IMG/VR virus record: IMGVR_UViG_3300008954_000045
Coordinates: 1-64,000 of that record
DNA length: 64,000 nucleotides
Direction: 5' to 3' (one strand)
Origin: a virus
In this document: in pieces, positions 1 to 64,000 of the stretch
How the letters are laid out: the number at the start of each line of letters is the position of its first letter
Numbering within the stretch: position 1 is the first letter of the stretch
Position numbers and translations under genes: made by a program
The notes under the pieces: generated by a model
The model's database searches: none
What the model was told of the DNA's origin: nothing
What the model saw: only the letters and a program-made list of their open reading frames with translations

Positions 1-266
1 ACATCGTGGTTTCCAAGGATACAATGCATCTCAATACCATTGTCGTGTAGTTGTTTGAAGAACCTTGTCCGAACTTGATGAAGACTATTGAAATTCACAA
101 ACTTACGACGATCCATGAAATCCCCTGCATGAATGATCGTATTGATATTATTTTCTTTGAGATAGGGGAAGAACACATCATCAAAGAACTTCATAAAATA
201 ATCTAAAAATATTTGGGAGTCCCCACGGGCAGACCAGTGGGTGTCATTGATCAGTGCTATCTTCAC
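1..266 (-). CDS. gp47: gp47-like recombination nuclease subunit (SbcD/Mre11 family), N-terminal part
   Basis: This is the first 88 or so codons of a gene that runs off the left edge of the window. It starts at a GTG (264-266) and reads MKIALINDTHW. The metallophosphoesterase signature is complete as far as visible: DTHW near residue 8, GDFMDRR in the middle and GNHD near residue 87, which bind the two catalytic metals. In T4, gp47 pairs with the ATPase gp46 to resect DNA ends for recombination-dependent replication. The start lies 23 bases inside the end of gp55, so the two are probably translationally coupled. An SD-like AGGAGA sits just upstream of the GTG. Family assignment is firm; the exact T4 equivalence is inferred from the motif order and from the neighbouring T4 replication genes. 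Confidence 0.88.
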   Translation of the reverse strand, partial: MKIALINDTHWSARGDSQIFLDYFMKFFDDVFFPYLKENNINTIIHAGDFMDRRKFVNFNSLHQVRTRFFKQLHDNGIEMHCILGNHD

Positions 267-828
267 TCTTGTCTCCTAAGAAGTTATCCAACGTAAAACC
301 ACCCAAAGGTTTCTTGTCTTTCTCTTTTTTGGGTGTAAACTTACTAATGTCTGAATCTGTTAATCGTAAATAATCTGCCTTGACATTAGTTGACTCAGAC
401 AAATCAACATCTTCATTGCTTTCTATCCATCTAGGAAATTTTCCTTCAACGTCAAGTTCTTCTAGCAGTTTGTATTTAATATACATCTGCTTCTTTTCTT
501 TTTGTATTCGTCGTAAAAAAGCATAATAGATGATTTGTGTAAAATACGAGAATGGATTGTTTGACTTTTCTGGATCAAAGTTATGACAATACATTATGCA
601 ATTTTCAATACCATCACTAATCATTTCTTCTCTATATTCATAATTCATAAAGTTTGGACGATAGGATAAATGCGTTGCTATTTCCATAAAACATTTTCCT
701 ATATAATCGCTTACCGGAGGTCTAGTATCACCAGACTGCTCCGCTTCAACGACTTCTTTCTTCCACTCGGACATTGCCTTATAGAACTCTTCGTTGTCAA
801 CATAATGGTTTGTTTTTTTCTTGCTCAT
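244..828 (-). CDS. gp55: gp55 late-transcription sigma factor
   Basis: This 194-aa protein matches T4 gp55 (185 aa) along its length. It has the sigma region-2-like core (EMISDGIENCI near residue 68, HNFDPEKSNNPFSYFTQ near 82-98, and a basic stretch RRIQKEKKQ near 106). gp55 replaces host sigma on RNA polymerase and recognises the -10-only late promoters. The C-terminus carries FTLDNFLGD (about residues 178-186), which looks like the hydrophobic sliding-clamp-binding tail of T4 gp55, so late transcription should be coupled to the gp45 clamp. It lies between gp47 and the Sm-like gene. SD AAGGA lies about 12 bases before the ATG. The TATACATA boxes elsewhere in the window are its likely targets. 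Confidence 0.93.
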   Translation of the reverse strand: MSKKKTNHYVDNEEFYKAMSEWKKEVVEAEQSGDTRPPVSDYIGKCFMEIATHLSYRPNFMNYEYREEMISDGIENCIMYCHNFDPEKSNNPFSYFTQIIYYAFLRRIQKEKKQMYIKYKLLEELDVEGKFPRWIESNEDVDLSESTNVKADYLRLTDSDISKFTPKKEKDKKPLGGFTLDNFLGDKSEDSTDQ

Positions 829-843
829 TTTATAGTTTTATCC

Positions 844-871
844 TTGACAGATTTTCACGGGTTATTATAAT
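844..871 (+). promoter_or_regulatory. near-consensus sigma70 promoter pointing antisense
   Basis: The plus strand has TTGACA (844-849), a 16-base spacer and TATAAT (866-871), i.e. both host sigma70 hexamers at full match. It lies in the 69-base gap between gp55 and the Sm-like gene, both on the minus strand. Transcription would start near 878 and run rightwards, antisense to the Sm-like gene and UvsW. No convincing plus-strand gene follows. The minus-strand -10 (also TATAAT, because the site is nearly symmetric) has no recognisable -35. Confidence 0.5.
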
Positions 872-897
872 TACATGTGTTCCGATTCATTATGAAT

Positions 898-1572
898 TCA
901 TGGTTCTGGATTCCAATTCCTAAAATGAGTTTCAAAATCATTTGGATCGTCTTTCTTCTTTTGTTGTTTTCGTATCATTTTATCTTTTGCTTGTTGCATA
1001 AAGGTATCAATATCAAATTCAAAACCTTCTTCGTCGTCTTCTTCATTGAAAGACACAATACCACTCATAAGAAAAGCAAGGAATAGGGCGGGGGGGACAA
1101 CAAAATTCATCATAACATTGCCCTGAGCATCGGTTGGGATTGGTTCTTCTTCTTGTTCTGGTATTTTGACTTCTGGTGTGTTTTCTAAATCTGTCATAAT
1201 TTTGTTTTTAACATAAGTTTCTAAATCATTAGTAATATCCAATTCCCCGTCCTGAACCATCTCATTGTAGATATCATTCGTAACATCTTCCTTTTCTAGT
1301 TCATCAAGGTAAATCGAAACAATCTCTGGTTTTGGTGCATTATCCGTAATGATTTGATTTCGGTTGATGTTGAATTGAATTTCGTTTGTCATTCTTCCCC
1401 AAGGTCGAAGTATCATAAATTCGTTAGTACCGCCCATTACTGGTTGATCTAATGTGATTATCTTAGTGAGCATTGGTCGGTGGAGCGTAACATAAGATTC
1501 GTTAGAAGAGATTACCTTGCTGATGATTTCTTCTCCAGAAGCAAGTTTGTAGTTTCTGTAAGTTTCAGCCAT
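898..1572 (-). CDS. Sm-like (LSm) domain protein
   Basis: The N-terminal 75 residues look like an Sm/LSm fold: YKLASGEEIISKVI, then a strand YVTLHRPMLTKII and a later strand with ILRPWGRM. Sm-like proteins of presumed cyanophage origin are known structurally, and I recall that type from marine T4-like phages. The middle and C-terminus are different: an acidic linker (EQEEEPIP), a hydrophobic stretch of about 20 residues around 155-172 (MNFVVPPALFLAFLMSG) that could be a membrane or packing helix, then an acidic and finally a lysine-rich tail (RKQQKKKDD). RNA binding is plausible by family but not shown. Its start overlaps the end of UvsW by 8 bases, so it is likely translated in the same transcript. 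An antisense promoter faces its 3' end. Confidence 0.6.
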   Translation of the reverse strand: MAETYRNYKLASGEEIISKVISSNESYVTLHRPMLTKIITLDQPVMGGTNEFMILRPWGRMTNEIQFNINRNQIITDNAPKPEIVSIYLDELEKEDVTNDIYNEMVQDGELDITNDLETYVKNKIMTDLENTPEVKIPEQEEEPIPTDAQGNVMMNFVVPPALFLAFLMSGIVSFNEEDDEEGFEFDIDTFMQQAKDKMIRKQQKKKDDPNDFETHFRNWNPEP

Positions 1573-3079
1573 TGGTTTCTCCTTCTAGATTTATCGTTAT
1601 TGTTTTATAGTCAAATTTTTCAATGTTGTATATTTTCATTCTCTCGATGAAGTGTTTGAGTGTGTGGTTGCTCCAACTTTTCCAAGTCAAATCATCGCCG
1701 ATATCATACAACTTTGCTTTGTCTTTATATTTAGACTTTCTCAATTGTCGTCCAATAGATTGAAGTACTCGTATTCGAGACTTAGAGGGTGATGCAAAAA
1801 TAATATTGTGTAATCGTCGAATCGAGATTCCTGTAGAGAATGTACCATAAGAAGCAACAATTATTGCATTGTTATTTTCTTCGGTAAGATTTCGTACTTC
1901 TTCTCTGTCTTCGGAATCTGTGCCCCCGTATACAAAAAACACATCGTGTTCGGGGCAGGCTTCTTTGATAAGTTTGTGTAGATGCTTTCCGTGCTTTTCT
2001 ACTAACTGAAAGAGAACAAGAGTGTTCCCTTTCAAGTTTTTTGCCATATTAGCAATAAATTTGTTTCTGGTTGGGTTAGTGACTAACCACTCCAGTTCAT
2101 CAAAATATTTATTTCGGTTCATTTTTTTGCGGTTCTCTTTGGGATATTTCAGTAAAATGCAATCAATTGATAGTTGAGATAAAAGGTTTTTATCCATTAG
2201 ATCAGAAGTTTTGATTACATTATACACTGGACCGAACAAACCTTCAATGACTAATTTGTGTGTTTGTGTACCATCCAATGTTCCCGTTGTCCCTATACGA
2301 TATGGGCAATTCTTTAGTTTGCTCATTATACTGGTGAGGGATTTGGATTTAAACAAATGACACTCATCACCAAATGCTGCACCGAAATTGTCGAAATAGT
2401 TGGCTTTTAGTTTGTATATGCTCTGCCATGTTGAAATTACGATTCTACTAGAATCAATCTTCTTTTTCCCTGCATATACTGTATGACATTCTCTATTTGC
2501 ATCAAACGAGGTGTCAGCCTGTGAGTATTCTTTGAAGTCTTCAAACATTTGTGTCACTAGTGATATCGTGGGAACGATTACCAAAATTTTCTTTTCTGGA
2601 GGAAGAATGTCCAGATAATATCTAATTAGTGCGTATATTATTAGGCTCTTGCCAGATGCGGTAGGAGAAAGAAGCAAACACCTATTATTGTTTATTGCGT
2701 GGTGTATTGCGTCAATTTGATGATCATAAGCCTGGAGAATTTCATCTTTGTATGTTGGTTGCAAATGATCGTTAACGAATTTAGCAATATCATTTTTTGA
2801 TATATCGACTGGTTTGGTTGGAACATCACCGAAATCTATAGAGTAGTTTCTTTCATCTGCAAAAATTTTAACATATTTATCCAATCCCGCAAACAGAGTT
2901 TGCCCGTAGATATTGTAGAGTTTGATAGTACCATCCCACATTTTGTTTTTGTATGCCGGCATAAATTGATAGCCAGGAACTTTGAATGTGAAATAATCAG
3001 ACAACTCTTGTGCAATACCCCTATCACACTGCACAGATATATGAACACTATCTTTATATTCAACAGTCAAATCGCTCAT
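1565..3079 (-). CDS. uvsW: UvsW RNA-DNA and DNA helicase
   Basis: This 504-aa protein is the size of T4 UvsW (about 503 aa) and has the superfamily 2 helicase motifs in order: Walker A SPTASGKS at 138-145, motif II DECH at 238-241, GTTGTLDG near 265 and an arginine-rich motif VI (QSIGRQLRKS) near 440. The first 90 residues (GYQFMPAYKNKMWDGTIKLY) match the UvsW N-terminal DNA-binding domain. UvsW unwinds R-loops and branched recombination intermediates and drives the switch from origin- to recombination-dependent replication. The gene follows dCMP deaminase by 8 bases. There is no clear SD; the upstream sequence is AT-rich with CATAAATA only about 10 bases before the ATG, so translation may depend on coupling. 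Confidence 0.95.
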   Translation of the reverse strand: MSDLTVEYKDSVHISVQCDRGIAQELSDYFTFKVPGYQFMPAYKNKMWDGTIKLYNIYGQTLFAGLDKYVKIFADERNYSIDFGDVPTKPVDISKNDIAKFVNDHLQPTYKDEILQAYDHQIDAIHHAINNNRCLLLSPTASGKSLIIYALIRYYLDILPPEKKILVIVPTISLVTQMFEDFKEYSQADTSFDANRECHTVYAGKKKIDSSRIVISTWQSIYKLKANYFDNFGAAFGDECHLFKSKSLTSIMSKLKNCPYRIGTTGTLDGTQTHKLVIEGLFGPVYNVIKTSDLMDKNLLSQLSIDCILLKYPKENRKKMNRNKYFDELEWLVTNPTRNKFIANMAKNLKGNTLVLFQLVEKHGKHLHKLIKEACPEHDVFFVYGGTDSEDREEVRNLTEENNNAIIVASYGTFSTGISIRRLHNIIFASPSKSRIRVLQSIGRQLRKSKYKDKAKLYDIGDDLTWKSWSNHTLKHFIERMKIYNIEKFDYKTITINLEGETNG

Positions 3080-3087
3080 TGTACTAT

Positions 3088-3603
3088 TTATGGTTGGAAA
3101 GGTGTACCGTTTACTACAATTTCTGTCTTACCACCAACATGTCCTGACCATACAACACACTCCACTCCTGCTTGTTTCAATAGTTCTATACCAATACCAA
3201 CCGATTCTTTCCATCTGTCTGGTGTGATATCGAAGTATTGTTTATGACCTATAACTCTCTTTATTCCGCATTGTATAATTGCTCTTGCACAATCTGGGCA
3301 AGCAAACAATGGGCAATACATTGTCAAACCTTCTGTTTGTACGCCTAGTTTTATTGCTTTGTATAGGACATTACGTTCTGCATGTTCAACGTAGTGATAT
3401 TTGTTTGGTCGTTCCCAGTATTCTTTCTTTTCTGGGATAGAACTGGGAATATTATTAGATTCCATACAAATGATACCCGAATTGTCGTTTGTAAGTAAGG
3501 CAGCATTTTGTGTGGATGGATCTTTTGATACGTTCTTGGCATATTGGTATAGATGTTTAAAGTATACAGGATGCATTGGATCAATTTTAATATCATATAC
3601 CAT
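3088..3603 (-). CDS. cd: dCMP deaminase (zinc cytidine/deoxycytidylate deaminase family)
   Basis: The 171-aa protein has the zinc deaminase signature: HAE (about residues 74-76, with E as proton donor) and a Cys pair in CPLFACPDC (97-105) that coordinate zinc. The T4 enzyme converts dCMP to dUMP for thymidylate synthesis, and that is the natural assignment in this T4 context. A longer in-frame ORF begins at 3678, but I choose the ATG at 3601-3603 because GGAGG lies 10 bases upstream and because the longer form would run deep inside uvsY. With this start it overlaps uvsY by 11 bases. T4 Cd is 193 aa, so this is somewhat short. A tRNA- or nucleoside-deaminase role is less likely but not excluded. 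Confidence 0.85.
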   Translation of the reverse strand: MVYDIKIDPMHPVYFKHLYQYAKNVSKDPSTQNAALLTNDNSGIICMESNNIPSSIPEKKEYWERPNKYHYVEHAERNVLYKAIKLGVQTEGLTMYCPLFACPDCARAIIQCGIKRVIGHKQYFDITPDRWKESVGIGIELLKQAGVECVVWSGHVGGKTEIVVNGTPFQP

Positions 3604-4027
3604 TAGTGAATTTCCTCCATTCGATAGCGTTTTTGATTTCCCAGCCCCTACCATTGATACTCTTGATAATGGAAGCAAGATAGTCTACTTTTTCTTGTTG
3701 GAGGACAATTTTATCCGTCATTAAAGACACTTCTTTATCTGCGTAAATATATCTGTCCAAATCTTGTTTGAGAACCTTGAGTTGAAAGGCTTCCCACCCA
3801 CGCCTTTCTAGTTCTTCTTCGGACATTTTCCCAGAATAATACTCCCATTTATCACGGAGGAGTTCACGCTTTTCAGATTCCAGTTTACGAAGGAATAGCC
3901 TTTCATCATGGAATAGATTTAGATACTTGTTGTGGAGTTGGGGTATCTTGAGTGATTCTATGTCAAGCATTGAATCATCAATTACCGAGTCTTTTGCCAC
4001 CATTTTGCGAATGTCATCAAATCTCAT
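3593..4027 (-). CDS. uvsY: UvsY recombination mediator
   Basis: This 144-aa protein is close to T4 UvsY (137 aa) in length and pattern: an N-terminal MRFDDIRKM, a central tyrosine/serine motif YYSGKMSEEE, and a C-terminal helix with SINGRGWEIKNAIEWRKF. UvsY loads the UvsX recombinase onto gp32-coated single strands. It is largely alpha-helical with coiled-coil character and no cysteine. UvsY sits immediately upstream of dCMP deaminase and UvsW; in T4, uvsY and uvsW are also neighbours just beyond the head genes. A short hairpin GCCC(TATTTT)GGGC at 4040-4053 separates it from the gene before. Confidence 0.93.
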   Translation of the reverse strand: MRFDDIRKMVAKDSVIDDSMLDIESLKIPQLHNKYLNLFHDERLFLRKLESEKRELLRDKWEYYSGKMSEEELERRGWEAFQLKVLKQDLDRYIYADKEVSLMTDKIVLQQEKVDYLASIIKSINGRGWEIKNAIEWRKFTNGI

Positions 4028-4064
4028 ATATTCAGTATAGCCCTATTTTGGGCAAAGTCAAGAA

Positions 4065-4643
4065 CTAAATGTTGTGAATGTCGTAGGTAGTATATTTGAA
4101 TGTTACGTTGGCAGTTAAAGGTTCTGGTGATGACGATGTACTATCGAATTCTAGTCCAGACAGCGTTTCTGGGATAATGTTTTTAAATTGAACTCGAAGG
4201 TTTGGTTGCATTGCACTATTGAGAATGAATAGATTTGCATCAGAATAATGGTGTGGTGCATCCTCAATTTCAGCAAAATCTTCTTCAGTTGTGATAGACA
4301 TCATCCAATTGTAAATTTCAAGCCAGTTTGATAGATCTTCATCGACAAGAAACTGCATTGTTAGTGCTTCGTACTCTGGTAGACCAGATCTAGGAATAGT
4401 GATAAATTGAGTTGGTTGTGGAATCATTATAATACTCAGCCCCGGTAGATTGACATTCTGACAAAAATAGGTCATTGTTGAACACCTATCTAATTCCATT
4501 TTGAAATAAGTAGGCATCAATCCATTGATTTTATCTGGTTGCCTAGTAGAGCGATCCGTGTTTGTTTTAGAAAACCCAAACAAAGCATCTTTGTCCGAGG
4601 GTGGTATTGGTGTTTTTCCTGTTGAACTGCCAATTGTAGTCAT
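4065..4643 (-). CDS. tail-tube-fold (gp19-like) virion protein after gp23
   Basis: The 192-aa protein resembles the T4 gp19/tail-tube family of marine T4-like phages: an early YFKMELDR strand, FCQNVNLPGL, a segment with ITIPRSGLPEYEALTMQFLVDEDL and a helix NWLEIYNWM. It is a second member besides the true gp19 at 10263-10778. Its role is unknown; a tail terminator or a tube-related minor protein is possible. I use the ATG at 4641-4643 because GGAGGA lies just upstream; the longer in-frame start at 4673 would read through the promoter. A strong terminator (4672-4698) and a TATACATA late promoter (4661-4668) lie immediately upstream, so it is a separate late transcript from gp23. Confidence 0.6.
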   Translation of the reverse strand: MTTIGSSTGKTPIPPSDKDALFGFSKTNTDRSTRQPDKINGLMPTYFKMELDRCSTMTYFCQNVNLPGLSIIMIPQPTQFITIPRSGLPEYEALTMQFLVDEDLSNWLEIYNWMMSITTEEDFAEIEDAPHHYSDANLFILNSAMQPNLRVQFKNIIPETLSGLEFDSTSSSPEPLTANVTFKYTTYDIHNI

Positions 4644-4660
4644 AATGGAATCCTCCATAC

Positions 4661-4668
4661 TATGTATA
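4661..4668 (-). promoter_or_regulatory. late promoter -10 box TATACATA
   Basis: The minus strand reads TTTATACATAGT here, 18 bases before the chosen start of the tube-like gene and directly after the gp23 terminator. The same box recurs before gp22, gp13, the 219-aa membrane protein and the gene at 61685. It differs from the T4 late box TATAAATA at one base. Confidence 0.65.
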
Positions 4669-4671
4669 AAC

Positions 4672-4698
4672 AAAAAGGGGAGTCCCGAAGGACTCCCC
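4672..4698 (-). terminator. rho-independent terminator after gp23
   Basis: On the minus strand a 9-bp GC-rich stem GGGGAGTCC/GGACTCCCC closes a TTCG tetraloop and is followed by TTTTTG. It lies 23 bases after the gp23 stop. A UUCG loop with a run of U is a textbook strong terminator, and a highly expressed capsid gene is a sensible place for it. Confidence 0.92.
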
Positions 4699-4721
4699 TA
4701 ATCGATCAAGTTTTAGAACTA

Positions 4722-6101
4722 TCAGGCAGTTCCACCAGCGTTGATACCGTGGAGGTTATCAACTCGGAAGATTCTGTAGTAGAGGTTGTTGCGACGTGCG
4801 CCGATGTTGTCTACTGATGAAGAAGTTCCGCGAGCGAATGGGTTCTCTACCATTCCATATCGAGTCTTGAACCCGATCTTTGGTTGGAAGGTAGTAGCAT
4901 CAACTGCACGAACCATCTGGAGTGGAACATATGGGCAATAGAAGAGTCCAGCATCATATTGACTCTCACCACGATATCCTGCACAGATATAGTTGGTTGT
5001 AGCATATGGATCAACATATACCTTGGTGCGACCATTCAGAACACCAACGAAAGTGTTGCCGGTATCGTCAACTTCAAGGTTTCCGAATGCTGGCGAGTGA
5101 TCAAGAATACCACTCATCGAAAGAGCAGAAGCGACATCACTGGATGTGATGACGATGTTGCCCTTGCCTCGTCGAGTGTCCTTGGAGATCTGGTTACATT
5201 CGCGTTCAATTTGGAACATAAGTCCACGGAAACGCTCTGCACTCCAACGTCCATCTGAGTCGCTTAGAAGGTCATATACACCTTTGGTTTGACCAGAAGC
5301 ACCATCGACGGTAACACCATCAGCAGAAGCAAGATCGCTGTGATCTGCACCAAGAACTGCTTGGTTGTATACGGTGCGGATAACTTCTCGGTTAATTTCG
5401 GCGAGAATTTCACTCGAAAGGATATTCGAGAGTTCTGCTTCTGCGTCAAGCCCGTGAACTGCTTTCAAATCCTGTGCGAGTTCGGTGCTGTATGAAGCCT
5501 GGAGCATTCTGCTCTTTGCTTCAACGGCTACACGCTCAATACTGAATGCCATCTCGGCGGGAGACTTGCCTTCTGCATTTGAAGTTACCATTCCTTCACC
5601 GAAGAGATAGGTGCTACCACCTGTCTCTGATCCGCTAAGGGGATCGGTGCCACCATGTGTGCCTGCACCGCGAGCAGCAGCAGTAGTACCTGCCGAAGCA
5701 GTACCACCAAAGTCGGTATCGGCTTCATTGTAGAATGCTTCGGTTCCGCTTTGGTTAGTGTAACGCGAACGCATTGCAAAGATAAGTCCGGTTGGACCAG
5801 TCATTGGCTGGACACCAGCAATATCATAAGCAATTAGGTTTGGCATAGAACGACGAACGAGACTAATAAGAACAGGATCGAATCCTGCTACGCTACCGGC
5901 TTGCCCGAAGTGAGGAGAACCACCAGCACCCATTGCGTTTGTTGGGGCCGCTTCGTTGAGTGCTTGCTCTTGGTTCTCAAGAAGGATCGTAGTTACGTTC
6001 TTCCTATAAGTGGTTGGAATAGCAGGCAATTCAGCATGTTCGAGAACTGGTTCCCATTTCTTCTGTAGTTGTTCTGCTAATAATAGTTTTGAATCGTCCA
6101 T
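4722..6101 (-). CDS. gp23: gp23 major capsid protein precursor
   Basis: This 459-aa protein is the gp23 major head protein; marine T4-like homologues are typically this short compared with 521 aa in T4. The N-terminal delta piece ends at a typical gp21 protease site, LNE|AAPT (after Glu50), which would leave a mature chain of about 409 residues. The shell domain includes MPNLIAYDIAGVQPMTGPTGLIFAMRS-type sequence near 90-115 and a C-terminal ARRNNLYYRIFRVDNLHG segment. It forms the hexamers of the head. An SD AAGGAG precedes the ATG. The gene follows gp22 by 27 bases and is followed by a strong terminator. No gp24 vertex protein is seen next to it. Confidence 0.97.
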   Translation of the reverse strand: MDDSKLLLAEQLQKKWEPVLEHAELPAIPTTYRKNVTTILLENQEQALNEAAPTNAMGAGGSPHFGQAGSVAGFDPVLISLVRRSMPNLIAYDIAGVQPMTGPTGLIFAMRSRYTNQSGTEAFYNEADTDFGGTASAGTTAAARGAGTHGGTDPLSGSETGGSTYLFGEGMVTSNAEGKSPAEMAFSIERVAVEAKSRMLQASYSTELAQDLKAVHGLDAEAELSNILSSEILAEINREVIRTVYNQAVLGADHSDLASADGVTVDGASGQTKGVYDLLSDSDGRWSAERFRGLMFQIERECNQISKDTRRGKGNIVITSSDVASALSMSGILDHSPAFGNLEVDDTGNTFVGVLNGRTKVYVDPYATTNYICAGYRGESQYDAGLFYCPYVPLQMVRAVDATTFQPKIGFKTRYGMVENPFARGTSSSVDNIGARRNNLYYRIFRVDNLHGINAGGTA

Positions 6102-6128
6102 TAGACTTTTCTCCTTGTTAAATTTTGA

Positions 6129-7124
6129 TTATAGTGCCTTGTTTTCGGCTTTACGGATACGAGTAATTGATTTGAGATAACGGTCCATTTGTGCGGTACT
6201 AATATTTTCATTCAAAATGTTTTCTTCTTCAAATGAATCATCCGAACTTACCGAACCGTTGAAATAATTTTCTTTGAGAATGTTGAGTTTTTCTTCGTAT
6301 TGCTCTGCATTCGAGAATTCAAGTCCTTCTGATAAACTACGAAGGGTTTCAACTTCGGTGGTGGTGAGACCGTTAGTTGATCTCATAAAGGAGATAGCAC
6401 ATTCTAAAATGTTGATTCTTTTTGTCATTTCAATATTAGACTGGAGTTGCTCGTTGAGTTTTTCTTCAAGTTTCTCCGACGTTTCGGTTGCTTCTGCTAA
6501 AGCATCAAAACTCTCATCTGGAATTTCAATGTTGTGCTTCTCAAACAACGATTTGAGATCGGTGATGAACGACTCTGCAATTTCGTTCTTGAGTCCATGT
6601 TCAATAGCGATTTCGTTTTCACTAGACCATTCAGTAACGACATAGTTGAGATATTCATCTAATTTCTCAGAAAGTTCGTTGCTGATTCGTTTTGTTTCGT
6701 TCTCAAGAAGTGTATTGTGTTCTTCTTGAATTTCAGCACGAATGGCTGTTGCTCGTTCTTGGAGTGCGCTCTTAAAAATAACTTCTGCTTTATTGCGGAA
6801 ATCTTCTGAAAGATCTTCACCACCAAACAAAGCATCCATATGCTCTTTGGTTGCTTCCTCAGTAGCAGCAGATGGTTTAGCAGCGATAGAGTCTTTATTT
6901 TCTTCTTCTTCGTCTTCGTCTGCTTCTGGTTCGTTAACTTCGGCGGCACCCTCGTCGCTATGAGCAACTTGATAGAGATCTGCGTCCTCGATGCTGTCGG
7001 TATCAACAGTTGGAGTTTCTTCTCTTTTCTTGTTGGGTGCATCCACGTTTACAGCATCGTCTTCCATGAGTTCTTCGGACTCAAGGATTTCTTTTGCTAA
7101 TTCTAGTGCTTCGTGGTCTGACAT
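6129..7124 (-). CDS. gp22: gp22 prohead core scaffold protein
   Basis: The 331-aa protein sits between the gp21 protease and gp23 as in T4. It is very acidic (residues about 55-85 contain EADEDEEEENKD) and then long, charged and helical, with predicted coiled coils between about 100 and 270. This is the composition of the T4 scaffolding core, which gp23 assembles around and which gp21 later digests. Several [L/I]xE-type sites, such as FEE and LNE near the C-terminus, are candidate cleavage points. A TATACATA late promoter lies 29 bases upstream of the ATG, so gp22 and gp23 can be transcribed at a high level independently of gp21. Confidence 0.93.
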   Translation of the reverse strand: MSDHEALELAKEILESEELMEDDAVNVDAPNKKREETPTVDTDSIEDADLYQVAHSDEGAAEVNEPEADEDEEEENKDSIAAKPSAATEEATKEHMDALFGGEDLSEDFRNKAEVIFKSALQERATAIRAEIQEEHNTLLENETKRISNELSEKLDEYLNYVVTEWSSENEIAIEHGLKNEIAESFITDLKSLFEKHNIEIPDESFDALAEATETSEKLEEKLNEQLQSNIEMTKRINILECAISFMRSTNGLTTTEVETLRSLSEGLEFSNAEQYEEKLNILKENYFNGSVSSDDSFEEENILNENISTAQMDRYLKSITRIRKAENKAL

Positions 7125-7152
7125 TATAATGTCTCCTTTAGTTCTTGCTTAC

Positions 7153-7160
7153 TATGTATA
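7153..7160 (-). promoter_or_regulatory. late promoter -10 box TATACATA before gp22
   Basis: The minus strand reads CTATACATAGTAAG in the 40-base gap between gp21 and gp22, with the ATG of gp22 29 bases downstream and an AAAGGAG SD between. The position suits boosting gp22 and gp23, the most abundant head proteins. Confidence 0.7.
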
Positions 7161-7164
7161 GTTT

Positions 7165-7815
7165 TCAGATATTTGACAGGAAATGCCTAAATACAGAAAG
7201 TTTTGCTTGTTCTATAATTTTCTTGTCTGACTCAGACAATAACTTTTTATAATTCTCAACCACTCTTGGTTGGAGAATACCATTATCCCATATCCATTCT
7301 TTCCCTTCCATAATACCATTCACAAAAGCATCGGGAGCAGAAGGATCGGCAACGATGTCAACAGCAGCAAGCATAAAGTCTTCTTGAACGACGTTGACTC
7401 CATCTTTGTTAGATTTGATGGAACCCATGCCTCTAGAAGACACACCTAATTTGGCACCTTCATCGATAAGATTTTTGACGATTTTTCCATATGGAGTGTC
7501 TAGAATTTTGGCTTTTCCGATGATGTTGTTGTTGTCTTCTTTTAGTTCGGTTATAAGATGGGACACACGTTCAAGATTAAGAGATGGACCTTCTGGATGT
7601 CCAAGTTCTCCCATTGCTCTTTTGTTTTCGACAAGATCCTTTGTGTATCTTGCAACTTCATTGTTGAGGATATCTTTGGGGTAAACCCTACCATTACGGT
7701 TCTTTTTCTCTGCTTGCATAAAGACACCTTCGATGAAGTAGTTCTTTTTAGAACCTTCGGTTTCTTCGGTGATTGTGCAGTTGATATCTTCTGTTGTTTC
7801 GGTAATTAGGTACAT
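7165..7815 (-). CDS. gp21: gp21 prohead core serine protease
   Basis: The 216-aa protein is the maturation protease of T4-type heads (herpes-assemblin-like fold). The catalytic histidine lies in GELGHPE (His73) and the serine in LGVSSRGMG (126-127), with a following acidic DIVADPSAPDAF segment. The N-terminal FIEGVFMQAEKKNRNGRVYP is conserved in the family. It cuts gp22, gp67, gp23 and itself at [L/I]xE sites. The C-terminal 40 residues (NYKKLLSESDKKIIEQ) are charged and probably removed by self-processing. It starts close after gp67 and before the gp22 promoter. Confidence 0.95.
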   Translation of the reverse strand: MYLITETTEDINCTITEETEGSKKNYFIEGVFMQAEKKNRNGRVYPKDILNNEVARYTKDLVENKRAMGELGHPEGPSLNLERVSHLITELKEDNNNIIGKAKILDTPYGKIVKNLIDEGAKLGVSSRGMGSIKSNKDGVNVVQEDFMLAAVDIVADPSAPDAFVNGIMEGKEWIWDNGILQPRVVENYKKLLSESDKKIIEQAKLSVFRHFLSNI

Positions 7816-7818
7816 TAT

Positions 7819-7992
7819 TCATTCCTCGTCGGTTGTTGAACTTTCTTTTGGTTTACCAATATTTGCAGAAATTTCAAGTTTTTTATTTTGTACATATTCA
7901 CCTGTCTTCTTATAGAGAACATTTTGTGTTTCGGATCTTGCTTGATCTATGTTTCCATTACGCAATGCATTTACAATATCATTGACAGTCAT
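7819..7992 (-). CDS. gp67: gp67-like small prohead core protein
   Basis: A 57-aa reading frame fills the gap between the 241-aa gene and gp21. It reads MTVNDIVNALRNGN, then IDQARSETQNVLYKK, then KKLEISANIGKP and an acidic end SSTTDEE. The layout (short helical start with an ALR..N..QAR pattern, a basic centre with KxEI and an acidic C-terminus) matches T4 gp67 (about 80 aa), and the place just upstream of gp21 is also right. gp67 is a scaffold component that helps set head shape and is degraded by gp21. The start overlaps the end of the upstream gene by 4 bases (ATGA). Assignment rests on pattern and position more than on strong similarity. Confidence 0.75.
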   Translation of the reverse strand: MTVNDIVNALRNGNIDQARSETQNVLYKKTGEYVQNKKLEISANIGKPKESSTTDEE

Positions 7993-8714
7993 AGTCTAAT
8001 TCCTTTTGTTTTGTTTATAACAAATTCAACAATTGTGTTGTGGTTTTTCTTATTTATAATAAATGATTTGGCGAATCGCTTCTGATTCTCCCTATCAAGC
8101 ATTCCATACACCAAATTGACTCTTTTTATCATCGATTCGTCTAAATCTATTTTTGTTCCATCGTTCAGTTGTGTAAGGTTGACTAAAATGTCACCAAAAT
8201 CTACAGACTCACCAAACATATTACGAATCTTTCGCCATATCCAGTTGTTAGGATTTTCTAATTCATCTTCAATATCAAATTTATCTGCAAGTGCATATGC
8301 GGCTTCTGTACCGTCATCAAACTTTCTCTTGTTCTTTTTTAACCAAGTGGTAATTTCTTTTTTTGTGTCTTCTAGGAGACACAATTCAAATTGACAATCA
8401 ATACCTTCTTTGATACTTTGCTTAATGTATCTACGAGTTTCTCTCTTTGCAATCTTGGGACCAGGGAATATTTCCCATCGTTTTTCGTCAATGTACGCAA
8501 CGACGGGTTTGGTTCTACCAAGACCAAGACTTTTCAAAACAACTCTCTTCCCTGCAATATCAAAAGAATCGATGAATATTTCTTTTTCGAGTCGAGGATC
8601 AAGAGCAATTTCGGCAGAATCTTGTTGGAGTTCTGTTTCAGCCTCTTCTTTAGGTTTTTCCTCTTCCTCATATATCTTACGAAAATCAGAAAAGGATTTT
8701 AGGTTTGTTGACAT
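7989..8714 (-). CDS. conserved hypothetical protein between portal and gp67
   Basis: This 241-aa protein is not recognised with certainty. It starts at the ATG 8712-8714, which overlaps the gp20 stop as TGATG; a longer in-frame start at 8834 lies inside gp20 and is rejected. The N-terminus is an acidic, probably disordered stretch (YEEEEKPKEEAETE, residues 14-27). The rest is charged and helical, with ETRRYIKQSIKEG near 92, EITTWLKKNKRKFDD near 118 and a C-terminal basic helix NQKRFAKSFIINKK. In T4 the matching position holds gp67 and gp68, so a prohead core or assembly role is a reasonable inference, but sequence similarity to gp68 is not evident. Confidence 0.7.
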   Translation of the reverse strand: MSTNLKSFSDFRKIYEEEEKPKEEAETELQQDSAEIALDPRLEKEIFIDSFDIAGKRVVLKSLGLGRTKPVVAYIDEKRWEIFPGPKIAKRETRRYIKQSIKEGIDCQFELCLLEDTKKEITTWLKKNKRKFDDGTEAAYALADKFDIEDELENPNNWIWRKIRNMFGESVDFGDILVNLTQLNDGTKIDLDESMIKRVNLVYGMLDRENQKRFAKSFIINKKNHNTIVEFVINKTKGIRL

Positions 8715-10243
8715 CAATAGTAATCCTCTGTTGTGCCTGTTGAGATGATGCCCTTCTCTCGTTCGTTTTCTATCTGAGCATCCATTTCTTTGATTTCTTC
8801 TTCGGTTTGATTGAGAACATTCTTTCTTATCCACTCCAAAGAGTAGTATTTACCGATATGTTCATTCATCATACCCAGAAGATTCATTCGTTCGTTTAGA
8901 ATCTCATTATTTTTGAGTTCAGTAAAATATGAATCTCTAGCATATTCAAACTTGACATCATCTTTGATTTTTTCCCATTCGTCTTCTTTCATTATGCCGC
9001 GAAGTATCAATTGGACTCGTAGTGCCTGTAAGAACAACTCTGAAAATTTGGTTCGTTGCTTTTCGATAAACTTGAAGAACTTCAATTCGTCTCTTGATAT
9101 TTCAGCAGATCTGCCCATATTAAAACCATTATCCGCTTCAAGACGACTAATAGGAACATTCAATGCACGATACAATTTCTTTTTGAAATATTCAACATCT
9201 TCCATTTCACCGAGGTTTTCCCCACCCTGTAGAGTATCAATCTCGGTGCCTCTTCCACCTTCTCGTCTAGGTAGCCAAAAATCTTCAAGCATTGACATGT
9301 GTTTTTTGTCGTCACGAATTTCTCCGGTATTAACATCATATACCAACTTGTTTCGATATCGGTTCATTATGTCTCGGAGGTATTGCTCTGCTTTGTTCTT
9401 TGGAAGAGAACCAACGTCAATATAGAATATCCGACGCTCGGGGGCTCTGGATATTCGATAAATCACCACAGCATCTTCAATCATTCGTAGTTGATTGAGT
9501 GGTTTGATAATTTTGTGAAGATTTCCGAACACTCTCTTTTTGTCAATGTCATACATTCCCGAATGAACATATATGATTGAATCGGTATTGATTTTAATTC
9601 CCTCAACAGCATCAAGACCACCAAGTCTATCATCCCTGTCTTGATCGGTATAAACAAAGAATTCTTCAACATCTTTGATTACTTTGATACCATCTGAGCC
9701 CGTCTCTTTTTCGACTTTCCTAATTTTTCGGATGGATGTGGCGTCAACTGGTCTAAGTTCTTGAATGCCTTGCTTCTTATTTTTTGGGTTTATGACAATA
9801 TGAAAATACATTTTTCCGTCAATGTACCACTTACGGAATATATCATAGCCTCGAACGCTAAAATGAAGAAGTTTTAGGATTTTATTAAATTCTTCCTGCA
9901 TCGTTTCTTTTACTCTATCAGGAAGATTGACTAAATCTAAGTCCATTTGTACAGTTCTTTTGATATCATCTTGAACTATTGATTCGTTGATAATATCATC
10001 TATGGCACTATCCACTTCTGCGTGTAATGACATTTCTCTGTATTTCTTAATCAAATCGATATCGTTTTTAATGTTTCCATCAAAATCAACGTACTGACCA
10101 AAGAAATTGCCTGCTTCAATCGTTGTTGCCCCATCATCATAATCAGGTGGGACGAATGAAACAGGCTTACGAATGGTTGACTCTAAACCAACTTTATTCG
10201 TATTTTTCTTTTTACCAAATGAAAATCCAAAGAAATCGGGCAT
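8714..10243 (-). CDS. gp20: gp20 portal vertex protein
   Basis: The 509-aa protein is the T4-type portal (T4 gp20 is 524 aa). Diagnostic stretches include EVDSAIDDIINESIV near residue 75, LRPVDATSIRKIRKV near 163, RISRAPERRIFYIDVG near 263 and RLEADNGFNMGRSAEISRDE near 365. Twelve copies form the ring through which gp16/gp17 pump DNA and to which the neck proteins bind. The acidic N-terminal arm and helical C-terminal crown are as expected. It lies directly after gp19 (20-base gap) and before the 241-aa gene. Confidence 0.97.
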   Translation of the reverse strand: MPDFFGFSFGKKKNTNKVGLESTIRKPVSFVPPDYDDGATTIEAGNFFGQYVDFDGNIKNDIDLIKKYREMSLHAEVDSAIDDIINESIVQDDIKRTVQMDLDLVNLPDRVKETMQEEFNKILKLLHFSVRGYDIFRKWYIDGKMYFHIVINPKNKKQGIQELRPVDATSIRKIRKVEKETGSDGIKVIKDVEEFFVYTDQDRDDRLGGLDAVEGIKINTDSIIYVHSGMYDIDKKRVFGNLHKIIKPLNQLRMIEDAVVIYRISRAPERRIFYIDVGSLPKNKAEQYLRDIMNRYRNKLVYDVNTGEIRDDKKHMSMLEDFWLPRREGGRGTEIDTLQGGENLGEMEDVEYFKKKLYRALNVPISRLEADNGFNMGRSAEISRDELKFFKFIEKQRTKFSELFLQALRVQLILRGIMKEDEWEKIKDDVKFEYARDSYFTELKNNEILNERMNLLGMMNEHIGKYYSLEWIRKNVLNQTEEEIKEMDAQIENEREKGIISTGTTEDYY

Positions 10244-10262
10244 AATAAATATATTCCTTTAA

Positions 10263-10778
10263 TCAACTAACCTCTTTAGATGTCCAATATTGATAGGTGA
10301 GTGTCACAGTAAATTCAGCAATGGTATCATTCGTATCAAATGCAACTTCCATTGCTCCAATGTTCTTCGGCCAGCAACCAATCAGATTGTATTTTCTAAC
10401 TCCCTTACCCATACGATCTAGTTGCTCAACACTCCAGTCTTCGTATAGATTACTATCATCATATTTTACAGTGTTCTCAACGTGCTTATTCATTTCGTTG
10501 TGCCATTTTTCAAAATCAATGCGAAGTTTCATTTCTGCATCAGAAATTATTGTAATTTCCCAATCTTCAAATGTTCTATCGCCAGGAATTTTAATCACTC
10601 GGCCCCGATATGGTACTAGAATTTCCCCCACAGTCGCAGAAGGTAATGATGTGCTTTTAATCAGAAATTTAAGTTTCTCATTGTTTCCAACTTTGTTTCC
10701 TGCTTGCACCTGAAAGAGATTTTGCCTAAGACCTCCTCCTTTGAGTGCGCTGCTTTTATAATTTTCAATATCTGGCAT
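10263..10778 (-). CDS. gp19: gp19 tail tube protein
   Basis: At 171 aa this matches T4 gp19 (163 aa). Recognisable parts are FLIKSTSLPSATVGEILVPYRGR (residues about 38-60), KIPGDRTFEDWEITIISD (68-85) and a C-terminal YNLIGCWPKNIGAMEVAFD...YQYW segment. Hexamers of gp19 stack to form the inner tail tube through which DNA passes. It lies between sheath gp18 and portal gp20, the T4 order. An AAGGAGG lies 7 bases before the ATG. A weak -10-like CTATAAAC and a hairpin lie upstream in the gap from gp18. Confidence 0.95.
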   Translation of the reverse strand: MPDIENYKSSALKGGGLRQNLFQVQAGNKVGNNEKLKFLIKSTSLPSATVGEILVPYRGRVIKIPGDRTFEDWEITIISDAEMKLRIDFEKWHNEMNKHVENTVKYDDSNLYEDWSVEQLDRMGKGVRKYNLIGCWPKNIGAMEVAFDTNDTIAEFTVTLTYQYWTSKEVS

Positions 10779-10802
10779 ATATGCCTCCTTTTAGAATTTT
10801 TG

Positions 10803-10840
10803 GTTTATAGTATTTAGGGGGCTCTATTGAAGAAACCCCC
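10803..10840 (-). terminator. hairpin after gp18, with a possible gp19 late -10
   Basis: On the minus strand GGGGG and CCCCC (with added wobble pairs) enclose a loop of about 12 bases at 10817-10840, 15 bases after the gp18 stop. The T-run afterwards is poor (TAAATAC), so termination would be partial. CTATAAAC (10803-10810) just beyond could serve as a weak late -10 for gp19. Confidence 0.45.
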
Positions 10841-10854
10841 ACAAATACCAAATT

Positions 10855-12948
10855 TTATGCACCTGCTACTTCGTTGAAATCAACTCCTGTACCGACTGCG
10901 ATAAAGTTGAGTTGAATGAAGTTGATGGATCTTGCAGGTTTGATGTAGATGTCTGCAACAAATTCATTTCTATCAATTACGCTGCCTGGGTTGTTAGTTT
11001 CATCACATACAACCTTGAAGTCGTAAATGCCTCTTCGTCCCTTGACATCTCGGAGGAATGGTGTTACCATATTCACGAAACTTGCTCGGGTGAAAGCATC
11101 ATTGAACTCAAACAACTGATACTTAGCAGCAGTTGCGATTGCCTTCTCAAGGACAATGAACAGTCTACGAACATTGATACGATCAAATGCACTTGGTTTT
11201 CTCTGCATCGTCTTATCACCGTAAAGAACTGTTCCTTCGCCGGGGAAGGCAACAACTGGGTTGATGTTGTTCTTGTAGAGTGTGTCGCGGTGTGCTTGCT
11301 TTGGATTGTAAGGCAATCGAATTACCCCACGAATTTGTCCACGGTTGAATCCTGCTGGACTCCACCAAGCATCGTTGGTAAACTCTGTTCGGGCAACCAA
11401 ACCAGCGACATCTCCGTTGAGGGGAACCCATCGATAAACGTCATTGTAGGTATCGTACATATACTTCCAACCACCGTCAAACACACCATATGAAGATGAT
11501 TTGTTTAGATCGTTGTTGTAGTAATCTACGATGTTTGTGGTTGCAGTCCCCGCAGAACTTTGTCCGACAGCATCTCCTCTAAGAGGAGAGAGGAATGCGA
11601 CACAATCTTTTCGTGCATCGCAGATATCAATCAATTGTCCTGCAAGTGTTTGCTCAGCCGGTCCGCCTAAGAGAAGCGAAACATCTACTGTTTCTGCATC
11701 ATCAAAGAGTTCATACCCGTTAGAGTAGAGCGAAGAGTTCGAGTACGTTCCGTTTACTCCACCAGTCATAGAAGCATAGAAGTTTCTAGCAAGTTTCTCG
11801 AAGTTACTACCACTTCCTTCACCGGCCGGTACAATACCAGATTCAATATCTGAGAGTAATGAACCCCATTCTCTACCACCAACCCCGGCACTCACTCCGC
11901 CAGAGAATCCAATAACATCTGGGTGATCACCCCACCAAATATAGTTTGACGAATCGTTGATAACTTTAACATAATAGTTACTTGTCCCGTCAAACTTCTT
12001 GGCATCTTTTGCCTTAGAAGCAGTAAATCGTTCAAGAACAGTTCCGCGTGTTCCGCTAAATCTACCATCTTCATCAATCACGACGATATCAATTTCGTCG
12101 TCAGTAGCGCCAGCATTTTCTGCGTTTGTTGATGTGGACGGAGTGCGATCAAAGTTACCGGCATATGCCCAAGTTATTGTTGCATCTGACGTGGCCCCGA
12201 GGTTTGTGTCGAGGGAAGAAACCGCAGGAGTGACTTTAATGTGGGTGATTTCGTTAGATTCATTTTGGTGATCTGCACCAGAAGCGCCACCACTAAATCC
12301 TGTTACAGTATATGTTGTATTTCCGAGACTGAGATAATCTCCTACAGCGACTTCACCTCGCATAGAAGTATCTTCAATTTCCAGTAAACTTGCACCGGCA
12401 CTTGCACCAGTAATACCATCCGAGAACGAAACACTATGTGTATCAGACATTGAAACTTTTAGTGAGTTACCAAGAGTTCCGGGCCACTTTGCAGCCCAAT
12501 AAATATCTGCTGATCCACTCAATCCCTGACTACTAGCACTGGGGCTAGTCCCTCCCTCTACGTCATTGAGGTAATAATCGTTACTATTTAGAAGTTGAAT
12601 ACCAGAAGAAGATCCAGAGAATGATACTGCGGTGTCACCGCGAGTTCCGTTCCCTGCTGCCACAGCATTGTATGCATCGTTTGTCTTTCGTACGACCTGA
12701 AGACTGTTTCCATACCCTAGGAAGTTAGCCCCAGTAAAGAAGTATTCGGTTGGGGCGTGATCGTCGCCAACTGTTGGTTTGCCGAATGCACTTACGAGAC
12801 TTGCTTCCCCATCAATAAGAACAATCTCTTCACAGGGGCCCCAGTTAAAGTAACCAGCGACTCCAGCCGAAGTAGTAGCAACAGCGGGTACAATGTTTGT
12901 AAGATCTTTTTCGGTGACGTTTACGCCTGGACTAATTTGAAATCCCAT
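10855..12948 (-). CDS. gp18: gp18 contractile tail sheath protein
   Basis: This 697-aa protein (T4 gp18 is 659 aa) has the sheath signature at both ends. The start FQISPGVNVTEKDLTNIVPAV is followed by GVAGYFNWGPCEE, and the conserved C-terminal domain has NVRRLFIVLEKAIATAAK near 610 and GVDFNEVAG at the end. The middle, roughly residues 110-330, is serine- and glycine-rich and corresponds to the variable, outward-facing sheath domains. The sheath contracts around the gp19 tube on infection. Upstream is a 5' leader with an AT-rich late-like box at 13010-13019 and a small inverted repeat TAGCGA/TCGCTA. Confidence 0.96.
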   Translation of the reverse strand: MGFQISPGVNVTEKDLTNIVPAVATTSAGVAGYFNWGPCEEIVLIDGEASLVSAFGKPTVGDDHAPTEYFFTGANFLGYGNSLQVVRKTNDAYNAVAAGNGTRGDTAVSFSGSSSGIQLLNSNDYYLNDVEGGTSPSASSQGLSGSADIYWAAKWPGTLGNSLKVSMSDTHSVSFSDGITGASAGASLLEIEDTSMRGEVAVGDYLSLGNTTYTVTGFSGGASGADHQNESNEITHIKVTPAVSSLDTNLGATSDATITWAYAGNFDRTPSTSTNAENAGATDDEIDIVVIDEDGRFSGTRGTVLERFTASKAKDAKKFDGTSNYYVKVINDSSNYIWWGDHPDVIGFSGGVSAGVGGREWGSLLSDIESGIVPAGEGSGSNFEKLARNFYASMTGGVNGTYSNSSLYSNGYELFDDAETVDVSLLLGGPAEQTLAGQLIDICDARKDCVAFLSPLRGDAVGQSSAGTATTNIVDYYNNDLNKSSSYGVFDGGWKYMYDTYNDVYRWVPLNGDVAGLVARTEFTNDAWWSPAGFNRGQIRGVIRLPYNPKQAHRDTLYKNNINPVVAFPGEGTVLYGDKTMQRKPSAFDRINVRRLFIVLEKAIATAAKYQLFEFNDAFTRASFVNMVTPFLRDVKGRRGIYDFKVVCDETNNPGSVIDRNEFVADIYIKPARSINFIQLNFIAVGTGVDFNEVAGA

Positions 12949-12973
12949 TGCGCTTTCTCCTTTGTGTTTTATC

Positions 12974-13019
12974 CTAGCGATTCGCTATGAAATGTTATTT
13001 CTTTCTTCATATATATAAA
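12974..13019 (-). promoter_or_regulatory. gp18 leader: late-like -10 and small inverted repeat
   Basis: The 80-base gap between gp17 and gp18 contains, on the minus strand, ATTTATATATATGAAG (late-promoter-like) about 60 bases before the ATG, then a 13-base near-palindrome TAGCGATTCGCTA at 12975-12987 (strand symmetric), then AAAGGAGAAAG. The box is less good than the TATACATA copies. The inverted repeat would sit in the mRNA leader; its function is unknown. Confidence 0.4.
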
Positions 13020-13028
13020 TCTATCGGA

Positions 13029-14198
13029 TTACATCACCCAACCACCATCAACTTCCCATTGTTGCCCCGAATCATCAATATATGTAGTCTCTTGAGAACC
13101 CAAACCATCCTCAATGAACCCAAATGGGGTCATATCATCTTCAATTTGTTTCATTTTTTCTTCATAAAGGTCTTTACGAATATCAAGATTGGTCAATTCC
13201 TTGAAATATGATTGGGTTGTCAACCATCCAAACAGAACTAAGGTCATCACCAAGTCATCGTGATGTCCTGTTTCCGCCTGATATGATTTTTTCTTAGAGA
13301 TGAATGAAACGAACTCTTTGATAATGTCAAAATCTTCAACAATCAATTTATCCTCTTCAACCATACTCTTCAGAAGAGAGCATCCGACTCTCTTTACTGC
13401 TTCTGTTGTTCTGATTCCATATTGACTCTGCCCAGAACCAAATCCACCATCCAGAGTTTGTCCCTTTCTACCACGAATAGTAGTAACCAATAAATGGTCA
13501 TATTCCATTTCGTGATGAAGAATGTCTGCAACCTGTCCACCAATATCATTCAATTCCACAAGAATGTGTGCTTTGTTGTATTGCATTGCTGCTGCATATA
13601 TCGCATTTGGATATACAAGTGGTGACATTTCGTTATTTCTAAATTTGGCAACTACCCTATATGGCATAGAAGTAATATCCACAATGGTGAATGCGTGATA
13701 ATCTAAACCCTGTCCTCTCGAAACATCAACACACATCACATAAGTATGGTCTTCTTCTGGTTCAACCAAAACATCGAACCCTTCATCGTTTTTGAATACG
13801 GGGTCGTTGTATGTCAATTCTTTCAATTTCTTCGATTCAATGAGTGTGTTTACACTACCCACGAAGTCACAATTATGAGAAACTAAACCATTTGAAAAGT
13901 ATTCGTGATTTTCAACTTCGAGAATATCAAACAAATCAATTTCATCTTCAAAAATATTAACAAACGAAACTGGCGAGGATTCCTTTACACCAACAATAAA
14001 ATCACCGCACAACAATTCTTTACTTTTCTTCCAACCATCTTTAGTTTTTACTTTATGGTTCAATGAACATTTAAGTTCTGTGCTTTTGGTTGAAATTGTA
14101 GCGTATTCTGATTTTGAAAGTTTTCTCATACCAGAGAACGACTTCCAACCAGAAGGTGTCATTATTTCATATTGTGTGTTTTTTATATGTTCTTCCAC
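13029..14198 (-). CDS. gp17: gp17 terminase large subunit, C part: split-intein IntC + nuclease domain
   Basis: This 389-aa ORF starts at a GTG (14196-14198). Residues 1-109 are the C-terminal part of an intein: ITP-like EIMTPSGWKSFSGM near 11-24, block B KCSLNHKVKTKDGW near 43-56, block F DLFDILEVENHEYF and block G GLVSHN ending at Asn109, followed by Cys as +1 extein residue. Residues 110-389 are the rest of gp17: CDFVGS, then the RNase H-like nuclease with VDVSRGQG (Asp158), VELNDIGGQ and GHHDDLVMT (314-315). The reading frame is the same as that of the N part, but two TGA stops lie between. Trans-splicing with the N part would give a normal 546-aa terminase. A suboptimal AGGA lies 14 bases before the GTG. 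Confidence 0.93.
   Translation of the reverse strand: MEEHIKNTQYEIMTPSGWKSFSGMRKLSKSEYATISTKSTELKCSLNHKVKTKDGWKKSKELLCGDFIVGVKESSPVSFVNIFEDEIDLFDILEVENHEYFSNGLVSHNCDFVGSVNTLIESKKLKELTYNDPVFKNDEGFDVLVEPEEDHTYVMCVDVSRGQGLDYHAFTIVDITSMPYRVVAKFRNNEMSPLVYPNAIYAAAMQYNKAHILVELNDIGGQVADILHHEMEYDHLLVTTIRGRKGQTLDGGFGSGQSQYGIRTTEAVKRVGCSLLKSMVEEDKLIVEDFDIIKEFVSFISKKKSYQAETGHHDDLVMTLVLFGWLTTQSYFKELTNLDIRKDLYEEKMKQIEDDMTPFGFIEDGLGSQETTYIDDSGQQWEVDGGWVM
13872..14198 (-). other. split intein C-fragment (IntC, 109 aa)
   Basis: This segment encodes the long C-terminal piece of an atypically split intein: block B with Asn-His (CSLNHKV), block F and a terminal Ser-His-Asn before Cys+1. No homing endonuclease domain is present. 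Length and break position match the AceL-TerL type, which also resides in a phage terminase (established knowledge, from memory). Confidence 0.9.
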
Positions 14199-14213
14199 AT
14201 TATATGTATGAAT

Positions 14214-14232
14214 CCTACGAATTCACATTCAA
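14214..14232 (-). other. relict copy of the intein insertion site at the split point
   Basis: The minus strand reads TTGAATGTGAATTCGTAGG. The continuous extein site (bases before the intein at 14325-14330 joined to 13871 and down) reads TTGAATGTGACTTCGTGGG, 17 of 19 identical. Read in the extein frame, the relict spells ECEFVG against ECDFVG, and all mismatches fall at third codon positions. Read in the intein frame, it gives the two TGA stops (14229-14231 and 14223-14225). Confidence 0.75.
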
Positions 14233-15122
14233 TAAAGGAAGTCAAATGCCTCTTTCATTGACACTTCAAACTCTTCTTGTGTGTCCTTATCTCTTACAGT
14301 AATCATCGTATTACCATCTAAACATTCAAATTCCGTGCGGAACTGTTGTTCAGAGGTATTGGCAATTGTTTCTTCTTTCCATTTCTCATCACGACCAGGC
14401 ACCTGACTCCAATGAATCTCAATGGGTACATATGAATTTCTACCATTTAATGCATTGTTCCAGAATTTATAGAATAGATTCATACCGTGCGGGGTTGAAA
14501 CCATCAAAACTTTTGTAGTTTCACCCGAAGTAATGGTAGGATATACCGAACTGAAGAATTCATCTGCCACTTCGTGCGGAACGAATGCAAATTCATCAAG
14601 GAAAATAAGATTGAACGAACTACCACGAATTGCACTGGATGAGGTAGCAGAAGCAAGAATTCGTGAACCATTTTCTAGTTCAATTGTACCCTTGTTCCAT
14701 TGCTCAACACCTTGTTGTAACCATTTAGGAAGGTGTTCATATGCAAGTTTCAACCTATGCAGAAGTTCCCTTGCTGTTGCTTGTTTATTTGCAAGGATAG
14801 CAACACTCACTTCTGCATTGAATAGTACATAATGTAAGAGATATGCAATTGTGGTTGTAGATTTACCAGACTGTCGTGGGAGTTTGCAAATCACAAAACG
14901 ATTATCGTGAACCGTATTTACAATGTGTTCCTGAAAATCATATAGATCAAAATTTACCAAACCTCTATCGAGGTGAACAATCTTCACATACTTTTTAATG
15001 AAGTAGATGGGGTCTTGCTGGCATTTCAGATACTCTCCGATTTGCTCTGTGGTAAAATCAACATTGACACCTTTTGCTTTTAGGTTGGGATTACCAAGAT
15101 AATGATCAATCTTCTCCGCCAT
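14229..15122 (-). CDS. gp17: gp17 terminase large subunit, N part: packaging ATPase + split-intein IntN
   Basis: Residues 1-266 are the ATPase domain of the T4-type packaging motor: Walker A PRQSGKST near 82-89, coupling-type ASATSSS near 158, Walker B LIFLDE with Glu177, and motif III VSTPHG near 208-213. After FRTEFE the sequence changes at Cys267 to CLDGNTMITV, the block A of an intein, and stops after 31 intein residues (AFDFLY). Without splicing this would be an ATPase lacking its nuclease. The downstream ORF carries the rest of intein and terminase. It overlaps gp16 by 17 bases. Being cut inside the intein rather than the extein argues for a functional split intein and not a dead gene. 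Confidence 0.95.
   Translation of the reverse strand: MAEKIDHYLGNPNLKAKGVNVDFTTEQIGEYLKCQQDPIYFIKKYVKIVHLDRGLVNFDLYDFQEHIVNTVHDNRFVICKLPRQSGKSTTTIAYLLHYVLFNAEVSVAILANKQATARELLHRLKLAYEHLPKWLQQGVEQWNKGTIELENGSRILASATSSSAIRGSSFNLIFLDEFAFVPHEVADEFFSSVYPTITSGETTKVLMVSTPHGMNLFYKFWNNALNGRNSYVPIEIHWSQVPGRDEKWKEETIANTSEQQFRTEFECLDGNTMITVRDKDTQEEFEVSMKEAFDFLY
14232..14324 (-). other. split intein N-fragment (IntN, 31 aa)
   Basis: This piece begins with the nucleophile Cys1 in CLDGNTMI directly after extein residues EFE and ends at a TGA. A 31-residue IntN is far shorter than the roughly 90-100 residues of ordinary split inteins, but fits the atypical TerL class (about 25 residues in AceL-TerL, from memory). 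Confidence 0.9.
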
Positions 15123-15609
15123 CTTTTTCCTCTACTTCAACATCAATAACTTCAAATTGTTCTTGTTCTTCAATTTCTGCTTCAAGCATTTCTTGTTTTT
15201 GTCTTTTTAAGAGTTTCTGAAGTTCCGTTGTAGATCCAACAAACAAGGAGTTGTTGGTAATGTTGTTGGCTTTCTGCCCACTGTCTTCCTTTTTAATTTG
15301 CTTCATCTTGTTGTGCATCTCCAAAAGGTCTTTATTTACCTCTGAAATGGTCTTAATCATCTGGGCAGCAACTTCATAGGCTCTTGGGGCTTCTGTTTCG
15401 GAAGCAACATTCAGAATACCATCGATAGCATCGTTTCCAACATCAATGATGTCCTTTAGATTTTGCCTTACCAGATTATAATCACGCTTTAATTGCATTT
15501 CTTGTGCGGTAGGAACTATAGGTTTTGGTTCTTCGTTTGTTTCTTGTGGAACTCGTTCAATATCTAAAGCATCGGACAACTTATCATCAACATTCTCTTT
15601 GTCACTCAT
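15106..15609 (-). CDS. gp16: gp16 terminase small subunit
   Basis: The 167-aa protein matches T4 gp16 (164 aa) in size, position and pattern: an acidic N-terminal third, a central coiled coil YNLVRQNLKDIIDVGNDAID (about 45-64) and AYEVAAQMIKTISEVNKDLL (about 77-96), then NNSLFVGSTTELQKLLK near 117-133 and an acidic tail. gp16 recognises concatemeric DNA and regulates the gp17 motor. It starts by an ATGA overlap with gp15 and its end overlaps gp17. Confidence 0.92.
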   Translation of the reverse strand: MSDKENVDDKLSDALDIERVPQETNEEPKPIVPTAQEMQLKRDYNLVRQNLKDIIDVGNDAIDGILNVASETEAPRAYEVAAQMIKTISEVNKDLLEMHNKMKQIKKEDSGQKANNITNNSLFVGSTTELQKLLKRQKQEMLEAEIEEQEQFEVIDVEVEEKDGGED

Positions 15610-16427
15610 GTAATAATCTCTCCATCAATATCAACATCACCAGCAGTAGAACCAAATAGATATGTATTTTTGGTTGGTGTGTAGTTGGACACATCAGACG
15701 ATGCCCCAGATGGACCGGTAACACCAACATCGGTTCTAGAAAATGCACCAGTAGTTCCAGCCTCATGTGCCGTTTGATTGAATATAGTTCCTTGAATCTT
15801 TTTGATAATTGCACCAGAAAGTATTCTACCATAGACATATGATTTGGCAGTAAACCCGAGTGTCCAAGTGATACTTCTTCTCGACTCAAAATCCCCCTCC
15901 CAGTCTTCCTCTGGTTGTACGCTATTAAGGACAATCGGAATATCTACTTTTCTGTTATGACTGGTTGGATTAATACTCACTGTAAATTCAGGTGTAAAGT
16001 AAGGGAGTATTTGCTCCATGATTTGAAGACCGTCATCCATAAATTTAGCCATTATGTATAGATTGAAATTTACGTTGTATGGTACTTCTGCATATGAGTA
16101 TTTCATCGAACTGTCGGAATCTGGATCTTGTCGTGCATACCTCTCCATTGTTCCTCGTTTTCTGATTGAATCGTAGTCGATTGATTCAATATCAAAACTC
16201 ATTCGAGGGAGAACTAAAGCAACTTGACTTCCATCGGCTGTAGTAATAGAGCCTCCTTCATCAATACGTCGAAGATACTTCTCCTTATTTCCATAAGCGA
16301 GAGGTACTCGGATTGTCTCTTTCTCTGTTCCGTCTGCATTGTATCGTTTCACATAGCAGTTGTTAAAGAGTGAACCAAAAGCCACCACTAAATTTCTGAT
16401 TGATTTGTTGTCGAAGTGTTGAAACAT
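15606..16427 (-). CDS. gp15: gp15 tail completion/sheath stabiliser protein
   Basis: The 273-aa protein equals T4 gp15 in length (272 aa). Typical features are the start MFQHFDNKSIRNLVVAFGSLF, DYDSIRKRGT near 85, a central VPYNVNFNLYIMAKFMDDGLQ-like region and GRILSGAIIKKI near 200. gp15 caps the tail tube and sheath and joins the tail to the head neck. I use the ATG at 16425-16427, which overlaps the gp14 stop as TGATG, instead of a TTG one codon upstream. Confidence 0.93.
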   Translation of the reverse strand: MFQHFDNKSIRNLVVAFGSLFNNCYVKRYNADGTEKETIRVPLAYGNKEKYLRRIDEGGSITTADGSQVALVLPRMSFDIESIDYDSIRKRGTMERYARQDPDSDSSMKYSYAEVPYNVNFNLYIMAKFMDDGLQIMEQILPYFTPEFTVSINPTSHNRKVDIPIVLNSVQPEEDWEGDFESRRSITWTLGFTAKSYVYGRILSGAIIKKIQGTIFNQTAHEAGTTGAFSRTDVGVTGPSGASSDVSNYTPTKNTYLFGSTAGDVDIDGEIIT

Positions 16428-17266
16428 CAATATTCCCCATCACTGAAAGGATCAATGTCGGTGAAGTCGAAGAGGTCATCTGCGGTGACTTGGAAGTCAT
16501 CACTCATATCGAATGGGTCTGGTGCAATGATTTCAGTGGTGTCTGATTGCGTAGAGAATGTTCCAGTTGCACCCGAATCAGATCCAGTAACAATATCAGA
16601 TCCACTAATTGAACCGGACACACCGTGTACTCGTAATGTCTTGGTAGAGGAAGTCCACAATACTACCTTAGAAGAAAAACCACCAGCAGTTGTTGCGGAT
16701 TCACCAACAACAAATGTTCCGGTTGAATCCGAGAATACTAAATCAATAGCAGTTTCTTGATTGGTAGTTTCTACTGCATCTACGTCTGACCAACCAGTTT
16801 CCATGTCTTCTTGACTATACTGGAAGAGTTCACATGAGAGTTGATAGGTATAGAGTTTTCCAAGTTGATAAAATGGATTTTGATGCTCGACAAACTTGAT
16901 CTCGAATAACCCCTTTGATAGAGGAAAGTATATCAGATCGCCTTCGAGTGGTCTGTCCATTGATAATTCTTGCTCGAATCGTTTTTTTGATACAACAAGA
17001 CTTATCGAATCTCGAACTTCTAATCCAAATTTTGAAATGAAATCCCCATCTCCCTCAAACCCATCAACGCTTTCAATATACATCTCGATTTGAGTACCAC
17101 CTTCAAATTTACTGATAGTGTCCTCCCCAAATATTTCATCCTTATTGACAATAGTTCGAGGGATGTATACCATATCTTGACCGTGAATCTTGATTGATTC
17201 TATGGTAAGATCTTCAACGATCTTTTGCTCGTTGCTAGTATGCTTGAAATATGAATTTCGTGCCAT
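16427..17266 (-). CDS. gp14: gp14 neck protein
   Basis: The 279-aa protein (T4 gp14 is 256 aa) begins ARNSYFKHTSNEQKIVEDL and carries YIPRTIVNKDEIFGED near 35-50, FGLEVRDSISLVVSKKRF near 80-98 and GDLIYFPLSKGLFEIKFVEH near 108-128, all typical of gp14. gp14 forms part of the neck ring that seals the packaged head. A glycine/threonine/serine-rich beta insert at about 165-235 is additional relative to T4. It lies between gp13 and gp15 as in T4. Confidence 0.93.
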   Translation of the reverse strand: MARNSYFKHTSNEQKIVEDLTIESIKIHGQDMVYIPRTIVNKDEIFGEDTISKFEGGTQIEMYIESVDGFEGDGDFISKFGLEVRDSISLVVSKKRFEQELSMDRPLEGDLIYFPLSKGLFEIKFVEHQNPFYQLGKLYTYQLSCELFQYSQEDMETGWSDVDAVETTNQETAIDLVFSDSTGTFVVGESATTAGGFSSKVVLWTSSTKTLRVHGVSGSISGSDIVTGSDSGATGTFSTQSDTTEIIAPDPFDMSDDFQVTADDLFDFTDIDPFSDGEY

Positions 17267-17269
17267 TTA

Positions 17270-18019
17270 TTACCCTACAATAAAGCCAGGTGGTTCTTCA
17301 AACTTTACTTGAATTTCTTCTTCAATTTTTAAAATTTCATCCTGTGCTTGATCAAACAACTGTTGCCCATTGAATGATACACCACCGGGCAACTGAATAC
17401 TCTCAAATTTTGATAAATTTGAACCCCATTGTTTTTTAAATAGGGCGGTAACATATTGTTTTAGTAGTCTATCATCAAATACTTTTGTAAAGGTTTCTGG
17501 ATCAATAGCGGCCCACGCTTCCATAGTTAAATAATCACCAACATCTACTTCATCGTCCCATTTCATATCAAGGTATAAACGCATTGTTGTTCGTGTAAAT
17601 CGGAACGACTTTGCTGGATCAAGCATCTGCTGGATTAGTGCCATATTTTGACGTACCATTGCATAGTTAGTCATTGTTCCTCCACTATGCCACCCATACC
17701 AATCATTTAGAGCCATTTGATACTGCATATCAAACATGTTGCTTGATCTGTTTGAGAATGTGAAGAGGTTCGTTATGCTTAAAACCGAATCATCTACATT
17801 TGATAAATCGATATAACCATTATCTATATCGTCCTGCGTAACAGCATGTGTCAGATAAAGTTTCTCTGCCCCGTCATAATGATAGTCTGCAAAAAACTGA
17901 AGTGCATCATCTAATCGATCCTCAAGTTGAGAGTCATCCACATTGATATCGATTACAGGGCTACCAAGACGGCGAAGAGCATAGTCTTTGAGTTGTTGTC
18001 TTGATGATGGTATAGCCAT
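17270..18019 (-). CDS. gp13: gp13 neck protein
   Basis: The 249-aa protein begins AIPSSRQQLKDYALRRLG and continues PVIDINVDDSQLEDRLDDAL, the classic gp13 start; further on are FFADYHYDGAEK, NDWYGWHSGG and LYLDMKWDDEVDVGDYL. gp13 with gp14 completes DNA-filled heads before tail joining. It is somewhat shorter than T4 gp13 (309 aa). It begins the neck-packaging-tail operon: a TATACATA late promoter lies 28 bases upstream with GAGGAGAG as SD. Confidence 0.94.
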   Translation of the reverse strand: MAIPSSRQQLKDYALRRLGSPVIDINVDDSQLEDRLDDALQFFADYHYDGAEKLYLTHAVTQDDIDNGYIDLSNVDDSVLSITNLFTFSNRSSNMFDMQYQMALNDWYGWHSGGTMTNYAMVRQNMALIQQMLDPAKSFRFTRTTMRLYLDMKWDDEVDVGDYLTMEAWAAIDPETFTKVFDDRLLKQYVTALFKKQWGSNLSKFESIQLPGGVSFNGQQLFDQAQDEILKIEEEIQVKFEEPPGFIVG

Positions 18020-18046
18020 ATGGAACGTCTCTCCTCTTTGTCTCTA

Positions 18047-18054
18047 TATGTATA
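18047..18054 (-). promoter_or_regulatory. late promoter -10 box TATACATA before gp13
   Basis: The minus strand reads CTTATACATATAGAG in the 45-base gap before gp13. It could drive the whole gp13-gp17 set. Confidence 0.7.
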
Positions 18055-18064
18055 AGACAAGAGG

Positions 18065-18445
18065 TTAGATAACAGCCTCTACCTCATAATCTTCCAATAA
18101 GCATTCAATATCCTTGAGTCCCGATGCAGATATTTTGACATCTAGTCCCAACTCACTCAATTTAATTTTATCCCACTTGACAATAATTTCAGGTGTTAGA
18201 GATTGTTGTAGTTCTAGAATGAATTTTTGCTTATTGTCGTTTGACATCTCAAAAACACCCTCAGAAGTCTCTGTACTATACTTTTCAATCAATTCTGTTT
18301 GTATTCTTTCGATTTGTTTGAGGTGTGGATTGATGTCTTCCAATAGCGATTTGAATCGAAGGGTTGTTTGGATAGGAAGAGGCTCTTTTAGTAAATGTTT
18401 GAATGTAGGATAAGCACGATATAGTTGTTCATAGGTTAGTTTCAT
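18065..18445 (-). CDS. hypothetical helical protein upstream of gp13
   Basis: Not recognised. The 126-aa product starts MKLTYEQLYRAYPTFKHLL and is mostly helical and charged, with PLPIQTTLRFKSLLEDI, HLKQIERIQTELIEKYST and a C-terminal acidic segment. The pattern of a PLPI-like segment followed by a long helix and EKY resembles short phage assembly or chaperone-like proteins, but this is a weak likeness. A start four codons further up (18457) is possible. It overlaps the end of the previous gene by 17 bases and shares its transcript with the fibre genes, so a role in fibre folding or virion assembly can be guessed only from position. Confidence 0.65.
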   Translation of the reverse strand: MKLTYEQLYRAYPTFKHLLKEPLPIQTTLRFKSLLEDINPHLKQIERIQTELIEKYSTETSEGVFEMSNDNKQKFILELQQSLTPEIIVKWDKIKLSELGLDVKISASGLKDIECLLEDYEVEAVI

Positions 18446-18863
18446 TTTGTACTCCAATCTTTCTAGACAATTCCTTTGCTTTATCTGTATTATCTATACC
18501 ACCAAAAATATGCTCCCACATTGTCATCACAAGTTCATGAACTGTATAAGCATTTGGATCTAATTCTTCTTTTGGTGGGTTGCTTGGGACAGATAATGTA
18601 TAATTTTCATCCTGCTTGTTTGTTTTCTTTAGTAAAATCAAATCATGTAATCTGTTGATATATCTGTTTCCCTCTTTCCAAGGCATAATACCACTAATTT
18701 GATTTTCCCCTGTATATAAGATATGGTGTTTGTTGGGTTTGTATTCTTGTGCAACTACACCTTCGGGTAATGCATATTCTGGTTCGACCTCTAAAAACAA
18801 TTCAAGATCGAATTTTTGCCCTTGGATTTCAATTGTACCGTCTGCATAATGATGAAAACTCAT
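18429..18863 (-). CDS. hypothetical protein following the beta-helix protein
   Basis: Not recognised. The 144-aa product has a beta-rich start (FHHYADGTIEIQGQKFDLELF), then a middle with ISGIMPWKEGNRYINRLHDL and an acidic C-terminal helix around HELVMTMWEHIFGG. It starts 3 bases after the stop of the beta-helix protein, so the two are cotranslated. Small genes directly after fibre or spike genes are often dedicated chaperones, which is an inference from position only. Confidence 0.65.
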   Translation of the reverse strand: MSFHHYADGTIEIQGQKFDLELFLEVEPEYALPEGVVAQEYKPNKHHILYTGENQISGIMPWKEGNRYINRLHDLILLKKTNKQDENYTLSVPSNPPKEELDPNAYTVHELVMTMWEHIFGGIDNTDKAKELSRKIGVQNETNL

Positions 18864-18866
18864 ATT

Positions 18867-21056
18867 TTATTCGTACCTCACGTTGCTCCCATTACTTTCA
18901 TGTGTTGTTCCAGATGTTTGGGTGTCTGCATAAATTTGGGAATCTAAATCTGCATGGAACCCTGTTACACCAGCCGGTTCATTTTCTGCTGTTGCTCCGT
19001 GTACACCAATGGTAGAATCTCTTGTTGCATTATATCCGTCTTCGTTGTTATATCTAGAAGCACTATAATTGGCATCAACATATGAACCTTTATCTGTTTG
19101 GTATCCGGCTCCCGTGTTACCAACACTTCGACTGAAATTTATATCACCACTAGAATATCTTTCAGCATAAATGCCTTTCGGACCTTCTGTTGCCGATTGT
19201 GTTCCGTTTCTATATGATGACAAATATGATCCAGTAATATTGGACGCATTGGTTATTTTAATACCAGAATGTCCGTTATATGACGATCTACTATGACTAA
19301 GATCAGCATTGGAGTTGTCTTTGATGTAAAATCCATTCATACCATTTCGGAATGAAAATGAACCGGATCTGTTTGACCATCCATATCTTTCATCTTCAAT
19401 TGTTGCAGTACCACCTGCACCCACCCAAGTAGAAACATCATCGTTGTAGTGGTTGTGGAACTTACCAGTAGAACTATCAGAAACTAAAAATCCATGTCCA
19501 CCATTAAAACACGACAAAGATCTTCGGAAGTTTCCATATGAGTTCTTTTGAATATATACCCCAGTGTCAAAATTAGCAGCAGAAATTGCATTATCTGCAT
19601 CAATGGTGCTTGATTCTTTAACAACAAATCCGGTACTACATCCAGAAACTGTTGAAGATGTTGCTATGATGTTACTACTATCTTCTACCACTATACCTCT
19701 ATAGCACCCACTCACAACCGAACCAGATATGTCGGCATTCGAGTTCGTTTTAGATACGATTCCATTTTCAAACCCAACAACACAAAGGTTGGTTGATGAG
19801 TTTAGAGATCCTGAATCTTGAATGCTCAACCCAACCGATGAATCTGTTGGTGCTGTTCCTCCTGACACACCATCAGCAAAACCAGGTCCACACAACACTA
19901 GATCCTGAATGCTACCAAGTGCTGATCCACCGATTGCAATACCTGATGTACCATCAAAGTTTAAACGACAAGGAAAATGCCTAATTTCAATGTCATTTCT
20001 ATAAGTTGAAACTAAAAGATCCCAAGTGATTCCATCTGCACCGTGAACGGTATCCGCTCCCCCCTCACCGCAAGCATCACAACCCCAAGTGACCCCATAG
20101 TTTCCTGTTGCGCCGGCAGTGGTTCCACTATATGGTAAACCCGTCCCCACAACCTTTCTGTTTGCAGTTGCACCACTCACCCAAACATTACCGTGCATTG
20201 CCCCAACAACAACATCGTCGTTAAATTTGGCTCCTACTGGATTATATCTTAACCCCTGTGGTGTAATATATGCAGTTGCACCTGCACCAGAACCACCAGA
20301 GTGCATTCCATTACTTCCTAGAGGATTGTCTTGAGTCGTGGAGAATGTTGTTGGGTTATAGTGTCGGATATGAACAAGAATCGAGTTTGATTTGTTTCCA
20401 TTGTTGTCTTCATCAATTGCAATAATTTCATGACAACCTAAAATAAGAGTCTTTCTAAGTGACAATGTTCCATAATCGGAAGTCAATCCTGTCCCAGTAG
20501 AATCCGCATATTCGTAATTGAAATCTGTTTCTTTTCTGGTGGGTCCTGTAACTCCGGTGTCCACATAGGAAATGTCCCTGACAGATATAAAATCACCGAC
20601 TCTCATATCACCAAGTGCATCTTCAACCAAAAACTCAGCAATATATCCACCATTAGCATCATCGTTTACTGCTCTTAATGAAGTGTCATAGTATCCGATA
20701 CCTGTTGCGTTTAGTGTATTAGATACTTCTCCCTTAATGTGAATTTGGGATGCTTGTGGGTGCGTTACAATCAACGAACCACCAGAAATTTGATATTCAT
20801 TCCAAGCAGTTGTTGTACGATCAATTTTCTGTATTTGGATAGTTACAGATTTTCCTTTTTTGATTCTATAGTTATCAAGAAAGTTCAATGCACCCGTAAG
20901 TGTTGCAAATGGAAAACTAATAGAATTCAATTGACCAGAAGTGTCACTGCCTCCGTTTCCAGTTACATAAACATAACTGTTTGCACTGATAACTTCCTGA
21001 ACAACTGATGAATCGGTTGGTGCATTGATTGCACTATTTGAATAATTACAAGTCAT
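18867..21056 (-). CDS. right-handed beta-helix tail spike/fibre protein
   Basis: This 729-aa protein has the look of a parallel beta-helix (pectate-lyase-like) protein from about residue 370 to 690: rungs of 20-25 residues rich in Ser, Asn and Gly that repeat an S.S.C..GI.V.DSS pattern (e.g. GIVVEDSSNIIATSSTVSGC and GFVVKESSTIDADNAIS). The N-terminal 350 residues include NSISFPFATLTGALNFLDNY, a start common in beta-helix surface proteins. Such proteins bind or cut surface polysaccharide; no catalytic residues can be named. It belongs to the fibre cluster after two large fibres. Confidence 0.8.
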   Translation of the reverse strand: MTCNYSNSAINAPTDSSVVQEVISANSYVYVTGNGGSDTSGQLNSISFPFATLTGALNFLDNYRIKKGKSVTIQIQKIDRTTTAWNEYQISGGSLIVTHPQASQIHIKGEVSNTLNATGIGYYDTSLRAVNDDANGGYIAEFLVEDALGDMRVGDFISVRDISYVDTGVTGPTRKETDFNYEYADSTGTGLTSDYGTLSLRKTLILGCHEIIAIDEDNNGNKSNSILVHIRHYNPTTFSTTQDNPLGSNGMHSGGSGAGATAYITPQGLRYNPVGAKFNDDVVVGAMHGNVWVSGATANRKVVGTGLPYSGTTAGATGNYGVTWGCDACGEGGADTVHGADGITWDLLVSTYRNDIEIRHFPCRLNFDGTSGIAIGGSALGSIQDLVLCGPGFADGVSGGTAPTDSSVGLSIQDSGSLNSSTNLCVVGFENGIVSKTNSNADISGSVVSGCYRGIVVEDSSNIIATSSTVSGCSTGFVVKESSTIDADNAISAANFDTGVYIQKNSYGNFRRSLSCFNGGHGFLVSDSSTGKFHNHYNDDVSTWVGAGGTATIEDERYGWSNRSGSFSFRNGMNGFYIKDNSNADLSHSRSSYNGHSGIKITNASNITGSYLSSYRNGTQSATEGPKGIYAERYSSGDINFSRSVGNTGAGYQTDKGSYVDANYSASRYNNEDGYNATRDSTIGVHGATAENEPAGVTGFHADLDSQIYADTQTSGTTHESNGSNVRYE

Positions 21057-21066
21057 TTAGTAATCC

Positions 21067-23436
21067 CTATGGTATTTCTGCTTCGGCGGTATAATGGAAA
21101 GATATTTTATTACGATAACCCGCAACAAGAGTAGTCCCTCCGGGTTCGTTATGACCACCATCTACTCTATATCTTTGCATTGCATGTATATTAGTGTCGC
21201 TGCTATATATATTCTTAACATTATGATTCAAATCACTTCCGTTTTCGTAGTGAACCGAGTGAAAGCCGTCTTTTTGACCGGTGCTGGGATTGTACGCAGT
21301 TACTGTTGGGATATTATTCTTTCTTGTTCGGAAGGGCATATTGAAGTGTGCAGTAGGACTAATTATCCAATCGTCAACCGTTCTACAACCCATCCAAGAA
21401 ACAGTTCCAGGCACATCTCCCAAGAGGTATGATTTTTCATAATACCGTTCAAGTTTAGTAATTTCTTCTTCAAAATTCATTTGTCTATATGGAGTCCACA
21501 CAGTACCCTCTTCAAGTTTCACTTGTCCCAAATACCAATAATCGCCTACATTTGCCCCACAGTTCACTTGACCTTCAATCCCAAGAAGATTTGCTTCCTG
21601 CCAGGTATTTTCTAGTGCTTCTGGTGCAAGATATGTTGGTGTTGAAGACATCCCCCACCAAATTCGTAGACCTGCTTCGTTGTGCCATCCCCCAGCCCAA
21701 GCAGCAGAATCCCATATGGGTGTGGGTACTGTCATTATAACTTTTTGCCATGTGTCTGCTTGTGTGATGGTGTACGTTGATGCATACGAACGGGTCCAGT
21801 TTTTGTTTCTGAATGTTACACTATATTTACCAACAACATTAGATTTTGTCCAGAAACTGAGAGTCATTGATCCTGATGCAAATAATCTTCTCCAATCATA
21901 TCCTTCAACATGATATTGTAGCCCAGAATAATCAATACCTCCAGAGCCCGGTCTGTGAACGGATGTGGTGGTAATTTTTAAACATTTTTGTGCTGGTGAA
22001 ACGTCTCCACTTTCCAACCAACTGGTTGGAATCATAGCATCCTTTTGTTCCATTGTGTGTCTGGAATTTCCTTGTCTATAATAAGAGAATCTGTCAGCAA
22101 GATATGTTCTATATTCCATGTCCGAGGCAGATCTGCCTCGCTGCCAGAAATCAAAATTACCGTTTAAGATATAATTTTCATTAGATCTGTGGGTACTTAC
22201 GAAATTTGCACGGGTCTTGTCATAAACTAGTACATCGGCGTGCCTTGCAACATTACATGTTCTCCACACACAATCATCACTATCTGTTTTTTGTGTGATA
22301 TCGACATCTGCAAGTTCTATAAGATTGACATCAATGAGTGCAGCGTTTGCTTGTGACGAGGCACGAATTATCCAGTTGATAGCAATGAAGGGTTGCATGT
22401 TGTTGTGAGCCAACCCACCACCTTCATTTTCCACAATGACATTTTTATATCCCCTACCAGCATCGTTATCATCACCGACCGTGGGGTTATTACAATAATT
22501 GTGCCAGTCGTTTGAAACTACTGGTCCCCAAGTATTAAATCCAGAACATGTATCTGGTCCAGCCCCATGTACACCATCATCTACTCCAGTATAAGCACTG
22601 CTACCAATGCTATTTCCTTCTTTGGGACCATAAGGAAGACCATCGATTGTTTGTGCGCGAGTAGCATCATTTGCCAACTCATCAATAAATGCTTCATACT
22701 TAGCAGTGTGTGCGTGTGATGGTATTTCCGATTGAGTTAAAAAGTGCTTTTCTTCTCCACCAACATCACCAATCGTCCTGTCACTATAAGCAGAATTATC
22801 TTTGTTTACACCAATTGGTCCCTTGCCTCTAAAATCTGGTAGTCGATATAATGCACCATAAATAGGTCCAAAAGTATCACCCAAAAGGGATGATAATTCA
22901 GGATAATCTGAACTGGAGAACTGATCGCCATCACATAATAACCATCCAATTGGAACGTCTGTTTCATTTTTTCCAGACCAAGGCATTATAGAACCAACCG
23001 GAGTAACTTCATTTAGTTCTACAATGTTGGTTGCTTGTATACCATTCATTGATCCAATGTAATTTACAACAATACCAATTTGACTGGTAGTTGTTACTAA
23101 CATTGTTTTCTTTACAGTTCCCGTTGCAGTTGGTGCAGAATCCGTCAACGCACCGGGAGTCCCGGTTGATAAGAAGTAAACTCTTCCTACTGCCAAACCA
23201 GACATCCCTGCGGTGCTGATTTGACCTGCAAACACAATAGTAAAAGATGATCCTGCTACACTCTCAACAATTCCCAATGCTTCAGAGTTACAAGAAGAAT
23301 CTGCCTGTGCTTTTGTCCAAAGAGAACCGTCATGACGCAAGACATCACCAGCCACAAAATTGTGACCTGGTTGATTTACAGTTGCTTTGATGCCAGCACC
23401 TGCTCCTGATAATTGTTCAAATGCGCTACTACCCAC
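21067..23436 (-). CDS. tail fibre with phage collar domain
   Basis: The 789-aa protein contains a tail-collar domain (PF07484 type, as in T4 gp12 and many fibre tips) at about residues 150-340: GSIMPWSGK, GWLLCDGDQF, YRLPDFRGKGPIGV and TQSEIPSHAHT, ending with HNNMQPFIAINWIIRA. Before it is a beta module (GDVLRHDGSLWTKAQ...VYFLSTG). After it is NYILNGNFDFWQRG followed by a jelly-roll-like carbohydrate-binding module (about 440-660) and a helical trimer-like end. Two of these modules are shared with the next fibre. It probably binds host surface glycans; the exact T4 counterpart is unclear. Confidence 0.85.
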   Translation of the reverse strand: MGSSAFEQLSGAGAGIKATVNQPGHNFVAGDVLRHDGSLWTKAQADSSCNSEALGIVESVAGSSFTIVFAGQISTAGMSGLAVGRVYFLSTGTPGALTDSAPTATGTVKKTMLVTTTSQIGIVVNYIGSMNGIQATNIVELNEVTPVGSIMPWSGKNETDVPIGWLLCDGDQFSSSDYPELSSLLGDTFGPIYGALYRLPDFRGKGPIGVNKDNSAYSDRTIGDVGGEEKHFLTQSEIPSHAHTAKYEAFIDELANDATRAQTIDGLPYGPKEGNSIGSSAYTGVDDGVHGAGPDTCSGFNTWGPVVSNDWHNYCNNPTVGDDNDAGRGYKNVIVENEGGGLAHNNMQPFIAINWIIRASSQANAALIDVNLIELADVDITQKTDSDDCVWRTCNVARHADVLVYDKTRANFVSTHRSNENYILNGNFDFWQRGRSASDMEYRTYLADRFSYYRQGNSRHTMEQKDAMIPTSWLESGDVSPAQKCLKITTTSVHRPGSGGIDYSGLQYHVEGYDWRRLFASGSMTLSFWTKSNVVGKYSVTFRNKNWTRSYASTYTITQADTWQKVIMTVPTPIWDSAAWAGGWHNEAGLRIWWGMSSTPTYLAPEALENTWQEANLLGIEGQVNCGANVGDYWYLGQVKLEEGTVWTPYRQMNFEEEITKLERYYEKSYLLGDVPGTVSWMGCRTVDDWIISPTAHFNMPFRTRKNNIPTVTAYNPSTGQKDGFHSVHYENGSDLNHNVKNIYSSDTNIHAMQRYRVDGGHNEPGGTTLVAGYRNKISFHYTAEAEIP

Positions 23437-23445
23437 GTCGTTCTC

Positions 23446-26232
23446 CTAGTGAATGCTTGTGTCCATATGGTATATAGATTTCCAAAAATATTGTCCGGCA
23501 GAAGATATACTTCTGTCTACTCTCCCTGCACTTGTCCACATTATAATGTCTGATGTTGACGCCCCATTTGTAATATTGATTGGTAATGCTCCCGTTCCCC
23601 ACCCGTTTGCTATAACTTCAATAGCATTTACACATTTACTTGTTAATTGGATGGTGATAGGAGTCATTCCTGAATATGGATAAGGTTCAGTATTTATCTC
23701 AAAACAATAACTTGAAGTTGTCCCAGTTGCAAGACCACCACCCACATCAGATGCAAATATTCTCTGGTAATATCTCTTCACCATCGATTCTTCGACAGAT
23801 GGATGTCTATATTCCCAATCTGTTGCCACTTTTCCTGCTTCAAGTTGAACTCGGGAAATATCAATCCCGGCTGTTACACCAGCAGACCAAGATCCGGGAA
23901 TTGCCCATCGTAACTCTAACCAGTGTCTTTTTGCTGTATTGTTATTTACACTAATAGGTATAGTTTCGGACACAGTGTTAAGTTCATCAACTGGCCAGAT
24001 TTCAAATGTGTGTGTGTGTTTTGTGAAGTTTTCCGAATTAGACAAAGATGTTAGTGTGAATCCATGATCTGTAGTAGAACCATCTCCCACCCACCCATAA
24101 CAAGCAGAAGCACCACCGTTATATGTTCCTCCATCAACAGATCCATCTGTTACTTGCCAAAGCGTTACATTAACATCTGCATTTTCACCACCAAGAATAG
24201 ACGTTTTTGCCCAATAACTTAGAGTTGCATATGATGTAGATGTTGAATTTGAGAGAGAACGGACATCTTCGATTCGATGTATCAACCAAGCAGTTGCTCC
24301 AGCAACTCCATATTTATCGAAACGAAGATATGTTTGTGGATTTGGCACATAAGTTTCAGAAACATCCGTATCAGCGTCATGACGCATCTTATAGACATGT
24401 ACAGTTGAAGAATTTCCGCCCCAATTAGAAGAACCTGAATTTATCATCCACATATCTGCATGATAACCAGTGTTTCCTCCACTAAACTCAAAGTGTGTTC
24501 CGGTTGTTCCGTCCCAGTATTGGGCACCATGAGGATATCCCATTACCAGTCCATCTTCTGCTCTTTGCCACCAATGAAAATCACCATTAATGACTCTATT
24601 TCGGAAACTCAAGTTGGGAATAGCACCGGGATCGGTCATATACCCCGTTGCTGTATCATACATCATATCTTCTCCGGTACCTCCTGCAACTCCTCCTGTT
24701 GCGGGAACAACCGTTCCGAGATAGTTCACAAAAAGTGCTTCGGTGGAGTTAATAGCAACTAGCACAGTTTTTCTGATGGTGTCTTCTGTTATTGGTTCTG
24801 CACTGGTAAATCCACCACTATTGGTTGAACTATCAAGGAAATACACTTCCCCTGCTGTCATCCCTGCTCCGTCAAAGGGCGCGCCGCCGCTCATACCAGA
24901 AAGATCTACAATTCCGTCATATACAATTACATATTGATCTTCTGGGGCAACCCAAGAACCTTCGATGGTAAGACCCGGGGTGTCTTCTACTATACCGATA
25001 ACTTCTGCACTTACCTTATTATCGTTGTACGATTTACCATATGTTGTTCCTTCGGGAATGAATCGAACAACATCACCAGAAGTAAATCCATGTGCGGTAT
25101 GCTGAATAATCTTTCTGTTAGTCCATTTATGATCAAGATACTTATCGCCAGACATACCTGTTGTTGGGATACCATATTGTGCTGGTTGGTGGTGGAAGGA
25201 AGATCCATAAGTAACTCCACCCACAACAATGTCACCATCTAATTCACTGATCTGAACTGTACCTTTTTTACTAAGGGACAGAGCCTCTTTTGTGATACCA
25301 CTAATGGTATTTTCATAGAAAAATACAAGTCTTCCTTGAACATCGACTGCTGAACCAGATTCTGTATTCTTTCGGATTGTCCATATTTTACTTTCGTTGT
25401 CAAGTTGACGGAAAGTAAGATCCATATCATCGTCTACCACAGAGAATAGATCAAATGATTTGTTCTCGGAAAGGAATCTTGAATCTGAACTAAGCATCAG
25501 ATCAATGTTTGATTTAAATGAGTTGAATTTGAGTCCACCGCTTGTTACGATATAGTCGTATGTGAACTCTTTATCACCAGAAGCACCCTTGATGATAATT
25601 CCTGCCCCGTCTAGATTTTGATCGTTTAGGTATGCGCCACTACCATCTGTGGTATTAGATGCTGCCAAGAATAGATTAACATCATCAACATACAATTCAC
25701 TTGAATTGATGACGGTAGTTTCGCCATCAAAGTAAATATTTCCGTAAAATCTATGATCTCCGCACACTCCGTATGGGAGTAAGTCTTTTGCTGGAATGTG
25801 TCGAATGGCGCCCGTCCCAGTAGATGTGTCTGAAAACGCATAATAGTCATCTTCGTGTATCCAAGCACCAGAAATTCCACCTGTAGCATCTGGGAGATTC
25901 TCGAAATCTAGTGTTAATATTCTACGATCTGTGCTGACATCAGGATTGTTTGCTCCTGTTATACTAGAATCTGTGATAAATCGTAAACCGTAGGTGTAGT
26001 CGCTGGCAGCAACAGGAGTAGTTCCGTCAAAAAACTCATTTACTCCAATGTTTACTCGAAGAGTGGTGGTTCCATCGACTGCACGATATCTAGCAAGACC
26101 CCAACCATTATCAACATCATATACATTGATGTTGTTAACAACATCAATCATATCATTACTTCTCAAAAACCATTCATTGAATGTGTCGGAGAGTTGAAGT
26201 GGTTCAACATAATGGAGACTACTAATGCTCAT
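23446..26232 (-). CDS. long tail fibre-like protein
   Basis: The 928-aa protein begins LHYVEPLQLSDTFNEWFLRSN, a start typical of marine T4-like fibres that attach at the baseplate. Residues about 170-330 hold a GNIYFDGETTVINSSELYVDD segment common to phage fibre shafts. A beta module with GDVVRFIPEGT...GEVYFLDSS (about 375-500) and a C-terminal NRVINGDFHWWQRA plus jelly-roll-like module (about 545-800) are homologous to parts of the 789-aa fibre. It thus looks like a longer paralogue of the same design without the collar domain. It ends in hydrophobic beta strands typical of a fibre tip. Confidence 0.82.
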   Translation of the reverse strand: MSISSLHYVEPLQLSDTFNEWFLRSNDMIDVVNNINVYDVDNGWGLARYRAVDGTTTLRVNIGVNEFFDGTTPVAASDYTYGLRFITDSSITGANNPDVSTDRRILTLDFENLPDATGGISGAWIHEDDYYAFSDTSTGTGAIRHIPAKDLLPYGVCGDHRFYGNIYFDGETTVINSSELYVDDVNLFLAASNTTDGSGAYLNDQNLDGAGIIIKGASGDKEFTYDYIVTSGGLKFNSFKSNIDLMLSSDSRFLSENKSFDLFSVVDDDMDLTFRQLDNESKIWTIRKNTESGSAVDVQGRLVFFYENTISGITKEALSLSKKGTVQISELDGDIVVGGVTYGSSFHHQPAQYGIPTTGMSGDKYLDHKWTNRKIIQHTAHGFTSGDVVRFIPEGTTYGKSYNDNKVSAEVIGIVEDTPGLTIEGSWVAPEDQYVIVYDGIVDLSGMSGGAPFDGAGMTAGEVYFLDSSTNSGGFTSAEPITEDTIRKTVLVAINSTEALFVNYLGTVVPATGGVAGGTGEDMMYDTATGYMTDPGAIPNLSFRNRVINGDFHWWQRAEDGLVMGYPHGAQYWDGTTGTHFEFSGGNTGYHADMWMINSGSSNWGGNSSTVHVYKMRHDADTDVSETYVPNPQTYLRFDKYGVAGATAWLIHRIEDVRSLSNSTSTSYATLSYWAKTSILGGENADVNVTLWQVTDGSVDGGTYNGGASACYGWVGDGSTTDHGFTLTSLSNSENFTKHTHTFEIWPVDELNTVSETIPISVNNNTAKRHWLELRWAIPGSWSAGVTAGIDISRVQLEAGKVATDWEYRHPSVEESMVKRYYQRIFASDVGGGLATGTTSSYCFEINTEPYPYSGMTPITIQLTSKCVNAIEVIANGWGTGALPINITNGASTSDIIMWTSAGRVDRSISSAGQYFWKSIYHMDTSIH

Positions 26233-26432
26233 TTGTTCTGTTCCTTAGATAACATCTCTTGCAATAAGGATTTGACATTTTTCAGTTCTTCTTCTAGTGT
26301 TGCTATCCGCTTCTTTTCTAATTCTTGTTGGTTTATCTTGATATATTGATTTTTATTTGTGTTAATAATAGCATTTGATATATTATCCCTATAAAGATAT
26401 TTCTCTCCATCAACTCGTACCCTATTTAGCAT
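26229..26432 (-). CDS. small coiled-coil protein between baseplate and fibre genes
   Basis: This 67-aa protein starts at the ATG 26430-26432, which overlaps the preceding stop as TGATG. The first half (YLYRDNISNAIINTNKNQYIKINQ) is polar, the second is a clean heptad coiled coil (RIATLEEELKNVKSLLQEMLSKEQ). I do not know the family by name, but short proteins of this layout next to the large structural gene occur in marine T4-like phages. The coiled coil suggests an oligomeric connector or assembly factor for the fibre that follows, overlapping it by 4 bases (ATGA). Confidence 0.7.
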   Translation of the reverse strand: MLNRVRVDGEKYLYRDNISNAIINTNKNQYIKINQQELEKKRIATLEEELKNVKSLLQEMLSKEQNK

Positions 26433-29400
26433 CAATATGTTCCTTCATCCTGCTCGGGTGCTTCTTCTCCAGTAACTACGCCCATCGTTACTTCTATGGG
26501 AGCAAGAGATACATCATAAAGAGAATATGTCTTCATCTTTTTTACTTGTGGAATATCTGTTTTTGTGTCGTCGCCAGTAAGCACCACTTTAACCATAAAG
26601 GACACGAACCCGTGGTTTAGGGTTTCATCTGTGTCTGTATAGGAGTAGACAAACTCATAAAAATCATTTTCTCCGACACCAACAGGATTATAGTTTAGTT
26701 CTGGTTCCAGTTCAAACCACTCTTTATTATCAATTATTGCTTCATTTTCTCGAAGACATTTTGCGTAAACTTTGATACCAGTACCATATGGTTTTGAAGC
26801 ATCTAAAACTACTTTGAGTATGTTGCCCTTTGTGTCCATTCTTACTTGTTTACCAATGTATCTTGCAAATCCTTCATTTTGTGTTGGTGCGGATGTGTTG
26901 GTTTCATATGATGTGTCGGTGCCCATTTCATACTTAGCAGCAATTAAACTTAATCTATCAACATCAACCATTGGTGTTAGGGTTTCATCTTCGGTAGATA
27001 GTGTTGCTTTTGCTAATTCTTTTCCTGCTGCTAAATCGTATTCGTTTCTTTTTGATAGTTTAGTTGCTGTGTTGGGCTGTAATTTAATAAGAATATCAAC
27101 ATCGTTGACATTATACTCGATAGAGGTGAGAGGGTCTTTAATATACTCAGACAGCAATGTTATTTCGTGCGCACTAGGACTGCTCACAACCTCACCGTCA
27201 GAATTGATTGTTGTTGATTCCTCACCAATAAGGTACAGAACACCTGCATTAGAAACACCAGTATCATACTTTGCTCGGTTTAACCGGAACATCAATGAGG
27301 TGTTCATGTTTTCTTTTCTTGCACCGTTATTCTGTGGTTCAAACATTGTTCCAATATATGGTTGTTTGGATACTTCATTTGCTGTTGCAGTCCCATCTGC
27401 GGTAATTCCTTTTCTGCCAAGTTCACTTGCCCACATTCTATATTTTGAACTATTTGTTTTGAATATTACAGCATACTCCCCCGATTCGAGGAAAATGGGA
27501 CTACTAAAATTAAATCGAGTGTAGTTTGCAGGATTCGGACCCGAACTAGAAACCACAATATTGCTTGCATTAACAGAAATTTCTGATAATGGAATTACTG
27601 TTGTTGGGTGTGGGACGTTATTCTCGATTGGTCGCAATTCGATAGAAAATGGAAGTTCTTTGTCGTCTGCTTTTTGGAAGAACAAATCAATACTAGTTGC
27701 AAATATTCCTCTTGGGAATTTGTCTGCATCAATTTCAAATTTTTGTGCCATTGCATCAAAATAATCTGCAACATCACTTAAAACTTGCTTTTTGGTAATC
27801 GTTGCAGAGTCTTGAGTAATTCGTTCTTTTCTGGCACTATCTCGTTTTGCAGCAATTTCTCTAGTAGATGTGATTTTCTCATCTACACTCTTCACATTAC
27901 CATTTACTACATAGAACTTTTCTGCTACAGTTGTTGTGTCTGCAACACTGTTTGTCATCGAATCGCAAATACGAATAAGAATTTTCCCTGCACGATACTT
28001 GCTTTTCTGTGGAATTTTGATAGTAACCTCTGCGTTACCATATTTGTCGGTTCGGCCGTAGTTACTCTTGGTTTCTATCCATGCCATTCTGTTCTGAACA
28101 GCAATTGCTTCGGATGTTCCCAATCTAACACCATCAACAAATACATGATATTTGCTATTTGGACGCATCCCACTCGCATTACAAGTGATAGTACGTTGAC
28201 GTATAAATGGGACGATACCTTTATCCACGGTTCTGCCCTTCATTTGTTCTTTCCGTGAGTTAAGATTGGTGTTGTTGTGACCTAATTCGTCAAGTCTTTG
28301 CCCACCACTTCGATATTTCCACCATCGTCTGCTCAGTGGTCTTTCACGAACAACACCCATTTGGTTGGATGGAACCTTAAATCTGTTAGTGAGAAATTGT
28401 TTGCGAAGTCTTCGTGGGAGATGTAGTCGAGAATTCCCGATCCAGTTTCGGAACCACCAATTATGGAATGCACCCCAACCGTTACGAATTCCCTTATTCT
28501 TTTTCTTTAGTCTGATAAGATAAGGATCTTTTGATCCGTCTACATTACTCATCACAGAAGGATTTCGTGTTATATCAAACCAATCATCCGACGAAGGAGA
28601 TAGTTTTAGATTTCCTACCCAATTGCTTTTCTCAAAGGGATTTACCGACACTGACACATTTGCATCAAGATTATTTACTGTAGAAATGTCCGTTCGTGAT
28701 GGATTTAGAGTATAGACATTATCTGACGATCCAGTAACACCACTTGAAACGAGAGAAGGGGATTTGATCAAGTTGATGTTTGTCAAGGATGTAGCAGGCC
28801 TAAGAGTCCCGGTGTCTGGATCCACAGATACGTTATGATCTGGGTTATCAATGTCACTAGAGTCGGTATTATAGAACGAATCGACAACTAGTGCATTAAG
28901 AAATACGCTTCTTCCATAAGAATCTGATTGAATCTTGGCGTCCATTTCATGAACGCTGAGTTGAGTTACTTCTTCTAACTTAGTAACCCGTTCGTTAAGT
29001 TCACCAATCTGTTCCATTGTGAATCGCTGGTTGTCGATGTACTCAGTAGATACGTCTTCTGCGTTGATAGTATATGGATTCCAATAGAGTAAATACAGAA
29101 CCATAGCCTCTTCGGGGTTATGTTCTGGTGGAACAGGATTCATTGAAGGAATACCTTCAAGAATTTTAAACTCTCTGTCTTTGGTCAATACCAGTTTATC
29201 TGTTCTTGGAATATAATGCTCATAATCCGAGAAGAACAATTTTCCATCTTGGGGTGTGTATACGCCATAAACTTTACCAGCATCTGTAGCAGATACATCC
29301 CACCCACCACACTTGATTGGACGGAAATCTATTACATCTGTAAGGTTTGTTGTTTCACCAGTCTTGGGGTTGGTGTAACTAGGAATATAATTGTATGTTG

Positions 29401-31954
29401 TAAACTCTGTTGGTTCTGCCCATAAATCGGTTGATTCTTGAACAAAGGTTGCAGTCTCTCCTCCGTTATTGAAAGATTTGACATGGTGATCTTCGTGGAT
29501 ATATGAATTCACTGTTGCGGGATATATCACCGTGCTATGGTCTGAAAGATCATATCCTAGTTGCCATCTTTGATGATCGAAGTACAGAAATTGTATTTTG
29601 AATCCTGCACCAGCATTTGTCCATGCGTTATCTGGTCCTGCTGTACCACCTTCTTGTCCAGAATCCAACACAACGGAACCCCAATCATACATTTGGGGCA
29701 GTTGTCCGTTGTTTAGCGTGAACATATCTGTGTAATCTTTATTTGTGCCCAACTCCGTGACGCTCTCTATCATAAAGATATCGGAGTATCCCAAGTTAAT
29801 ACCTCTACCACCACCAATTCTGCTATTCCACATTGTTGATGCATTGTCGGCATTAGTGGTATTTGTGATTTCTACTGTATGCCGCATTAATACTTTTTTG
29901 CGATGGTAGTGGTTGTTGTCGAATATATCATCGTGATTATTTCTTAGATTTGCGAGTAGGTATGCTTTTTTAGTACCTGTCCAACTATCAGAAGCACTCG
30001 AACCAATTTCAATTTGTACTTGGGCATTTCCTGATTGTGTGGTGAGGGTATTACCTCCATACGCCCCAACAGAACCTGTACTCATATCAAATATATACCC
30101 ATCAACAACAACCATGTATTCATCAAGGTTTGTAACATCATTGATTACATCGTCTAAATTTCCTTGGAATACAGATCCACTTGGTGCAGTTGCCACACCA
30201 GTCCAAACACCACTAGATTCGGTGAGATCTACTGTGAAGTCTGTTTGTACATAATAGTCAAGACCTGTAATTGTTTTTACGGTGTCGCCTTCTGGAACGG
30301 GGAAGAATAGATTTGTTTTTCCTTCTTCTTTAAACCCCACATCCATATCATACAATTTGCACAAAGTTTTGTTCGTGTTTGGATCTGTAAGATGTGTAAC
30401 ATCTTTGATGCTTTTAGAATCGTGTTCAGTAGAGAATCCTGCATCACTACCAAACGAAATGTCTGTAAGATAAAACCGATATAAAACTCCCACACCCAAA
30501 TCCCCAACACCAGTCGAATCTCTTGCAATGTGGTATATTCTTGCACACCCTATTGGTTCAACAATTCCAGAACCGGGAGTGAATGTTAAGTATACTTTCT
30601 TGTATTCTTTACCGATAAGTTGTTCTGTGGTATCTCCTGCCATCATTCCTTGTATACCATAAAACAATGGAGTACTACCATCAAGGTTGTGTTCAACAAG
30701 AACATAGTTGCCTAAATTAACATCAACCAATCTGTCATTCCAAGAACGGTAGTGTCTTGCTTTCTTACCGAGGATGTGTTCTGTGTTTTGTAGTTCAAAC
30801 TCAAATCCACGAACGTATGCTTTGCCCGATTCCATTCCAACTGCAAGATAGTTGTATGGATCCCGCCGTAAAGTTTCGGAGGGATCCCAAATTTCGTTGT
30901 AGTCTTGCGTGTTGATTCCGAAAGGTGAAACGGTATAATGTCCTGATTCGTCATATGTTCTTCTTGCAAGAGTTTCTTCAAGTTTGGCATATTCGGGATA
31001 TTTGAGTTTCTTAAAGGTTTGCCCTTTGATGATTCGTGCAAACTCAAAATAATCTTCGGTACTAAAGTCTGTACGGTATCCTTGCTCATCAAAAATGTAT
31101 GGAATTTGACTTATTACCAAGTTGATTCTGTATCGATCTGCACCGGGGGCATTGTAGTTGTATGAACCCTGTGAAGGATCCCTCAAAGATTGATCTGTTT
31201 CGGGAGATATAGTTTCTCGGTTGATATTAAAACCTACTGATACAGTTCTATCTTCTGGGTTGAATGCTCTTACACCATTCTCTTCTTCAAATACTGGAAT
31301 TGTTTGTGCGTCATTCAATACAAAGAAACCATCAGTGTAGAATATTCCTTGCTCAATAGAGATAAGGATAGACTCTCCGGTATGTGGGATAGTTCCAATA
31401 CCAAATGTCGAGTCACTTGCTACTGTAAGAGAAACATTCAAAAGTGGGTTGGTTGAGGTGATTTGGGATGTGCCGGAATTGAACGCTACGGAGTCGTCAA
31501 GGGTTCCCTTAATTACCTCAATGAAGAGAATCTTATATCCGTCCGTATCTGTGGTGTTTAACCCATGTATCACCCTGGCAGACACTGTAGTATTTTGTCC
31601 CACCAATGGATCTTGTTCTGATTCGGGAACAAAAGAGTTTTGTACAGTGTGTGTATATTCTAATTCAAATCCTATCAGATCATCAATATCAAATGTGGTT
31701 GATTTCTCTGGATCAATTCGGATGAATTTGACTTTTCTCTCAGTGATTCCAGCACCCTGTACTACGTCACCGTCCTCAAAAATATGATCTCCGAACCTAC
31801 CAAGTTGGTTGTTAAGGATGGTTTGTAACTGTGTGAGTTCTCTTGCCTGTAATGCAAAACCAGGCTTAAATAAGACTTGCAAGAACTTTTTGGCTTCATC
31901 AAAGTCATCATAATATGGTGTGACATTGAACCTAGATTTTTTGTTTACTGCCAT
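26432..31954 (-). CDS. giant baseplate/tail structural protein with DUF4815-like N-terminus
   Basis: At 1840 aa this is the largest protein in the window. The N-terminus (RFNVTPYYDDFDEAKKFLQV, then LFKPGFALQARELTQLQ and FGDHIFEDGDVVQGAG) is the DUF4815 type found in marine T4-like baseplates. The middle carries NERVTKLEE coiled coil near 990. Around residues 1145-1240 is an unusual strongly basic, Trp- and Arg-rich stretch (e.g. GAFHNWWFRNWIGNSR), followed by the common tail motif GMRPNSKYHVFVDG. The last 450 residues form beta domains with SIDLFFQKADDK and LESGEYAVIF. It follows gp8 and probably takes the place of T4 gp9/gp10/gp11 in linking baseplate and fibres (inference). Confidence 0.85.
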   Translation of the reverse strand: MAVNKKSRFNVTPYYDDFDEAKKFLQVLFKPGFALQARELTQLQTILNNQLGRFGDHIFEDGDVVQGAGITERKVKFIRIDPEKSTTFDIDDLIGFELEYTHTVQNSFVPESEQDPLVGQNTTVSARVIHGLNTTDTDGYKILFIEVIKGTLDDSVAFNSGTSQITSTNPLLNVSLTVASDSTFGIGTIPHTGESILISIEQGIFYTDGFFVLNDAQTIPVFEEENGVRAFNPEDRTVSVGFNINRETISPETDQSLRDPSQGSYNYNAPGADRYRINLVISQIPYIFDEQGYRTDFSTEDYFEFARIIKGQTFKKLKYPEYAKLEETLARRTYDESGHYTVSPFGINTQDYNEIWDPSETLRRDPYNYLAVGMESGKAYVRGFEFELQNTEHILGKKARHYRSWNDRLVDVNLGNYVLVEHNLDGSTPLFYGIQGMMAGDTTEQLIGKEYKKVYLTFTPGSGIVEPIGCARIYHIARDSTGVGDLGVGVLYRFYLTDISFGSDAGFSTEHDSKSIKDVTHLTDPNTNKTLCKLYDMDVGFKEEGKTNLFFPVPEGDTVKTITGLDYYVQTDFTVDLTESSGVWTGVATAPSGSVFQGNLDDVINDVTNLDEYMVVVDGYIFDMSTGSVGAYGGNTLTTQSGNAQVQIEIGSSASDSWTGTKKAYLLANLRNNHDDIFDNNHYHRKKVLMRHTVEITNTTNADNASTMWNSRIGGGRGINLGYSDIFMIESVTELGTNKDYTDMFTLNNGQLPQMYDWGSVVLDSGQEGGTAGPDNAWTNAGAGFKIQFLYFDHQRWQLGYDLSDHSTVIYPATVNSYIHEDHHVKSFNNGGETATFVQESTDLWAEPTEFTTYNYIPSYTNPKTGETTNLTDVIDFRPIKCGGWDVSATDAGKVYGVYTPQDGKLFFSDYEHYIPRTDKLVLTKDREFKILEGIPSMNPVPPEHNPEEAMVLYLLYWNPYTINAEDVSTEYIDNQRFTMEQIGELNERVTKLEEVTQLSVHEMDAKIQSDSYGRSVFLNALVVDSFYNTDSSDIDNPDHNVSVDPDTGTLRPATSLTNINLIKSPSLVSSGVTGSSDNVYTLNPSRTDISTVNNLDANVSVSVNPFEKSNWVGNLKLSPSSDDWFDITRNPSVMSNVDGSKDPYLIRLKKKNKGIRNGWGAFHNWWFRNWIGNSRLHLPRRLRKQFLTNRFKVPSNQMGVVRERPLSRRWWKYRSGGQRLDELGHNNTNLNSRKEQMKGRTVDKGIVPFIRQRTITCNASGMRPNSKYHVFVDGVRLGTSEAIAVQNRMAWIETKSNYGRTDKYGNAEVTIKIPQKSKYRAGKILIRICDSMTNSVADTTTVAEKFYVVNGNVKSVDEKITSTREIAAKRDSARKERITQDSATITKKQVLSDVADYFDAMAQKFEIDADKFPRGIFATSIDLFFQKADDKELPFSIELRPIENNVPHPTTVIPLSEISVNASNIVVSSSGPNPANYTRFNFSSPIFLESGEYAVIFKTNSSKYRMWASELGRKGITADGTATANEVSKQPYIGTMFEPQNNGARKENMNTSLMFRLNRAKYDTGVSNAGVLYLIGEESTTINSDGEVVSSPSAHEITLLSEYIKDPLTSIEYNVNDVDILIKLQPNTATKLSKRNEYDLAAGKELAKATLSTEDETLTPMVDVDRLSLIAAKYEMGTDTSYETNTSAPTQNEGFARYIGKQVRMDTKGNILKVVLDASKPYGTGIKVYAKCLRENEAIIDNKEWFELEPELNYNPVGVGENDFYEFVYSYTDTDETLNHGFVSFMVKVVLTGDDTKTDIPQVKKMKTYSLYDVSLAPIEVTMGVVTGEEAPEQDEGTY

Positions 31955-31965
31955 GTGGTGTTATC

Positions 31966-33966
31966 CTAGAATCCGAATAGTAGTTGATATTGCTCTCGTT
32001 GTTCCGGTCCACGGGTAATTGGTCTCATATTCTGGAGATATATGATTTCACCGGAGTTGAACAAGAGTTCTGGTTCGCTAATGGTATTTATACGATGTGA
32101 TGTGCTGGCGTATGCATCACTTCCAATATAATCATCAATTGACATTGTTCCTTTTACGTTATTTATGATTAATTCTCCGGTTGTTCCGTCCGCCGAAGGA
32201 GTCCAAGACACACACAACCCTGTTGGTTGTCCAACACCTCCAGTTGGAGAATCGCCTCCTGTAACACCAACATCCACCGTAAATGAAGTCGTGTTGAGAC
32301 CTGAACCACTAACACCCAAAATGTGTGTACATCTGAATGTTGGAGATTCAGCCTGAATTACTTCTTCAAAACCAGAAACCTTTGCTAATCCGCTGTGGTG
32401 TACTGTCCAATCATCACCAGAAAGACTAATTTCTGACAATTCCTCCCCAAATCCCGTTGCATCACCGGGGATGTGAAATTGACCGTTTAGGTTTTTGATT
32501 TTAAGTAACCCATGTCTTGTTGATAGAGCAGGTCCCCAACTTTCAATATATGCAGTTGATTTTGTGTGGTTGCCTATGATGTAATTTCCTGGCGTAAAAA
32601 GATTTTCAGGCAAGAAAGTCGAATCGGTAGCACTCACCACATCGAGGTAACGAGAGACATTTGTTAATTGTCCTGCAATACGAAATGGTCGTCCGTTCGC
32701 ATCAAGGTAATCTGAATCTGTGTCATTTAATATTGGATTCTTCAGTATTCCATATTGACGCAATTCAGAATCAATATGGAAATCTTCATTCTCTGTTTTA
32801 TCTGCATTAACAGAAATCAGAATATTGTTGCATTGAAGTTCTTGTATGGCATCGCTGCCGTGACCACCAACAGGAGATACAATTCCTCGAAATGTCGGAT
32901 CTTCTGCATCGTTGGTAGTTACGCCTGCTGGTTCTAATGCAAACCAAGAATCTGTATAATGCTTGCCTGGGTTAGACACAGAGATGGATTTGATTTTTCT
33001 GTTTGCTGTAATACCATCCCAATCTACCATATTAATGTAAGCATCGCATGATATCCCATCACCATATACTCTAAACCTTGGAGCAATTTCATATTTGGAA
33101 TTTGCTAGTACTGCTTGTTCTAATCCACCATCGAATGATATGGTGTTTGTTGCATTATCATAATCGGTGATTATACGTCTTTGCCCAGCACCAATACCGT
33201 CAATAATTGTAATCACATATCCATTATACGCATCGTCAGAATCCTGATGCGCAGAATTCAATTCGATTGTCGTTGCTCCAACTATTGAGGTAGATGCAAC
33301 CTTTGCGTCTGGTCTGTGTCTTACAATAATCTGATCATTATTAAAATACTTTTCAGTAGTTTCTAGAATAATTTCAAGACCACCATCATATGCATTTTCC
33401 TGTACATCCCATTGGTTTTTACTTTCAATAAATGTGCCGTTCGATTTCATTTTACGAACAGGGATGTGGTTTTCGGTGATATATGGTCTTGCTGCTGGAG
33501 TGATGGTATACATATACTTCCAAATATACCCGTCTGCCAGCATTATTGTTCCTTCTGTTTTGGTTCCAGTGGGTTTGATGGTTGATGATTGACCATCATT
33601 ATTCCATAAACATTTGTATACATGATGTTCATCAGTCATTATAAAAAATGTTTTGCTGGATAATGTTATGTTATCATCATACTTGTCATATACTGTTCCA
33701 TATGTCCAGTTCGTTCTGTCAATCATATAATGGGATTGACCGATGTCGATACTTTTTACTGCAACAACATTTCGCCAAGTGTCGATATCTTCTTGACGGG
33801 TATCTGTAGTGTCTGGAATACTATCATTTATCGTCCATCCGTCCGTTTTTCCCACGAAAAGAAAATATTGGTTAGGTGATGTAATATCAAACTCATCCAT
33901 TATTGTTTTGGATAAATGACGCCGGAAACCATCTCTAAATGCTGAATTGTCGCCTGTTAATGCCAT
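31966..33966 (-). CDS. gp8: gp8 baseplate wedge protein, extended
   Basis: The first 190 residues match T4 gp8: YFLFVGKTDGWTINDSIPDT, WRNVVAVKSIDIGQSHYMID, NWTYGTVYDKYDDN, KTFFIMTDEHHVYKCL and DGYIWKYMYTI. gp8 is a wedge component that joins gp6, gp7 and gp10. The protein is 666 aa, about twice T4 gp8 (334 aa); residues 200-640 are additional beta-rich repeats of a type common in marine phage baseplates (SISVSNPGKHYTDS, LTNVSRYLDVVSAT). It begins 2 bases after the preceding gene. Confidence 0.9.
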   Translation of the reverse strand: MALTGDNSAFRDGFRRHLSKTIMDEFDITSPNQYFLFVGKTDGWTINDSIPDTTDTRQEDIDTWRNVVAVKSIDIGQSHYMIDRTNWTYGTVYDKYDDNITLSSKTFFIMTDEHHVYKCLWNNDGQSSTIKPTGTKTEGTIMLADGYIWKYMYTITPAARPYITENHIPVRKMKSNGTFIESKNQWDVQENAYDGGLEIILETTEKYFNNDQIIVRHRPDAKVASTSIVGATTIELNSAHQDSDDAYNGYVITIIDGIGAGQRRIITDYDNATNTISFDGGLEQAVLANSKYEIAPRFRVYGDGISCDAYINMVDWDGITANRKIKSISVSNPGKHYTDSWFALEPAGVTTNDAEDPTFRGIVSPVGGHGSDAIQELQCNNILISVNADKTENEDFHIDSELRQYGILKNPILNDTDSDYLDANGRPFRIAGQLTNVSRYLDVVSATDSTFLPENLFTPGNYIIGNHTKSTAYIESWGPALSTRHGLLKIKNLNGQFHIPGDATGFGEELSEISLSGDDWTVHHSGLAKVSGFEEVIQAESPTFRCTHILGVSGSGLNTTSFTVDVGVTGGDSPTGGVGQPTGLCVSWTPSADGTTGELIINNVKGTMSIDDYIGSDAYASTSHRINTISEPELLFNSGEIIYLQNMRPITRGPEQREQYQLLFGF

Positions 33967-33968
33967 TC

Positions 33969-35777
33969 TTATATCGTTCCGTAGTTAATAACGCTTGAAG
34001 TAATGATACCGCCGGTTATGTTGATTGGTGATTCTATCTGGAGAAATGGTTGAATTTCTACACTAGTAAAAGTAATTCCTTCTGGTATACTATCTATACC
34101 TCTTATGTTGGGGTGCGGATAAATAACCCAATATGATCCATTCTCGTCGAAGTCTCCGGCATCTGCTGTTCCAACAAAACTATATGCTGCTGATGCACCC
34201 GAAAAACCATCGAGGAAAAACACACCCTCACTCAAATACCACATTGGACCTGTGGTTCCGGGATCCCAAGTGCCACCAATTCCTAAATCGTATGCGAAAG
34301 TATTACCGGCTGTTATGCTATCACTCTGTGCTGTTCGTCCCGCATAATCGTTATAAACCAAACCCCAAAATATAGCATCTCTGGCAGTTGCACCAGTATG
34401 ATCTTCATTTCCTGATTCATCAACTGTAGGTTCGCTTGGGTTATATCCAAATGGATATAAATCCGTCCCCTGTGTATTATGTCTTAAGTTTTCTTTTGTG
34501 TTGAATGTGTATGGCGTATAATGACCAAGGGTGGACATTTCATATGCAACTGCCGATGTGTATGTTTCTGTGTTGGTTGGGTGTAGTTTCTTGATAAAGA
34601 TTTGATTGAATAGTTGTGTACCGGCGGGATGTATCAGATCAAGGATTGCTGCCTTGTATTTCTCTATAGTGATGTCCGTTTTGAGTTCGTATGACCAATC
34701 TTGATAGAAAAAGTTGTCTTGGAGGTGTTTCTTTGCACTCGGATGACCGGAACCATCAATAAAGTATCCGGGATGTTCAAATATTGCTCCTGATGAAGCA
34801 GTAAATCCTGCACCAGTTCCCGTAAGGGTATGTACATTATATGTAAAAGAATCAGAAGAACGATAGCCTACCCCACTATCACTAAGTTTGATACTAGAAA
34901 CCCCACCATTATTGTTTACAGAAGAAATTGTTCCTCTTGCACCAGAACCGTTTGTGCTAGAGATATAAATTTGATCTCCTGCTTTATAACCACGACCGTT
35001 TTCACTTATTCCTTCATCGTTAACATTTACCATTACTGATGATAGAACAGGATATATCAATTCTTCGTTACCAGATTCAAAAGACACAACACCATCCGGG
35101 ACAAAAGTACCATTCAAATCTGTTAAGAACAATTCAGCAACAGTCAGTTTGTGATGTTCATATTTACGAACATTTGTTACCTTTGCATTTGCAATAAATT
35201 CACCGGCTTTATTCGTTTGTGTAACTATAGTTTCTGGTGAATTCCAAATGTCGTTATCGGAAAGAGATGTAATTTTGATACTTTTTTCATCTATCCATTT
35301 ACCGTCAGATGCTTTGATGATATCTGTTTTTGGGTAATAGAAATCTACGGTGGTGTCGTATAAAATTCGGAATAAGAGTTGATATGCTTTTTCTGTCCCT
35401 TTTGCTTTGTAAAAATCTTTGATTCTTTTGATTAGACGTTTTTCGTTTACAGCAGCGCCAGTTTCGTGATCATATGCTAATTTTTCGGGAAAACGATCAA
35501 GATATTGTGATTTGAAGTGTTTGATAAATTCATCTATGGTTTGATCTATATCAGAAAAATCTTTGAGTATGAATGTACTATAAAGAGTTTCGTCTTTCTG
35601 TTCCATCCATTCATAATAGGCTTCCATAAAAGCAACCGTTCGTGGATGATCGATCCGAATGAATTCTGGAAATTGTTCTGATACTAAAGACGATATCGAA
35701 ACGATATTGTCCTTTTTACTAATTGTGTCCCGTGTTGGTAGGGGAACAGAATTTGCTTGGAGTATCAGTAATGGCAT
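33969..35777 (-). CDS. baseplate wedge structural protein at the gp7 position
   Basis: The 602-aa protein lies between gp6 and gp8, where T4 encodes gp7 (1032 aa), but sequence likeness to T4 gp7 is not clear, so I give no symbol. Its N-terminus is well structured: SLVSEQFPEFIRIDHPRTVAF, MEAYYEWMEQKDETLY, and KRIKDFYKAKGTEKAYQLLF. The middle has GYKAGD and GVGYRSSD repeats (about 265-310), seen in several marine phage baseplate proteins. The region IHPAGTQLFNQIFIKKL follows near 390. The rest is beta-rich. The order gp25-gp6-this-gp8 argues for a wedge role. Confidence 0.8.
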   Translation of the reverse strand: MPLLILQANSVPLPTRDTISKKDNIVSISSLVSEQFPEFIRIDHPRTVAFMEAYYEWMEQKDETLYSTFILKDFSDIDQTIDEFIKHFKSQYLDRFPEKLAYDHETGAAVNEKRLIKRIKDFYKAKGTEKAYQLLFRILYDTTVDFYYPKTDIIKASDGKWIDEKSIKITSLSDNDIWNSPETIVTQTNKAGEFIANAKVTNVRKYEHHKLTVAELFLTDLNGTFVPDGVVSFESGNEELIYPVLSSVMVNVNDEGISENGRGYKAGDQIYISSTNGSGARGTISSVNNNGGVSSIKLSDSGVGYRSSDSFTYNVHTLTGTGAGFTASSGAIFEHPGYFIDGSGHPSAKKHLQDNFFYQDWSYELKTDITIEKYKAAILDLIHPAGTQLFNQIFIKKLHPTNTETYTSAVAYEMSTLGHYTPYTFNTKENLRHNTQGTDLYPFGYNPSEPTVDESGNEDHTGATARDAIFWGLVYNDYAGRTAQSDSITAGNTFAYDLGIGGTWDPGTTGPMWYLSEGVFFLDGFSGASAAYSFVGTADAGDFDENGSYWVIYPHPNIRGIDSIPEGITFTSVEIQPFLQIESPINITGGIITSSVINYGTI

Positions 35778-35781
35778 TTAT

Positions 35782-37641
35782 TCAGACCAAATCAGTATTT
35801 GTGCTGATCCCTGGTCTTCCCCTAGAAGTTTCAAGAATAGTTTTTGCTTCGGTGATTATCGACTCTGGGTCGGAATTGTCTATAGTTAGAATCTGTTTCT
35901 GTGTAGCAAAAATGTTGTTATTTTTTGGTGTAGTGTTAACTTTAATGAAGGTGTTATTCGGAATGAATAGTGGTCTAAAATCTTTGAGTGAGATTAATCC
36001 TTCTTTATAATCAACAGTACCAGCATTAGCGTAAAGTATTTCTTTTTTCATTGTATTGTCAAATGAATATATTCTCATGTTCCCATATCCATCATCTTCA
36101 AAATAACATAGACGGATTGCATTGCTGTCATCTTTATAAACAAAGACACTGCTAGAAATAATTGGTTGATCGCCGTCTCTGTGGTGTTGAATAGAATTTC
36201 CAAATGGAATTTTATAATTCGCTTCGGTACCAACCCGTGGGACAAATCTTTTTTCTATTTTTATTGATATCTCGTTCCCAACAATAGCATCACTACTTAG
36301 ATCAATGATCTTGCTTAATTTCGAGAAGTAAAGATCCTTGTCGAATTTTTCAAGATCCACAGAAACATAATCTAGGACAGATTGACGAACAATTGAAACC
36401 ATTTCATTTTTTGCCAAGACAGTCATTGATGAATCGTATGTGAATTTGGTGTGTATTTTTATAAAAGTATAGTCTGGATCGACGATTTCGGGGATAACCG
36501 AAACAATATTTGATTTCTTGAGAATGTTTTCTGAGATGTTTTGTTTTTTAACCAAATCAATTGTTAGTCCGCTTTTTGGTTTGACAGCAATAAAAACTTT
36601 TCCGTACTCTGGTGGATCATTTTCTTGACCACCCCACACCACAACAGATTCAATGTCGGGATAATCTCGAAGCAACAGTGCTTCATAATCTCTTGGTGTT
36701 ACTGATCGGTTTTGTGCTTGATATGCTTTGGGTGCGTAAAATTTGATTGAGTTGTTTGTTTCTGGATCACCGCCTCCAGCAGCAGCAGTTACTACCTTCA
36801 CAACGGTATCACTATACTGAAATATTCTAGAACCTTCTTTGTCCGTTCTACCAAAACCATTAGCAGAACTTCCTGTAGTGCTTAGATATTCAACGATTAC
36901 CACATTACCATTTTGTGGTTTTTTTCCTACGATACCATCACCAAAGTATACTTCATATTCACCAAGAGAAACTTCTTGAATGTGAAAGGCTTTATCGTCT
37001 TTTTCGATAGTGTTGAAGTCAGATGACAGTTGCCATTTCTCTGAAAATCCTGTAATGTCTTCAATGGATTCTTGTACTCGTACCGAAACAGTAGTAATGT
37101 CTGCGGTTGAAGGTATTAAGAATTTTTGATCGACGTTGCTATCAACCACATATGAGATATTTTCAAATTTTCCTTCTGCAATTGTGATGTTGAGTGCAGC
37201 AAGGTTTCCTTCTGCATCATATGTGTATGATGCATCATCAAGTGTAGAAAATGTCATTGTGGAACTTCCTTGAGTTCCTTGTATCATTGTTCCTTTTGAT
37301 ATGGTATCACCAAATGTCTGTGATCCTGTAGCATAAAAATCTACAGTTGCAGATGCTGCACGAACGGATGATGGTGTATATCCTAAATGTTTTGCAATAG
37401 AAACGATAGAGTTTCGCTTTAAGGCGCTATCTAAAAACATTTCATTTGCTACCATATTCGTATAAAATGCTTGGTAGTGTGTGTTGTATGCAAGGAGGTC
37501 CATTAGGATATTAATACCAGAACCTTCAAAGTTTATGTCTTTAAATTCGTCTTGTTTGCTTAGATATTCTTTAAGATTTGCTTTGATTGAATCAAAATCT
37601 AAATCAGACACAGACAACCTTGCATTAAATTTGTCAGCCAT
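35782..37641 (-). CDS. gp6: gp6 baseplate wedge protein
   Basis: This 619-aa protein (T4 gp6 is 660 aa) starts FNARLSVSDLDFDSIKANLKEY, then NILMDLLAYNTHYQAFYTNM and LKRNSIVSIAKHLGYTPSS, which are the most conserved gp6 sequences. Further on are GDGIVGKKPQNGNVVIVEYL (a gpJ-like part) and RSVTPRDYEALLLRDYPDIE. gp6 dimers form the inner ring that holds the wedges together and opens during contraction. It begins with a TAATG overlap with gp25. Confidence 0.95.
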   Translation of the reverse strand: MADKFNARLSVSDLDFDSIKANLKEYLSKQDEFKDINFEGSGINILMDLLAYNTHYQAFYTNMVANEMFLDSALKRNSIVSIAKHLGYTPSSVRAASATVDFYATGSQTFGDTISKGTMIQGTQGSSTMTFSTLDDASYTYDAEGNLAALNITIAEGKFENISYVVDSNVDQKFLIPSTADITTVSVRVQESIEDITGFSEKWQLSSDFNTIEKDDKAFHIQEVSLGEYEVYFGDGIVGKKPQNGNVVIVEYLSTTGSSANGFGRTDKEGSRIFQYSDTVVKVVTAAAGGGDPETNNSIKFYAPKAYQAQNRSVTPRDYEALLLRDYPDIESVVVWGGQENDPPEYGKVFIAVKPKSGLTIDLVKKQNISENILKKSNIVSVIPEIVDPDYTFIKIHTKFTYDSSMTVLAKNEMVSIVRQSVLDYVSVDLEKFDKDLYFSKLSKIIDLSSDAIVGNEISIKIEKRFVPRVGTEANYKIPFGNSIQHHRDGDQPIISSSVFVYKDDSNAIRLCYFEDDGYGNMRIYSFDNTMKKEILYANAGTVDYKEGLISLKDFRPLFIPNNTFIKVNTTPKNNNIFATQKQILTIDNSDPESIITEAKTILETSRGRPGISTNTDLV

Positions 37642-38027
37642 TATCGTACCCTCTTTATTGGAAGTGCAAGTGTCTGTAGGGTTGGAATCCCTCTAACCTT
37701 GAACTCGATAGTAACATCAAGTCTATTTTGATCATCATTCTGTATTACTGTTACTTTTTCTATGATTGCCCTGGGTTCGTAGAATCCAATGATTTCTTCG
37801 ATTTCCTTTTTTATCTCGAACGAAGTGAGTGAGGTAAAATTATCGAAGAGAATATGACGAACCTTTGATTGAATTTCTGGATGAAATGGTTTATCAAATT
37901 TACCAATAAAGACAAGATTGCGAATAGATCGCTTCACCGCTTCGGTGTCAAATTTATATGATATGTCCCCGGTAATTGGATGCGGTTCTAAATCTAAATC
38001 GATATCGGAATATTTTTTTTCTGCCAT
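37641..38027 (-). CDS. gp25: gp25 baseplate wedge protein
   Basis: At 128 aa this equals T4 gp25 (132 aa). It has the conserved start with DLDLEPHPITGDISYKFD, followed by EAVKRSIRNLVFIGKFDKPF, HPEIQSKVRHILFDNFT and the central FYEPRAIIEKVTV. gp25 belongs to the T6SS TssE/gp25 family and nucleates sheath assembly together with gp6 and gp53. An SD-like AGAATAC gives little; the start lies 6 bases after the preceding stop. Confidence 0.95.
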   Translation of the reverse strand: MAEKKYSDIDLDLEPHPITGDISYKFDTEAVKRSIRNLVFIGKFDKPFHPEIQSKVRHILFDNFTSLTSFEIKKEIEEIIGFYEPRAIIEKVTVIQNDDQNRLDVTIEFKVRGIPTLQTLALPIKRVR

Positions 38028-38033
38028 TGTATT

Positions 38034-38693
38034 CTATGTATTCTGTGCTGCTAACTCAGCCTCAATATATCTTCGTTTTTCTTCTGACATCGTAACAACA
38101 TCTTCTTCTATCACTTCGTCTGCTTTCATCCAAGAACACCACTCAATAGACAAGCATCCAATAACACTCAATCCACTAGCATTTCTAATCGGCATCAAGG
38201 AAAACAGCACCACATTATTTGATTCGAGGTGTCTCTTATAATGACAATCGGGTAAATGACTAACAAGGAAGGGGGTTGCATCATTTGCAGTTACGAAATC
38301 GAGCATCTCTGCAAACATTGTAAGAAGGACATCTTGGCGATCTTGCCTAGTTTCTGAAACTCCAGATCTGCAAGATTCGTGTGTAAGAGAGAACCGTTTC
38401 ATTGCAGTCCCATCAAGAAACGTACCACCATTGTGGAATTGTAATATTTGTGTTCGGGCAGAACTAGTAACTACACGAAGTTCTGTGAGGTATTCGTGTA
38501 TTTTTGTGTGCGTGTTTACAAATTTTCGGGATGTTGGAGGTTCCTTCCATATCGTATTTTTTTTCTTTCTCTTGTTATATACATGTTTAATGAGCGGAAG
38601 TGCTAAAAACACCCCCGCTATCAGTGCTGCCCCCGCCATTCCAATTTCTACCCAAGATCCCAAGATATCGATGTCTCCTATCCGATTCGCCAT
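38034..38693 (-). CDS. membrane-anchored protein with GAF-like domain
   Basis: The 219-aa protein has one clear transmembrane helix at about residues 14-36 (VEIGMAGAALIAGVFLALPL) followed by a basic stop-transfer KHVYNKRKKK. The rest has QILQFHNGGTFLDGTAMKRF, LTHESCRSGVSE, LLTMFAEMLD and VIGCLSIEW, a pattern I recall from small GAF-like soluble domains in phage and plasmid proteins. It may be a sensor or a membrane-facing injection protein, but the function is unknown. A bitopic membrane protein inside a baseplate operon is odd. A TATACATA late promoter lies 28 bases upstream, so it starts the gp25-gp6-gp8 transcript. Confidence 0.65.
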   Translation of the reverse strand: MANRIGDIDILGSWVEIGMAGAALIAGVFLALPLIKHVYNKRKKKNTIWKEPPTSRKFVNTHTKIHEYLTELRVVTSSARTQILQFHNGGTFLDGTAMKRFSLTHESCRSGVSETRQDRQDVLLTMFAEMLDFVTANDATPFLVSHLPDCHYKRHLESNNVVLFSLMPIRNASGLSVIGCLSIEWCSWMKADEVIEEDVVTMSEEKRRYIEAELAAQNT

Positions 38694-38720
38694 ACACTTC
38701 TACCTTAATGTTGTATAATC

Positions 38721-38728
38721 TATGTATA
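38721..38728 (-). promoter_or_regulatory. late promoter -10 box TATACATA before the membrane protein and gp25
   Basis: The minus strand reads TTTTATACATAGAT in the gap after the PAAR gene, 28 bases before the next ATG. The match extends on both sides with the copy before the gene at 61685 (TTATACATAGAT). Confidence 0.72.
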
Positions 38729-38736
38729 AAAGAGAT

Positions 38737-39024
38737 TTACCCATTTGCAATCACATTGGGAGAATGTGTAGCACATCTTGATCCACAGCATACCGGATCT
38801 CCCTTCCGCCCAACTTTTAGTTTGTTTGCAAATACATCTGGTGATCCGTCACACAAAACAGAACCGTGACATGGAGGACCACAACAATGCACTGCCCACG
38901 AATCTGTTACTCTGTGTACTGGTATGTTGTTTGCAAATACATTTGGTGATCCTTGATTGCTGGGTCTTGGAGGATAGCAATCGTGTCCTGTTCCGATATC
39001 GCCTTTTCTGTGAACGTGTGGCAT
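38737..39024 (-). CDS. PAAR-repeat spike tip protein
   Basis: The 95-aa protein has three PAAR-type repeats: GSPNVFANNIPVHRVTDSW, GSPDVFANKLKVGRKGDP and HSPNVIANG. His and Cys residues between them (e.g. HCCGPPCHGS, CCGSRCATH) are suited to bind the metal at the apex. PAAR proteins form the sharp cone that caps the central spike of contractile tails (T4 gp5.4) and pierce the outer membrane. It starts with a TAATG overlap with the glycine-rich gene. It has 8 cysteines, many for such a small protein. Confidence 0.93.
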   Translation of the reverse strand: MPHVHRKGDIGTGHDCYPPRPSNQGSPNVFANNIPVHRVTDSWAVHCCGPPCHGSVLCDGSPDVFANKLKVGRKGDPVCCGSRCATHSPNVIANG

Positions 39025-39740
39025 TACCCATAACTCCTTATGATTGCTTTACCGTCGCCCCCCGCAGCCCCCCAATCCCCCACTACACTACCCCCACCAC
39101 CACCGCCGCCGGGCTGACTTCCATCACTTGCTGGTCCAGTGGACGGTGGGGTTCCATCTGCTCCACCTCCACCAGCACCACCGTTTGGATCGGCGCCATC
39201 CCCACCATCACCCCCATCGTTTCCTTGATAATTTTCGCCAACATTTCCATTTGTGTTGGTATCCCCACCAGAAGCAATTCCCGCATCTCCGCCTGCACCA
39301 CCACTTTTTCCCATTTGTCCACCCCCACCACCACCAGCAGTTACAGAAAACGAAGTGATGGTTGAAAGTAGTCTTTTATGGGATGTCAAACTAGAATCAC
39401 CCCCATCATATCCATCTTGATTTTCGGTTTGTTGTGCTGTGGCCGCAGCACCAACATTAAAGTTGATTGTGTCTCCCGTTTGCATGTTACCTGCACCATA
39501 ATATGTGGTTTTACAGTAAGCACCCCCACCACCACCGCCGCCACTATAATGAGTTACCGATCTACCACCGCCGGTGGTGCTTCTCGATGCACCTTCACCA
39601 CCAGCACCCCACAATTCTAACTCAATATACAGTGTACCAAGAGGAACACTATACGCAACATTTCCCGATGTTGTGTAGGTTTGTTCATCTATCAATTGAT
39701 ATTCTCTGGTACTTGCTGCTCGTCCGATCCCTAACATATT
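39024..39740 (-). CDS. glycine-rich tail protein, adhesin-like
   Basis: The 238-aa protein starts MLGIGRAASTREYQLIDEQT; this ATG (39738-39740) has AGGAGA 5 bases upstream, while the longer frame up to 39797 would overlap the preceding gene. After TLYIELELWGAGGEG it holds at least five long glycine runs (GGGGGGGAY, GGGGGGQMG, GGAGGDAG, GGGGADG, GGGGGGGSVVG) separated by Ser/Thr/Asp-rich loops and ends GKAIIRSYG. The VxLWGAGG...GGGGG layout is a glycine-rich domain found in phage receptor-binding and cell-wall proteins; polyglycine sandwiches form the tip of some T4-like adhesins (gp38 type). Receptor binding is likely but not proven. Confidence 0.75.
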   Translation of the reverse strand, partial: NMLGIGRAASTREYQLIDEQTYTTSGNVAYSVPLGTLYIELELWGAGGEGASRSTTGGGRSVTHYSGGGGGGGAYCKTTYYGAGNMQTGDTINFNVGAAATAQQTENQDGYDGGDSSLTSHKRLLSTITSFSVTAGGGGGGQMGKSGGAGGDAGIASGGDTNTNGNVGENYQGNDGGDGGDGADPNGGAGGGGADGTPPSTGPASDGSQPGGGGGGGSVVGDWGAAGGDGKAIIRSYG

Positions 39741-39744
39741 TCTC

Positions 39745-42700
39745 CTAACTGAAATCTTGTCCACCGACAAATCCATAGTAGGTGGATCCACCATCAACCG
39801 TCAAGAATGTCACAATATCTAGTCTGTTTGAAAATGTTGGTTCAATTCCGCCTGCCCACATTATAGTATCTGTGTTTCCAACTGCCGCACACCCATTACA
39901 AAATAGACAATCATCATATGTGATAGATGCTCCGTTTTCAACATACATCGTTAGTGTTCCTACCGTCCCAGAATCCGGGGCGTTGTACAACCAAATTGCG
40001 CAATTTGGTGGGAATTGTGGAACACTATATTCAGATAGATGTGCGTTGCCATCTTCAAAGTTCATAAAGATATTACCAGAAGCGGGGGTGTTTACTGCAA
40101 TAGAAGTATCTTTAAGTGTTGCTTCGTGAATGGTATTATCTTGTATACTACCAAATACTTCACCAATGTTGTACCATGCTCCTATCTGTATATCATTATT
40201 GAAATTTACAGAAGCAGTAATACCAACTAAATTGTAATTTACATCAAATGTAAAATCTGATGTACCGCCAATTGTACCATTTTCGTTGTATATGATTTTA
40301 TGCACAGAATCAGAATCGTCGTTGGGGGTGGGGGCTGGTCCAGTAGGTCCAACAGGAGGAGTTGTTGCAATCTCCCATTTGTTGTTGTCTGTATATACAA
40401 GAGTATCACCGTCCACTGCACCTGAAATATCATCTGAAACATCAACAATCTCATTTAAATACAAATCATCAACAGATATTCTGATAATGTTTTTCGCTTC
40501 ATTTGTATCTAATTTGATATTAGAACCAGCCACGAATGTGATTATTCCTGAGTTTCCAATAAATCCATCTGAGGAGATTGATGCAGTAAGAGAACCCTTG
40601 ATTATTTGGGTCGTTGATACTGCGCTTTCAAAGTTTGGTTTACCCAGTTCTTTAGAATCTATCAATTCGGCTCTTGAATATTTAAACGAAAAATTAGTAA
40701 GTGGTTCTGTAAAATCATATAGTTTGATTTTTTCGTTTGTGTGGAAATTGACAATTTGAAAGTTTACATCAGCCTGTACTAACTCAACCGGATCTGGTAC
40801 GATTGGGATATCTTTGGACAGTTCTGCATCTGTTCCGAGTATGTCATTTATGCTTCTTGGTGGTGATAGAGGATTACCACCACCGGAACAATCCGCGTCA
40901 GTTAGTCTATCACAGGGGCACGATCCATCGAACGATTGACATGGATAACCATATTCGTGATGACAATAATCTATACAATCTCCATTTAAATTTTCCCCAC
41001 ATTCAATACATCTCTGGCAACCCAAACAAACACAAGCATCATCACAGCAGTCCATATCGTCGCACGGGCATATGCAACAATTTGGCTCGATGCACGGATT
41101 CTCATTATCTCTGCATTCAAAATCTTTGCATAAGTACGTAGGAAGATTGTAGCCGCATTGCCCGCCGTCTCCTATCTGTACACCACATGGTACAATAAAA
41201 GTAGTGTTACATTCAAGATTAGCGCACGGATTTTCGCAACATGAACAAGTGACGGTAACATTACCATCGACACTGTACTCAGAAGAACACCCATTCCACT
41301 CATTATTAGCCTGACAATAATACCTCCAATCACAATCTAGTTTTCCGTTCGCTCCCATTACTCCCCCTGCTGTGTATGCCCACACATATCCACCACCGCC
41401 AGGACATAAGTCTTTTATTTGCGCCTGCACACTGAGGCAGTCACACGGACAGCCGGGACCATCGCCATTTCCCTGCGGATCTAAACCAACAGGACATCCT
41501 AACAGAGGTCTTCTATAACCACGAACTTCCCCATCTTCACAATATTCGTCCGCTGGGGCTATGTGTTGGCAACACCCATAGTCACTACCGACTGGATTAT
41601 CACTAGTTCCACAGCAATAAAGAGAACATTTCCCACCACAACAGGATGTTTGTTGTTCTTCACCTGTACATGGGTTGTAGATCTTCGGGCAAGGGCACAC
41701 ATCATCACCACAAGGCGGGCTCAAGGGCGGCATAGTTCCATCATCATTCTTCGGACAGCACTTTTCGTTGGGGTACGGGCCTGGGGGACCATCATAACTA
41801 AAACAAAAAGCAGTGTCGAACGGGCAACACTGGAAATTACAGCACTCAGCCTCGTCTACTGTACCACAACACGGTCCGGGGGTATTTACGTCGGCACAAC
41901 AAATCCAATTATCTGGACAACAACCACAGGAAGGCCAGCAATTATCATTTTCATTACAACATTCAGCCCGAATCAGGCCTGATTCGGGCTCACAACAAAA
42001 TTCAGCAAGCGAACAACAGGATCTATCATCACAACAACCACTGCTAGTTTCTAGGTTGCAAGGGCACCTATCTCCACAACATTCTGACTCAGCCGCCTCT
42101 TCAGGCGGACAACAATCATCACCACAACAATAAAAATGATCAGGGCAGCACTCTCCACTACAACAATAATACATGTCTTCACAACAGATATCACCACAAC
42201 AATCCTGAGTGTCAGGGCAACACCCACCTCCACAGCATTGTGATCCAGCAGTACAGCACATATCACCACAACATTCTGCATCTGATGGACAACATGTATT
42301 ACCACAGCATTGCGGGCAACAACTACCATCGTCACAACATTCTGTTTCGGGTGGGCAAGGAGGCACACACAACGGTGGTGGACAATATTCACATATTCCA
42401 TTAACACAACATAAATCAGTACCAACACAATCACTTGATGTGTCACATTCAGGGCAGGGTGGTGGTTTACATATACCATCACAACAAATTTCACCCCTTA
42501 ATACACAATGAATGTTTTCCGTACATGCACCACAATGGGTAATGTCACAGGTTGCATTATCACCTTTATATTCACCACCATAAAATAAACATTGGTCGTG
42601 TGTTGTTTCAATGCAAGCATCAATGGCCATTGACTCACATGACGTAGATGGTAAACAACACGCCCCCAAAATTAGTGGTGCTTGATCACATTGTTCATAG

Positions 42701-44553
42701 TCACAATATCCAGCAGGACCTGGAACTCCAAAATTACCAATAGAACCTTCGTTTCCGGGATACCCCACTGGACCGGGCAAAAATGTTGTTTCAGATAATC
42801 CTGCATCACAACTAATGTTGTCGCTCTTTTCAAAAGATGAGAATACCTTATTTTGATATCGCCTTAATTCTATTGCGTCATTTTCACAATCATAACAGTC
42901 ACAAGGAGAACCAGGCTCGGGGTATGGAGAAACCAACAATTCCTCCATTGTAGCAGTTGATTTTCTTTCGATATGTTTGAATTCGGGGAAGAATACATCT
43001 GTGGATCGAGTTACACCATTTTGAATATCAATCAGTTTTTGTTTGAATTCTGATGTGCTGAATATCTCAGAAACCAGTTCTTTGAAAATAGGATCATTTT
43101 CGGTTTCTTTAAGAATATTCTGCCCAAGCGTGTAGTTGTGTACCACCTTTTTCGCTTTGCAATAGTTTTCTTCGTCTTTATCAATTAAACTACGAACATC
43201 TTCAATAATTTTTGGTAGGAACGGAGAAACTACAGAATCAAATACTGTAGGATTATTCCACAATTCAAGTGCTAATCCGATAATACCAGATCCTTCTGAT
43301 ATTGAAGTAGAATCACAAGAATCACAAGGAACACAAGCAGTTTTGTTAATGATTTTGTTTAAACGAAAATCACCAATCCCCATCAAACTTCCAAACACAA
43401 AAGAATAACTCTCTTGATCTATATCAGTAATTGTTTTCATTATACTGGAATATGCACCAGCAATCGTTAATCTATCAAAAAAATCATCCATCGTTTCTGC
43501 GTTTTTCCCAGAAATCACATCCGTATGAAATTTTAGCATATTTAAAGTCATTACTAAAGTCTCAAGTAGAGATATCACTTCGTCTGCTTGATTTTTAGTG
43601 AGAGGAAAAATTTCAGAAATAGTAGGAATATTATCGTGTTCGGGTGATGGTATTGGTCCTTGATATAGAGTATATGATTCTGCGGTAGGACCTTCTGGAA
43701 CAAACGATTGCGGATATTCAACAACATTTCCGGTATCTTCTACGCCTGAGACGTAATAAGGCGTTTCCCCCTCATCACCATACCGTACAAAATCTTCTTC
43801 TGGTGGTATTGGAATTTGCTCTGGTTCACAAATATAATAGATGGTAGAACCATCAGAACCAAAAGTTTCACCCATAACCCCGCAAGTGCTACCGGAACCA
43901 CCATATACCCCCCCAGTCATAGAACAATCCAATTCAGTATACGAATAACATTTGTTTACAACACAACACCACCCTGTAGCCCCATTTAATTCGACAGGAA
44001 TGGAAATGTCTGACTCAGATTCTGTATTGTTTATAACCCCCCCCTCTTCCATAAGAGGGTCAAAAGTCCCTTGCTCTTCATAAATAACATTTTCAAGTTC
44101 TTCTTCGAGTTCTTCTATAGCATCCGATGTTACACCATAAGTACCGTGAAATTGAATCCCACTACCAGCCCCACCCAAACCATTAGGCATATAATAATCA
44201 ACACCATTAATTGTGTGTGTATGATATCCTGCTGTGGTTTCACCATCTCTAATATAATCCGGTGTTGGGCTTGCATCTATTGCTTCTTGTGTGGTATGGA
44301 AAAGTGGATAGTGCCCATCAAGAGCAAATGCGTTTGTTCCAGGCCAAGCAACACCATCTTCCAATACCAAATCAAACATCGAAGTAAGAATTTCAATTTC
44401 TTTTTGACAAATTTCAACAGATTCATCAATTATCACAGTTAGAGGATTTTGAAAACCTTTACCTTCGGCAATCAATGTGATAGCATGACGCTGCTCTCGC
44501 GTTAGCGTGTCAAACGGTATTTCTATGGTTTCGGGAATCTCGAACTTAGCCAT
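39745..44553 (-). CDS. giant cysteine-rich virion protein 1 (1602 aa)
   Basis: The first 100 residues (IEIPFDTLTREQRHAITLIAE, GFQNP) and the last 300 are homologous to the next gene. Between are a Gly-Xaa-Yaa collagen-like stretch (GPVGYPGNEGSIGNFGVPGP, about residues 590-615) and a region of about 600 residues (nucleotides 40880-42710) with roughly 125 Cys by my count. Its core repeats CCGD.CC and CCPD...CC about every ten residues. Two units of the type G-ACC...C......C...GG.Y.G....C occur. The end has GSNIKLDTNEAKNIIRISVDDL and GPTGP, followed by a beta tip with DGGSTYYGFVGG. No signal peptide is seen. It is probably a disulphide-stiffened appendage of the tail, formed after lysis (inference). 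Confidence 0.85.
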   Translation of the reverse strand: MAKFEIPETIEIPFDTLTREQRHAITLIAEGKGFQNPLTVIIDESVEICQKEIEILTSMFDLVLEDGVAWPGTNAFALDGHYPLFHTTQEAIDASPTPDYIRDGETTAGYHTHTINGVDYYMPNGLGGAGSGIQFHGTYGVTSDAIEELEEELENVIYEEQGTFDPLMEEGGVINNTESESDISIPVELNGATGWCCVVNKCYSYTELDCSMTGGVYGGSGSTCGVMGETFGSDGSTIYYICEPEQIPIPPEEDFVRYGDEGETPYYVSGVEDTGNVVEYPQSFVPEGPTAESYTLYQGPIPSPEHDNIPTISEIFPLTKNQADEVISLLETLVMTLNMLKFHTDVISGKNAETMDDFFDRLTIAGAYSSIMKTITDIDQESYSFVFGSLMGIGDFRLNKIINKTACVPCDSCDSTSISEGSGIIGLALELWNNPTVFDSVVSPFLPKIIEDVRSLIDKDEENYCKAKKVVHNYTLGQNILKETENDPIFKELVSEIFSTSEFKQKLIDIQNGVTRSTDVFFPEFKHIERKSTATMEELLVSPYPEPGSPCDCYDCENDAIELRRYQNKVFSSFEKSDNISCDAGLSETTFLPGPVGYPGNEGSIGNFGVPGPAGYCDYEQCDQAPLILGACCLPSTSCESMAIDACIETTHDQCLFYGGEYKGDNATCDITHCGACTENIHCVLRGEICCDGICKPPPCPECDTSSDCVGTDLCCVNGICEYCPPPLCVPPCPPETECCDDGSCCPQCCGNTCCPSDAECCGDMCCTAGSQCCGGGCCPDTQDCCGDICCEDMYYCCSGECCPDHFYCCGDDCCPPEEAAESECCGDRCPCNLETSSGCCDDRSCCSLAEFCCEPESGLIRAECCNENDNCWPSCGCCPDNWICCADVNTPGPCCGTVDEAECCNFQCCPFDTAFCFSYDGPPGPYPNEKCCPKNDDGTMPPLSPPCGDDVCPCPKIYNPCTGEEQQTSCCGGKCSLYCCGTSDNPVGSDYGCCQHIAPADEYCEDGEVRGYRRPLLGCPVGLDPQGNGDGPGCPCDCLSVQAQIKDLCPGGGGYVWAYTAGGVMGANGKLDCDWRYYCQANNEWNGCSSEYSVDGNVTVTCSCCENPCANLECNTTFIVPCGVQIGDGGQCGYNLPTYLCKDFECRDNENPCIEPNCCICPCDDMDCCDDACVCLGCQRCIECGENLNGDCIDYCHHEYGYPCQSFDGSCPCDRLTDADCSGGGNPLSPPRSINDILGTDAELSKDIPIVPDPVELVQADVNFQIVNFHTNEKIKLYDFTEPLTNFSFKYSRAELIDSKELGKPNFESAVSTTQIIKGSLTASISSDGFIGNSGIITFVAGSNIKLDTNEAKNIIRISVDDLYLNEIVDVSDDISGAVDGDTLVYTDNNKWEIATTPPVGPTGPAPTPNDDSDSVHKIIYNENGTIGGTSDFTFDVNYNLVGITASVNFNNDIQIGAWYNIGEVFGSIQDNTIHEATLKDTSIAVNTPASGNIFMNFEDGNAHLSEYSVPQFPPNCAIWLYNAPDSGTVGTLTMYVENGASITYDDCLFCNGCAAVGNTDTIMWAGGIEPTFSNRLDIVTFLTVDGGSTYYGFVGGQDFS

Positions 44554-44560
44554 AGGGAGT

Positions 44561-47500
44561 TCATCCTGTAAATCCTAAACCACCAACAAATCCATAATAA
44601 CCAGAACCACCATCTAATGTAGTAAACGAAATAATATCTGTACCGCTTACCGACAAGGTTGGTATATGCCCTCCCGACCATTTTATATCACCAAAAGAAA
44701 GCCCGCCGGAATGTGATTCGGCATCCTCAAATATAATAGTCATTGTACCAACAGTTCCTGACGTTGGGGCATTGGTAAATGTCCATTGTATTGAATTGCC
44801 TGTATCAATCCCTCCCACCTTAACTTTTTGTACATTTCCATTTTCAAAATCAAATTCTACACTAATAGCAACTGTTCCGTTATCATAGAACGATTCAGAA
44901 TAATCCTTAAGATTTGCTCTCTCTATTGTGTTGTCTTGTGCTTGAATGTCCCCAGAAGAGGTAAATCCATCATATAGATAAGCGTCTGCATTTATTTGGA
45001 GGACATTTGAACTATAATCGTATTTAAGATTGTTGCTACCTGTTGCTTCTCCGTTTTGGTTGTAAAGTATTTGCTCATCGGCACCACCAACTGGTCCTGT
45101 AGGTCCAACCGGTCCTTGCCCCGGTTGGGTGGGTGTCCACAACCCTGTGGTTGAATGCCATTGTAAAATATCATTGTCAGATGGTGTTGCTTCCGACACA
45201 TCAATGAGTTCATGTAAATACAAATCATCAACAGATATTCTGATAATGTTTTTTGCTTCATTCGTATCTAATTTGATATTAGAACCAGATACGAAGGAAA
45301 TTAACAAACCCTCACCAATCATTCCATCTTTTTGTATAGACGCAGTGAGTTCACCTTCAATTATAGTAGTTGATGCTTTATTGTTTTCATATCCGGCGTG
45401 CCCCAAAGAAGCATCACTTTTCATTTCCGCTTTTGATATTAGAGACAAACTTCCTTGGGCATACTTAGAATCCCTCAATTCTGTTTTCTTCTTTTCAGAT
45501 GCAACAAAGTTTACAAGTTGAAATTGAATTGGTTGAGAAAGAACGACAGGTTTAGTTGGGCTTACAAGAGGTTTAGCATTTGATATATTTGCAGTTGTAC
45601 CGATGGTGCCTGGTTTGAATTCCAACTCAACATTGTGCCCTACAATAATGCCGTTTTCGTATATTGGTGTGTATGTCTTGCTTGATTCGACCATATTTTG
45701 AATTGAAGTGTTTGGGTATTTCTTGAGCAAGCCAGAATATTTTCTAACATTTATCTGAGACGTATCGTTTCTAGATTGTATTGTTTTTGGTGTCGGTGGA
45801 ATTTGACTTGGGGGAATATATCCATCACAACTATCTTTCCAAATTCCACCCAACACAACACAACTATCTCTTGTTATTTCGCTGTTGCACCCATCTTCTA
45901 ACCAACACACACCAAAAGATCTAAATCCGGGATTGCAGTTATTACAATCACCTTCAATACAACTAGTACCATCCAATTTAGGCCGTGGGTCACAATGCTC
46001 AAATCCATTTACTTCACACCCATATCTGCACCCACCTTCGCACGGATAGTATCCGGGGAATGATAGGGAACCATCAACCCCCACATATCGGTCAACACAA
46101 CTGATTCCAGATTTTGAAATTGTTGCACACCCATCACCAACATATACCTTACCTGGCATATCCTCATCTTCTTTTGGTATATCATACATTCCTTGTGGAC
46201 CGGGACCGACACAATTTCGATTTCCCCACCCACAAACCTCGCATTCATCAGGACAACAAGTGGGGCAAGGATCTATATTACTATTGATGTCATTTAGACC
46301 CCAGTTTCCAGTTTCTTCAAGGAGTACATAGTTGTCGGGTTTGTCTGGATCTACTCTACATTCGCAAGGATTCCCTGACACATCTGACCAAATACCATCA
46401 CACCTATAGTCCATTTTCTTTGGATTGATGGGTGATAGGGGATAGAAAAGAGGGCAATGAATAACACACTGAGATGTCCCAATATCAGCATTATCATCAT
46501 ATATTGCTTCTGGATTACCGTCACTGTGTTCACAGCCACACGGGCATCCGTGATTTTCTGTGGTGTTTGGATCTGGAGTGAGTTGTCGGACAATTGGTTG
46601 CCAATTATTCCATTCTAACCAAGATTGGTGATCGTTGTGCGGGCAGCAACCATGTTCAGACCAAACACATACAGTCTCTGCGGTGTTTGGGTTTGTAGCA
46701 CAGCAACAATTCCCCGTCGAAGAATTTTTACATTCTCCGTTGCAGCACGATTCACCTACATCACAACAAAAAGTTTCTCCGTCTTCGTTGATGCATTCTT
46801 CTTTGTTGCAATCATCACAAACCGTACAACGATCAACACAACACAATTCACCACTACCACAACATTCCCCACCACAAGAGTTAGTAGTACCTTCTAAGCA
46901 ACAATAATGAGTGTTACCTTCCATCCAGCAAGTTTCACCATATGGACAACAGCAACCACCTTGTTCCCAACAATCTAGATTGCTGTGTTCCATCCCACAC
47001 GGTTCCGCATCATTACTGTCACACCTACATCCGCACCCACCTATAAACGATTGACCAAAACCACAATATGTGGTTTCTTCTCCAGTAAAATGATCATAAT
47101 ATTTGTCTTCTGTTGGACTATAACATATGCAGTGTGTTGTAGTACCTTCCCCTTGCCATTCTTCTGTACACATCTCACAATTATCCGGGCAACAATTACC
47201 AGATATGCAGTTACCCGAACAACATCCCGCCGGTGCATTTTCACAACACTCTCCACTACAACAATATGGAGTACCATCATCCAATCTACAGCACGAATTA
47301 CCATTCGGACAGCAATGGAATGTGTCGTCAAATTCACATTCATAAAAACCACTTAAACATTCGCATACGGTTTCAATGGGGACACACTCACCGTTACAGC
47401 ATTTAGATAAGTCATCGCAACATTTACCATCACAATGTTGTGTAGTATTACAACACTCATTACCTGCAATTGTTGTGAGACACGATTCCCCCGGCGGACA

Positions 47501-48979
47501 GCAAAGACACCCACCGTCCAAACAAGTCTTTCCAGACATCCCACTACCGCAACATTCATCTTCGCAGCAATTACCTTCTAAACAACAACCATCGCCACCA
47601 CAACAAGATGTTCCTTGTGGGCAACATTCCCCCTGACAATCAGGACATGTTCCATCTAAACAGGGTTCATAGCAAAATCCATTACAACACACTGTAGTTC
47701 CCGCACAGCAAGTATCACCACACACTGTAGTTCCCTCTGGGCATTGTGGACATGGGGGACATGTATTATCGGAGCAAGGTGTGGTGCATTGACCACCACA
47801 ACATATCATTCCGAGGGCACAGTCTGCTGTGACGGAACATCCGCTAGGTAGGCAATTAATAACCGAACAAGAAGAATTCTCCCCATAGAATTCTCCACCA
47901 TAATGAAAACACTGAAATTCAGTTGCAGACACGCAATACCCGCAAACACAACAAGCACCCTCGGTACCACCCCCTTGCCAGCAGGGGCTTTCCTCTCCTT
48001 GGTTATTAGTTTCTCCACAATTACAGTCACCAACTGGACCAGGAATACCAGGCGATCCAGTTATTCCCCTACCTCCATGTGCGCCTGTTGGTCCAGCCGG
48101 ACCGATAGATATTAGTTGATCTTCGATGAGACAAGGACCAGTACTTTCAAGATTGAATTGAGGAAAGAACTCATTGGTGGTTGTGCTTGGGTTGGGATTT
48201 CGTATTGCAAGAATTGCTTCTTGTAGTTGGGGGGTTGCAAATACAGATTGCATTGCTGCACCGAAAATTGGATCACTGTCGAGTGTTTCTATAATTTTGG
48301 TGCCGTATGAGTACCTTTCAATTACACGTTTTGCTTTGCAAAAATTTTGTTCATCGTTTTCAATCAAAGATTTGAGTTTATCGACAATTGTTGGGAGTAA
48401 ACAAGTGATGATGCTCGGGATTGTTACCGGGAACCTCTGAACAACCCCAGCAAGTCCTTGTAGTCCTGATGAACTTGTATCAATATCACAATAATTTGAT
48501 GAAGTTTCACAAAAAGATAGATGATGAATTCTTCCAATGATGTTATCACCAAGAACGGAAAGACTACCGAATATCTCAGAGTGTTGTTCTCTGTCCATTC
48601 CGGTAATAGTTTTCATTACTCTGGTATACAAACCTGCAATTGATAATCGTTGAACCAAATCACCAACATATTCACTTTCAACACCAGACAATTTATCAGT
48701 GTGTAGTTTTAGTACATCTAGCCAATATTTAATCAACGTGAGCCAGTAGTCTAATTCGATTATCTGTTGTTCGGTGATGCGTGATTGATCGAATGGATGA
48801 ATTTCGAGTGCGAGGATTTTGGCATGTTCCTCCTCAACAATTTTTTTTGCTTCTTTGATTTTTGGTGCTTGGGGGTTTTGGAAGCCTTCACCTGTCATCA
48901 CCAAATAGACAGCCTCTCGTTGCTCGTTTGTGAGCATATCGAAAGGGATTTCAATATTGGGTACGGAGAAGTTTGCCAT
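44561..48979 (-). CDS. giant cysteine-rich virion protein 2 (1472 aa)
   Basis: This is a paralogue of the preceding entry with the same layout: N-terminal domain IEIPFDMLTNEQREAVYLVM (residues 9-28), helical part with RLSIAGLYTRVMKTITGMD, collagen-like GPAGPTGAHGGRGITGSPGI (about residues 292-311), a very Cys-rich region (nucleotides 45830-48030) with CCGSGELCC, HCCPNGNSCC and CCSGECC units, and a C-terminal part with GSNIKLDTNEAKNIIRISVDDL, GPVGPTGP and a tip ending DGGSGYYGFVGG. The Cys-rich region aligns only loosely with that of protein 1, while the C-terminal 20-residue core is almost identical. Position between gp5 and PAAR genes suggests a baseplate or fibre location. Confidence 0.85.
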   Translation of the reverse strand: MANFSVPNIEIPFDMLTNEQREAVYLVMTGEGFQNPQAPKIKEAKKIVEEEHAKILALEIHPFDQSRITEQQIIELDYWLTLIKYWLDVLKLHTDKLSGVESEYVGDLVQRLSIAGLYTRVMKTITGMDREQHSEIFGSLSVLGDNIIGRIHHLSFCETSSNYCDIDTSSSGLQGLAGVVQRFPVTIPSIITCLLPTIVDKLKSLIENDEQNFCKAKRVIERYSYGTKIIETLDSDPIFGAAMQSVFATPQLQEAILAIRNPNPSTTTNEFFPQFNLESTGPCLIEDQLISIGPAGPTGAHGGRGITGSPGIPGPVGDCNCGETNNQGEESPCWQGGGTEGACCVCGYCVSATEFQCFHYGGEFYGENSSCSVINCLPSGCSVTADCALGMICCGGQCTTPCSDNTCPPCPQCPEGTTVCGDTCCAGTTVCCNGFCYEPCLDGTCPDCQGECCPQGTSCCGGDGCCLEGNCCEDECCGSGMSGKTCLDGGCLCCPPGESCLTTIAGNECCNTTQHCDGKCCDDLSKCCNGECVPIETVCECLSGFYECEFDDTFHCCPNGNSCCRLDDGTPYCCSGECCENAPAGCCSGNCISGNCCPDNCEMCTEEWQGEGTTTHCICYSPTEDKYYDHFTGEETTYCGFGQSFIGGCGCRCDSNDAEPCGMEHSNLDCWEQGGCCCPYGETCWMEGNTHYCCLEGTTNSCGGECCGSGELCCVDRCTVCDDCNKEECINEDGETFCCDVGESCCNGECKNSSTGNCCCATNPNTAETVCVWSEHGCCPHNDHQSWLEWNNWQPIVRQLTPDPNTTENHGCPCGCEHSDGNPEAIYDDNADIGTSQCVIHCPLFYPLSPINPKKMDYRCDGIWSDVSGNPCECRVDPDKPDNYVLLEETGNWGLNDINSNIDPCPTCCPDECEVCGWGNRNCVGPGPQGMYDIPKEDEDMPGKVYVGDGCATISKSGISCVDRYVGVDGSLSFPGYYPCEGGCRYGCEVNGFEHCDPRPKLDGTSCIEGDCNNCNPGFRSFGVCWLEDGCNSEITRDSCVVLGGIWKDSCDGYIPPSQIPPTPKTIQSRNDTSQINVRKYSGLLKKYPNTSIQNMVESSKTYTPIYENGIIVGHNVELEFKPGTIGTTANISNAKPLVSPTKPVVLSQPIQFQLVNFVASEKKKTELRDSKYAQGSLSLISKAEMKSDASLGHAGYENNKASTTIIEGELTASIQKDGMIGEGLLISFVSGSNIKLDTNEAKNIIRISVDDLYLHELIDVSEATPSDNDILQWHSTTGLWTPTQPGQGPVGPTGPVGGADEQILYNQNGEATGSNNLKYDYSSNVLQINADAYLYDGFTSSGDIQAQDNTIERANLKDYSESFYDNGTVAISVEFDFENGNVQKVKVGGIDTGNSIQWTFTNAPTSGTVGTMTIIFEDAESHSGGLSFGDIKWSGGHIPTLSVSGTDIISFTTLDGGSGYYGFVGGLGFTG

Positions 48980-48995
48980 TATATACTCTCTGTGT

Positions 48996-49760
48996 TTAGA
49001 TTATATCACCAATATCTATGTCTGGTAAACTTATGCTGTCTGTGATACAATCCAGACCAGGGATATCTGGCATCAATCCACCAACATCTGGAATATCTAC
49101 TCCTAACGCGCCAGGAACATCACCCAAACCAAAATCTCCAATATTACCAAACATTCCTTCTGCAATACCTTGAAAATCTGGAACTTCTGGTATCGTGGGA
49201 ATCTTAAAATTACAAAGATCTGCAAGTGGATTTCCAATATCCACAGCAGATAGGACACTATCAGCAAAAGATTTTGCCATCGCTTCAACTTCTTCTAGTG
49301 ATGGTGGTTCTGGTATACTTGGCAGTTTGATTAAACCACTAAATTCTGGTATACCAGAAAACATCACTTCTGGATCAAGCAACTTTCCAATGTCTGGTGG
49401 AACTCCAAGAGAGGATATCACTTGCTCCATGTTTGGAATGCTAGGCAAAGAACCCAATGATGCTAATCCATCGATATCTTTAAATAGATTTTCATTACAT
49501 AAAGGATTGCTTGATAAAAGACCGCTAATTCCTCCAATATCTGGAATCATTCCTTCTAGAAGATCTGATGCACAACCACCAACATCTGGCATCAATCCAC
49601 CAAGATCAACATCAGGTAAAAAACCACCAAGATCTGGCATCAAATCACCAACGTCAGGAATCAAACCTTCTATTGCTTCACCAGCAGCATCTGCTAGATT
49701 ATCAGGTCTGATACTATCAATTGCTTCGTTAATTCTCGGGATGTTGTCTTCTAGTGCCAT
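48996..49760 (-). CDS. low-complexity protein with IPD.GG repeats, next to gp5
   Basis: This 254-aa product is dominated by Pro, Asp, Ile, Leu and Gly in imperfect repeats such as LIPDVGDLMPDLGGFLPDVD and IPDVGGLMPDIPG at both ends, with helical parts between (EVEAMAKSFADSVLSAVD). Four cysteines. I do not know the family. It begins with a TAATG overlap with gp5 and is followed by the Cys-rich genes. It may be a flexible linker or an accessory of the hub/spike. Very few charged basic residues are present, so it is strongly acidic. Confidence 0.75.
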   Translation of the reverse strand: MALEDNIPRINEAIDSIRPDNLADAAGEAIEGLIPDVGDLMPDLGGFLPDVDLGGLMPDVGGCASDLLEGMIPDIGGISGLLSSNPLCNENLFKDIDGLASLGSLPSIPNMEQVISSLGVPPDIGKLLDPEVMFSGIPEFSGLIKLPSIPEPPSLEEVEAMAKSFADSVLSAVDIGNPLADLCNFKIPTIPEVPDFQGIAEGMFGNIGDFGLGDVPGALGVDIPDVGGLMPDIPGLDCITDSISLPDIDIGDII

Positions 49761-51040
49761 TATTGACTATAATACCCCGGATGGTTCAGATGGATATCTG
49801 GACCTGCATTGTAATATTGATTCTTCCCAGACTGTATTTGAATCTGCCCGTCTACTCTCATATTATAGTTCCCGCTTACATACGCATCAAAGTCTCCAGA
49901 TATAGCAGTGTTCATGTTCCCATCAACCAATTCGGTGTTCATATCACCCTTCACCAATTTGGTATTGACGTTTCCTTCTTTCACTTCAAGGTTGATGTTT
50001 GCCTTATCTCCAATATGGATATCAAAATGACAATTGCCTGCTGCGTCATTTTCGCCTTTCTTTTGCTTGTCCTTGTTTGCCATAATCTTGATACCCTTAT
50101 CAAGAGTTATGTTTGTATATCCCTCAACATGAACAGATTTATTTCGTAAAATTACTGTATAGTCATTTCTAACAACTTTTTGAACACGATCCCCGTTTGG
50201 GTGTATCTCTTCAAATGTACCAGATCGGTGATATCTATGAAGACGCTCGGCACCAGGCGTATCGTCAATTTCAATCACATGACCAGATTCACTTTCATGT
50301 ACATGATTATGAGGATAGATGGCACTATATGCCGTTTTTGGTTCTGTCCAAAATCCTTGAGGTGAAGGTTCCGCAGTATTCTTTTTGCTTTTCTTGATAC
50401 TTGTGCGGACTGGTTCTCCAGTATATTCACTCGTTGGAATTTTCTCATCCAACAACCCAGGCGAAGAACCACCCAAAGGTCGTCTCTTAATTTCAACAAT
50501 TGTTTTATCAATTTCTTCGTTTCTTGCAAGTCGATTTGTGTCGGGTTCATTTAAAAAGAATTCTTTTGGATATGCTTTACCCGCATCCGAGTTTACCAAG
50601 AGGGCACCTTGTCCGTCTCTTGGATACTTTTGTACCTTATAACCCTTCGCAAGCATGTGCCCTACTGGATCTTGCTTACGTTTATCTTCATCACGCGGAT
50701 CATTGAATCCTGTTTCGTTGTCTGCCTTTTTTTCTGGTATACCGCCGATTGAACCCATCATTATAGGTTCTTGTGCGTTTTCTCCGTCACGGAAAAAACC
50801 AACAACCCACGAACCGGGAACAAGACCCGTTGGGGAAAACCCTACCCCGCTTATTGCTGCACTAGTGATTGGTTGAATCGGATAAGCCCACGGCAAATCT
50901 TCTGTCTTTATCATACTTTTATCGTCAGTATGAAACCCTAATATACGAACTCGACATCTACCAAGCATTAGAGGGTCATCAACATCCTCAACAACACCTT
51001 GCCACCAAATGAAATTGTCTTTACCTATAAAGTTTTGCAT
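49760..51040 (-). CDS. gp5: gp5-like central spike protein without lysozyme domain
   Basis: The 426-aa protein has the gp5/VgrG OB-fold at the N-terminus: FIWWQGVVEDVDDPLMLGR, CRVRILGFH, LPWAYPIQPIT, and GSWVVGFFRDGENAQEPIMMG. The middle (about 140-250) is charged and has no lysozyme motif, unlike T4 gp5 (575 aa). The C-terminus forms the triple beta-helix: octads of the type VxGxxxxx, e.g. VKEGNVNTKLVKGDMNTELV near 350-370. The trimer is the membrane-puncturing needle, with the PAAR protein as tip. It follows the gp27-like hub gene by 3 bases. Confidence 0.92.
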   Translation of the reverse strand: MQNFIGKDNFIWWQGVVEDVDDPLMLGRCRVRILGFHTDDKSMIKTEDLPWAYPIQPITSAAISGVGFSPTGLVPGSWVVGFFRDGENAQEPIMMGSIGGIPEKKADNETGFNDPRDEDKRKQDPVGHMLAKGYKVQKYPRDGQGALLVNSDAGKAYPKEFFLNEPDTNRLARNEEIDKTIVEIKRRPLGGSSPGLLDEKIPTSEYTGEPVRTSIKKSKKNTAEPSPQGFWTEPKTAYSAIYPHNHVHESESGHVIEIDDTPGAERLHRYHRSGTFEEIHPNGDRVQKVVRNDYTVILRNKSVHVEGYTNITLDKGIKIMANKDKQKKGENDAAGNCHFDIHIGDKANINLEVKEGNVNTKLVKGDMNTELVDGNMNTAISGDFDAYVSGNYNMRVDGQIQIQSGKNQYYNAGPDIHLNHPGYYSQ

Positions 51041-51043
51041 ATT

Positions 51044-52387
51044 TTATGTCGCATCCATGTTGCTTGTTGCTGGATATTCTTCTTGTACAGAATCCTTAGC
51101 AAGTTCCATATCCATTTGATATCCACCGTCCTGTTGGAAAAAATGTCGGACTGATGTTACCAAATATTTTCCACTAAGATATTTATCAGTTTTTTCATCA
51201 TCTCCCGGATCACCAGGCTCTAAAGGTTCAAAAATAAGTCTTACAACATCCCCACATTTTCTTCTTGTGTCTCCTGCTGCATTTGCATATAATCTAGTAG
51301 TGTCATATTGTTTCATCTGAGATTTTCTTTTTAGAAACCACTTTTCATATTCATCATTGTCCTCAACAGTTTCTCCCCCGTGCAATTTGTTTTTTCGGTT
51401 TAGCCATTTATGTTTTGGTTTGAAGTCATATACAGTTGAATATTCAGCACTGAACTCGTCAGAATCCTTGATAAGTGGATAATTTTCTTCGACATGATTA
51501 ATCTTATCCCATTCATCTTTGAGACTATATTCTACAAACTCATAATGCTTACGAACAATATCATGTGTCAGTATTTTTGAAGAGTACATTCCACTGTTTA
51601 TTTCTTCTAATCTATTTCCCGGATCCGCAAACCTTAGTTCTTCTAAATTTCTATGTTCATAACCAACATCTCTTTGCCCCCTAACTGCACTTGCATTGGA
51701 CATATCACGGTATTTTCTTGGATTCCACATATATCCCATTTCTGGTAGAGAAACATCAACCAACTTATCCAAAGTTGTAAAATGAAAACCGTCTCTGTCT
51801 TCATAAAATACAAAATTGCAAGCGTCTGAATTATCTACCGCTACTGCTCTTGCAGTCAACCAGTTTATGGCGGTAAGAGGAGACCAGTTTGGAATTATTA
51901 TTTTCTTTTTTGTGTCTGTTGTTTTAACATCAACGGTTAACTCTTTATCTCCCACCTTTAGATAATCATCATATATTTCTTTTATGGTTTCATCAATTGT
52001 TCCATAAAATGATTTGCTTATTTTAGTATGAGAATCTTTAAATGTTTCCGGGGAAGTACCAGACAGAACTAACAATTGTGTTCTTCCTGCTGTCGTTACT
52101 AATTTGTTTCTGGTTGCGTATATTTCAAAGTCATATGAAACGTCATCTGCCCCAGACAACGCAAATACCACTTTTAATTTTTCTTTTTGCCCGAGAATAG
52201 GAAGATGTCTTGCAAGGTTGTGGGTATCAACAACACTTATCTCACAAGACATAGTGTTGGTAAATATATCTTCAAAAATACTACACGACACAAACTTAAA
52301 CATCAATGAAATTTCCCCACCGTTGGGGGATGTCAACAAAAGATTCTTTAAGCGATAGTCTCTGGTTCCTTGGTGTTTCTCTGCCAT
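51044..52387 (-). CDS. gp27: gp27-like baseplate hub protein
   Basis: The 447-aa protein lies between gp53 and gp5. It has a hub-like start RLKNLLLTSPNGGEISLMF, then SCEISVVDTHNLARHLPI, and the signature IIIPNWSPLTAINWLTARAV followed by FVFYEDRDGFHFTTLD, which I associate with gp27/gpD-type hub proteins that hold the spike. The C-terminal third has GDVVRLIFEPLEPGD and KYLVTSVRHFF, a VgrG/gpD-like part. T4 gp27 is 391 aa. Position directly upstream of gp5 supports the call. Its start overlaps the gp53 stop as TAATG. Confidence 0.8.
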   Translation of the reverse strand: MAEKHQGTRDYRLKNLLLTSPNGGEISLMFKFVSCSIFEDIFTNTMSCEISVVDTHNLARHLPILGQKEKLKVVFALSGADDVSYDFEIYATRNKLVTTAGRTQLLVLSGTSPETFKDSHTKISKSFYGTIDETIKEIYDDYLKVGDKELTVDVKTTDTKKKIIIPNWSPLTAINWLTARAVAVDNSDACNFVFYEDRDGFHFTTLDKLVDVSLPEMGYMWNPRKYRDMSNASAVRGQRDVGYEHRNLEELRFADPGNRLEEINSGMYSSKILTHDIVRKHYEFVEYSLKDEWDKINHVEENYPLIKDSDEFSAEYSTVYDFKPKHKWLNRKNKLHGGETVEDNDEYEKWFLKRKSQMKQYDTTRLYANAAGDTRRKCGDVVRLIFEPLEPGDPGDDEKTDKYLSGKYLVTSVRHFFQQDGGYQMDMELAKDSVQEEYPATSNMDAT

Positions 52388-53229
52388 TACAAATTAATCA
52401 TCCTTTTCAGTTCAGTATCAATGTCAGGAATGAGTTCTTGTTTCAATATTTTGATAGTTCTTTTTTCTTCGTTTAGTGCTTCTTCGTAGTCGCGGTTTGT
52501 TACAGTAGAATGTGTAGATAAAATTCCATCTTCTGAAATGATATACGAATGTAGAATAGTATTTCCGAAAGTTGCAGCAGTTACATCGTACGGTGATTCG
52601 CCAGTTTGTCCAACCAACACTTGCTCTCCTGTCCCACCAGAAGGGGGTGTACCGTATGGATTTAATAAAACCCCGTTGTTGTCAACAAAATGATGCAATC
52701 CTTCTTTATGGAGGTCAACAATTCTAGAAATTGTACCACTGACTTCATCGTTGTATTGGATTACATCATCAACACTAAATGCTTTTGTGGTATCTCGTAA
52801 TACCAATTTTCTTGTTGTTGGATCCCAACTATCAACAAAGCCCCGCACAGTCCTATCGTTGATATTATAGACATCAGAACCCTTGACAAAATTACTACCT
52901 GATAGGTTGTTTATATAATAGGCTTTATATGGGTATTTTTTGTTAAGATAATTTTCTAATGATCTACTACCCAAACACCAATCAAAATACGGATCGGTGA
53001 TTTGGTTTGCTAATAAAATCACCCAGTGCATATCGACATTATCATAAAATTTATGTGCAATCATTTCTGGTGTTTCGCCGTCCTGAATAGCATACTCTTC
53101 AAACGCATTAGCATTGTTTAGTATAGAATTGTGGATGGAAACCCGTCTTAGAATATCTGTTGCTAATTTGAGTTTTCCATCCTTGTTGATGTCGTATCGG
53201 ATTAAAGGAAATTTGTCGAAAAATGCCAT
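52387..53229 (-). CDS. gp53: gp53 baseplate wedge protein
   Basis: The 280-aa protein begins MAFFDKFPLIRYDI and carries EYAIQDGETPEMIAHKFYDN and MHWVILLANQITDPYFDWCL, the LysM-like core characteristic of gp53, followed by ENYLNKKYP. gp53 joins neighbouring wedges into the six-fold baseplate. It is longer than T4 gp53 (196 aa) through a beta-rich middle and a C-terminal helix. I prefer the ATG at 53227-53229, 3 bases after the gp48 gene, over the in-frame start at 53250 that lies inside gp48. Confidence 0.93.
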   Translation of the reverse strand: MAFFDKFPLIRYDINKDGKLKLATDILRRVSIHNSILNNANAFEEYAIQDGETPEMIAHKFYDNVDMHWVILLANQITDPYFDWCLGSRSLENYLNKKYPYKAYYINNLSGSNFVKGSDVYNINDRTVRGFVDSWDPTTRKLVLRDTTKAFSVDDVIQYNDEVSGTISRIVDLHKEGLHHFVDNNGVLLNPYGTPPSGGTGEQVLVGQTGESPYDVTAATFGNTILHSYIISEDGILSTHSTVTNRDYEEALNEEKRTIKILKQELIPDIDTELKRMINL

Positions 53230-53231
53230 TA

Positions 53232-54200
53232 TTATGATCCATCCAACCATTTAAGGTCTTGACGTGCAAGAAGAGTCAATTCTCTAAATTCAAGTGTTAG
53301 TTTTAAACTGGTGGGGGCGTTTGTCCCATCGAAAGCACTCCATATACCAGCCCCAGTATAATCTACCTTTACAGACGTGCATGCACATCTTGCTATCTTT
53401 CCAATATATTGATTTTCTTTTCCATTAGAAAGAAAAAATGGTTGATATTCGGAAGGATAGTGGTATAGAGCGTGTTCGTCTTTGTATGCTGCTGGCGCAG
53501 AACTATACTTTAGAAACTTAATAATTTCATTTAGACTGTCGGAGTCTTTTTGGTTTCGGGGAGTGAAATCCCAAGAGAAACTATATTGTCTTTGCTCTGG
53601 TTCTTGAAACATAGTTTCTTTTCTTGGGTTTGTTACTCTGCCCATTTTATGGGCAACCAGTTTGTCAGCATTCTCCATTATCAACCTACCACCAAGTCCT
53701 GCAACCGTTGATCCTAGTTTTTGAGTACCAGCAGCAAAATTTCCAGTTACTGTTTCACCTAGAGCGGTCCTTTGGAATGAAACTGTTTCCCATGTCCAAC
53801 CATCGCTCATTGAAATGGAATGCGGAAAAGGTAAAATAACATTTCCTTTTATTCCCCCAGTTGCCCTATCATAGGCTTCTTGTTTAAATTTTGCTTGTGC
53901 AGAAGCAGTCTCCTTCCCTGCCTTTTTTGAACCCCTTTCAGTGTCTGATGCCCGAGAAATTCCAATCTTTACTGAATCATCATTGGCTATACTACCACCC
54001 CTAGAAGCACCTCGCCGTTGAAATTCCATGTTGCTAGACAATTTTTGTACTTCGGCAGACACAACAGATGACATAGACTCCCCTCCCCCCCGTGAACTGC
54101 CGCCTAAAGACGTAGATTCGTCCATATAGGTTCTTAGGAAAAATACATGCTGGTGTTCTGGATTTGAACCAATATCAAAAGGATAAGATAGTGTTGACAT
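53232..54200 (-). CDS. gp48: gp48 baseplate tail-tube cap protein
   Basis: The 322-aa protein has a low-complexity Ser/Gly/Arg-rich N-terminus (about 28-85), then KGNVILPFPHSISMSDGWTW, followed by a helical alanine-rich stretch and RQYSFSWDFTPRNQKDSDSL near 210, FLKYSSAPAA and CACTSVKVDYTGAGIW. This is the pattern of T4 gp48/gp54, which form the first rings on the hub from which the tube polymerises. T4 gp48 is 364 aa; gp54 is also possible, but the 226-aa protein at 55300 seems a better gp54. AAAGGAG lies 5 bases before the ATG. It is the first gene of the long minus-strand tail operon. Confidence 0.85.
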   Translation of the reverse strand: MSTLSYPFDIGSNPEHQHVFFLRTYMDESTSLGGSSRGGGESMSSVVSAEVQKLSSNMEFQRRGASRGGSIANDDSVKIGISRASDTERGSKKAGKETASAQAKFKQEAYDRATGGIKGNVILPFPHSISMSDGWTWETVSFQRTALGETVTGNFAAGTQKLGSTVAGLGGRLIMENADKLVAHKMGRVTNPRKETMFQEPEQRQYSFSWDFTPRNQKDSDSLNEIIKFLKYSSAPAAYKDEHALYHYPSEYQPFFLSNGKENQYIGKIARCACTSVKVDYTGAGIWSAFDGTNAPTSLKLTLEFRELTLLARQDLKWLDGS

Positions 54201-54212
54201 TTATGCTCCTTT

Positions 54213-54230
54213 ACATACATATATGTATGT
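54213..54230. promoter_or_regulatory. 18-bp perfect palindrome in the divergent gp48/gp4 promoter region
   Basis: ACATACATATATGTATGT is self-complementary over its whole length. It occupies the 26-base gap between the divergent starts of gp48 (54200) and gp4 (54227) and includes the gp4 ATG. TTTATATGA on the minus strand next to it could be the gp48 late -10. A symmetric element between two late operons could bind a dimeric protein or act as a two-way promoter. Confidence 0.5.
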
Positions 54231-54670
54231 CATATAAAGGGAAATTTTCCCCAAAGAACCCGAATAAATATACAGGCAACCCCATAAACATCATTTATCG
54301 TTCTTTGTGGGAACGTCGATTTATGGTGTTTTGTGATACCAACCCATCTGTGTTGGAATGGTCATCAGAGGAAATGTTCATACCTTATATATCACCAATC
54401 GACAATAAAAAACATAGGTACTTCGTTGATTTCAAAATCAAAGCAAAGAACAAAAGAGGGTTCGTCGAAACTCGTTTAATTGAGATCAAACCGAAGAAAC
54501 AATGTAAACCCCCCACTAAACCGAAAAGAATGACAAAAAGATATATCACAGAAGTTAAAACGTGGGGGGTAAACTCAGCAAAGTGGGAAGCCGCAAAGGC
54601 ATATGCAGAGATTCGTGGCTGGCACTTTCAAATTATCACCGAAGATACTCTCTTCGCAGGGAAAAAATAA
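54227..54670 (+). CDS. gp4: gp4 head completion nuclease-like protein
   Basis: The 147-aa protein matches T4 gp4/gp50 (150 aa): YKGKFSPKNPNKYTGNPINI, YRSLWERRFMVFCDTNPSV, WSSEEMFIPYISP, then HRYFVDFKIK, LIEIKPKKQCKPP and VNSAKWEAAKAYAEIRGW. The D...EIKPKK arrangement is an endonuclease-like active site. gp4 is required to finish DNA-filled heads. It is the first gene on the plus strand, divergent from gp48. I use the ATG at 54227 because MSYKGK matches the T4 start; its SD is weak. Confidence 0.95.
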   Translation: MSYKGKFSPKNPNKYTGNPINIIYRSLWERRFMVFCDTNPSVLEWSSEEMFIPYISPIDNKKHRYFVDFKIKAKNKRGFVETRLIEIKPKKQCKPPTKPKRMTKRYITEVKTWGVNSAKWEAAKAYAEIRGWHFQIITEDTLFAGKK

Positions 54671-55299
54671 TGGCTAAAGATATACGACAGTATGATAGCA
54701 TATTTGATGCCTTTCAGAATATCAGAGAGGATCTCTCTATTGTTTCTGACAAAACCACAGACACATATAGTTGGTTTAGAAAAACTGTCAACAACGGACT
54801 AAAAGACTATGATATGAATGAAATTCGTCAGCAGATCCTAACAGATCGGGGTCGTATTTCTAAGAGGCTGTTCGTTGGTAAACTCTATTTTTTCTTCTAT
54901 AATGATCCAATATACAAGCACACCCTACCATACTACGATACCTTCCCACTCTTTCTCCTCCTTCGGAGAAGGGGGAAAACTATGTTTGGATTGAACCTCC
55001 ATTACCTTAGTCCATCCCGAAGGATTGTTGAGTTTGTAAAAATGCTTCGATATACCACTAACCAAAGACTAGATACAACGACACGAATAGATTTACCATA
55101 CGCAGAAATCAAAAAATCACAGAATTGGCGAATGCTTATGCCAACTCTTCGTCAATATCGAATAGATAGAGTGCAGGGAAACATTATCAACATTCCTGCG
55201 CAAGACTGGCCTATTGCAATCAATCTTCCGGTCGAACGATTCAAAAAATCATCAAAGAGTAATATTTGGCGACAAACTATCAGAAAAGGATCATTATAG
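54670..55299 (+). CDS. conserved hypothetical virion or assembly protein
   Basis: The 209-aa protein starts at an ATG that overlaps the gp4 stop (TAATG). It contains GKLYFFFYNDPIYKHTLPYY, DTFPLFLLLRRRGKTMFGLN, LHYLSPSRR and a basic C-terminus with WPIAINLPVERFKKSSKSNI. I recall proteins with the YDTFPL...GLNLHYL pattern from marine T4-like phages next to gp4, but know no defined function. The strong positive charge would suit DNA binding, for example at the packaged DNA end, where T4 gp2 acts; this is inference only. Confidence 0.75.
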   Translation: MAKDIRQYDSIFDAFQNIREDLSIVSDKTTDTYSWFRKTVNNGLKDYDMNEIRQQILTDRGRISKRLFVGKLYFFFYNDPIYKHTLPYYDTFPLFLLLRRRGKTMFGLNLHYLSPSRRIVEFVKMLRYTTNQRLDTTTRIDLPYAEIKKSQNWRMLMPTLRQYRIDRVQGNIINIPAQDWPIAINLPVERFKKSSKSNIWRQTIRKGSL

Positions 55300-55980
55300 A
55301 TGGCAGGACTACGACTAAGTAGCAGCATTACAGAAATTTGGGGAGAAAGGGTTCTTAGAAAGAACAGATACGGAGTGTCTTTTTCTGGACCGGGAGTCGA
55401 GGGTGCATTGAAGCAAATGGGCCGAAGTGGGGGGAGCCTTCGGCGAAGGATATTAGAATTACTAATGAGAAATTGTGAAATTGCTTCATTGGTTGGTTCT
55501 TCTATGTCTACTTCCCCAAATAGAATTCACGGACCTGTGAGAGAAATGCCTTATGAAAGACTTTACTCTGGAGATTTGTCTCTTACTTTCCGAGAAACAA
55601 ACACAACAAAGGTACGAAAATTCTTTAGTGCTTGGCAAGACACAATTTATGGCAGGACTAGTGGAAATTTTAATTATTATGAAAATTACATTGGATCTGT
55701 TGAAATTCACCAATACTCTGACGACGAGCAAACCAAAAGCATGTATGGTATCCGACTAAACGAAGTGTACCCCAAAAATATTCATGAAATGTCATTAGGA
55801 TATGAAGAAAACAACTCATATCAAAAACAAGTTGTTGACTTTTCTTTTAGGAGTTGGGATGAAATTCCACGTTCGGAATTAAACCCTACGCCTCCACCCT
55901 CAGATGCAGGAAAATTCAACTCTGAAACTGATCGCACATCATTTACATTCAACCCCGGACAAACAGATCTGTCTTTTTGA
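55300..55980 (+). CDS. tail-tube-fold protein, candidate gp54 tube initiator
   Basis: The 226-aa protein has the tail-tube family pattern: NRIHGPVREMPYERLYSGDL near 68-87, LTFRETNTTKVRKFFSAWQD near 88-107, YYENYIGSVEIHQYS near 123 and GIRLNEVYPKNIHEMSLGYE near 147, then YQKQVVDFSFRSWDE. The proline-rich tail (NPTPPPSD) is extra. In T4, gp54 and gp48 are the tube-like rings at the baseplate. Because gp48 is on the other strand nearby, this may be gp54 (320 aa in T4), though it is short. A minor tube component is the alternative. It starts directly after the preceding stop. Confidence 0.7.
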   Translation: MAGLRLSSSITEIWGERVLRKNRYGVSFSGPGVEGALKQMGRSGGSLRRRILELLMRNCEIASLVGSSMSTSPNRIHGPVREMPYERLYSGDLSLTFRETNTTKVRKFFSAWQDTIYGRTSGNFNYYENYIGSVEIHQYSDDEQTKSMYGIRLNEVYPKNIHEMSLGYEENNSYQKQVVDFSFRSWDEIPRSELNPTPPPSDAGKFNSETDRTSFTFNPGQTDLSF

Positions 55981-55999
55981 TTTGACATAGGAGATTATT

Positions 56000-56734
56000 A
56001 TGGCTTTACCAAAACTAACTGTTCCTTATTATAAAACAAAACTTCCATCAACAGGAGAAGAGATTAAGTACCGCCCTTTCTTGGTGAAAGAAGAGAAAAT
56101 TTTGATGCTTGCTATGGAGAGTGGTGATGATGACGAAATGTCAGAAGCACTCACACAAATCATCAAAAACTGCACCGACGAAAAGGTAGATCCTACTACC
56201 GCTCCTCTTTTTGATATCGAATATCTGTTTTTGCAGTTAAGAATAAAATCTGTAGAAGAAAAAACTGAGGTGATGCTTCGGTGTTCCAATAAAAATTGTA
56301 ATATGAACACCAAAGCAAAAATTGATTTGTCAAGCATCAAAGTTAAAAATCTAAGGAAAAAACAAGACTTCAACGTGCAGTTGACTGATTCTGTCGGAGT
56401 AAAATTATCCTATCCCACCTTAGATATTACCAAAACTGAGATGCCAGAAAAAAACAAGACAGGGTTTCTTTTTGATTTTGTTACAAAATGTATTGTGAAC
56501 ATATATGATGAGGATCAAATATATAAGGCTTCAGAAACTACCAGAGAAGATATGGTAGATTTCCTTGAGAGTCTCACGACAGAGCAATTTGAAAAAATCA
56601 CTGATTTTTTTGACAACATTCCGAAATTAGAACATAGTTTCAAGTTTAAATGTCCCCATTGCAAACAGGAACAAACGATAGTATTGTCGGGGCTAAAAGA
56701 TTTTTTCTCCTATGCCTCTCCCACAACACCGTAG
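56000..56734 (+). CDS. gp26: gp26-like baseplate hub / tail assembly protein
   Basis: The 244-aa protein belongs to the T4 gp26 type (T4_baseplate family): ALPKLTVPYYKTKLPSTGEE, IKYRPFLVKEEKILMLAMES, APLFDIEYLFLQLRIKSV and a mid CSNKNC plus C-terminal CPHCKQ that may bind zinc. T4 gp26 (208 aa) acts in hub assembly. The place just before the tape measure is where other long-tailed phages encode the tail assembly chaperone. Near its end (56701-56707) is an in-phase slippery heptamer TTTTTTC, after which the -1 frame remains open into the next small gene. AGGAG lies 8 bases before the ATG. Confidence 0.85.
   Translation: MALPKLTVPYYKTKLPSTGEEIKYRPFLVKEEKILMLAMESGDDDEMSEALTQIIKNCTDEKVDPTTAPLFDIEYLFLQLRIKSVEEKTEVMLRCSNKNCNMNTKAKIDLSSIKVKNLRKKQDFNVQLTDSVGVKLSYPTLDITKTEMPEKNKTGFLFDFVTKCIVNIYDEDQIYKASETTREDMVDFLESLTTEQFEKITDFFDNIPKLEHSFKFKCPHCKQEQTIVLSGLKDFFSYASPTTP
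56701..56707 (+). promoter_or_regulatory. candidate -1 ribosomal frameshift site in gp26
   Basis: T TTT TTC fits X XXY YYZ in the gp26 frame (GAT TTT TTC). A -1 slip would continue as CTC CTA TGC and read through 56901, giving a gp26 fusion of about 300 aa. The arrangement imitates the G/G-T tail chaperone pair found before tape measure genes. I did not find an obvious pseudoknot by eye. Confidence 0.5.
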
Positions 56735-56760
56735 AAAGTTTACTTAGGGTAAATTTTTCG

Positions 56761-56901
56761 ATGGTACAGCATCATAATTGGAACATAGAAGAAATAGAAA
56801 ATATGATGCCGTGGGAGAGGGAGTTTTATGTCATTTTGCTAAATAAACATATTCAAGAAGAAAACGAAAGAATCCAAAAACAGAACCAGCGAATGAGATA
56901 A
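56761..56901 (+). CDS. small ORF before tape measure, possible frameshift partner of gp26
   Basis: Read alone from the ATG at 56761 it gives 46 aa: MVQHHNWNIEEIENMMPWER, then EFYVILLNKHIQEENERIQK. AGGG lies 11 bases upstream. The frame is open far upstream, overlapping the gp26 end in the -1 frame from 56650. The motif MPWERE.Y followed by a charged helix is shared with the T domain of tail chaperones in other phages, as I recall. It is therefore either a free small chaperone or the C-terminal part of a gp26 fusion. The stop TAA is followed immediately by the tape measure ATG. Confidence 0.75.
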   Translation: MVQHHNWNIEEIENMMPWEREFYVILLNKHIQEENERIQKQNQRMR

Positions 56902-59760
56902 ATGGACAAAAACGAAAAACAACTAAAAGATATCACCAAAGTACTCAAGGATCAAAATAAAATCCTTGAGAAAAATGTTAGTGATCCTATAAAAGATCAA
57001 GAGGGTGTTATTAAAGACACCAAGACAATTGTAACTGAAACACACGACAACATCACTTCATCCATTCCTGAGAGGGAAAGTCTGGACATCAAAAGAGCGA
57101 ACAAGTTTAATGATCTTGCAGAAGATCTTCAACATAAATTCTCATCTTTTGATGCCGAACAGATTTCAAATCTTACTAACTTCGGTGCAGTAGTTGAGAA
57201 TGCTACAGCAAGAGTAGAAAAAATACAACAAGATTCTTTTGCTGGTATATCGGAATCTCTTACTGAATCTTTTGCCACCTCATTGAATTTTGTTGATAGG
57301 TTGTCATACAGAATACACGCACAAGCCGATCAAAATATTAGAAACATGAACGAAGCAGTTTCTTCCTTTGATATGATGCAATCTAATGCTGGTAAGTTTC
57401 TTGAAACACGAATGTTAGAACTCTCCAACCAATTGCTTACAGCAGATCATAAGCAAGCAGTACACATTAAAAACGAAATGCTTGCATTACGAAAACATTC
57501 AAAGAAATTACACGGACATGAACGAGACAGAATGGAAGCGATGCACGGTGCTATGGCAGATGGGATGGAAAATCTCACCGACAAGACCTCTATATTCAAA
57601 CAAGCATTGTTTGATTCTCTCCCAACAATGGACAGTCTTGCAGAGAGGATGCTTGGAGGAGGAATTTTTGGTAAGTTTGCAGGGAATGTAATTCGTTCGG
57701 TAAAGACAAAAAAACAACAAGAAGCAGCAACAAATATTGCTATGGAATCTGCAATGCAAAAAGATTTCATCGAGGATGGTTTATCTGAGGCGAAAGGTGC
57801 AGCAACAGATATTGCTATGGAATCTGCAATGCAAAAAGATTTCATCGAGGATGGTTTATCTGAGGCGAAAGGTGCTGATGTTATAATGGGCGGTACTGGG
57901 GAGTTGTCCGAAGAGCAAGAACAAGAAGTGGTAGATGAGCAGGTTGCTCTTCTCCGTGAACTTTCAAGACAAGGAAGTTCGTTATCCGAAGAATCAGACA
58001 AACAAACGCTATTATTAGAAGAAATAAATGATTCGGATTCAACCGATCAGACAGAACAAGAACTTTTAGATATAAACAAACAGGCTCTTCTAGTATCAAA
58101 AGAACAGTTGGCGGTTGAGCAAGAAGAAAAAATACAAAACAAACAGAACGGAATAGACAGGAAAGAGAGTCTAAGGGAACGTCTTCGACTATCAGCCAAA
58201 AGACATAAACAGTCTCTTAAGGCGAAAAGGCGAGCAGCAGGGAAAGACGGCGCGGCTGGCGCCAGTGGCGGAGGAGGAATGTTCTCCGGTCTTCTATCAA
58301 GCGGGCTTGGTAAAATGGTTATGTCGATGGGAGGATCTCTTGTTGGGATGCTTGGTGCCATTGTTCCTCTTATCATTCCTATTCTTGCCGGGGCTGCGAT
58401 GATTGCTGCTCTAGCAGCGGTAGTCTGGGCCATTGTTGATCTGGATTCCCTTAAAGACACACTTGGAATCACTGACGCACAAGATGAAGTTTATGAAGAA
58501 CAGACTGCTATATTTGAAGATATTTCTTCAACAGATGTGGCAGGAACAGATGGTTCGGGGGTAATGAAAACCAAAAGTGGAAAAACTTTATATCGAAACC
58601 AAACTACTGGAGGGATCGAAGCATATAGCGATGAAGAGTATGCTAAAATGGAAGAGAAGGCATATGAAACGGGCGATGATGCATTTTGGGAACTTGCTCC
58701 AATTAGAGACACAAAACAATCTGGAAAATCAGTAGAGTTTGAAGAGGGAGAAGATTTAGAAAATTTAAGATTGGGCAACCTATCTCTTGATGAAGCAACA
58801 GAAGCAATAAACCGTTCACAAATAAAAGATGGGAACAGGAAGGTGTATCTTGGATTATTATCTAAGGTCATTTCCTTAGACGACACATTTAGAGATCAAT
58901 ATGAAAACTATATCACCACTGGCGATCTTCCCGGTTCTGTAGTTGGGAAAGGCCCTGCATGGAGCAATTGGGGAGTAATGTGGTCTGCTAATTTTCAAGG
59001 TATTCAAGACGAAGTGGGTCATAGATTCAAAGGAGGAATGATAACAGAAGAGCAAAAAGATCTTTTATACGGTTTGTCTCCCTTCCTCGAAGAAGGATTT
59101 ACGCATTCTTTCGATGAACCTTGGATGTTATATGAAACATACGGAGAATTAAATTTACCGGATGTAACTTTAGAGTCGGAACCAGCAACTTTTGGCGAAG
59201 CACCTTACATAAACAGCGAAAACAAAGATATTCAGATTGCATATTCAAATGCACTAACAGAATATCACACTGGAGGTTTGGTAAGAGGAAATGCTCCAGA
59301 TATTCCAGCAATATTGGCTCCCGGTGAGTTTGTAGTAAGAGCAGAAGCAGTAAAGAGACTTGGTTTAAGAACCATTGAATCGATAAACAATCTTTCTTCG
59401 GTTCCTCTCCCATTAAGCAAACTCGCAAAATTTGAAAAGATGAAGAAAAAAGAGACTATCGGGTACAATATTAATTTTAATAAAGATATGTACGAGACGG
59501 CGACTCGTAAGACGGCGACTCGTATTGAAGAACTTCCCGGTATATCCGCGACGTTGTTGGGACTAGAAGAGCAAAACAAACAACTCAAAGAAACAATAGC
59601 ATATAATAAAGAATATAGTGAACCACAACCAAACATAAACCAAAACATAACAAGCGTGAGCAATAACAACACAACATCCGTAACTCCTCCAAATCCGCAC
59701 TACAACGAATCCGCACTTCAAAACTTACGCGGAAACAGAATGAGATCCATTACCATATAA
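56902..59760 (+). CDS. tail tape measure protein (gp29 role)
   Basis: The 952-aa protein has the tape measure layout: about 420 residues of charged helix and coiled coil (DKNEKQLKDITKVLKDQNKI at the start), a basic stretch RRAAGKDG, a hydrophobic membrane-like part at about 453-513 (MVMSMGGSLVGMLGAIVPLI and following), and a C-terminal YHTGGLVRGNAPDIPAILAP with GEFVVRAEAVKRLG, a motif frequent at tape measure ends. It occupies the position of T4 gp29 in function, though sequence likeness to gp29 is not obvious. Two tandem duplications lie in it (75 bp and 15 bp). A hairpin terminator follows directly. Confidence 0.85.
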   Translation: MDKNEKQLKDITKVLKDQNKILEKNVSDPIKDQEGVIKDTKTIVTETHDNITSSIPERESLDIKRANKFNDLAEDLQHKFSSFDAEQISNLTNFGAVVENATARVEKIQQDSFAGISESLTESFATSLNFVDRLSYRIHAQADQNIRNMNEAVSSFDMMQSNAGKFLETRMLELSNQLLTADHKQAVHIKNEMLALRKHSKKLHGHERDRMEAMHGAMADGMENLTDKTSIFKQALFDSLPTMDSLAERMLGGGIFGKFAGNVIRSVKTKKQQEAATNIAMESAMQKDFIEDGLSEAKGAATDIAMESAMQKDFIEDGLSEAKGADVIMGGTGELSEEQEQEVVDEQVALLRELSRQGSSLSEESDKQTLLLEEINDSDSTDQTEQELLDINKQALLVSKEQLAVEQEEKIQNKQNGIDRKESLRERLRLSAKRHKQSLKAKRRAAGKDGAAGASGGGGMFSGLLSSGLGKMVMSMGGSLVGMLGAIVPLIIPILAGAAMIAALAAVVWAIVDLDSLKDTLGITDAQDEVYEEQTAIFEDISSTDVAGTDGSGVMKTKSGKTLYRNQTTGGIEAYSDEEYAKMEEKAYETGDDAFWELAPIRDTKQSGKSVEFEEGEDLENLRLGNLSLDEATEAINRSQIKDGNRKVYLGLLSKVISLDDTFRDQYENYITTGDLPGSVVGKGPAWSNWGVMWSANFQGIQDEVGHRFKGGMITEEQKDLLYGLSPFLEEGFTHSFDEPWMLYETYGELNLPDVTLESEPATFGEAPYINSENKDIQIAYSNALTEYHTGGLVRGNAPDIPAILAPGEFVVRAEAVKRLGLRTIESINNLSSVPLPLSKLAKFEKMKKKETIGYNINFNKDMYETATRKTATRIEELPGISATLLGLEEQNKQLKETIAYNKEYSEPQPNINQNITSVSNNNTTSVTPPNPHYNESALQNLRGNRMRSITI
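57724..57873 (+). repeat. 75-bp tandem duplication in the tape measure
   Basis: Copies 57724-57798 and 57799-57873 differ by one base (aaat/agat, Asn to Asp) and encode the same 25-residue unit AATNIAMESAMQKDFIEDGL-SEAKG twice. The repeat is in frame and head to tail. Confidence 0.97.
59496..59525 (+). repeat. 15-bp tandem duplication in the tape measure
   Basis: GACGGCGACTCGTAA is followed directly by GACGGCGACTCGTAT; the product reads TATRKTATRI. It is GC-rich compared with its surroundings. Confidence 0.9.
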
Positions 59761-59790
59761 AAAGGGACCTGGATATCCAGGTCCCCTTTC
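59758..59790. terminator. two-way terminator between tape measure and gp32
   Basis: GGGACCTGGATATCCAGGTCCC is a perfect 22-base palindrome giving an 11-bp arm pair (effective stem 9, loop 4). On the minus strand it is followed by TTTTTA, on the plus strand by CTTTC. It ends the convergent tape measure and gp32 transcripts, and is stronger for gp32. Confidence 0.9.
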
Positions 59791-59812
59791 TCCATCAACC
59801 AAAAGGTAAAAA

Positions 59813-60706
59813 TTACCCTTCGTTAGCCAATCTCTCAAAATACGAGAGGGCATCGTCGGACTCACCACTATCCACCGAGGGAGTATCAACGGCCGAAGAC
59901 GATGAAGTATCTTCGGACTGGGCGGAGGCACTATAATCAAAATCTTCTGCACGACTAGCAGAAACACTACCACCACCAACAACCTGATCAAACCGGGTTT
60001 TCAGTTCGTCATACGACTTGAATTTAGATACATCCGTAAACTCTTTGAGAGGATATTGCTTCTTCCAAAGAGTCTCCAACTTTTCATCATCACCATCAAA
60101 AAGAGCCGATGGTGCTTCAAACTCACTCTTGTCGTAATTAATGAACCCTGCAACCTTGCGTACCTTCAATTTAAAGTTTGCACCTTGCCAAAAATCAAAC
60201 GGATTGACTGCATCTTCGTCTTGGAATTCTGGGTTCATTGCTTCATTAATCTTATCAAAAATCTTCTTCCCGAACTTATAGAGGAAGATTTTTCCTTCGT
60301 TTTGAGGATTTGCTGGATCACTCACAACAAGAATATTGGAAGTGTAAGACAACTTACGTTTACGATTTCGAGCAATGTCCTTGTCTGACTCGACACCACT
60401 ATTCCAGAGGGCACTATTCGCCTCACAGATAGGGCATTTGAGCCCAATTGTGGTGGGACAGTTGTCAATCAACCAACCACCCGGACCCTTAAATCCATGA
60501 GAGAAGGTACGGGCCCAAGGAACATCTTCTCCATCAACCGCAGGAAGAAAACGAATAACAGCATAACCATTACTCGATTTATCTAGTTCTGGACGCCAAA
60601 AACGATCGTCTTTATATGACTCCGAACCCTTCGAGAGTTTATTCATTTCTTCGGTGAGTTTATTAAAGCCGCCTCGTGAGTTCTTCTTAAAATCTGCAAA
60701 TCCCAT
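59813..60706 (-). CDS. gp32: gp32 single-strand DNA-binding protein
   Basis: At 297 aa it equals T4 gp32 (301 aa). The N-terminal basic part FKKNSRGGFNKLTEEMNKL mediates cooperative binding. The zinc ligands are His70, Cys83, Cys91 and Cys94 (TFSHGF, NCPTT, KCPIC), with spacing close to T4. The core aromatic/basic motifs FWRPELDKSSNGYAVIRFLP and KRKLSYTSNILVV follow. The C-terminus is Ser/Asp-rich and acidic (SEDTSSSSAVDTPSVDSGES), the site for gp59, UvsY and polymerase contact. It follows gp59 after a 70-base leader with a late-like CATAAATA and an inverted repeat; T4 gp32 is autoregulated on its mRNA leader. Confidence 0.96.
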   Translation of the reverse strand: MGFADFKKNSRGGFNKLTEEMNKLSKGSESYKDDRFWRPELDKSSNGYAVIRFLPAVDGEDVPWARTFSHGFKGPGGWLIDNCPTTIGLKCPICEANSALWNSGVESDKDIARNRKRKLSYTSNILVVSDPANPQNEGKIFLYKFGKKIFDKINEAMNPEFQDEDAVNPFDFWQGANFKLKVRKVAGFINYDKSEFEAPSALFDGDDEKLETLWKKQYPLKEFTDVSKFKSYDELKTRFDQVVGGGSVSASRAEDFDYSASAQSEDTSSSSAVDTPSVDSGESDDALSYFERLANEG

Positions 60707-60720
60707 AATACATCTCCTTT

Positions 60721-60776
60721 TGTTGTGTACGATATGTACGGTGTATTCGACTTATGCTTAGTATACGTTATTTATG
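60721..60776 (-). promoter_or_regulatory. gp32 leader: late-type -10 and inverted repeat
   Basis: On the minus strand CATAAATA (60769-60776) matches the T4 late box TATAAATA at 7 of 8. It is followed by an AT- and GTAC-rich leader with the inverted repeat GTACATATCGTAC (60728-60740) before AAAGGAG. This could be the promoter and a self-binding operator for gp32 in the T4 manner. Confidence 0.4.
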
Positions 60777-61373
60777 CTACGAGTCAAGGACTTTCCCCAA
60801 TAAAATCTCTCGATATTTATTGAGATTTACAATCGTCACAAAAGACTCATATTTTACACATCTCTTTTTAATTCCCCCCCAAAGATAATCATCTGGCATA
60901 TCCCGATCAAACTGATCAAAGAAGCCAAGTATTTTGTTGAGTATAATAAAAGTTTCGATACTAATATCTTCTCTGACTAACAGGCGCATCAAAAGTGGGT
61001 GACGACCATCTTCTACTTTGAACACATCTTCAAATGATGTCATTTCCTTTACAATAATATTAGAGTCTTCTGAAAATACCATTGATAGGGATTCGGTGCG
61101 TCTTTTCCATTGTGTGTATATCTGCTCGGCTGAATCATCAAACAATTCACCAACCCAGAAATTACCCCTCACCACAAAATTAGATACAAGAAAATCAAAA
61201 ACATCTTTACCGTGTTCCCGAGCCAATTTGTCGAAAAAATGTCTGTCTTTTCTATTTAAAAATGTTTTGGTGTTGGCTTTAGTTTTACCGTTGAATCGAA
61301 TGTAGTCATATGAATCTTTGGTGAAATGTAATTTCAAACTAAGATACACACAAAATACATCATAACCATTCAT
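60777..61373 (-). CDS. gp59: gp59 helicase loader
   Basis: The 198-aa protein matches T4 gp59 (217 aa): VYLSLKLHFTKDSYDYIRFN, NRKDRHFFDKLAREHGKDVF, DFLVSNFVVRGNFWVGEL, then HPLLMRLLVREDISIETFII and LNKILGFFDQFDRDM. It is all-helical and basic. gp59 binds forked DNA and gp32 and loads the gp41 helicase. I use the ATG (61371-61373) that overlaps the gp33 stop as TGATG rather than the GTG one codon upstream. The gp33-gp59-gp32 order is that of T4. Confidence 0.93.
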   Translation of the reverse strand: MNGYDVFCVYLSLKLHFTKDSYDYIRFNGKTKANTKTFLNRKDRHFFDKLAREHGKDVFDFLVSNFVVRGNFWVGELFDDSAEQIYTQWKRRTESLSMVFSEDSNIIVKEMTSFEDVFKVEDGRHPLLMRLLVREDISIETFIILNKILGFFDQFDRDMPDDYLWGGIKKRCVKYESFVTIVNLNKYREILLGKVLDS

Positions 61374-61591
61374 CACACAGGTAATCTTGCCCCTCTTGGG
61401 AGTAGATTGATGGATTCGCCCTCGGCTCGGATCTTCTCGATAATTGGTTTGGTAAGAAATTTCGCTGCTGCCTCTGGTTCAATGTTGTTTTGTTCTGCCA
61501 CTTCAAGAACAGCGTCCATATAGTGTCCACCATTCTCTTTCACATAATTCTCTATATCATTGATAAATTTGGTTGGATCTTGGAATATCAT
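61373..61591 (-). CDS. gp33: gp33 late-transcription co-activator, short form
   Basis: The 72-aa protein matches the C-terminal half of T4 gp33 (112 aa): YMDAVLEVAEQNNIEPEAAA, KFLTKPIIEKIRAEGESINL and LPRG correspond to the T4 stretch with YLEATTAFLEENSIPETQFA and IIEKIQSEAIDENLL. gp33 bridges RNA polymerase (beta flap) and the gp45 sliding clamp. This copy ends at ARLPV and lacks the T4 C-terminal clamp-binding tail (LDFLL), and it lacks the T4 N-terminal 40 residues. It is first in an operon with gp59 and gp32, with AAGGA before the ATG and a sigma70 promoter upstream. Confidence 0.85.
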   Translation of the reverse strand: MIFQDPTKFINDIENYVKENGGHYMDAVLEVAEQNNIEPEAAAKFLTKPIIEKIRAEGESINLLPRGARLPV

Positions 61592-61611
61592 AATGTCCTT
61601 TCTGTGTGGTT

Positions 61612-61640
61612 ATAATAACACAATAAACGAACCGGGTCAA
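61612..61640 (-). promoter_or_regulatory. sigma70-type early promoter for gp33-gp59-gp32
   Basis: The minus strand has TTGACC (61635-61640), a 17-base spacer and TATTAT (61612-61617), 20 bases before the gp33 ATG. This is a strong host-type promoter and would allow replication genes to be made early. Confidence 0.8.
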
Positions 61641-61646
61641 GAGGAT

Positions 61647-61654
61647 TATACATA
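61647..61654 (+). promoter_or_regulatory. late promoter -10 box TATACATA before the gene at 61685
   Basis: The plus strand reads ATTATACATAGATATATAG, 30 bases before the ATG with AAGGAGG between. It lies back-to-back with the early gp33 promoter, so this 93-base gap is an early/late divergent control region. Confidence 0.75.
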
Positions 61655-61684
61655 GATATATAGACCCTAACAAGGAGGCAGATT

Positions 61685-62605
61685 ATGTCTGATACCGACA
61701 ACGATGTTGTCTTGAATGCCGGTTCAGGTGGACCAAACATTAAGACACAATATGAACCAGCAGCATCTGGTTCGAGTGCTGGGCACTACCAACTGATGAT
61801 GATGGCATTTGACGGATCTAACGCAACCGCTGATGTTGCTTCTAGATCTAATCCATATCCCGTTGACATTCCAATCGGAGAAACTATTGTTGGTGGATAT
61901 ATCCAAGACATGTATTCTGCTCTTACCGCCGATGGTGCGGGAGGAACAGCGTTTTACGTTGATATCAGTCCGGCTAGCGAAATTACCGTATCTGCCATTG
62001 TTGAAGATTTAATAATTGGTATTACTACTGAAGGTTCATTCGCTCAAATTGGTGTATATGGTACTGGTGGAACTGCTGTTGGAATAACAGGTTCTGTTTA
62101 TATTTTAGACACTGCATCAGTAACAGGAACAGTAGCAGTTGATTCAACTTCCCTTATAGGAATTAGTGGATCGCCCGATGTAATCTCTACAGTGGGTATT
62201 CCTGTTTTTGGTACTGGTGGGACAGCAGTAGGAATAACTGGTTCTGTTTATGTTCTTGACCACGCATCAGTAACAGGTGATGTGGCTGTTACTTCGATGC
62301 CGGCAGTCGATGTGAACATCTCCACTGGCATCACCAATGGTTCTTTTGTTGGAGATTATACGTCAGGAATAGTTGTCGGTAGTGGTTCGTTGTCGAGTGG
62401 TGTTCGAGTCACAGCATTTAGTACCGGAATAAGTACCGATTACGTTTATGTTGGTGCTACACTAGCATATGGTTCAGAAAGTCTAACAGGATATGGTTTC
62501 CCATTAAGAGAGATGGAGTCGGTATTCGTCGAAGTCAACAATCTCAGTAAGGTATATGTAATATCAGATAACACATCTGTTGATATTCGTTGGATAGCAA
62601 GTTAA
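61685..62605 (+). CDS. unknown late virion-like protein with internal repeat
   Basis: Not recognised. The 306-aa product starts DTDNDVVLNAGSGGPNIKTQ and is rich in Gly, Thr, Val and Ser with beta character and no Cys or Trp except one Trp near the end. It has two 50-residue-spaced repeats (GTGGTAVGITGSVYILDTAS and GTGGTAVGITGSVYVLDHAS, 62061 and 62211). The start resembles minor head or decoration proteins of marine phages as I recall, which is weak. It has a strong late promoter and SD, so it is probably an abundant virion protein. Confidence 0.75.
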   Translation: MSDTDNDVVLNAGSGGPNIKTQYEPAASGSSAGHYQLMMMAFDGSNATADVASRSNPYPVDIPIGETIVGGYIQDMYSALTADGAGGTAFYVDISPASEITVSAIVEDLIIGITTEGSFAQIGVYGTGGTAVGITGSVYILDTASVTGTVAVDSTSLIGISGSPDVISTVGIPVFGTGGTAVGITGSVYVLDHASVTGDVAVTSMPAVDVNISTGITNGSFVGDYTSGIVVGSGSLSSGVRVTAFSTGISTDYVYVGATLAYGSESLTGYGFPLREMESVFVEVNNLSKVYVISDNTSVDIRWIAS

Positions 62606-62608
62606 TAG

Positions 62609-63604
62609 ATGTCACAATATAAGTTCAATCCAGCAAAAAAGCAGGATATCTTTCATGATCAGCAGATAGACACCCCGCTCAAAAAGCATTCAAAAATCTA
62701 CCCAGCAAATGACTGTTCTATCTCAAGAGAGAATCCAAATCGAAAACTACCAGATTCTAATGTGCTGGTTGCTGGGTTTGATGCAACTGGTAAATTCAAT
62801 CACATTATTCCATCAGGAACCACGCATGGATATTGGACTCTTGCAGGCATAAACCCCACCTCACCAGAAGATGGTGCGGGTGCAAGTGGTGATTATGTTG
62901 CACGAATATTGATGGATTTTGATTTGGAAGATGCAGGAATTACTCTGGGGGATGCTATCGAGAGAGCATCTCTTCAGTTGACCGTATTCCAATCAAAAAC
63001 AATCAACGATTCAAACACATATAATTTTGATTTCTTCCGATTTCATCCAGGCACCACAATTAGTAGTGTAGGGTATACTAATCTGTTTACAAAAAATGCA
63101 ACATGGTACGAATATGACTACAGCGGTACAGGATTAACCACAGGAACATATGCCACTGGAGATTTTTCGGCGACGGACAGCAATCACGGAAACAATAGAT
63201 GGGATTACCAAGGGCTTGGAACTACAGGATCGACAGCAGAACATGAAGGTGGGGGAGATACCGGACAATGGGTTGATATTAGTGGTGGAACTTCATCGTC
63301 TCAAAGTGATTCATATTCAGATCATATTTACAAATACGCGATGGAGATGTCTCGGTGGGAAATTGTTGGTGGAGAGATGATATACCTTGATCTAACAGGT
63401 GCTGCAAGGGATGCCCTAGCAAACTATGAAGGAAAATTGCGTTTGATGATAAGACTAAGAGATGAACACCTCTATGACGGTACAGACACAGAGGCATTCA
63501 TCTCTTTTTATTCGTCTTCGTATATGAAAAATCCAAGCAACTTTTCCCAATCAAAGGGTGCTGAGATACCAACCTTGTCGATTGATTACTTCGACGTTAC
63601 TTGA
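62609..63604 (+). CDS. unknown beta-rich virion-like protein
   Basis: Not recognised with certainty. The 331-aa product follows the previous gene by 3 bases. The part from about residue 90 to 160 (ARILMDFDLEDAGITLGDAI, then ERASLQLTVFQSK and FFRFHPGTT) and later ARDALANYEGKLRLMIRLRD resemble the DNRLRE-type beta-sandwich found in surface-attached proteins. Aromatic and Ser/Thr-rich loops could bind carbohydrate. A head fibre or surface adhesin is a reasonable guess. Its stop overlaps the convergent next gene by 8 bases, leaving no room for a terminator. Confidence 0.7.
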   Translation: MSQYKFNPAKKQDIFHDQQIDTPLKKHSKIYPANDCSISRENPNRKLPDSNVLVAGFDATGKFNHIIPSGTTHGYWTLAGINPTSPEDGAGASGDYVARILMDFDLEDAGITLGDAIERASLQLTVFQSKTINDSNTYNFDFFRFHPGTTISSVGYTNLFTKNATWYEYDYSGTGLTTGTYATGDFSATDSNHGNNRWDYQGLGTTGSTAEHEGGGDTGQWVDISGGTSSSQSDSYSDHIYKYAMEMSRWEIVGGEMIYLDLTGAARDALANYEGKLRLMIRLRDEHLYDGTDTEAFISFYSSSYMKNPSNFSQSKGAEIPTLSIDYFDVT

Positions 63605-63998
63605 GTTTCTTTTTATTTTTGAATATTCTCTGTGCTTCTTTCCGAAGTTCCTCTCCAGAAAAACCCCGTGCTTCTGCTTCCTTGGTCGCTTCTTCTAAAA
63701 GTTTCTTGTTCTTTGCACAAGAAGAACATCCGCCAGATTTTTGTGGTTTCATATCATATCTTTCTTGGATTGTTTTTTTTGCTTCTTCGATAGCAGCAGC
63801 ATCATCGTATCCCTCTGCTTTTTTATTTTCAATCTCCTCTTGGAGTTCTTTCCGCCGTTTCTCGCACTCCGTGCATCCCTTTTTTTCTTGAGTTGGTTTG
63901 ATAAGATAAGAATCAACACCTTCAATTCTCAACTCAATTTGCTGTTTTCGTTCGGATTCTTCTTCTGTGTTGGGTTTGTAGTCACTAAACCCTGGCAT
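63597..63998 (-). CDS. small helical protein with two CxxC motifs
   Basis: Not recognised. The 133-aa product starts MPGFSDYKPNTEEESERKQQ near the right edge; no upstream sequence is available to confirm the start. It carries GCTECEKRRKELQEE near 41-55 and GCSSCAKNKKLLEEA near 89-103: the same CxxC followed by a charged helix, 48 residues apart. Together the two pairs could bind one zinc. The rest is Lys/Glu-rich helix. It may be a nucleic-acid- or polymerase-associated factor, which is conjecture. Confidence 0.65.
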   Translation of the reverse strand: MPGFSDYKPNTEEESERKQQIELRIEGVDSYLIKPTQEKKGCTECEKRRKELQEEIENKKAEGYDDAAAIEEAKKTIQERYDMKPQKSGGCSSCAKNKKLLEEATKEAEARGFSGEELRKEAQRIFKNKKKLK

Positions 63999-64000
63999 AT

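Follow-up and report, generated by a model that had tools for sequence, protein, structure and literature searches.

In the T4-like terL gene (gp17) on the minus strand of the viral DNA analysed here (64,000 nucleotides of IMG/VR record IMGVR_UViG_3300008954_000045, hereafter the window), an intein splits the gene at FE/C, and the point at which the intein is itself broken carries a short sequence that resembles the empty terL insertion site. What a near copy of an extein sequence is doing between the halves of an intein is the question that this locus raises. The comparisons described below make it probable that the motif is an operator that mimics a homing site, through which a homing endonuclease represses its own gene.

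The two intein halves (Table 1) have the features of the AceL-TerL type, namely insertion at FE/C, a short IntN with Cys1, an IntC ending in HN and Cys or Thr at +1, and the site and size of IntN equal those of the split TerL inteins of loci L020-L083. The match of IntC to Pfam Intein_splicing is weak and lies under the Pfam cut-off. As judged from its residues, the intein is of the atypically split TerL type, and its splicing in trans is putative.

Table 1. Features of the split terL gene in the window and of the homing-endonuclease gene (HEG) in the related locus L003.
Feature	Position	Strand	Basis or remark
terL (gp17) N-extein and IntN ORF	14229..15122	(-)	ORF call; Pfam Terminase_6N; ends ...EFE, then CLDGNTMITVRDKDTQEEFEVSMKEAFDFLY and stop
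IntN, 31 residues, Cys1	14232..14324	(-)	Translation and junction
Probable homing-site mimic GAATGTGAATTCGTAGGA (extein frame ECEFVG)	14213..14230	(-)	Corresponds to 14214-14232 of the initial annotation
Decayed late-promoter-like element CATACATA	14203..14210	(-)	Alignment to L003; activity putative
HEG deletion junction	14198..14199	(-)	Alignment to L003
IntC, 109 residues, GTG start, ends HN	13872..14198	(-)	ORF and junction
terL C-extein, starts Cys+1 DFVGS	13029..13871	(-)	ORF and junction; Pfam Terminase_6C
HEG ORF	L003:2356-2931
IntC ORF of L003	from L003:2916

Read on the minus strand from 14232 to 14214, the motif is TTGAATGTGAATTCGTAGG, and the empty terL site, obtained by rejoining the extein halves, is GAATTTGAA followed by TGTGACTTCGTGGGTAGT; 17 of the 19 bases are identical, and both mismatches (GAC/GAA and GTG/GTA) fall at third codon positions. 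In the IntN frame the motif reads TAT TGA ATG TGA, and TAGGA stands 5' of the GTG start of the IntC ORF (14198). A search of the 64-kb window allowing up to three mismatches returned the motif and the C-terminal intein/extein junction only, and dinucleotide shuffles of the window gave a mean of 0.02 such matches. In these respects the initial annotation was borne out: the resemblance to the empty site, with third-position mismatches only, is present as described; the shuffles agree with its judgement that the likeness is not due to chance; and direct reading of the sequence confirms that the motif marks the break point, gives the IntN stop and supplies the TAGGA before the GTG.

In two relatives of the window (L003 and L004), the IntC of which is 86% identical to that of the window, a GIY-YIG HEG of 191 residues lies between the intein halves, and its end overlaps the GTG start of IntC by 16 nt. 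The counterpart of the motif in these loci, GAATGTGAATTCATAGGA, is found 12 nt 5' of the HEG ATG. Compared with L003, the window has lost 560 nt by a deletion that begins at the HEG ATG and ends immediately 5' of the IntC GTG, so that the IntC start now stands at the former start position of the HEG. Contig L002 matches the window exactly across 1,998 bases and enters an HEG at its contig edge, where the end of that gene is preserved. L003, L004 and most relatives thus have an HEG between IntN and IntC, L002 has part of one and the window has none. The promoter element, which in the window has decayed, reads TATACATA in L003/L036 and L082 and TATAAATA in most relatives. Most likely, to judge from these alignments, the window lost its HEG recently, with the operator, the decayed promoter and the intein remaining. 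Loss is a better account than gain, since the window keeps the block of motif and promoter and since other HEG-less loci (L033/L048, L101/L103 and L231) keep pieces of the HEG end; an assembly artefact may also account for the missing gene. Among the relatives, L092/L096 and L101/L103 form pairs with and without an HEG, and their HEG-less members keep the mimic, TATAAATA and the HEG tail.

The likeness of the break point to the terL site is conserved family-wide, beyond the window genome. A scan of IMG/VR with an IntN motif returned 64 contigs with about 40 distinct split TerL inteins at the site of the window, and in nearly all loci with an HEG the DNA at the end of IntN spells [E/D]xEF[LIVF]G in the extein frame, followed by TATAAATA and then by the HEG start. 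Two patterns that combined the motif with TATAAATA mostly returned the same type of locus, to which about 28 of the 40 contigs from the first and 50 of the 74 distinct matches from the second belong. A scan with an HNH HEG protein gave 80 loci; among those inspected, almost all are split TerL inteins at the same site, and most have a recognisable mimic. The mimic stands beside the T4-late-promoter-like TATAAATA in dozens of split TerL inteins with a GIY-YIG or an HNH HEG, and the motif supplies the IntN stop in the window and in most relatives. It is weak or missing in some loci with an HEG (L035 and L229). No mimic was found in the HEG-less L047 and L051 or in the contiguous L060, nor where the HEG has no such promoter (L113, L115, L117 and L120), as in Campylobacter, Vibrio and Shigella phage records in which an intein-borne HEG or HEG-like ORF is present without TATAAATA.

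Several of these loci are of interest in themselves. L060, in which a contiguous intein occupies the TerL position used in the window and both HEG and mimic are missing, may represent the ancestral state. In the cultured T4-type Shigella phage SP21535 (L117, PQ615101.1), a split TerL intein occupies another site, IDE/C; the ORF between its halves has no type assignment, and neither a late promoter nor a target mimic was found there. In Vibrio phages K469 and 1.244.A (L115 and L120), the intein site of which in TerL is that of the window, IntN continues in frame into a GIY-YIG-like HEG, which makes the TerL-N ORF long. The terminase gene of Campylobacter phage vB_CcoM-IBB_35 (L113) apparently contains several successive inteins and HEG-like ORFs, annotated as hypothetical protein and MobE, and a RecA/UvsX-like ORF of Salicola phage SCTP-2 (L114, gene 204), annotated as hypothetical, apparently contains two inteins.

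The HEGs of the relatives have Pfam matches to GIY-YIG, HNH_3 and NUMOD3, some of those to GIY-YIG and NUMOD3 being slightly under the Pfam cut-off; NUMOD3 was not reported in the two HNH proteins scanned with Pfam. A C-terminal part is common to the GIY-YIG and HNH enzymes, and on a tree of this part the catalytic type switches at least three times. Domain swapping is indicated by L055 (HNH) and L063 (GIY-YIG), whose C-terminal DNA-binding parts are sisters (98/94 support) but are linked to catalytic domains of different type. The phages collection gave no match to GIY-YIG HEGs of the L044 type.

The arrangement of the mimic around the late promoter argues for a function at the level of DNA. 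In most loci the mimic lies 1-3 nt 5' of TATAAATA, a promoter called by consensus only. It is inverted in L028/L031, and in L071/L078/L230 an inverted mimic lies 5' of the promoter and a forward mimic 3' of it. In seven loci (L071, L078, L230, L264, L268, L280 and L292), the IntN coding sequence (KKVAIKEIIN and similar) spells both an inverted arm and a TATAAATA-like promoter, and regulatory and coding signals apparently overlap there.

In the statistical comparison of the mimics with their own targets, loci that had been fetched by the mimic pattern itself were excluded because circularity was to be avoided, and the other NUMOD3 HEG loci (L008-L019), which lie in unrelated contexts, were left out. 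A rank test on raw DNA was replaced by peptide-level and pooled tests because of its low power in AT-rich sequence. Over 25 loci with an HEG, the insertion-site peptide was the best of about 380 windows of the TerL of the same genome when compared with the 65 nt that precede the HEG (mean z 9.2; DNA z 7.2), and it ranked first in 15 of them; the same comparison at the HEG 3' end gave no signal (z -0.7 and -0.2). Compared by codon position with the extein of the same genome, the mimic shows 82% identity at the first, 93% at the second and 37% at the third position, and the last value is about the level of chance; therefore, the mimic is not a recent copy. In pairwise comparisons of loci, identity at fourfold sites of the extein is 38-51%, with 34% expected by chance, whereas the mimic is 73-87% identical at positions 1 and 2 and 43-64% at position 3; conservation of the mimic thus extends to distances at which neutral sites are saturated.

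The mimic also varies together with the target in its own genome. Among 43 clusters, none of 5000 permutations reached the pooled score over four variable positions, although such values are guides and not strict probabilities because the loci share ancestry. Position +2 by itself was not significant (609 of 5000 permutations), and the +1 Cys/Thr signal follows HEG clades. Unusual residues at -1 are mirrored in the mimic of the same locus, with Ala in L266, Asn in L301 and Asp in L297.

A model proposed from these comparisons is that a GIY-YIG or HNH enzyme, encoded between the halves of a split TerL intein, would be expressed from its own T4-type late promoter and, through the related C-terminal DNA-binding part, would recognise a stretch of about 18 bp that runs from codon -1 to codon +5 around the insertion point of the empty terL site, which is taken to be the homing site. 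Binding to the copy beside the promoter would repress the gene of the enzyme, with little cutting. That the mimic is spared from cleavage is a guess, and the reason proposed for inefficient cutting is that the mimic lacks the flanking sequence that cleavage would require. The block of operator and promoter doubles as the 3' end of the IntN ORF, the stop of which it supplies, and in the window a deletion of the HEG from its start codon to that of IntC would have left the operator over. It is likely that this represents a widespread class in T4-like phages, in which each HEG of a split TerL intein regulates itself through a mimic of the coding sequence that it targets, and in which the mimics co-evolve with the target in the same genome, tolerate wobble changes, persist through catalytic swaps and occur singly, inverted or doubled around the late promoter.

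Other explanations fare less well. An ancestral HEG might have entered the intein at a chance sequence similar to the homing site, the likeness now merely recording that entry. Entry of this kind is said to have been proposed by Loizos and co-workers in 1994 for I-TevI in the td intron, and the position of the mimic at the HEG border in nearly all loci makes one common origin plausible. However, a record of entry should decay rather than be conserved and co-vary with the target, inverted and doubled copies are not predicted by it, and the contiguous intein L060 has no such site. Entry may have been the origin of the operator; as an account of its present state it is unlikely.

The initial annotation had instead read the motif as a scar, left by a repair or recombination event that brought a piece of another gp17 allele into a cis intein and thereby, in a single step, made it a split intein. 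The 17/19 match, the restriction of mismatches to third positions and the location of the motif, with its stops, at the break all accord with such an event. When relatives are compared, the resemblance at the break is indeed kept, and no uninterrupted intein lacking it was found among close relatives, but the break contains an HEG, of which the motif forms the 5' border, and the proposed one-step split is not supported. A neutral scar would be free of constraint, would not follow the residues of its own target and would not be inverted, whereas the motif is strongly conserved beside the HEG promoter in diverged loci, with positions 1 and 2 far above fourfold sites, tracks its own target and is sometimes inverted; it is also missing from HEG-less L047 and L051 and from L060. 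The scar is therefore very unlikely.

About as improbable is an RNA element, in which a hairpin would hide the ribosome-binding site of the HEG on read-through transcripts. Such hairpins are known for HEGs of T4, where the position of the late promoter keeps late transcripts free of them (PMC2988022). In the present loci the mean folding z is -1.03 (-4.3 in L049), and the promoter of L028, L071, L078 and L230 lies between inverted arms, but most loci have no shared structure, and a hairpin leaves both the match to the terL site and the co-variation of the -1 residue unexplained. On the folding test, a hairpin was rejected as the sole explanation; the weak tendency to fold across the mimic could be a second constraint. 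Translation of the motif as a terL-derived N-terminal extension of the HEG, which would give the third-position pattern, is extremely improbable and was rejected largely by frame counts, as an open frame shared with the HEG exists in 8 of 29 forward copies and is lacking in 21, stops occur within the motif in L026, L049 and L284, and the inverted copy of L028 has the same wobble pattern.

If repression by a homing-site mimic is correct, self-control of this kind would extend from three group I introns of T4 to split inteins in large number and variety, and the co-evolution of operator and target would have comparative evidence behind it. Non-coding DNA here varies like coding DNA, a pattern interpreted as left by an enzyme to which wobble positions do not matter; the likely target footprint of each enzyme would be obtainable from sequence alone, and the odd break-point sequence of HEG-less split inteins would be explained. 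No description of a homing-site-mimic operator in inteins was found in a literature search with limited reach into subscription papers.

Among known split inteins, that of AceL-TerL is presumably represented here by L051, L059 and L064, through their IntN. In L051, HEG and mimic are both missing; the window, in contrast, keeps its mimic after loss of the HEG. With the atypically split inteins AceL-TerL, GOS-TerL and Cat (PMC11766414) the intein of the window shares a very short IntN (25-37 residues), a long IntC (104-115 residues) and a TerL C-extein with Cys+1. Fractured genes, in which an HEG lies between split-intein halves (Dassa et al., 2009, as summarised in PMC11766414), resemble L003, L004 and many relatives in this placement; within the bounds of that summary, the loci here differ in that their HEGs are of GIY-YIG and HNH type, with a related C-terminal part and, in the GIY-YIG ones, NUMOD3.

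The closest parallel is I-TevI of phage T4, in which a homing-site mimic (15/20 identical) overlaps the late promoter; I-TevI binds this mimic with the affinity of its homing site, cuts it about 100-fold less and represses its own expression, and similar putative sites exist for I-TevII and I-TevIII (PMC2988022). In the relatives, as for I-TevI, the mimic lies directly 5' of the HEG and overlaps or abuts a T4 late promoter, and both GIY-YIG and HNH enzymes occur here and in T4. Identity here is mostly 13-19/21, compared with 15/20 for I-TevI, and binding and repression, proven for I-TevI, are deduced here from sequences. The host of the element is a split intein rather than a group I intron, and the window has lost its HEG and its promoter has decayed. 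Also unlike I-TevI, the operator here ends the IntN ORF, exists in inverted and doubled forms, and co-varies with its target over many loci.

Follow-up and report, generated by a model that had tools for sequence, protein, structure and literature searches.

P1 and P2 are giant paralogous proteins encoded by adjacent genes in the window (the whole 64,000-nucleotide stretch of IMG/VR virus record IMGVR_UViG_3300008954_000045 that was analysed), and they are probably structural fibre proteins attached to the phage baseplate. Both contain a helical N-terminal domain, a short collagen-like stretch, a Cys-rich part of 600-730 residues, and a C-terminal fibre part. Our favoured explanation, which we consider fairly likely, is that they are trimeric fibres anchored to the baseplate. 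Each would have a shaft built as a disulphide ladder, oxidised at lysis or later, and a receptor-binding tip that can be exchanged. Phage tail proteins assemble in the reducing cytoplasm and rarely depend on disulphides. The uncultured T4-like phages considered here spend 3-9 kb on proteins with more than 100, and up to 270, Cys, an investment that suggests oxidative maturation of a virion part after lysis. The pair consists of the following features:

39745..44553, minus strand: P1, 1602 aa, with an N domain (aa 1-53 and 319-543) split by a block of about 260 aa, a collagen stretch (aa 594-617), a Cys-rich part (aa 618-1222), and a fibre core with its tip (aa 1239-1602)
42703..42774, minus strand: P1 collagen-like stretch, aa 594-617, 8 GXY triplets
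42109..42342, minus strand: P1 12-aa CC units (CCxxxCCxxxxx), aa 738-815, 28 Cys, predicted stacked beta-hairpins
39748..40839, minus strand: C-terminal part of P1 with fibre core and tip (aa 1239-1602), 44% identical to P2
44561..48979, minus strand: P2, 1472 aa, with a helical N domain (aa 1-290), a collagen stretch (aa 293-319), a Cys-rich part (aa 319-1051), and a fibre core with its tip (aa 1126-1472)
48023..48103, minus strand: P2 collagen-like stretch, aa 293-319, 9 GXY triplets
44564..45604, minus strand: C-terminal part of P2 with fibre core and tip (aa 1126-1472), matching the tail fiber protein profile phrog_7760 (E 2.5e-5)

The first-pass annotation had described two neighbouring paralogues of these sizes with this shared layout, and the open reading frames agree with it to the exact coordinate. 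In sequence comparisons, P2 1-51 aligns with P1 1-52 (52%), the P2 N domain also matches P1 319-543 (36%), and P2 1126-1471 aligns with P1 1239-1601 (39-44%); the extra block of P1 (aa 54-318) has no counterpart in P2. A fold search with the N-domain model returned only long-helix matches, none significant. The annotated collagen-like stretch is present in both proteins but is short, and the Pfam Collagen profile on the P1 stretch stayed under the cut-off (E 0.093). The fibre-like C-terminus holds as well, in P2 through the phrog_7760 profile and in P1 through its identity to P2. The fibre core is kept in L140, L142, L147, and L149 while the tip is exchanged, and L142, L143, L147, and L149 encode the tip as a gene of its own.

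The source virus is a T4-like phage by its marker genes, which include Pfam Gp23 (E 3.9e-136), sheath (gp18), gp32, Gp59, T4_baseplate, gp53, gp5 OB, and tail cap. As annotated, P1 and P2 lie in a baseplate operon, and on every contig with both flanks present the Cys-rich genes sit between the gp5 hub upstream and PAAR/gp25/gp6 downstream. Their neighbours in the window are:

49760..51040, minus strand: gp5-type baseplate hub (OB domain), PF06714 (E 3.9e-29), phrog_430
48996..49760, minus strand: 254-aa protein rich in PDVGG/MPD repeats
39024..39737, minus strand: P3, Gly-rich (Gly_rich_2), PF21722 (E 2.1e-11), phrog_863 tail fiber assembly (E 9e-17)
38737..39024, minus strand: PAAR spike-tip protein, 95 aa, PF05488 (E 5.1e-9)

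The gp5-type hub is a constant marker upstream of the Cys-rich genes. Counterparts of the 254-aa protein (189-267 aa) precede most Cys-rich homologues, and family searches with it returned no match. P3 is syntenic in L010 and L138, probably starts, as it does there, at an ATG (position 39737; MLGIGRAAS...), and is a possible partner at the fibre tip.

This gene order also accommodates a central role, in which P1 and P2 decorate the gp5-PAAR hub and spike and a disulphide-stiff rod helps to puncture or to close the tail tip. Separate fibre genes of the same phage at 18867-26232 (phrog_4492 and a collar domain) would leave room for such a role. Tip swapping among relatives, however, suits receptor binding more than a central needle, and collagen with tail-fiber C-termini is typical of fibres, so we regard the central role as unlikely.

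Relatives are present on at least 10 other IMG/VR contigs, distinct in sequence, with the gene single or duplicated; the first-pass annotation had proposed a search for homologues in marine T4-like phages, and homologues exist in other T4-like contigs. The first scan, with P1 alone as query, was empty, and a strict CCGxxCC pattern found nothing in viral contigs and one low-complexity false match in genome contigs (L016). A looser Cys pattern returned mostly poly-Cys frames from repetitive DNA, which were discarded by reading the ORFs; the relatives counted here are a lower bound. A P1/P2-type protein was absent from 50,697 described phage records. Searches of phages and plasmids by tblastn with several pieces gave no match or one insignificant match, and whole P2 gave only weak collagen or tip matches (E 0.1-10). 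Such proteins in phages were not reported in the literature searched.

P1 contains 144 Cys among 1602 residues, 124 of them between aa 618 and 1222, and P2 contains 135 among 1472, 130 of them between aa 319 and 1051, which bears out the annotated count of more than 100 Cys in P1 and a similar density in P2. The remaining long ORFs of the window do not exceed 1.6-1.8% Cys. Cys pairs had been described as recurring every five residues; this holds in P1 738-815, where CC starts are spaced 5 and 7 in turn to give 12-aa units, but spacing is irregular everywhere else. CCx3CCx5CC occurs five times in P1 against a shuffle mean of 0.04, a count reached in 0 of 2000 shuffles, and has no exact copy in P2, where CC (28 against 19.5 in shuffles) and CCx5CC (6 against 0.7) exceed expectation. 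Total Cys is odd in several family members, and parity was left out as evidence because it is mixed.

Sequence comparison shows the Cys of the P1/P2 family to be under extreme constraint. L011 encodes a full-length P2 homologue (6572-11041) that keeps all 135 P2 Cys, with the non-Cys residues of the Cys-rich region 51% identical, synonymous sites saturated, and a TGT/TGC switch in 61 of the 135 codons; retention despite such saturation shows that the pattern is not due to chance. P2' carries two additional Cys, both within one insertion. A single 12-aa unit containing 4 Cys distinguishes L147 from L149, and four further Cys are gained outside the deleted unit without clear pairing. A CYC pair present in L142 is missing from L143, which has two Cys at other sites. 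In three closer homologue pairs, Cys changes are mostly paired or involve a whole 12-aa unit. Because the Cys are conserved and the tips exchanged, stability may be assigned to the Cys part and host range to the tip.

Structure prediction of the CC repeats was another check proposed. The AlphaFold2 model of P1 738-815 contains six successive beta-hairpins with a period of 12 (pLDDT 83-92), and each CC sits on a strand. This regular period is limited to part of the Cys region, and the remainder models mostly at pLDDT 50-80. The model output does not reveal disulphide connectivity, and for folds of this type AlphaFold can place disulphides wrongly (PMC11035057). A PDB search with the CC-repeat model gave nothing significant; each of the 22 matches at E <= 10 is to a chain or complex that contains disulphide-rich domains of extracellular type, including ADAM17 complexes, TNF receptors, EGF, and RSPO furin-like. 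The "disulphide-knotted" appendages first suggested do not fit the model, whose stack of hairpins would make a ladder rather than a knot.

The first-pass annotation left disulphide and metal use of the Cys side by side; of the two, disulphide-linked hairpins have the better support. If metal were used instead, Zn, Fe, or Cu would be bound by CC, CxC, and CxxC Cys in the reducing cytoplasm, the virion would stay metal-filled, and the tail would carry trace metals or exploit uptake receptors. The proteins are made in a reducing compartment, P1 holds 11 CxC and 15 CxxC motifs, and a phage oxidase was looked for and not found. Thioredoxin, glutaredoxin, and DsbA genes were absent from nine contigs, one of them 134.8 kb long, so oxidation would depend on the host or on post-lysis exposure; an Evr1/ALR search was uninformative because its control was equally silent. 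Iron has been reported in the tail fibres of T4 and marine phages, yet through HxH motifs (PMC11705849), of which P1 has one and P2 none. The dense region contains 51-82 aromatic residues and few Lys/Arg, unlike metallothioneins, and profile searches matched neither metallothionein nor any other metal-protein family. Predicted 12-aa hairpins with CC on every strand and paired or whole-unit Cys changes also weigh against metal, which makes this use quite improbable.

P1 and P2 could instead act outside the virion, released at lysis to stick to cell surfaces or other particles. Secreted proteins typically have Cys-rich extracellular repeats, and on phage contig L018 a large STIG1-type protein has no recognised tail gene adjoining it in the available stretch. 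Against this, the fixed baseplate-operon position, conserved N domain, and fibre C-terminus make such a role very unlikely. An annotation artefact or low-complexity drift might be suspected, since a pattern scan of other contigs also returned many spurious poly-Cys frames, but it is refuted by the 135 P2 Cys kept at saturated synonymous change, and a check of the DNA sequence ruled out a tandem-repeat origin.

For the favoured baseplate-anchored fibre, we infer virion location, trimer formation, disulphide connectivity, oxidation timing, and receptor binding. The helical N-terminal domain would dock onto a conserved baseplate site, and the short collagen helix would trimerise the chains. The Cys-rich part would form a long stack of small beta-hairpins with a CC pair per strand, one Cys of each pair bonding to the preceding hairpin and the other to the following one. 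The C-terminal core would bear the exchangeable tip, perhaps capped by Gly-rich P3. Chains would be made reduced in the cytoplasm and then oxidise at or after lysis to give a stiff, protease-resistant shaft. A bolder proposal, possible but somewhat short of an even chance, is a new appendage class: a trimeric fibre whose CC-hairpin units would become cross-linked as a disulphide ladder only once the particle reaches oxidising water, hardening it outside the cell, with whole-unit length variation and a freely swapped tip. The family also suggests itself as a new source of modular fibres of very high stability, and its genes as markers for a T4-like phage group absent from the described records searched. 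If metal binding were true, thiol-bound metal on virions would be relevant to trace-metal chemistry.

Collagen-containing phage tail fibres (PHROG 7760; 6v8i) share the collagen stretch, C-terminal fibre domain, and exchangeable tip, and the match to "Fiber Upper, gp68" 6v8i is weak (E 0.11). We know of no such fibre with a Cys-rich part of several hundred residues. Kyanoviridae T4-like phages (Mosig, Melnitz, S-RIM44) have gp6 35-39% identical and a similar baseplate gene order, but their baseplate regions lack a Cys-rich protein, with at most 7 Cys in any long ORF. One fibre corresponds to one or two genes in relatives here as in T5 Ltf and DT57C LtfA/LtfB; unlike that case (PMC4728585), the P1/P2-type genes are divided where the Cys-rich part gives way to the tip.

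Granulin and mini-granulin (Pfam Granulin; PDB 6cku) resemble P1 and P2, as modelled, in CC pairs on successive beta-hairpins and in short Gly/Pro-rich loops, may share a disulphide ladder with them, and differ from them in that P1/P2 units are many, have a period of 12, and stand in a phage fibre context. The profile match to 6cku is weak (E 4.3), and the Pfam Granulin profile was unmatched at E <= 10 by the Cys regions of P1, P2, and L147. By the granulin 12-Cys framework, the strict spacing occurs in 0 of 15 sequences of the P1/P2 family and a relaxed CC-CC-CC-CC core in 5. The proposed shaft is granulin-like, yet outside the granulin family.

The L018 protein (1454 aa, 281 Cys) is likewise giant, Cys-rich, and phage-encoded and matches Stig1 (PF04885; E 6.9e-40), a profile unmatched by P1, P2, and L147; it differs in having no collagen, no N domain, and another genome setting. 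Rusticalin was set aside as a phage precedent, as the rusticalin papers deal with eukaryotic repeats. A Foldseek search with the CC-repeat model matched A0A6G6ABL3 of Borely moumouvirus (E 5.2e-5, 126 columns) at a TM-score of only 0.15-0.18. This is a eukaryotic virus, unlike the source phage, and the likeness to giant-virus Cys-rich proteins is likely convergent.

P1 and P2 are giant Cys-rich proteins that are probably trimeric baseplate fibers, in which a helical N-terminal domain (N domain) would anchor the putative trimer at the baseplate, the Cys-rich part would be a predicted disulfide-ladder shaft, and an exchangeable tip would serve as the putative receptor-binding end, with oxidation occurring at or after lysis. 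Their genes lie exactly where the first-pass annotation had placed them:

39745-44553, minus strand: P1, 1602 aa, 144 Cys, 124 of them in aa 618-1222
44561-48979, minus strand: P2, 1472 aa, 135 Cys, 130 of them in aa 319-1051

The Cys content of the remaining long open reading frames in the window is at most 1.6-1.8%. Both proteins contain, in order, the N domain, a short collagen stretch (8 triplets in P1, 9 in P2), the Cys-rich part, and a C-terminal block. The paralogy and shared terminal domains that had been claimed at first reading extend over three matching blocks: the first ~52 residues (52%), the N domain (P1 319-543, 36%), and the C-terminal 350 residues (44%). P1 carries an extra block (aa 54-318), which in part recurs in a separate tip gene of contigs L142 and L143 (47-51% over 62-63 aa). 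An inserted YPLF/YPLY...ASP...HTH...YYMPNGLG...HGTY block at 43729-44397 (P1 aa 53-275) partly recurs in the tip genes of L142, L143, L147, and L149, and no match to it was found among described phages. The Gly-rich protein P3, encoded between the PAAR gene and P1 (39024-39797, minus strand), has a listed TTG start that overlaps P1; its homologs begin MLGI, which makes 39737 the probable true start.

Cys pairs had been described as recurring every five residues. P1 738-815 does hold dense Cys-Cys (CC) repeats, but CC starts alternate between 5 and 7 residues apart, giving 12-aa units such as CCGDMCCTAGSQ, and CC spacing in P2 is less regular. P1 contains five CCx3CCx5CC patterns, a number never reached on shuffling the Cys region. 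Structure prediction of the CC repeats, proposed by the same annotation, yields a hairpin stack, from which we infer the Cys-Cys ladder itself. In the AlphaFold2 model of P1 618-940, the 12-aa units form six successive β-hairpins (pLDDT 83-92) with all CC on strands. Adjacent residues in a strand point to opposite sides, so a CC on a strand would let one Cys pair with the preceding hairpin and the other with the following one, which suggests a disulfide ladder. In the model of P2 1-640, built with 14 family rows, the N domain is helical, the collagen segment lacks structure, and a hairpin run has pLDDT mostly 58-80. In the PDB, the P1 hairpin model has 22 matches with E <= 10, none of them significant and all to chains or complexes with extracellular disulfide-rich domains. 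The best viral-model match is an uncharacterized Borely moumouvirus protein (E 5.2e-5, low TM-score).

The source record is an IMG/VR virus contig of 67,941 bases. By its gene content (gp23 capsid, gp18 sheath, gp32, gp59, T4 baseplate protein, gp53, tail cap, gp5-OB hub, PAAR protein, gp25, gp6, and other wedge genes), the neighborhood of P1 and P2 is that of a T4-like genome. The nearest described phages by gp6 are Methylophilales phage Melnitz and Pelagibacter phage Mosig (38-39% identity); the corresponding stretch of Mosig, Melnitz, and S-RIM44 is without a Cys-rich protein. Three more fiber-like genes lie at 18867-26232 on the minus strand (beta-helix, 729 aa; collar-domain, 789 aa; fiber, 928 aa), and the genome of contig L138 has a corresponding trio with similar sizes and family hits (stretch L152, 3407-10648); thus, P1 and P2 would form an additional fiber set. 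A 952-aa protein between the T4 baseplate protein and gp32 (56902-59760, plus strand) has no match in Pfam or PHROG.

The homologs anticipated in T4-like phages exist: IMG/VR, scanned with profiles and patterns, yielded relatives on at least 10 further contigs of distinct sequence. This count treats L010 and L011 as one because both meet in one gene, and keeps L012 outside because its gp5 and P2 start equal those of the window. L138 (134.8 kb, largely complete-looking, with capsid, terminase, sheath, and fiber genes) has two copies (1512 aa with 158 Cys; 1378 aa with 123 Cys), and L140 has a single one (2425 aa, 269 Cys). The T4-like L138 phage also encodes a 376-aa protein starting MNISMITKFGIASVVAGLATMANAD (L155:1454-2581; G001 101454-102581), which has no PHROG hit and resembles secreted or outer-membrane proteins. 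No family member was found in 50,697 phage records, a collection from which near-identical records are possibly absent. In the N-domain tree, P1 and P2 each pair with their own L137 counterpart (both 100/100), which places the duplication before the split of those two phages. Two contigs of one metagenome, L010 at its start and L011/L137 at its end, break off within the CC repeats of a single P1 homolog; assembly breaks in these repeats may cause such genes to be under-reported.

On contigs that include the flanks, the gp5 hub is followed in most cases by a protein of 189-267 aa, and then come the Cys-rich gene(s), Gly-rich protein and/or PAAR, gp25, and gp6. Action of P1 and P2 in the central tail tip is an unlikely alternative. 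Four contigs (L142, L143, L147, and L149) have a Cys-rich gene of 989-1239 aa with 158-167 Cys that stops after the Cys part; there, the next gene, which has 1-4 Cys, encodes the fiber core and tip. While the core sequence (QFQIVNF...FVSGSNIRLDT) is kept, the tip beyond it varies: the ends of L140 and L142 are alike, those of L147 and L149 match phrog_8780, and P1 and P2 end DGGSxYYGFVGG. Tip exchange is usual for receptor-binding ends.

P2 and its homolog in L011/L137 keep 135 of 135 Cys at 51% identity of the other residues in the Cys region, with a TGT/TGC switch in 61 of the 135 codons and synonymous sites saturated; two extra Cys in the homolog both lie within one insertion. P1 and its homolog P1' keep 64 of 66 Cys in the first 820 residues, and 68 of 78 in the repeat-rich remainder, where alignment is less sure. 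On these alignments, selection on the Cys region keeps the Cys. Between L147 and L149, one 12-aa unit with four Cys is deleted and a rearranged end has ambiguous Cys pairing; between L142 and L143, a CYC pair is lost, two Cys are gained, and one is shifted. Judged from sequence, such changes are what paired use predicts, and loading of the Cys with metal as thiolates is quite improbable. Total Cys parity is mixed across the family and was left out of the evidence. For the disulfide-ladder fiber, oxidation is assumed to be spontaneous or host-driven, since a search of nine contigs turned up no gene for thioredoxin, glutaredoxin, or DsbA.

Collagen-containing tail fibers are already known; what sets P1 and P2 apart is the predicted Cys-dense hairpin stack, as no fiber with such a stack of hundreds of residues was found in described phage records or the literature searched. 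P1 and P2 have no Stig1 match and are not Stig1 proteins; such a match was seen in L018, an unrelated 165-kb viral contig. Its 1454-aa protein (1095-5459; 281 Cys; 13 Stig1 (PF04885) stretches, E 6.9e-40) adds a further, independent example of a giant Cys-rich protein in a phage. Contig L118 (minus strand) has an open frame of ~395 aa, 158 of them Cys (40%), in which CCT/CCTN-type repeats follow a normal-looking N-terminus.

Granulins are described as having disulfides in a laddered arrangement with stacked β-hairpins (PMC11035057), and truncated granulins have been produced in the test tube through air oxidation (PMC7463432). P1 and P2 resemble them in their predicted stacked β-hairpins and putative disulfide ladder, but their Cys spacing differs from granulin spacing and the Pfam granulin profile does not match them; they are therefore classed as working like granulins while standing outside that family.
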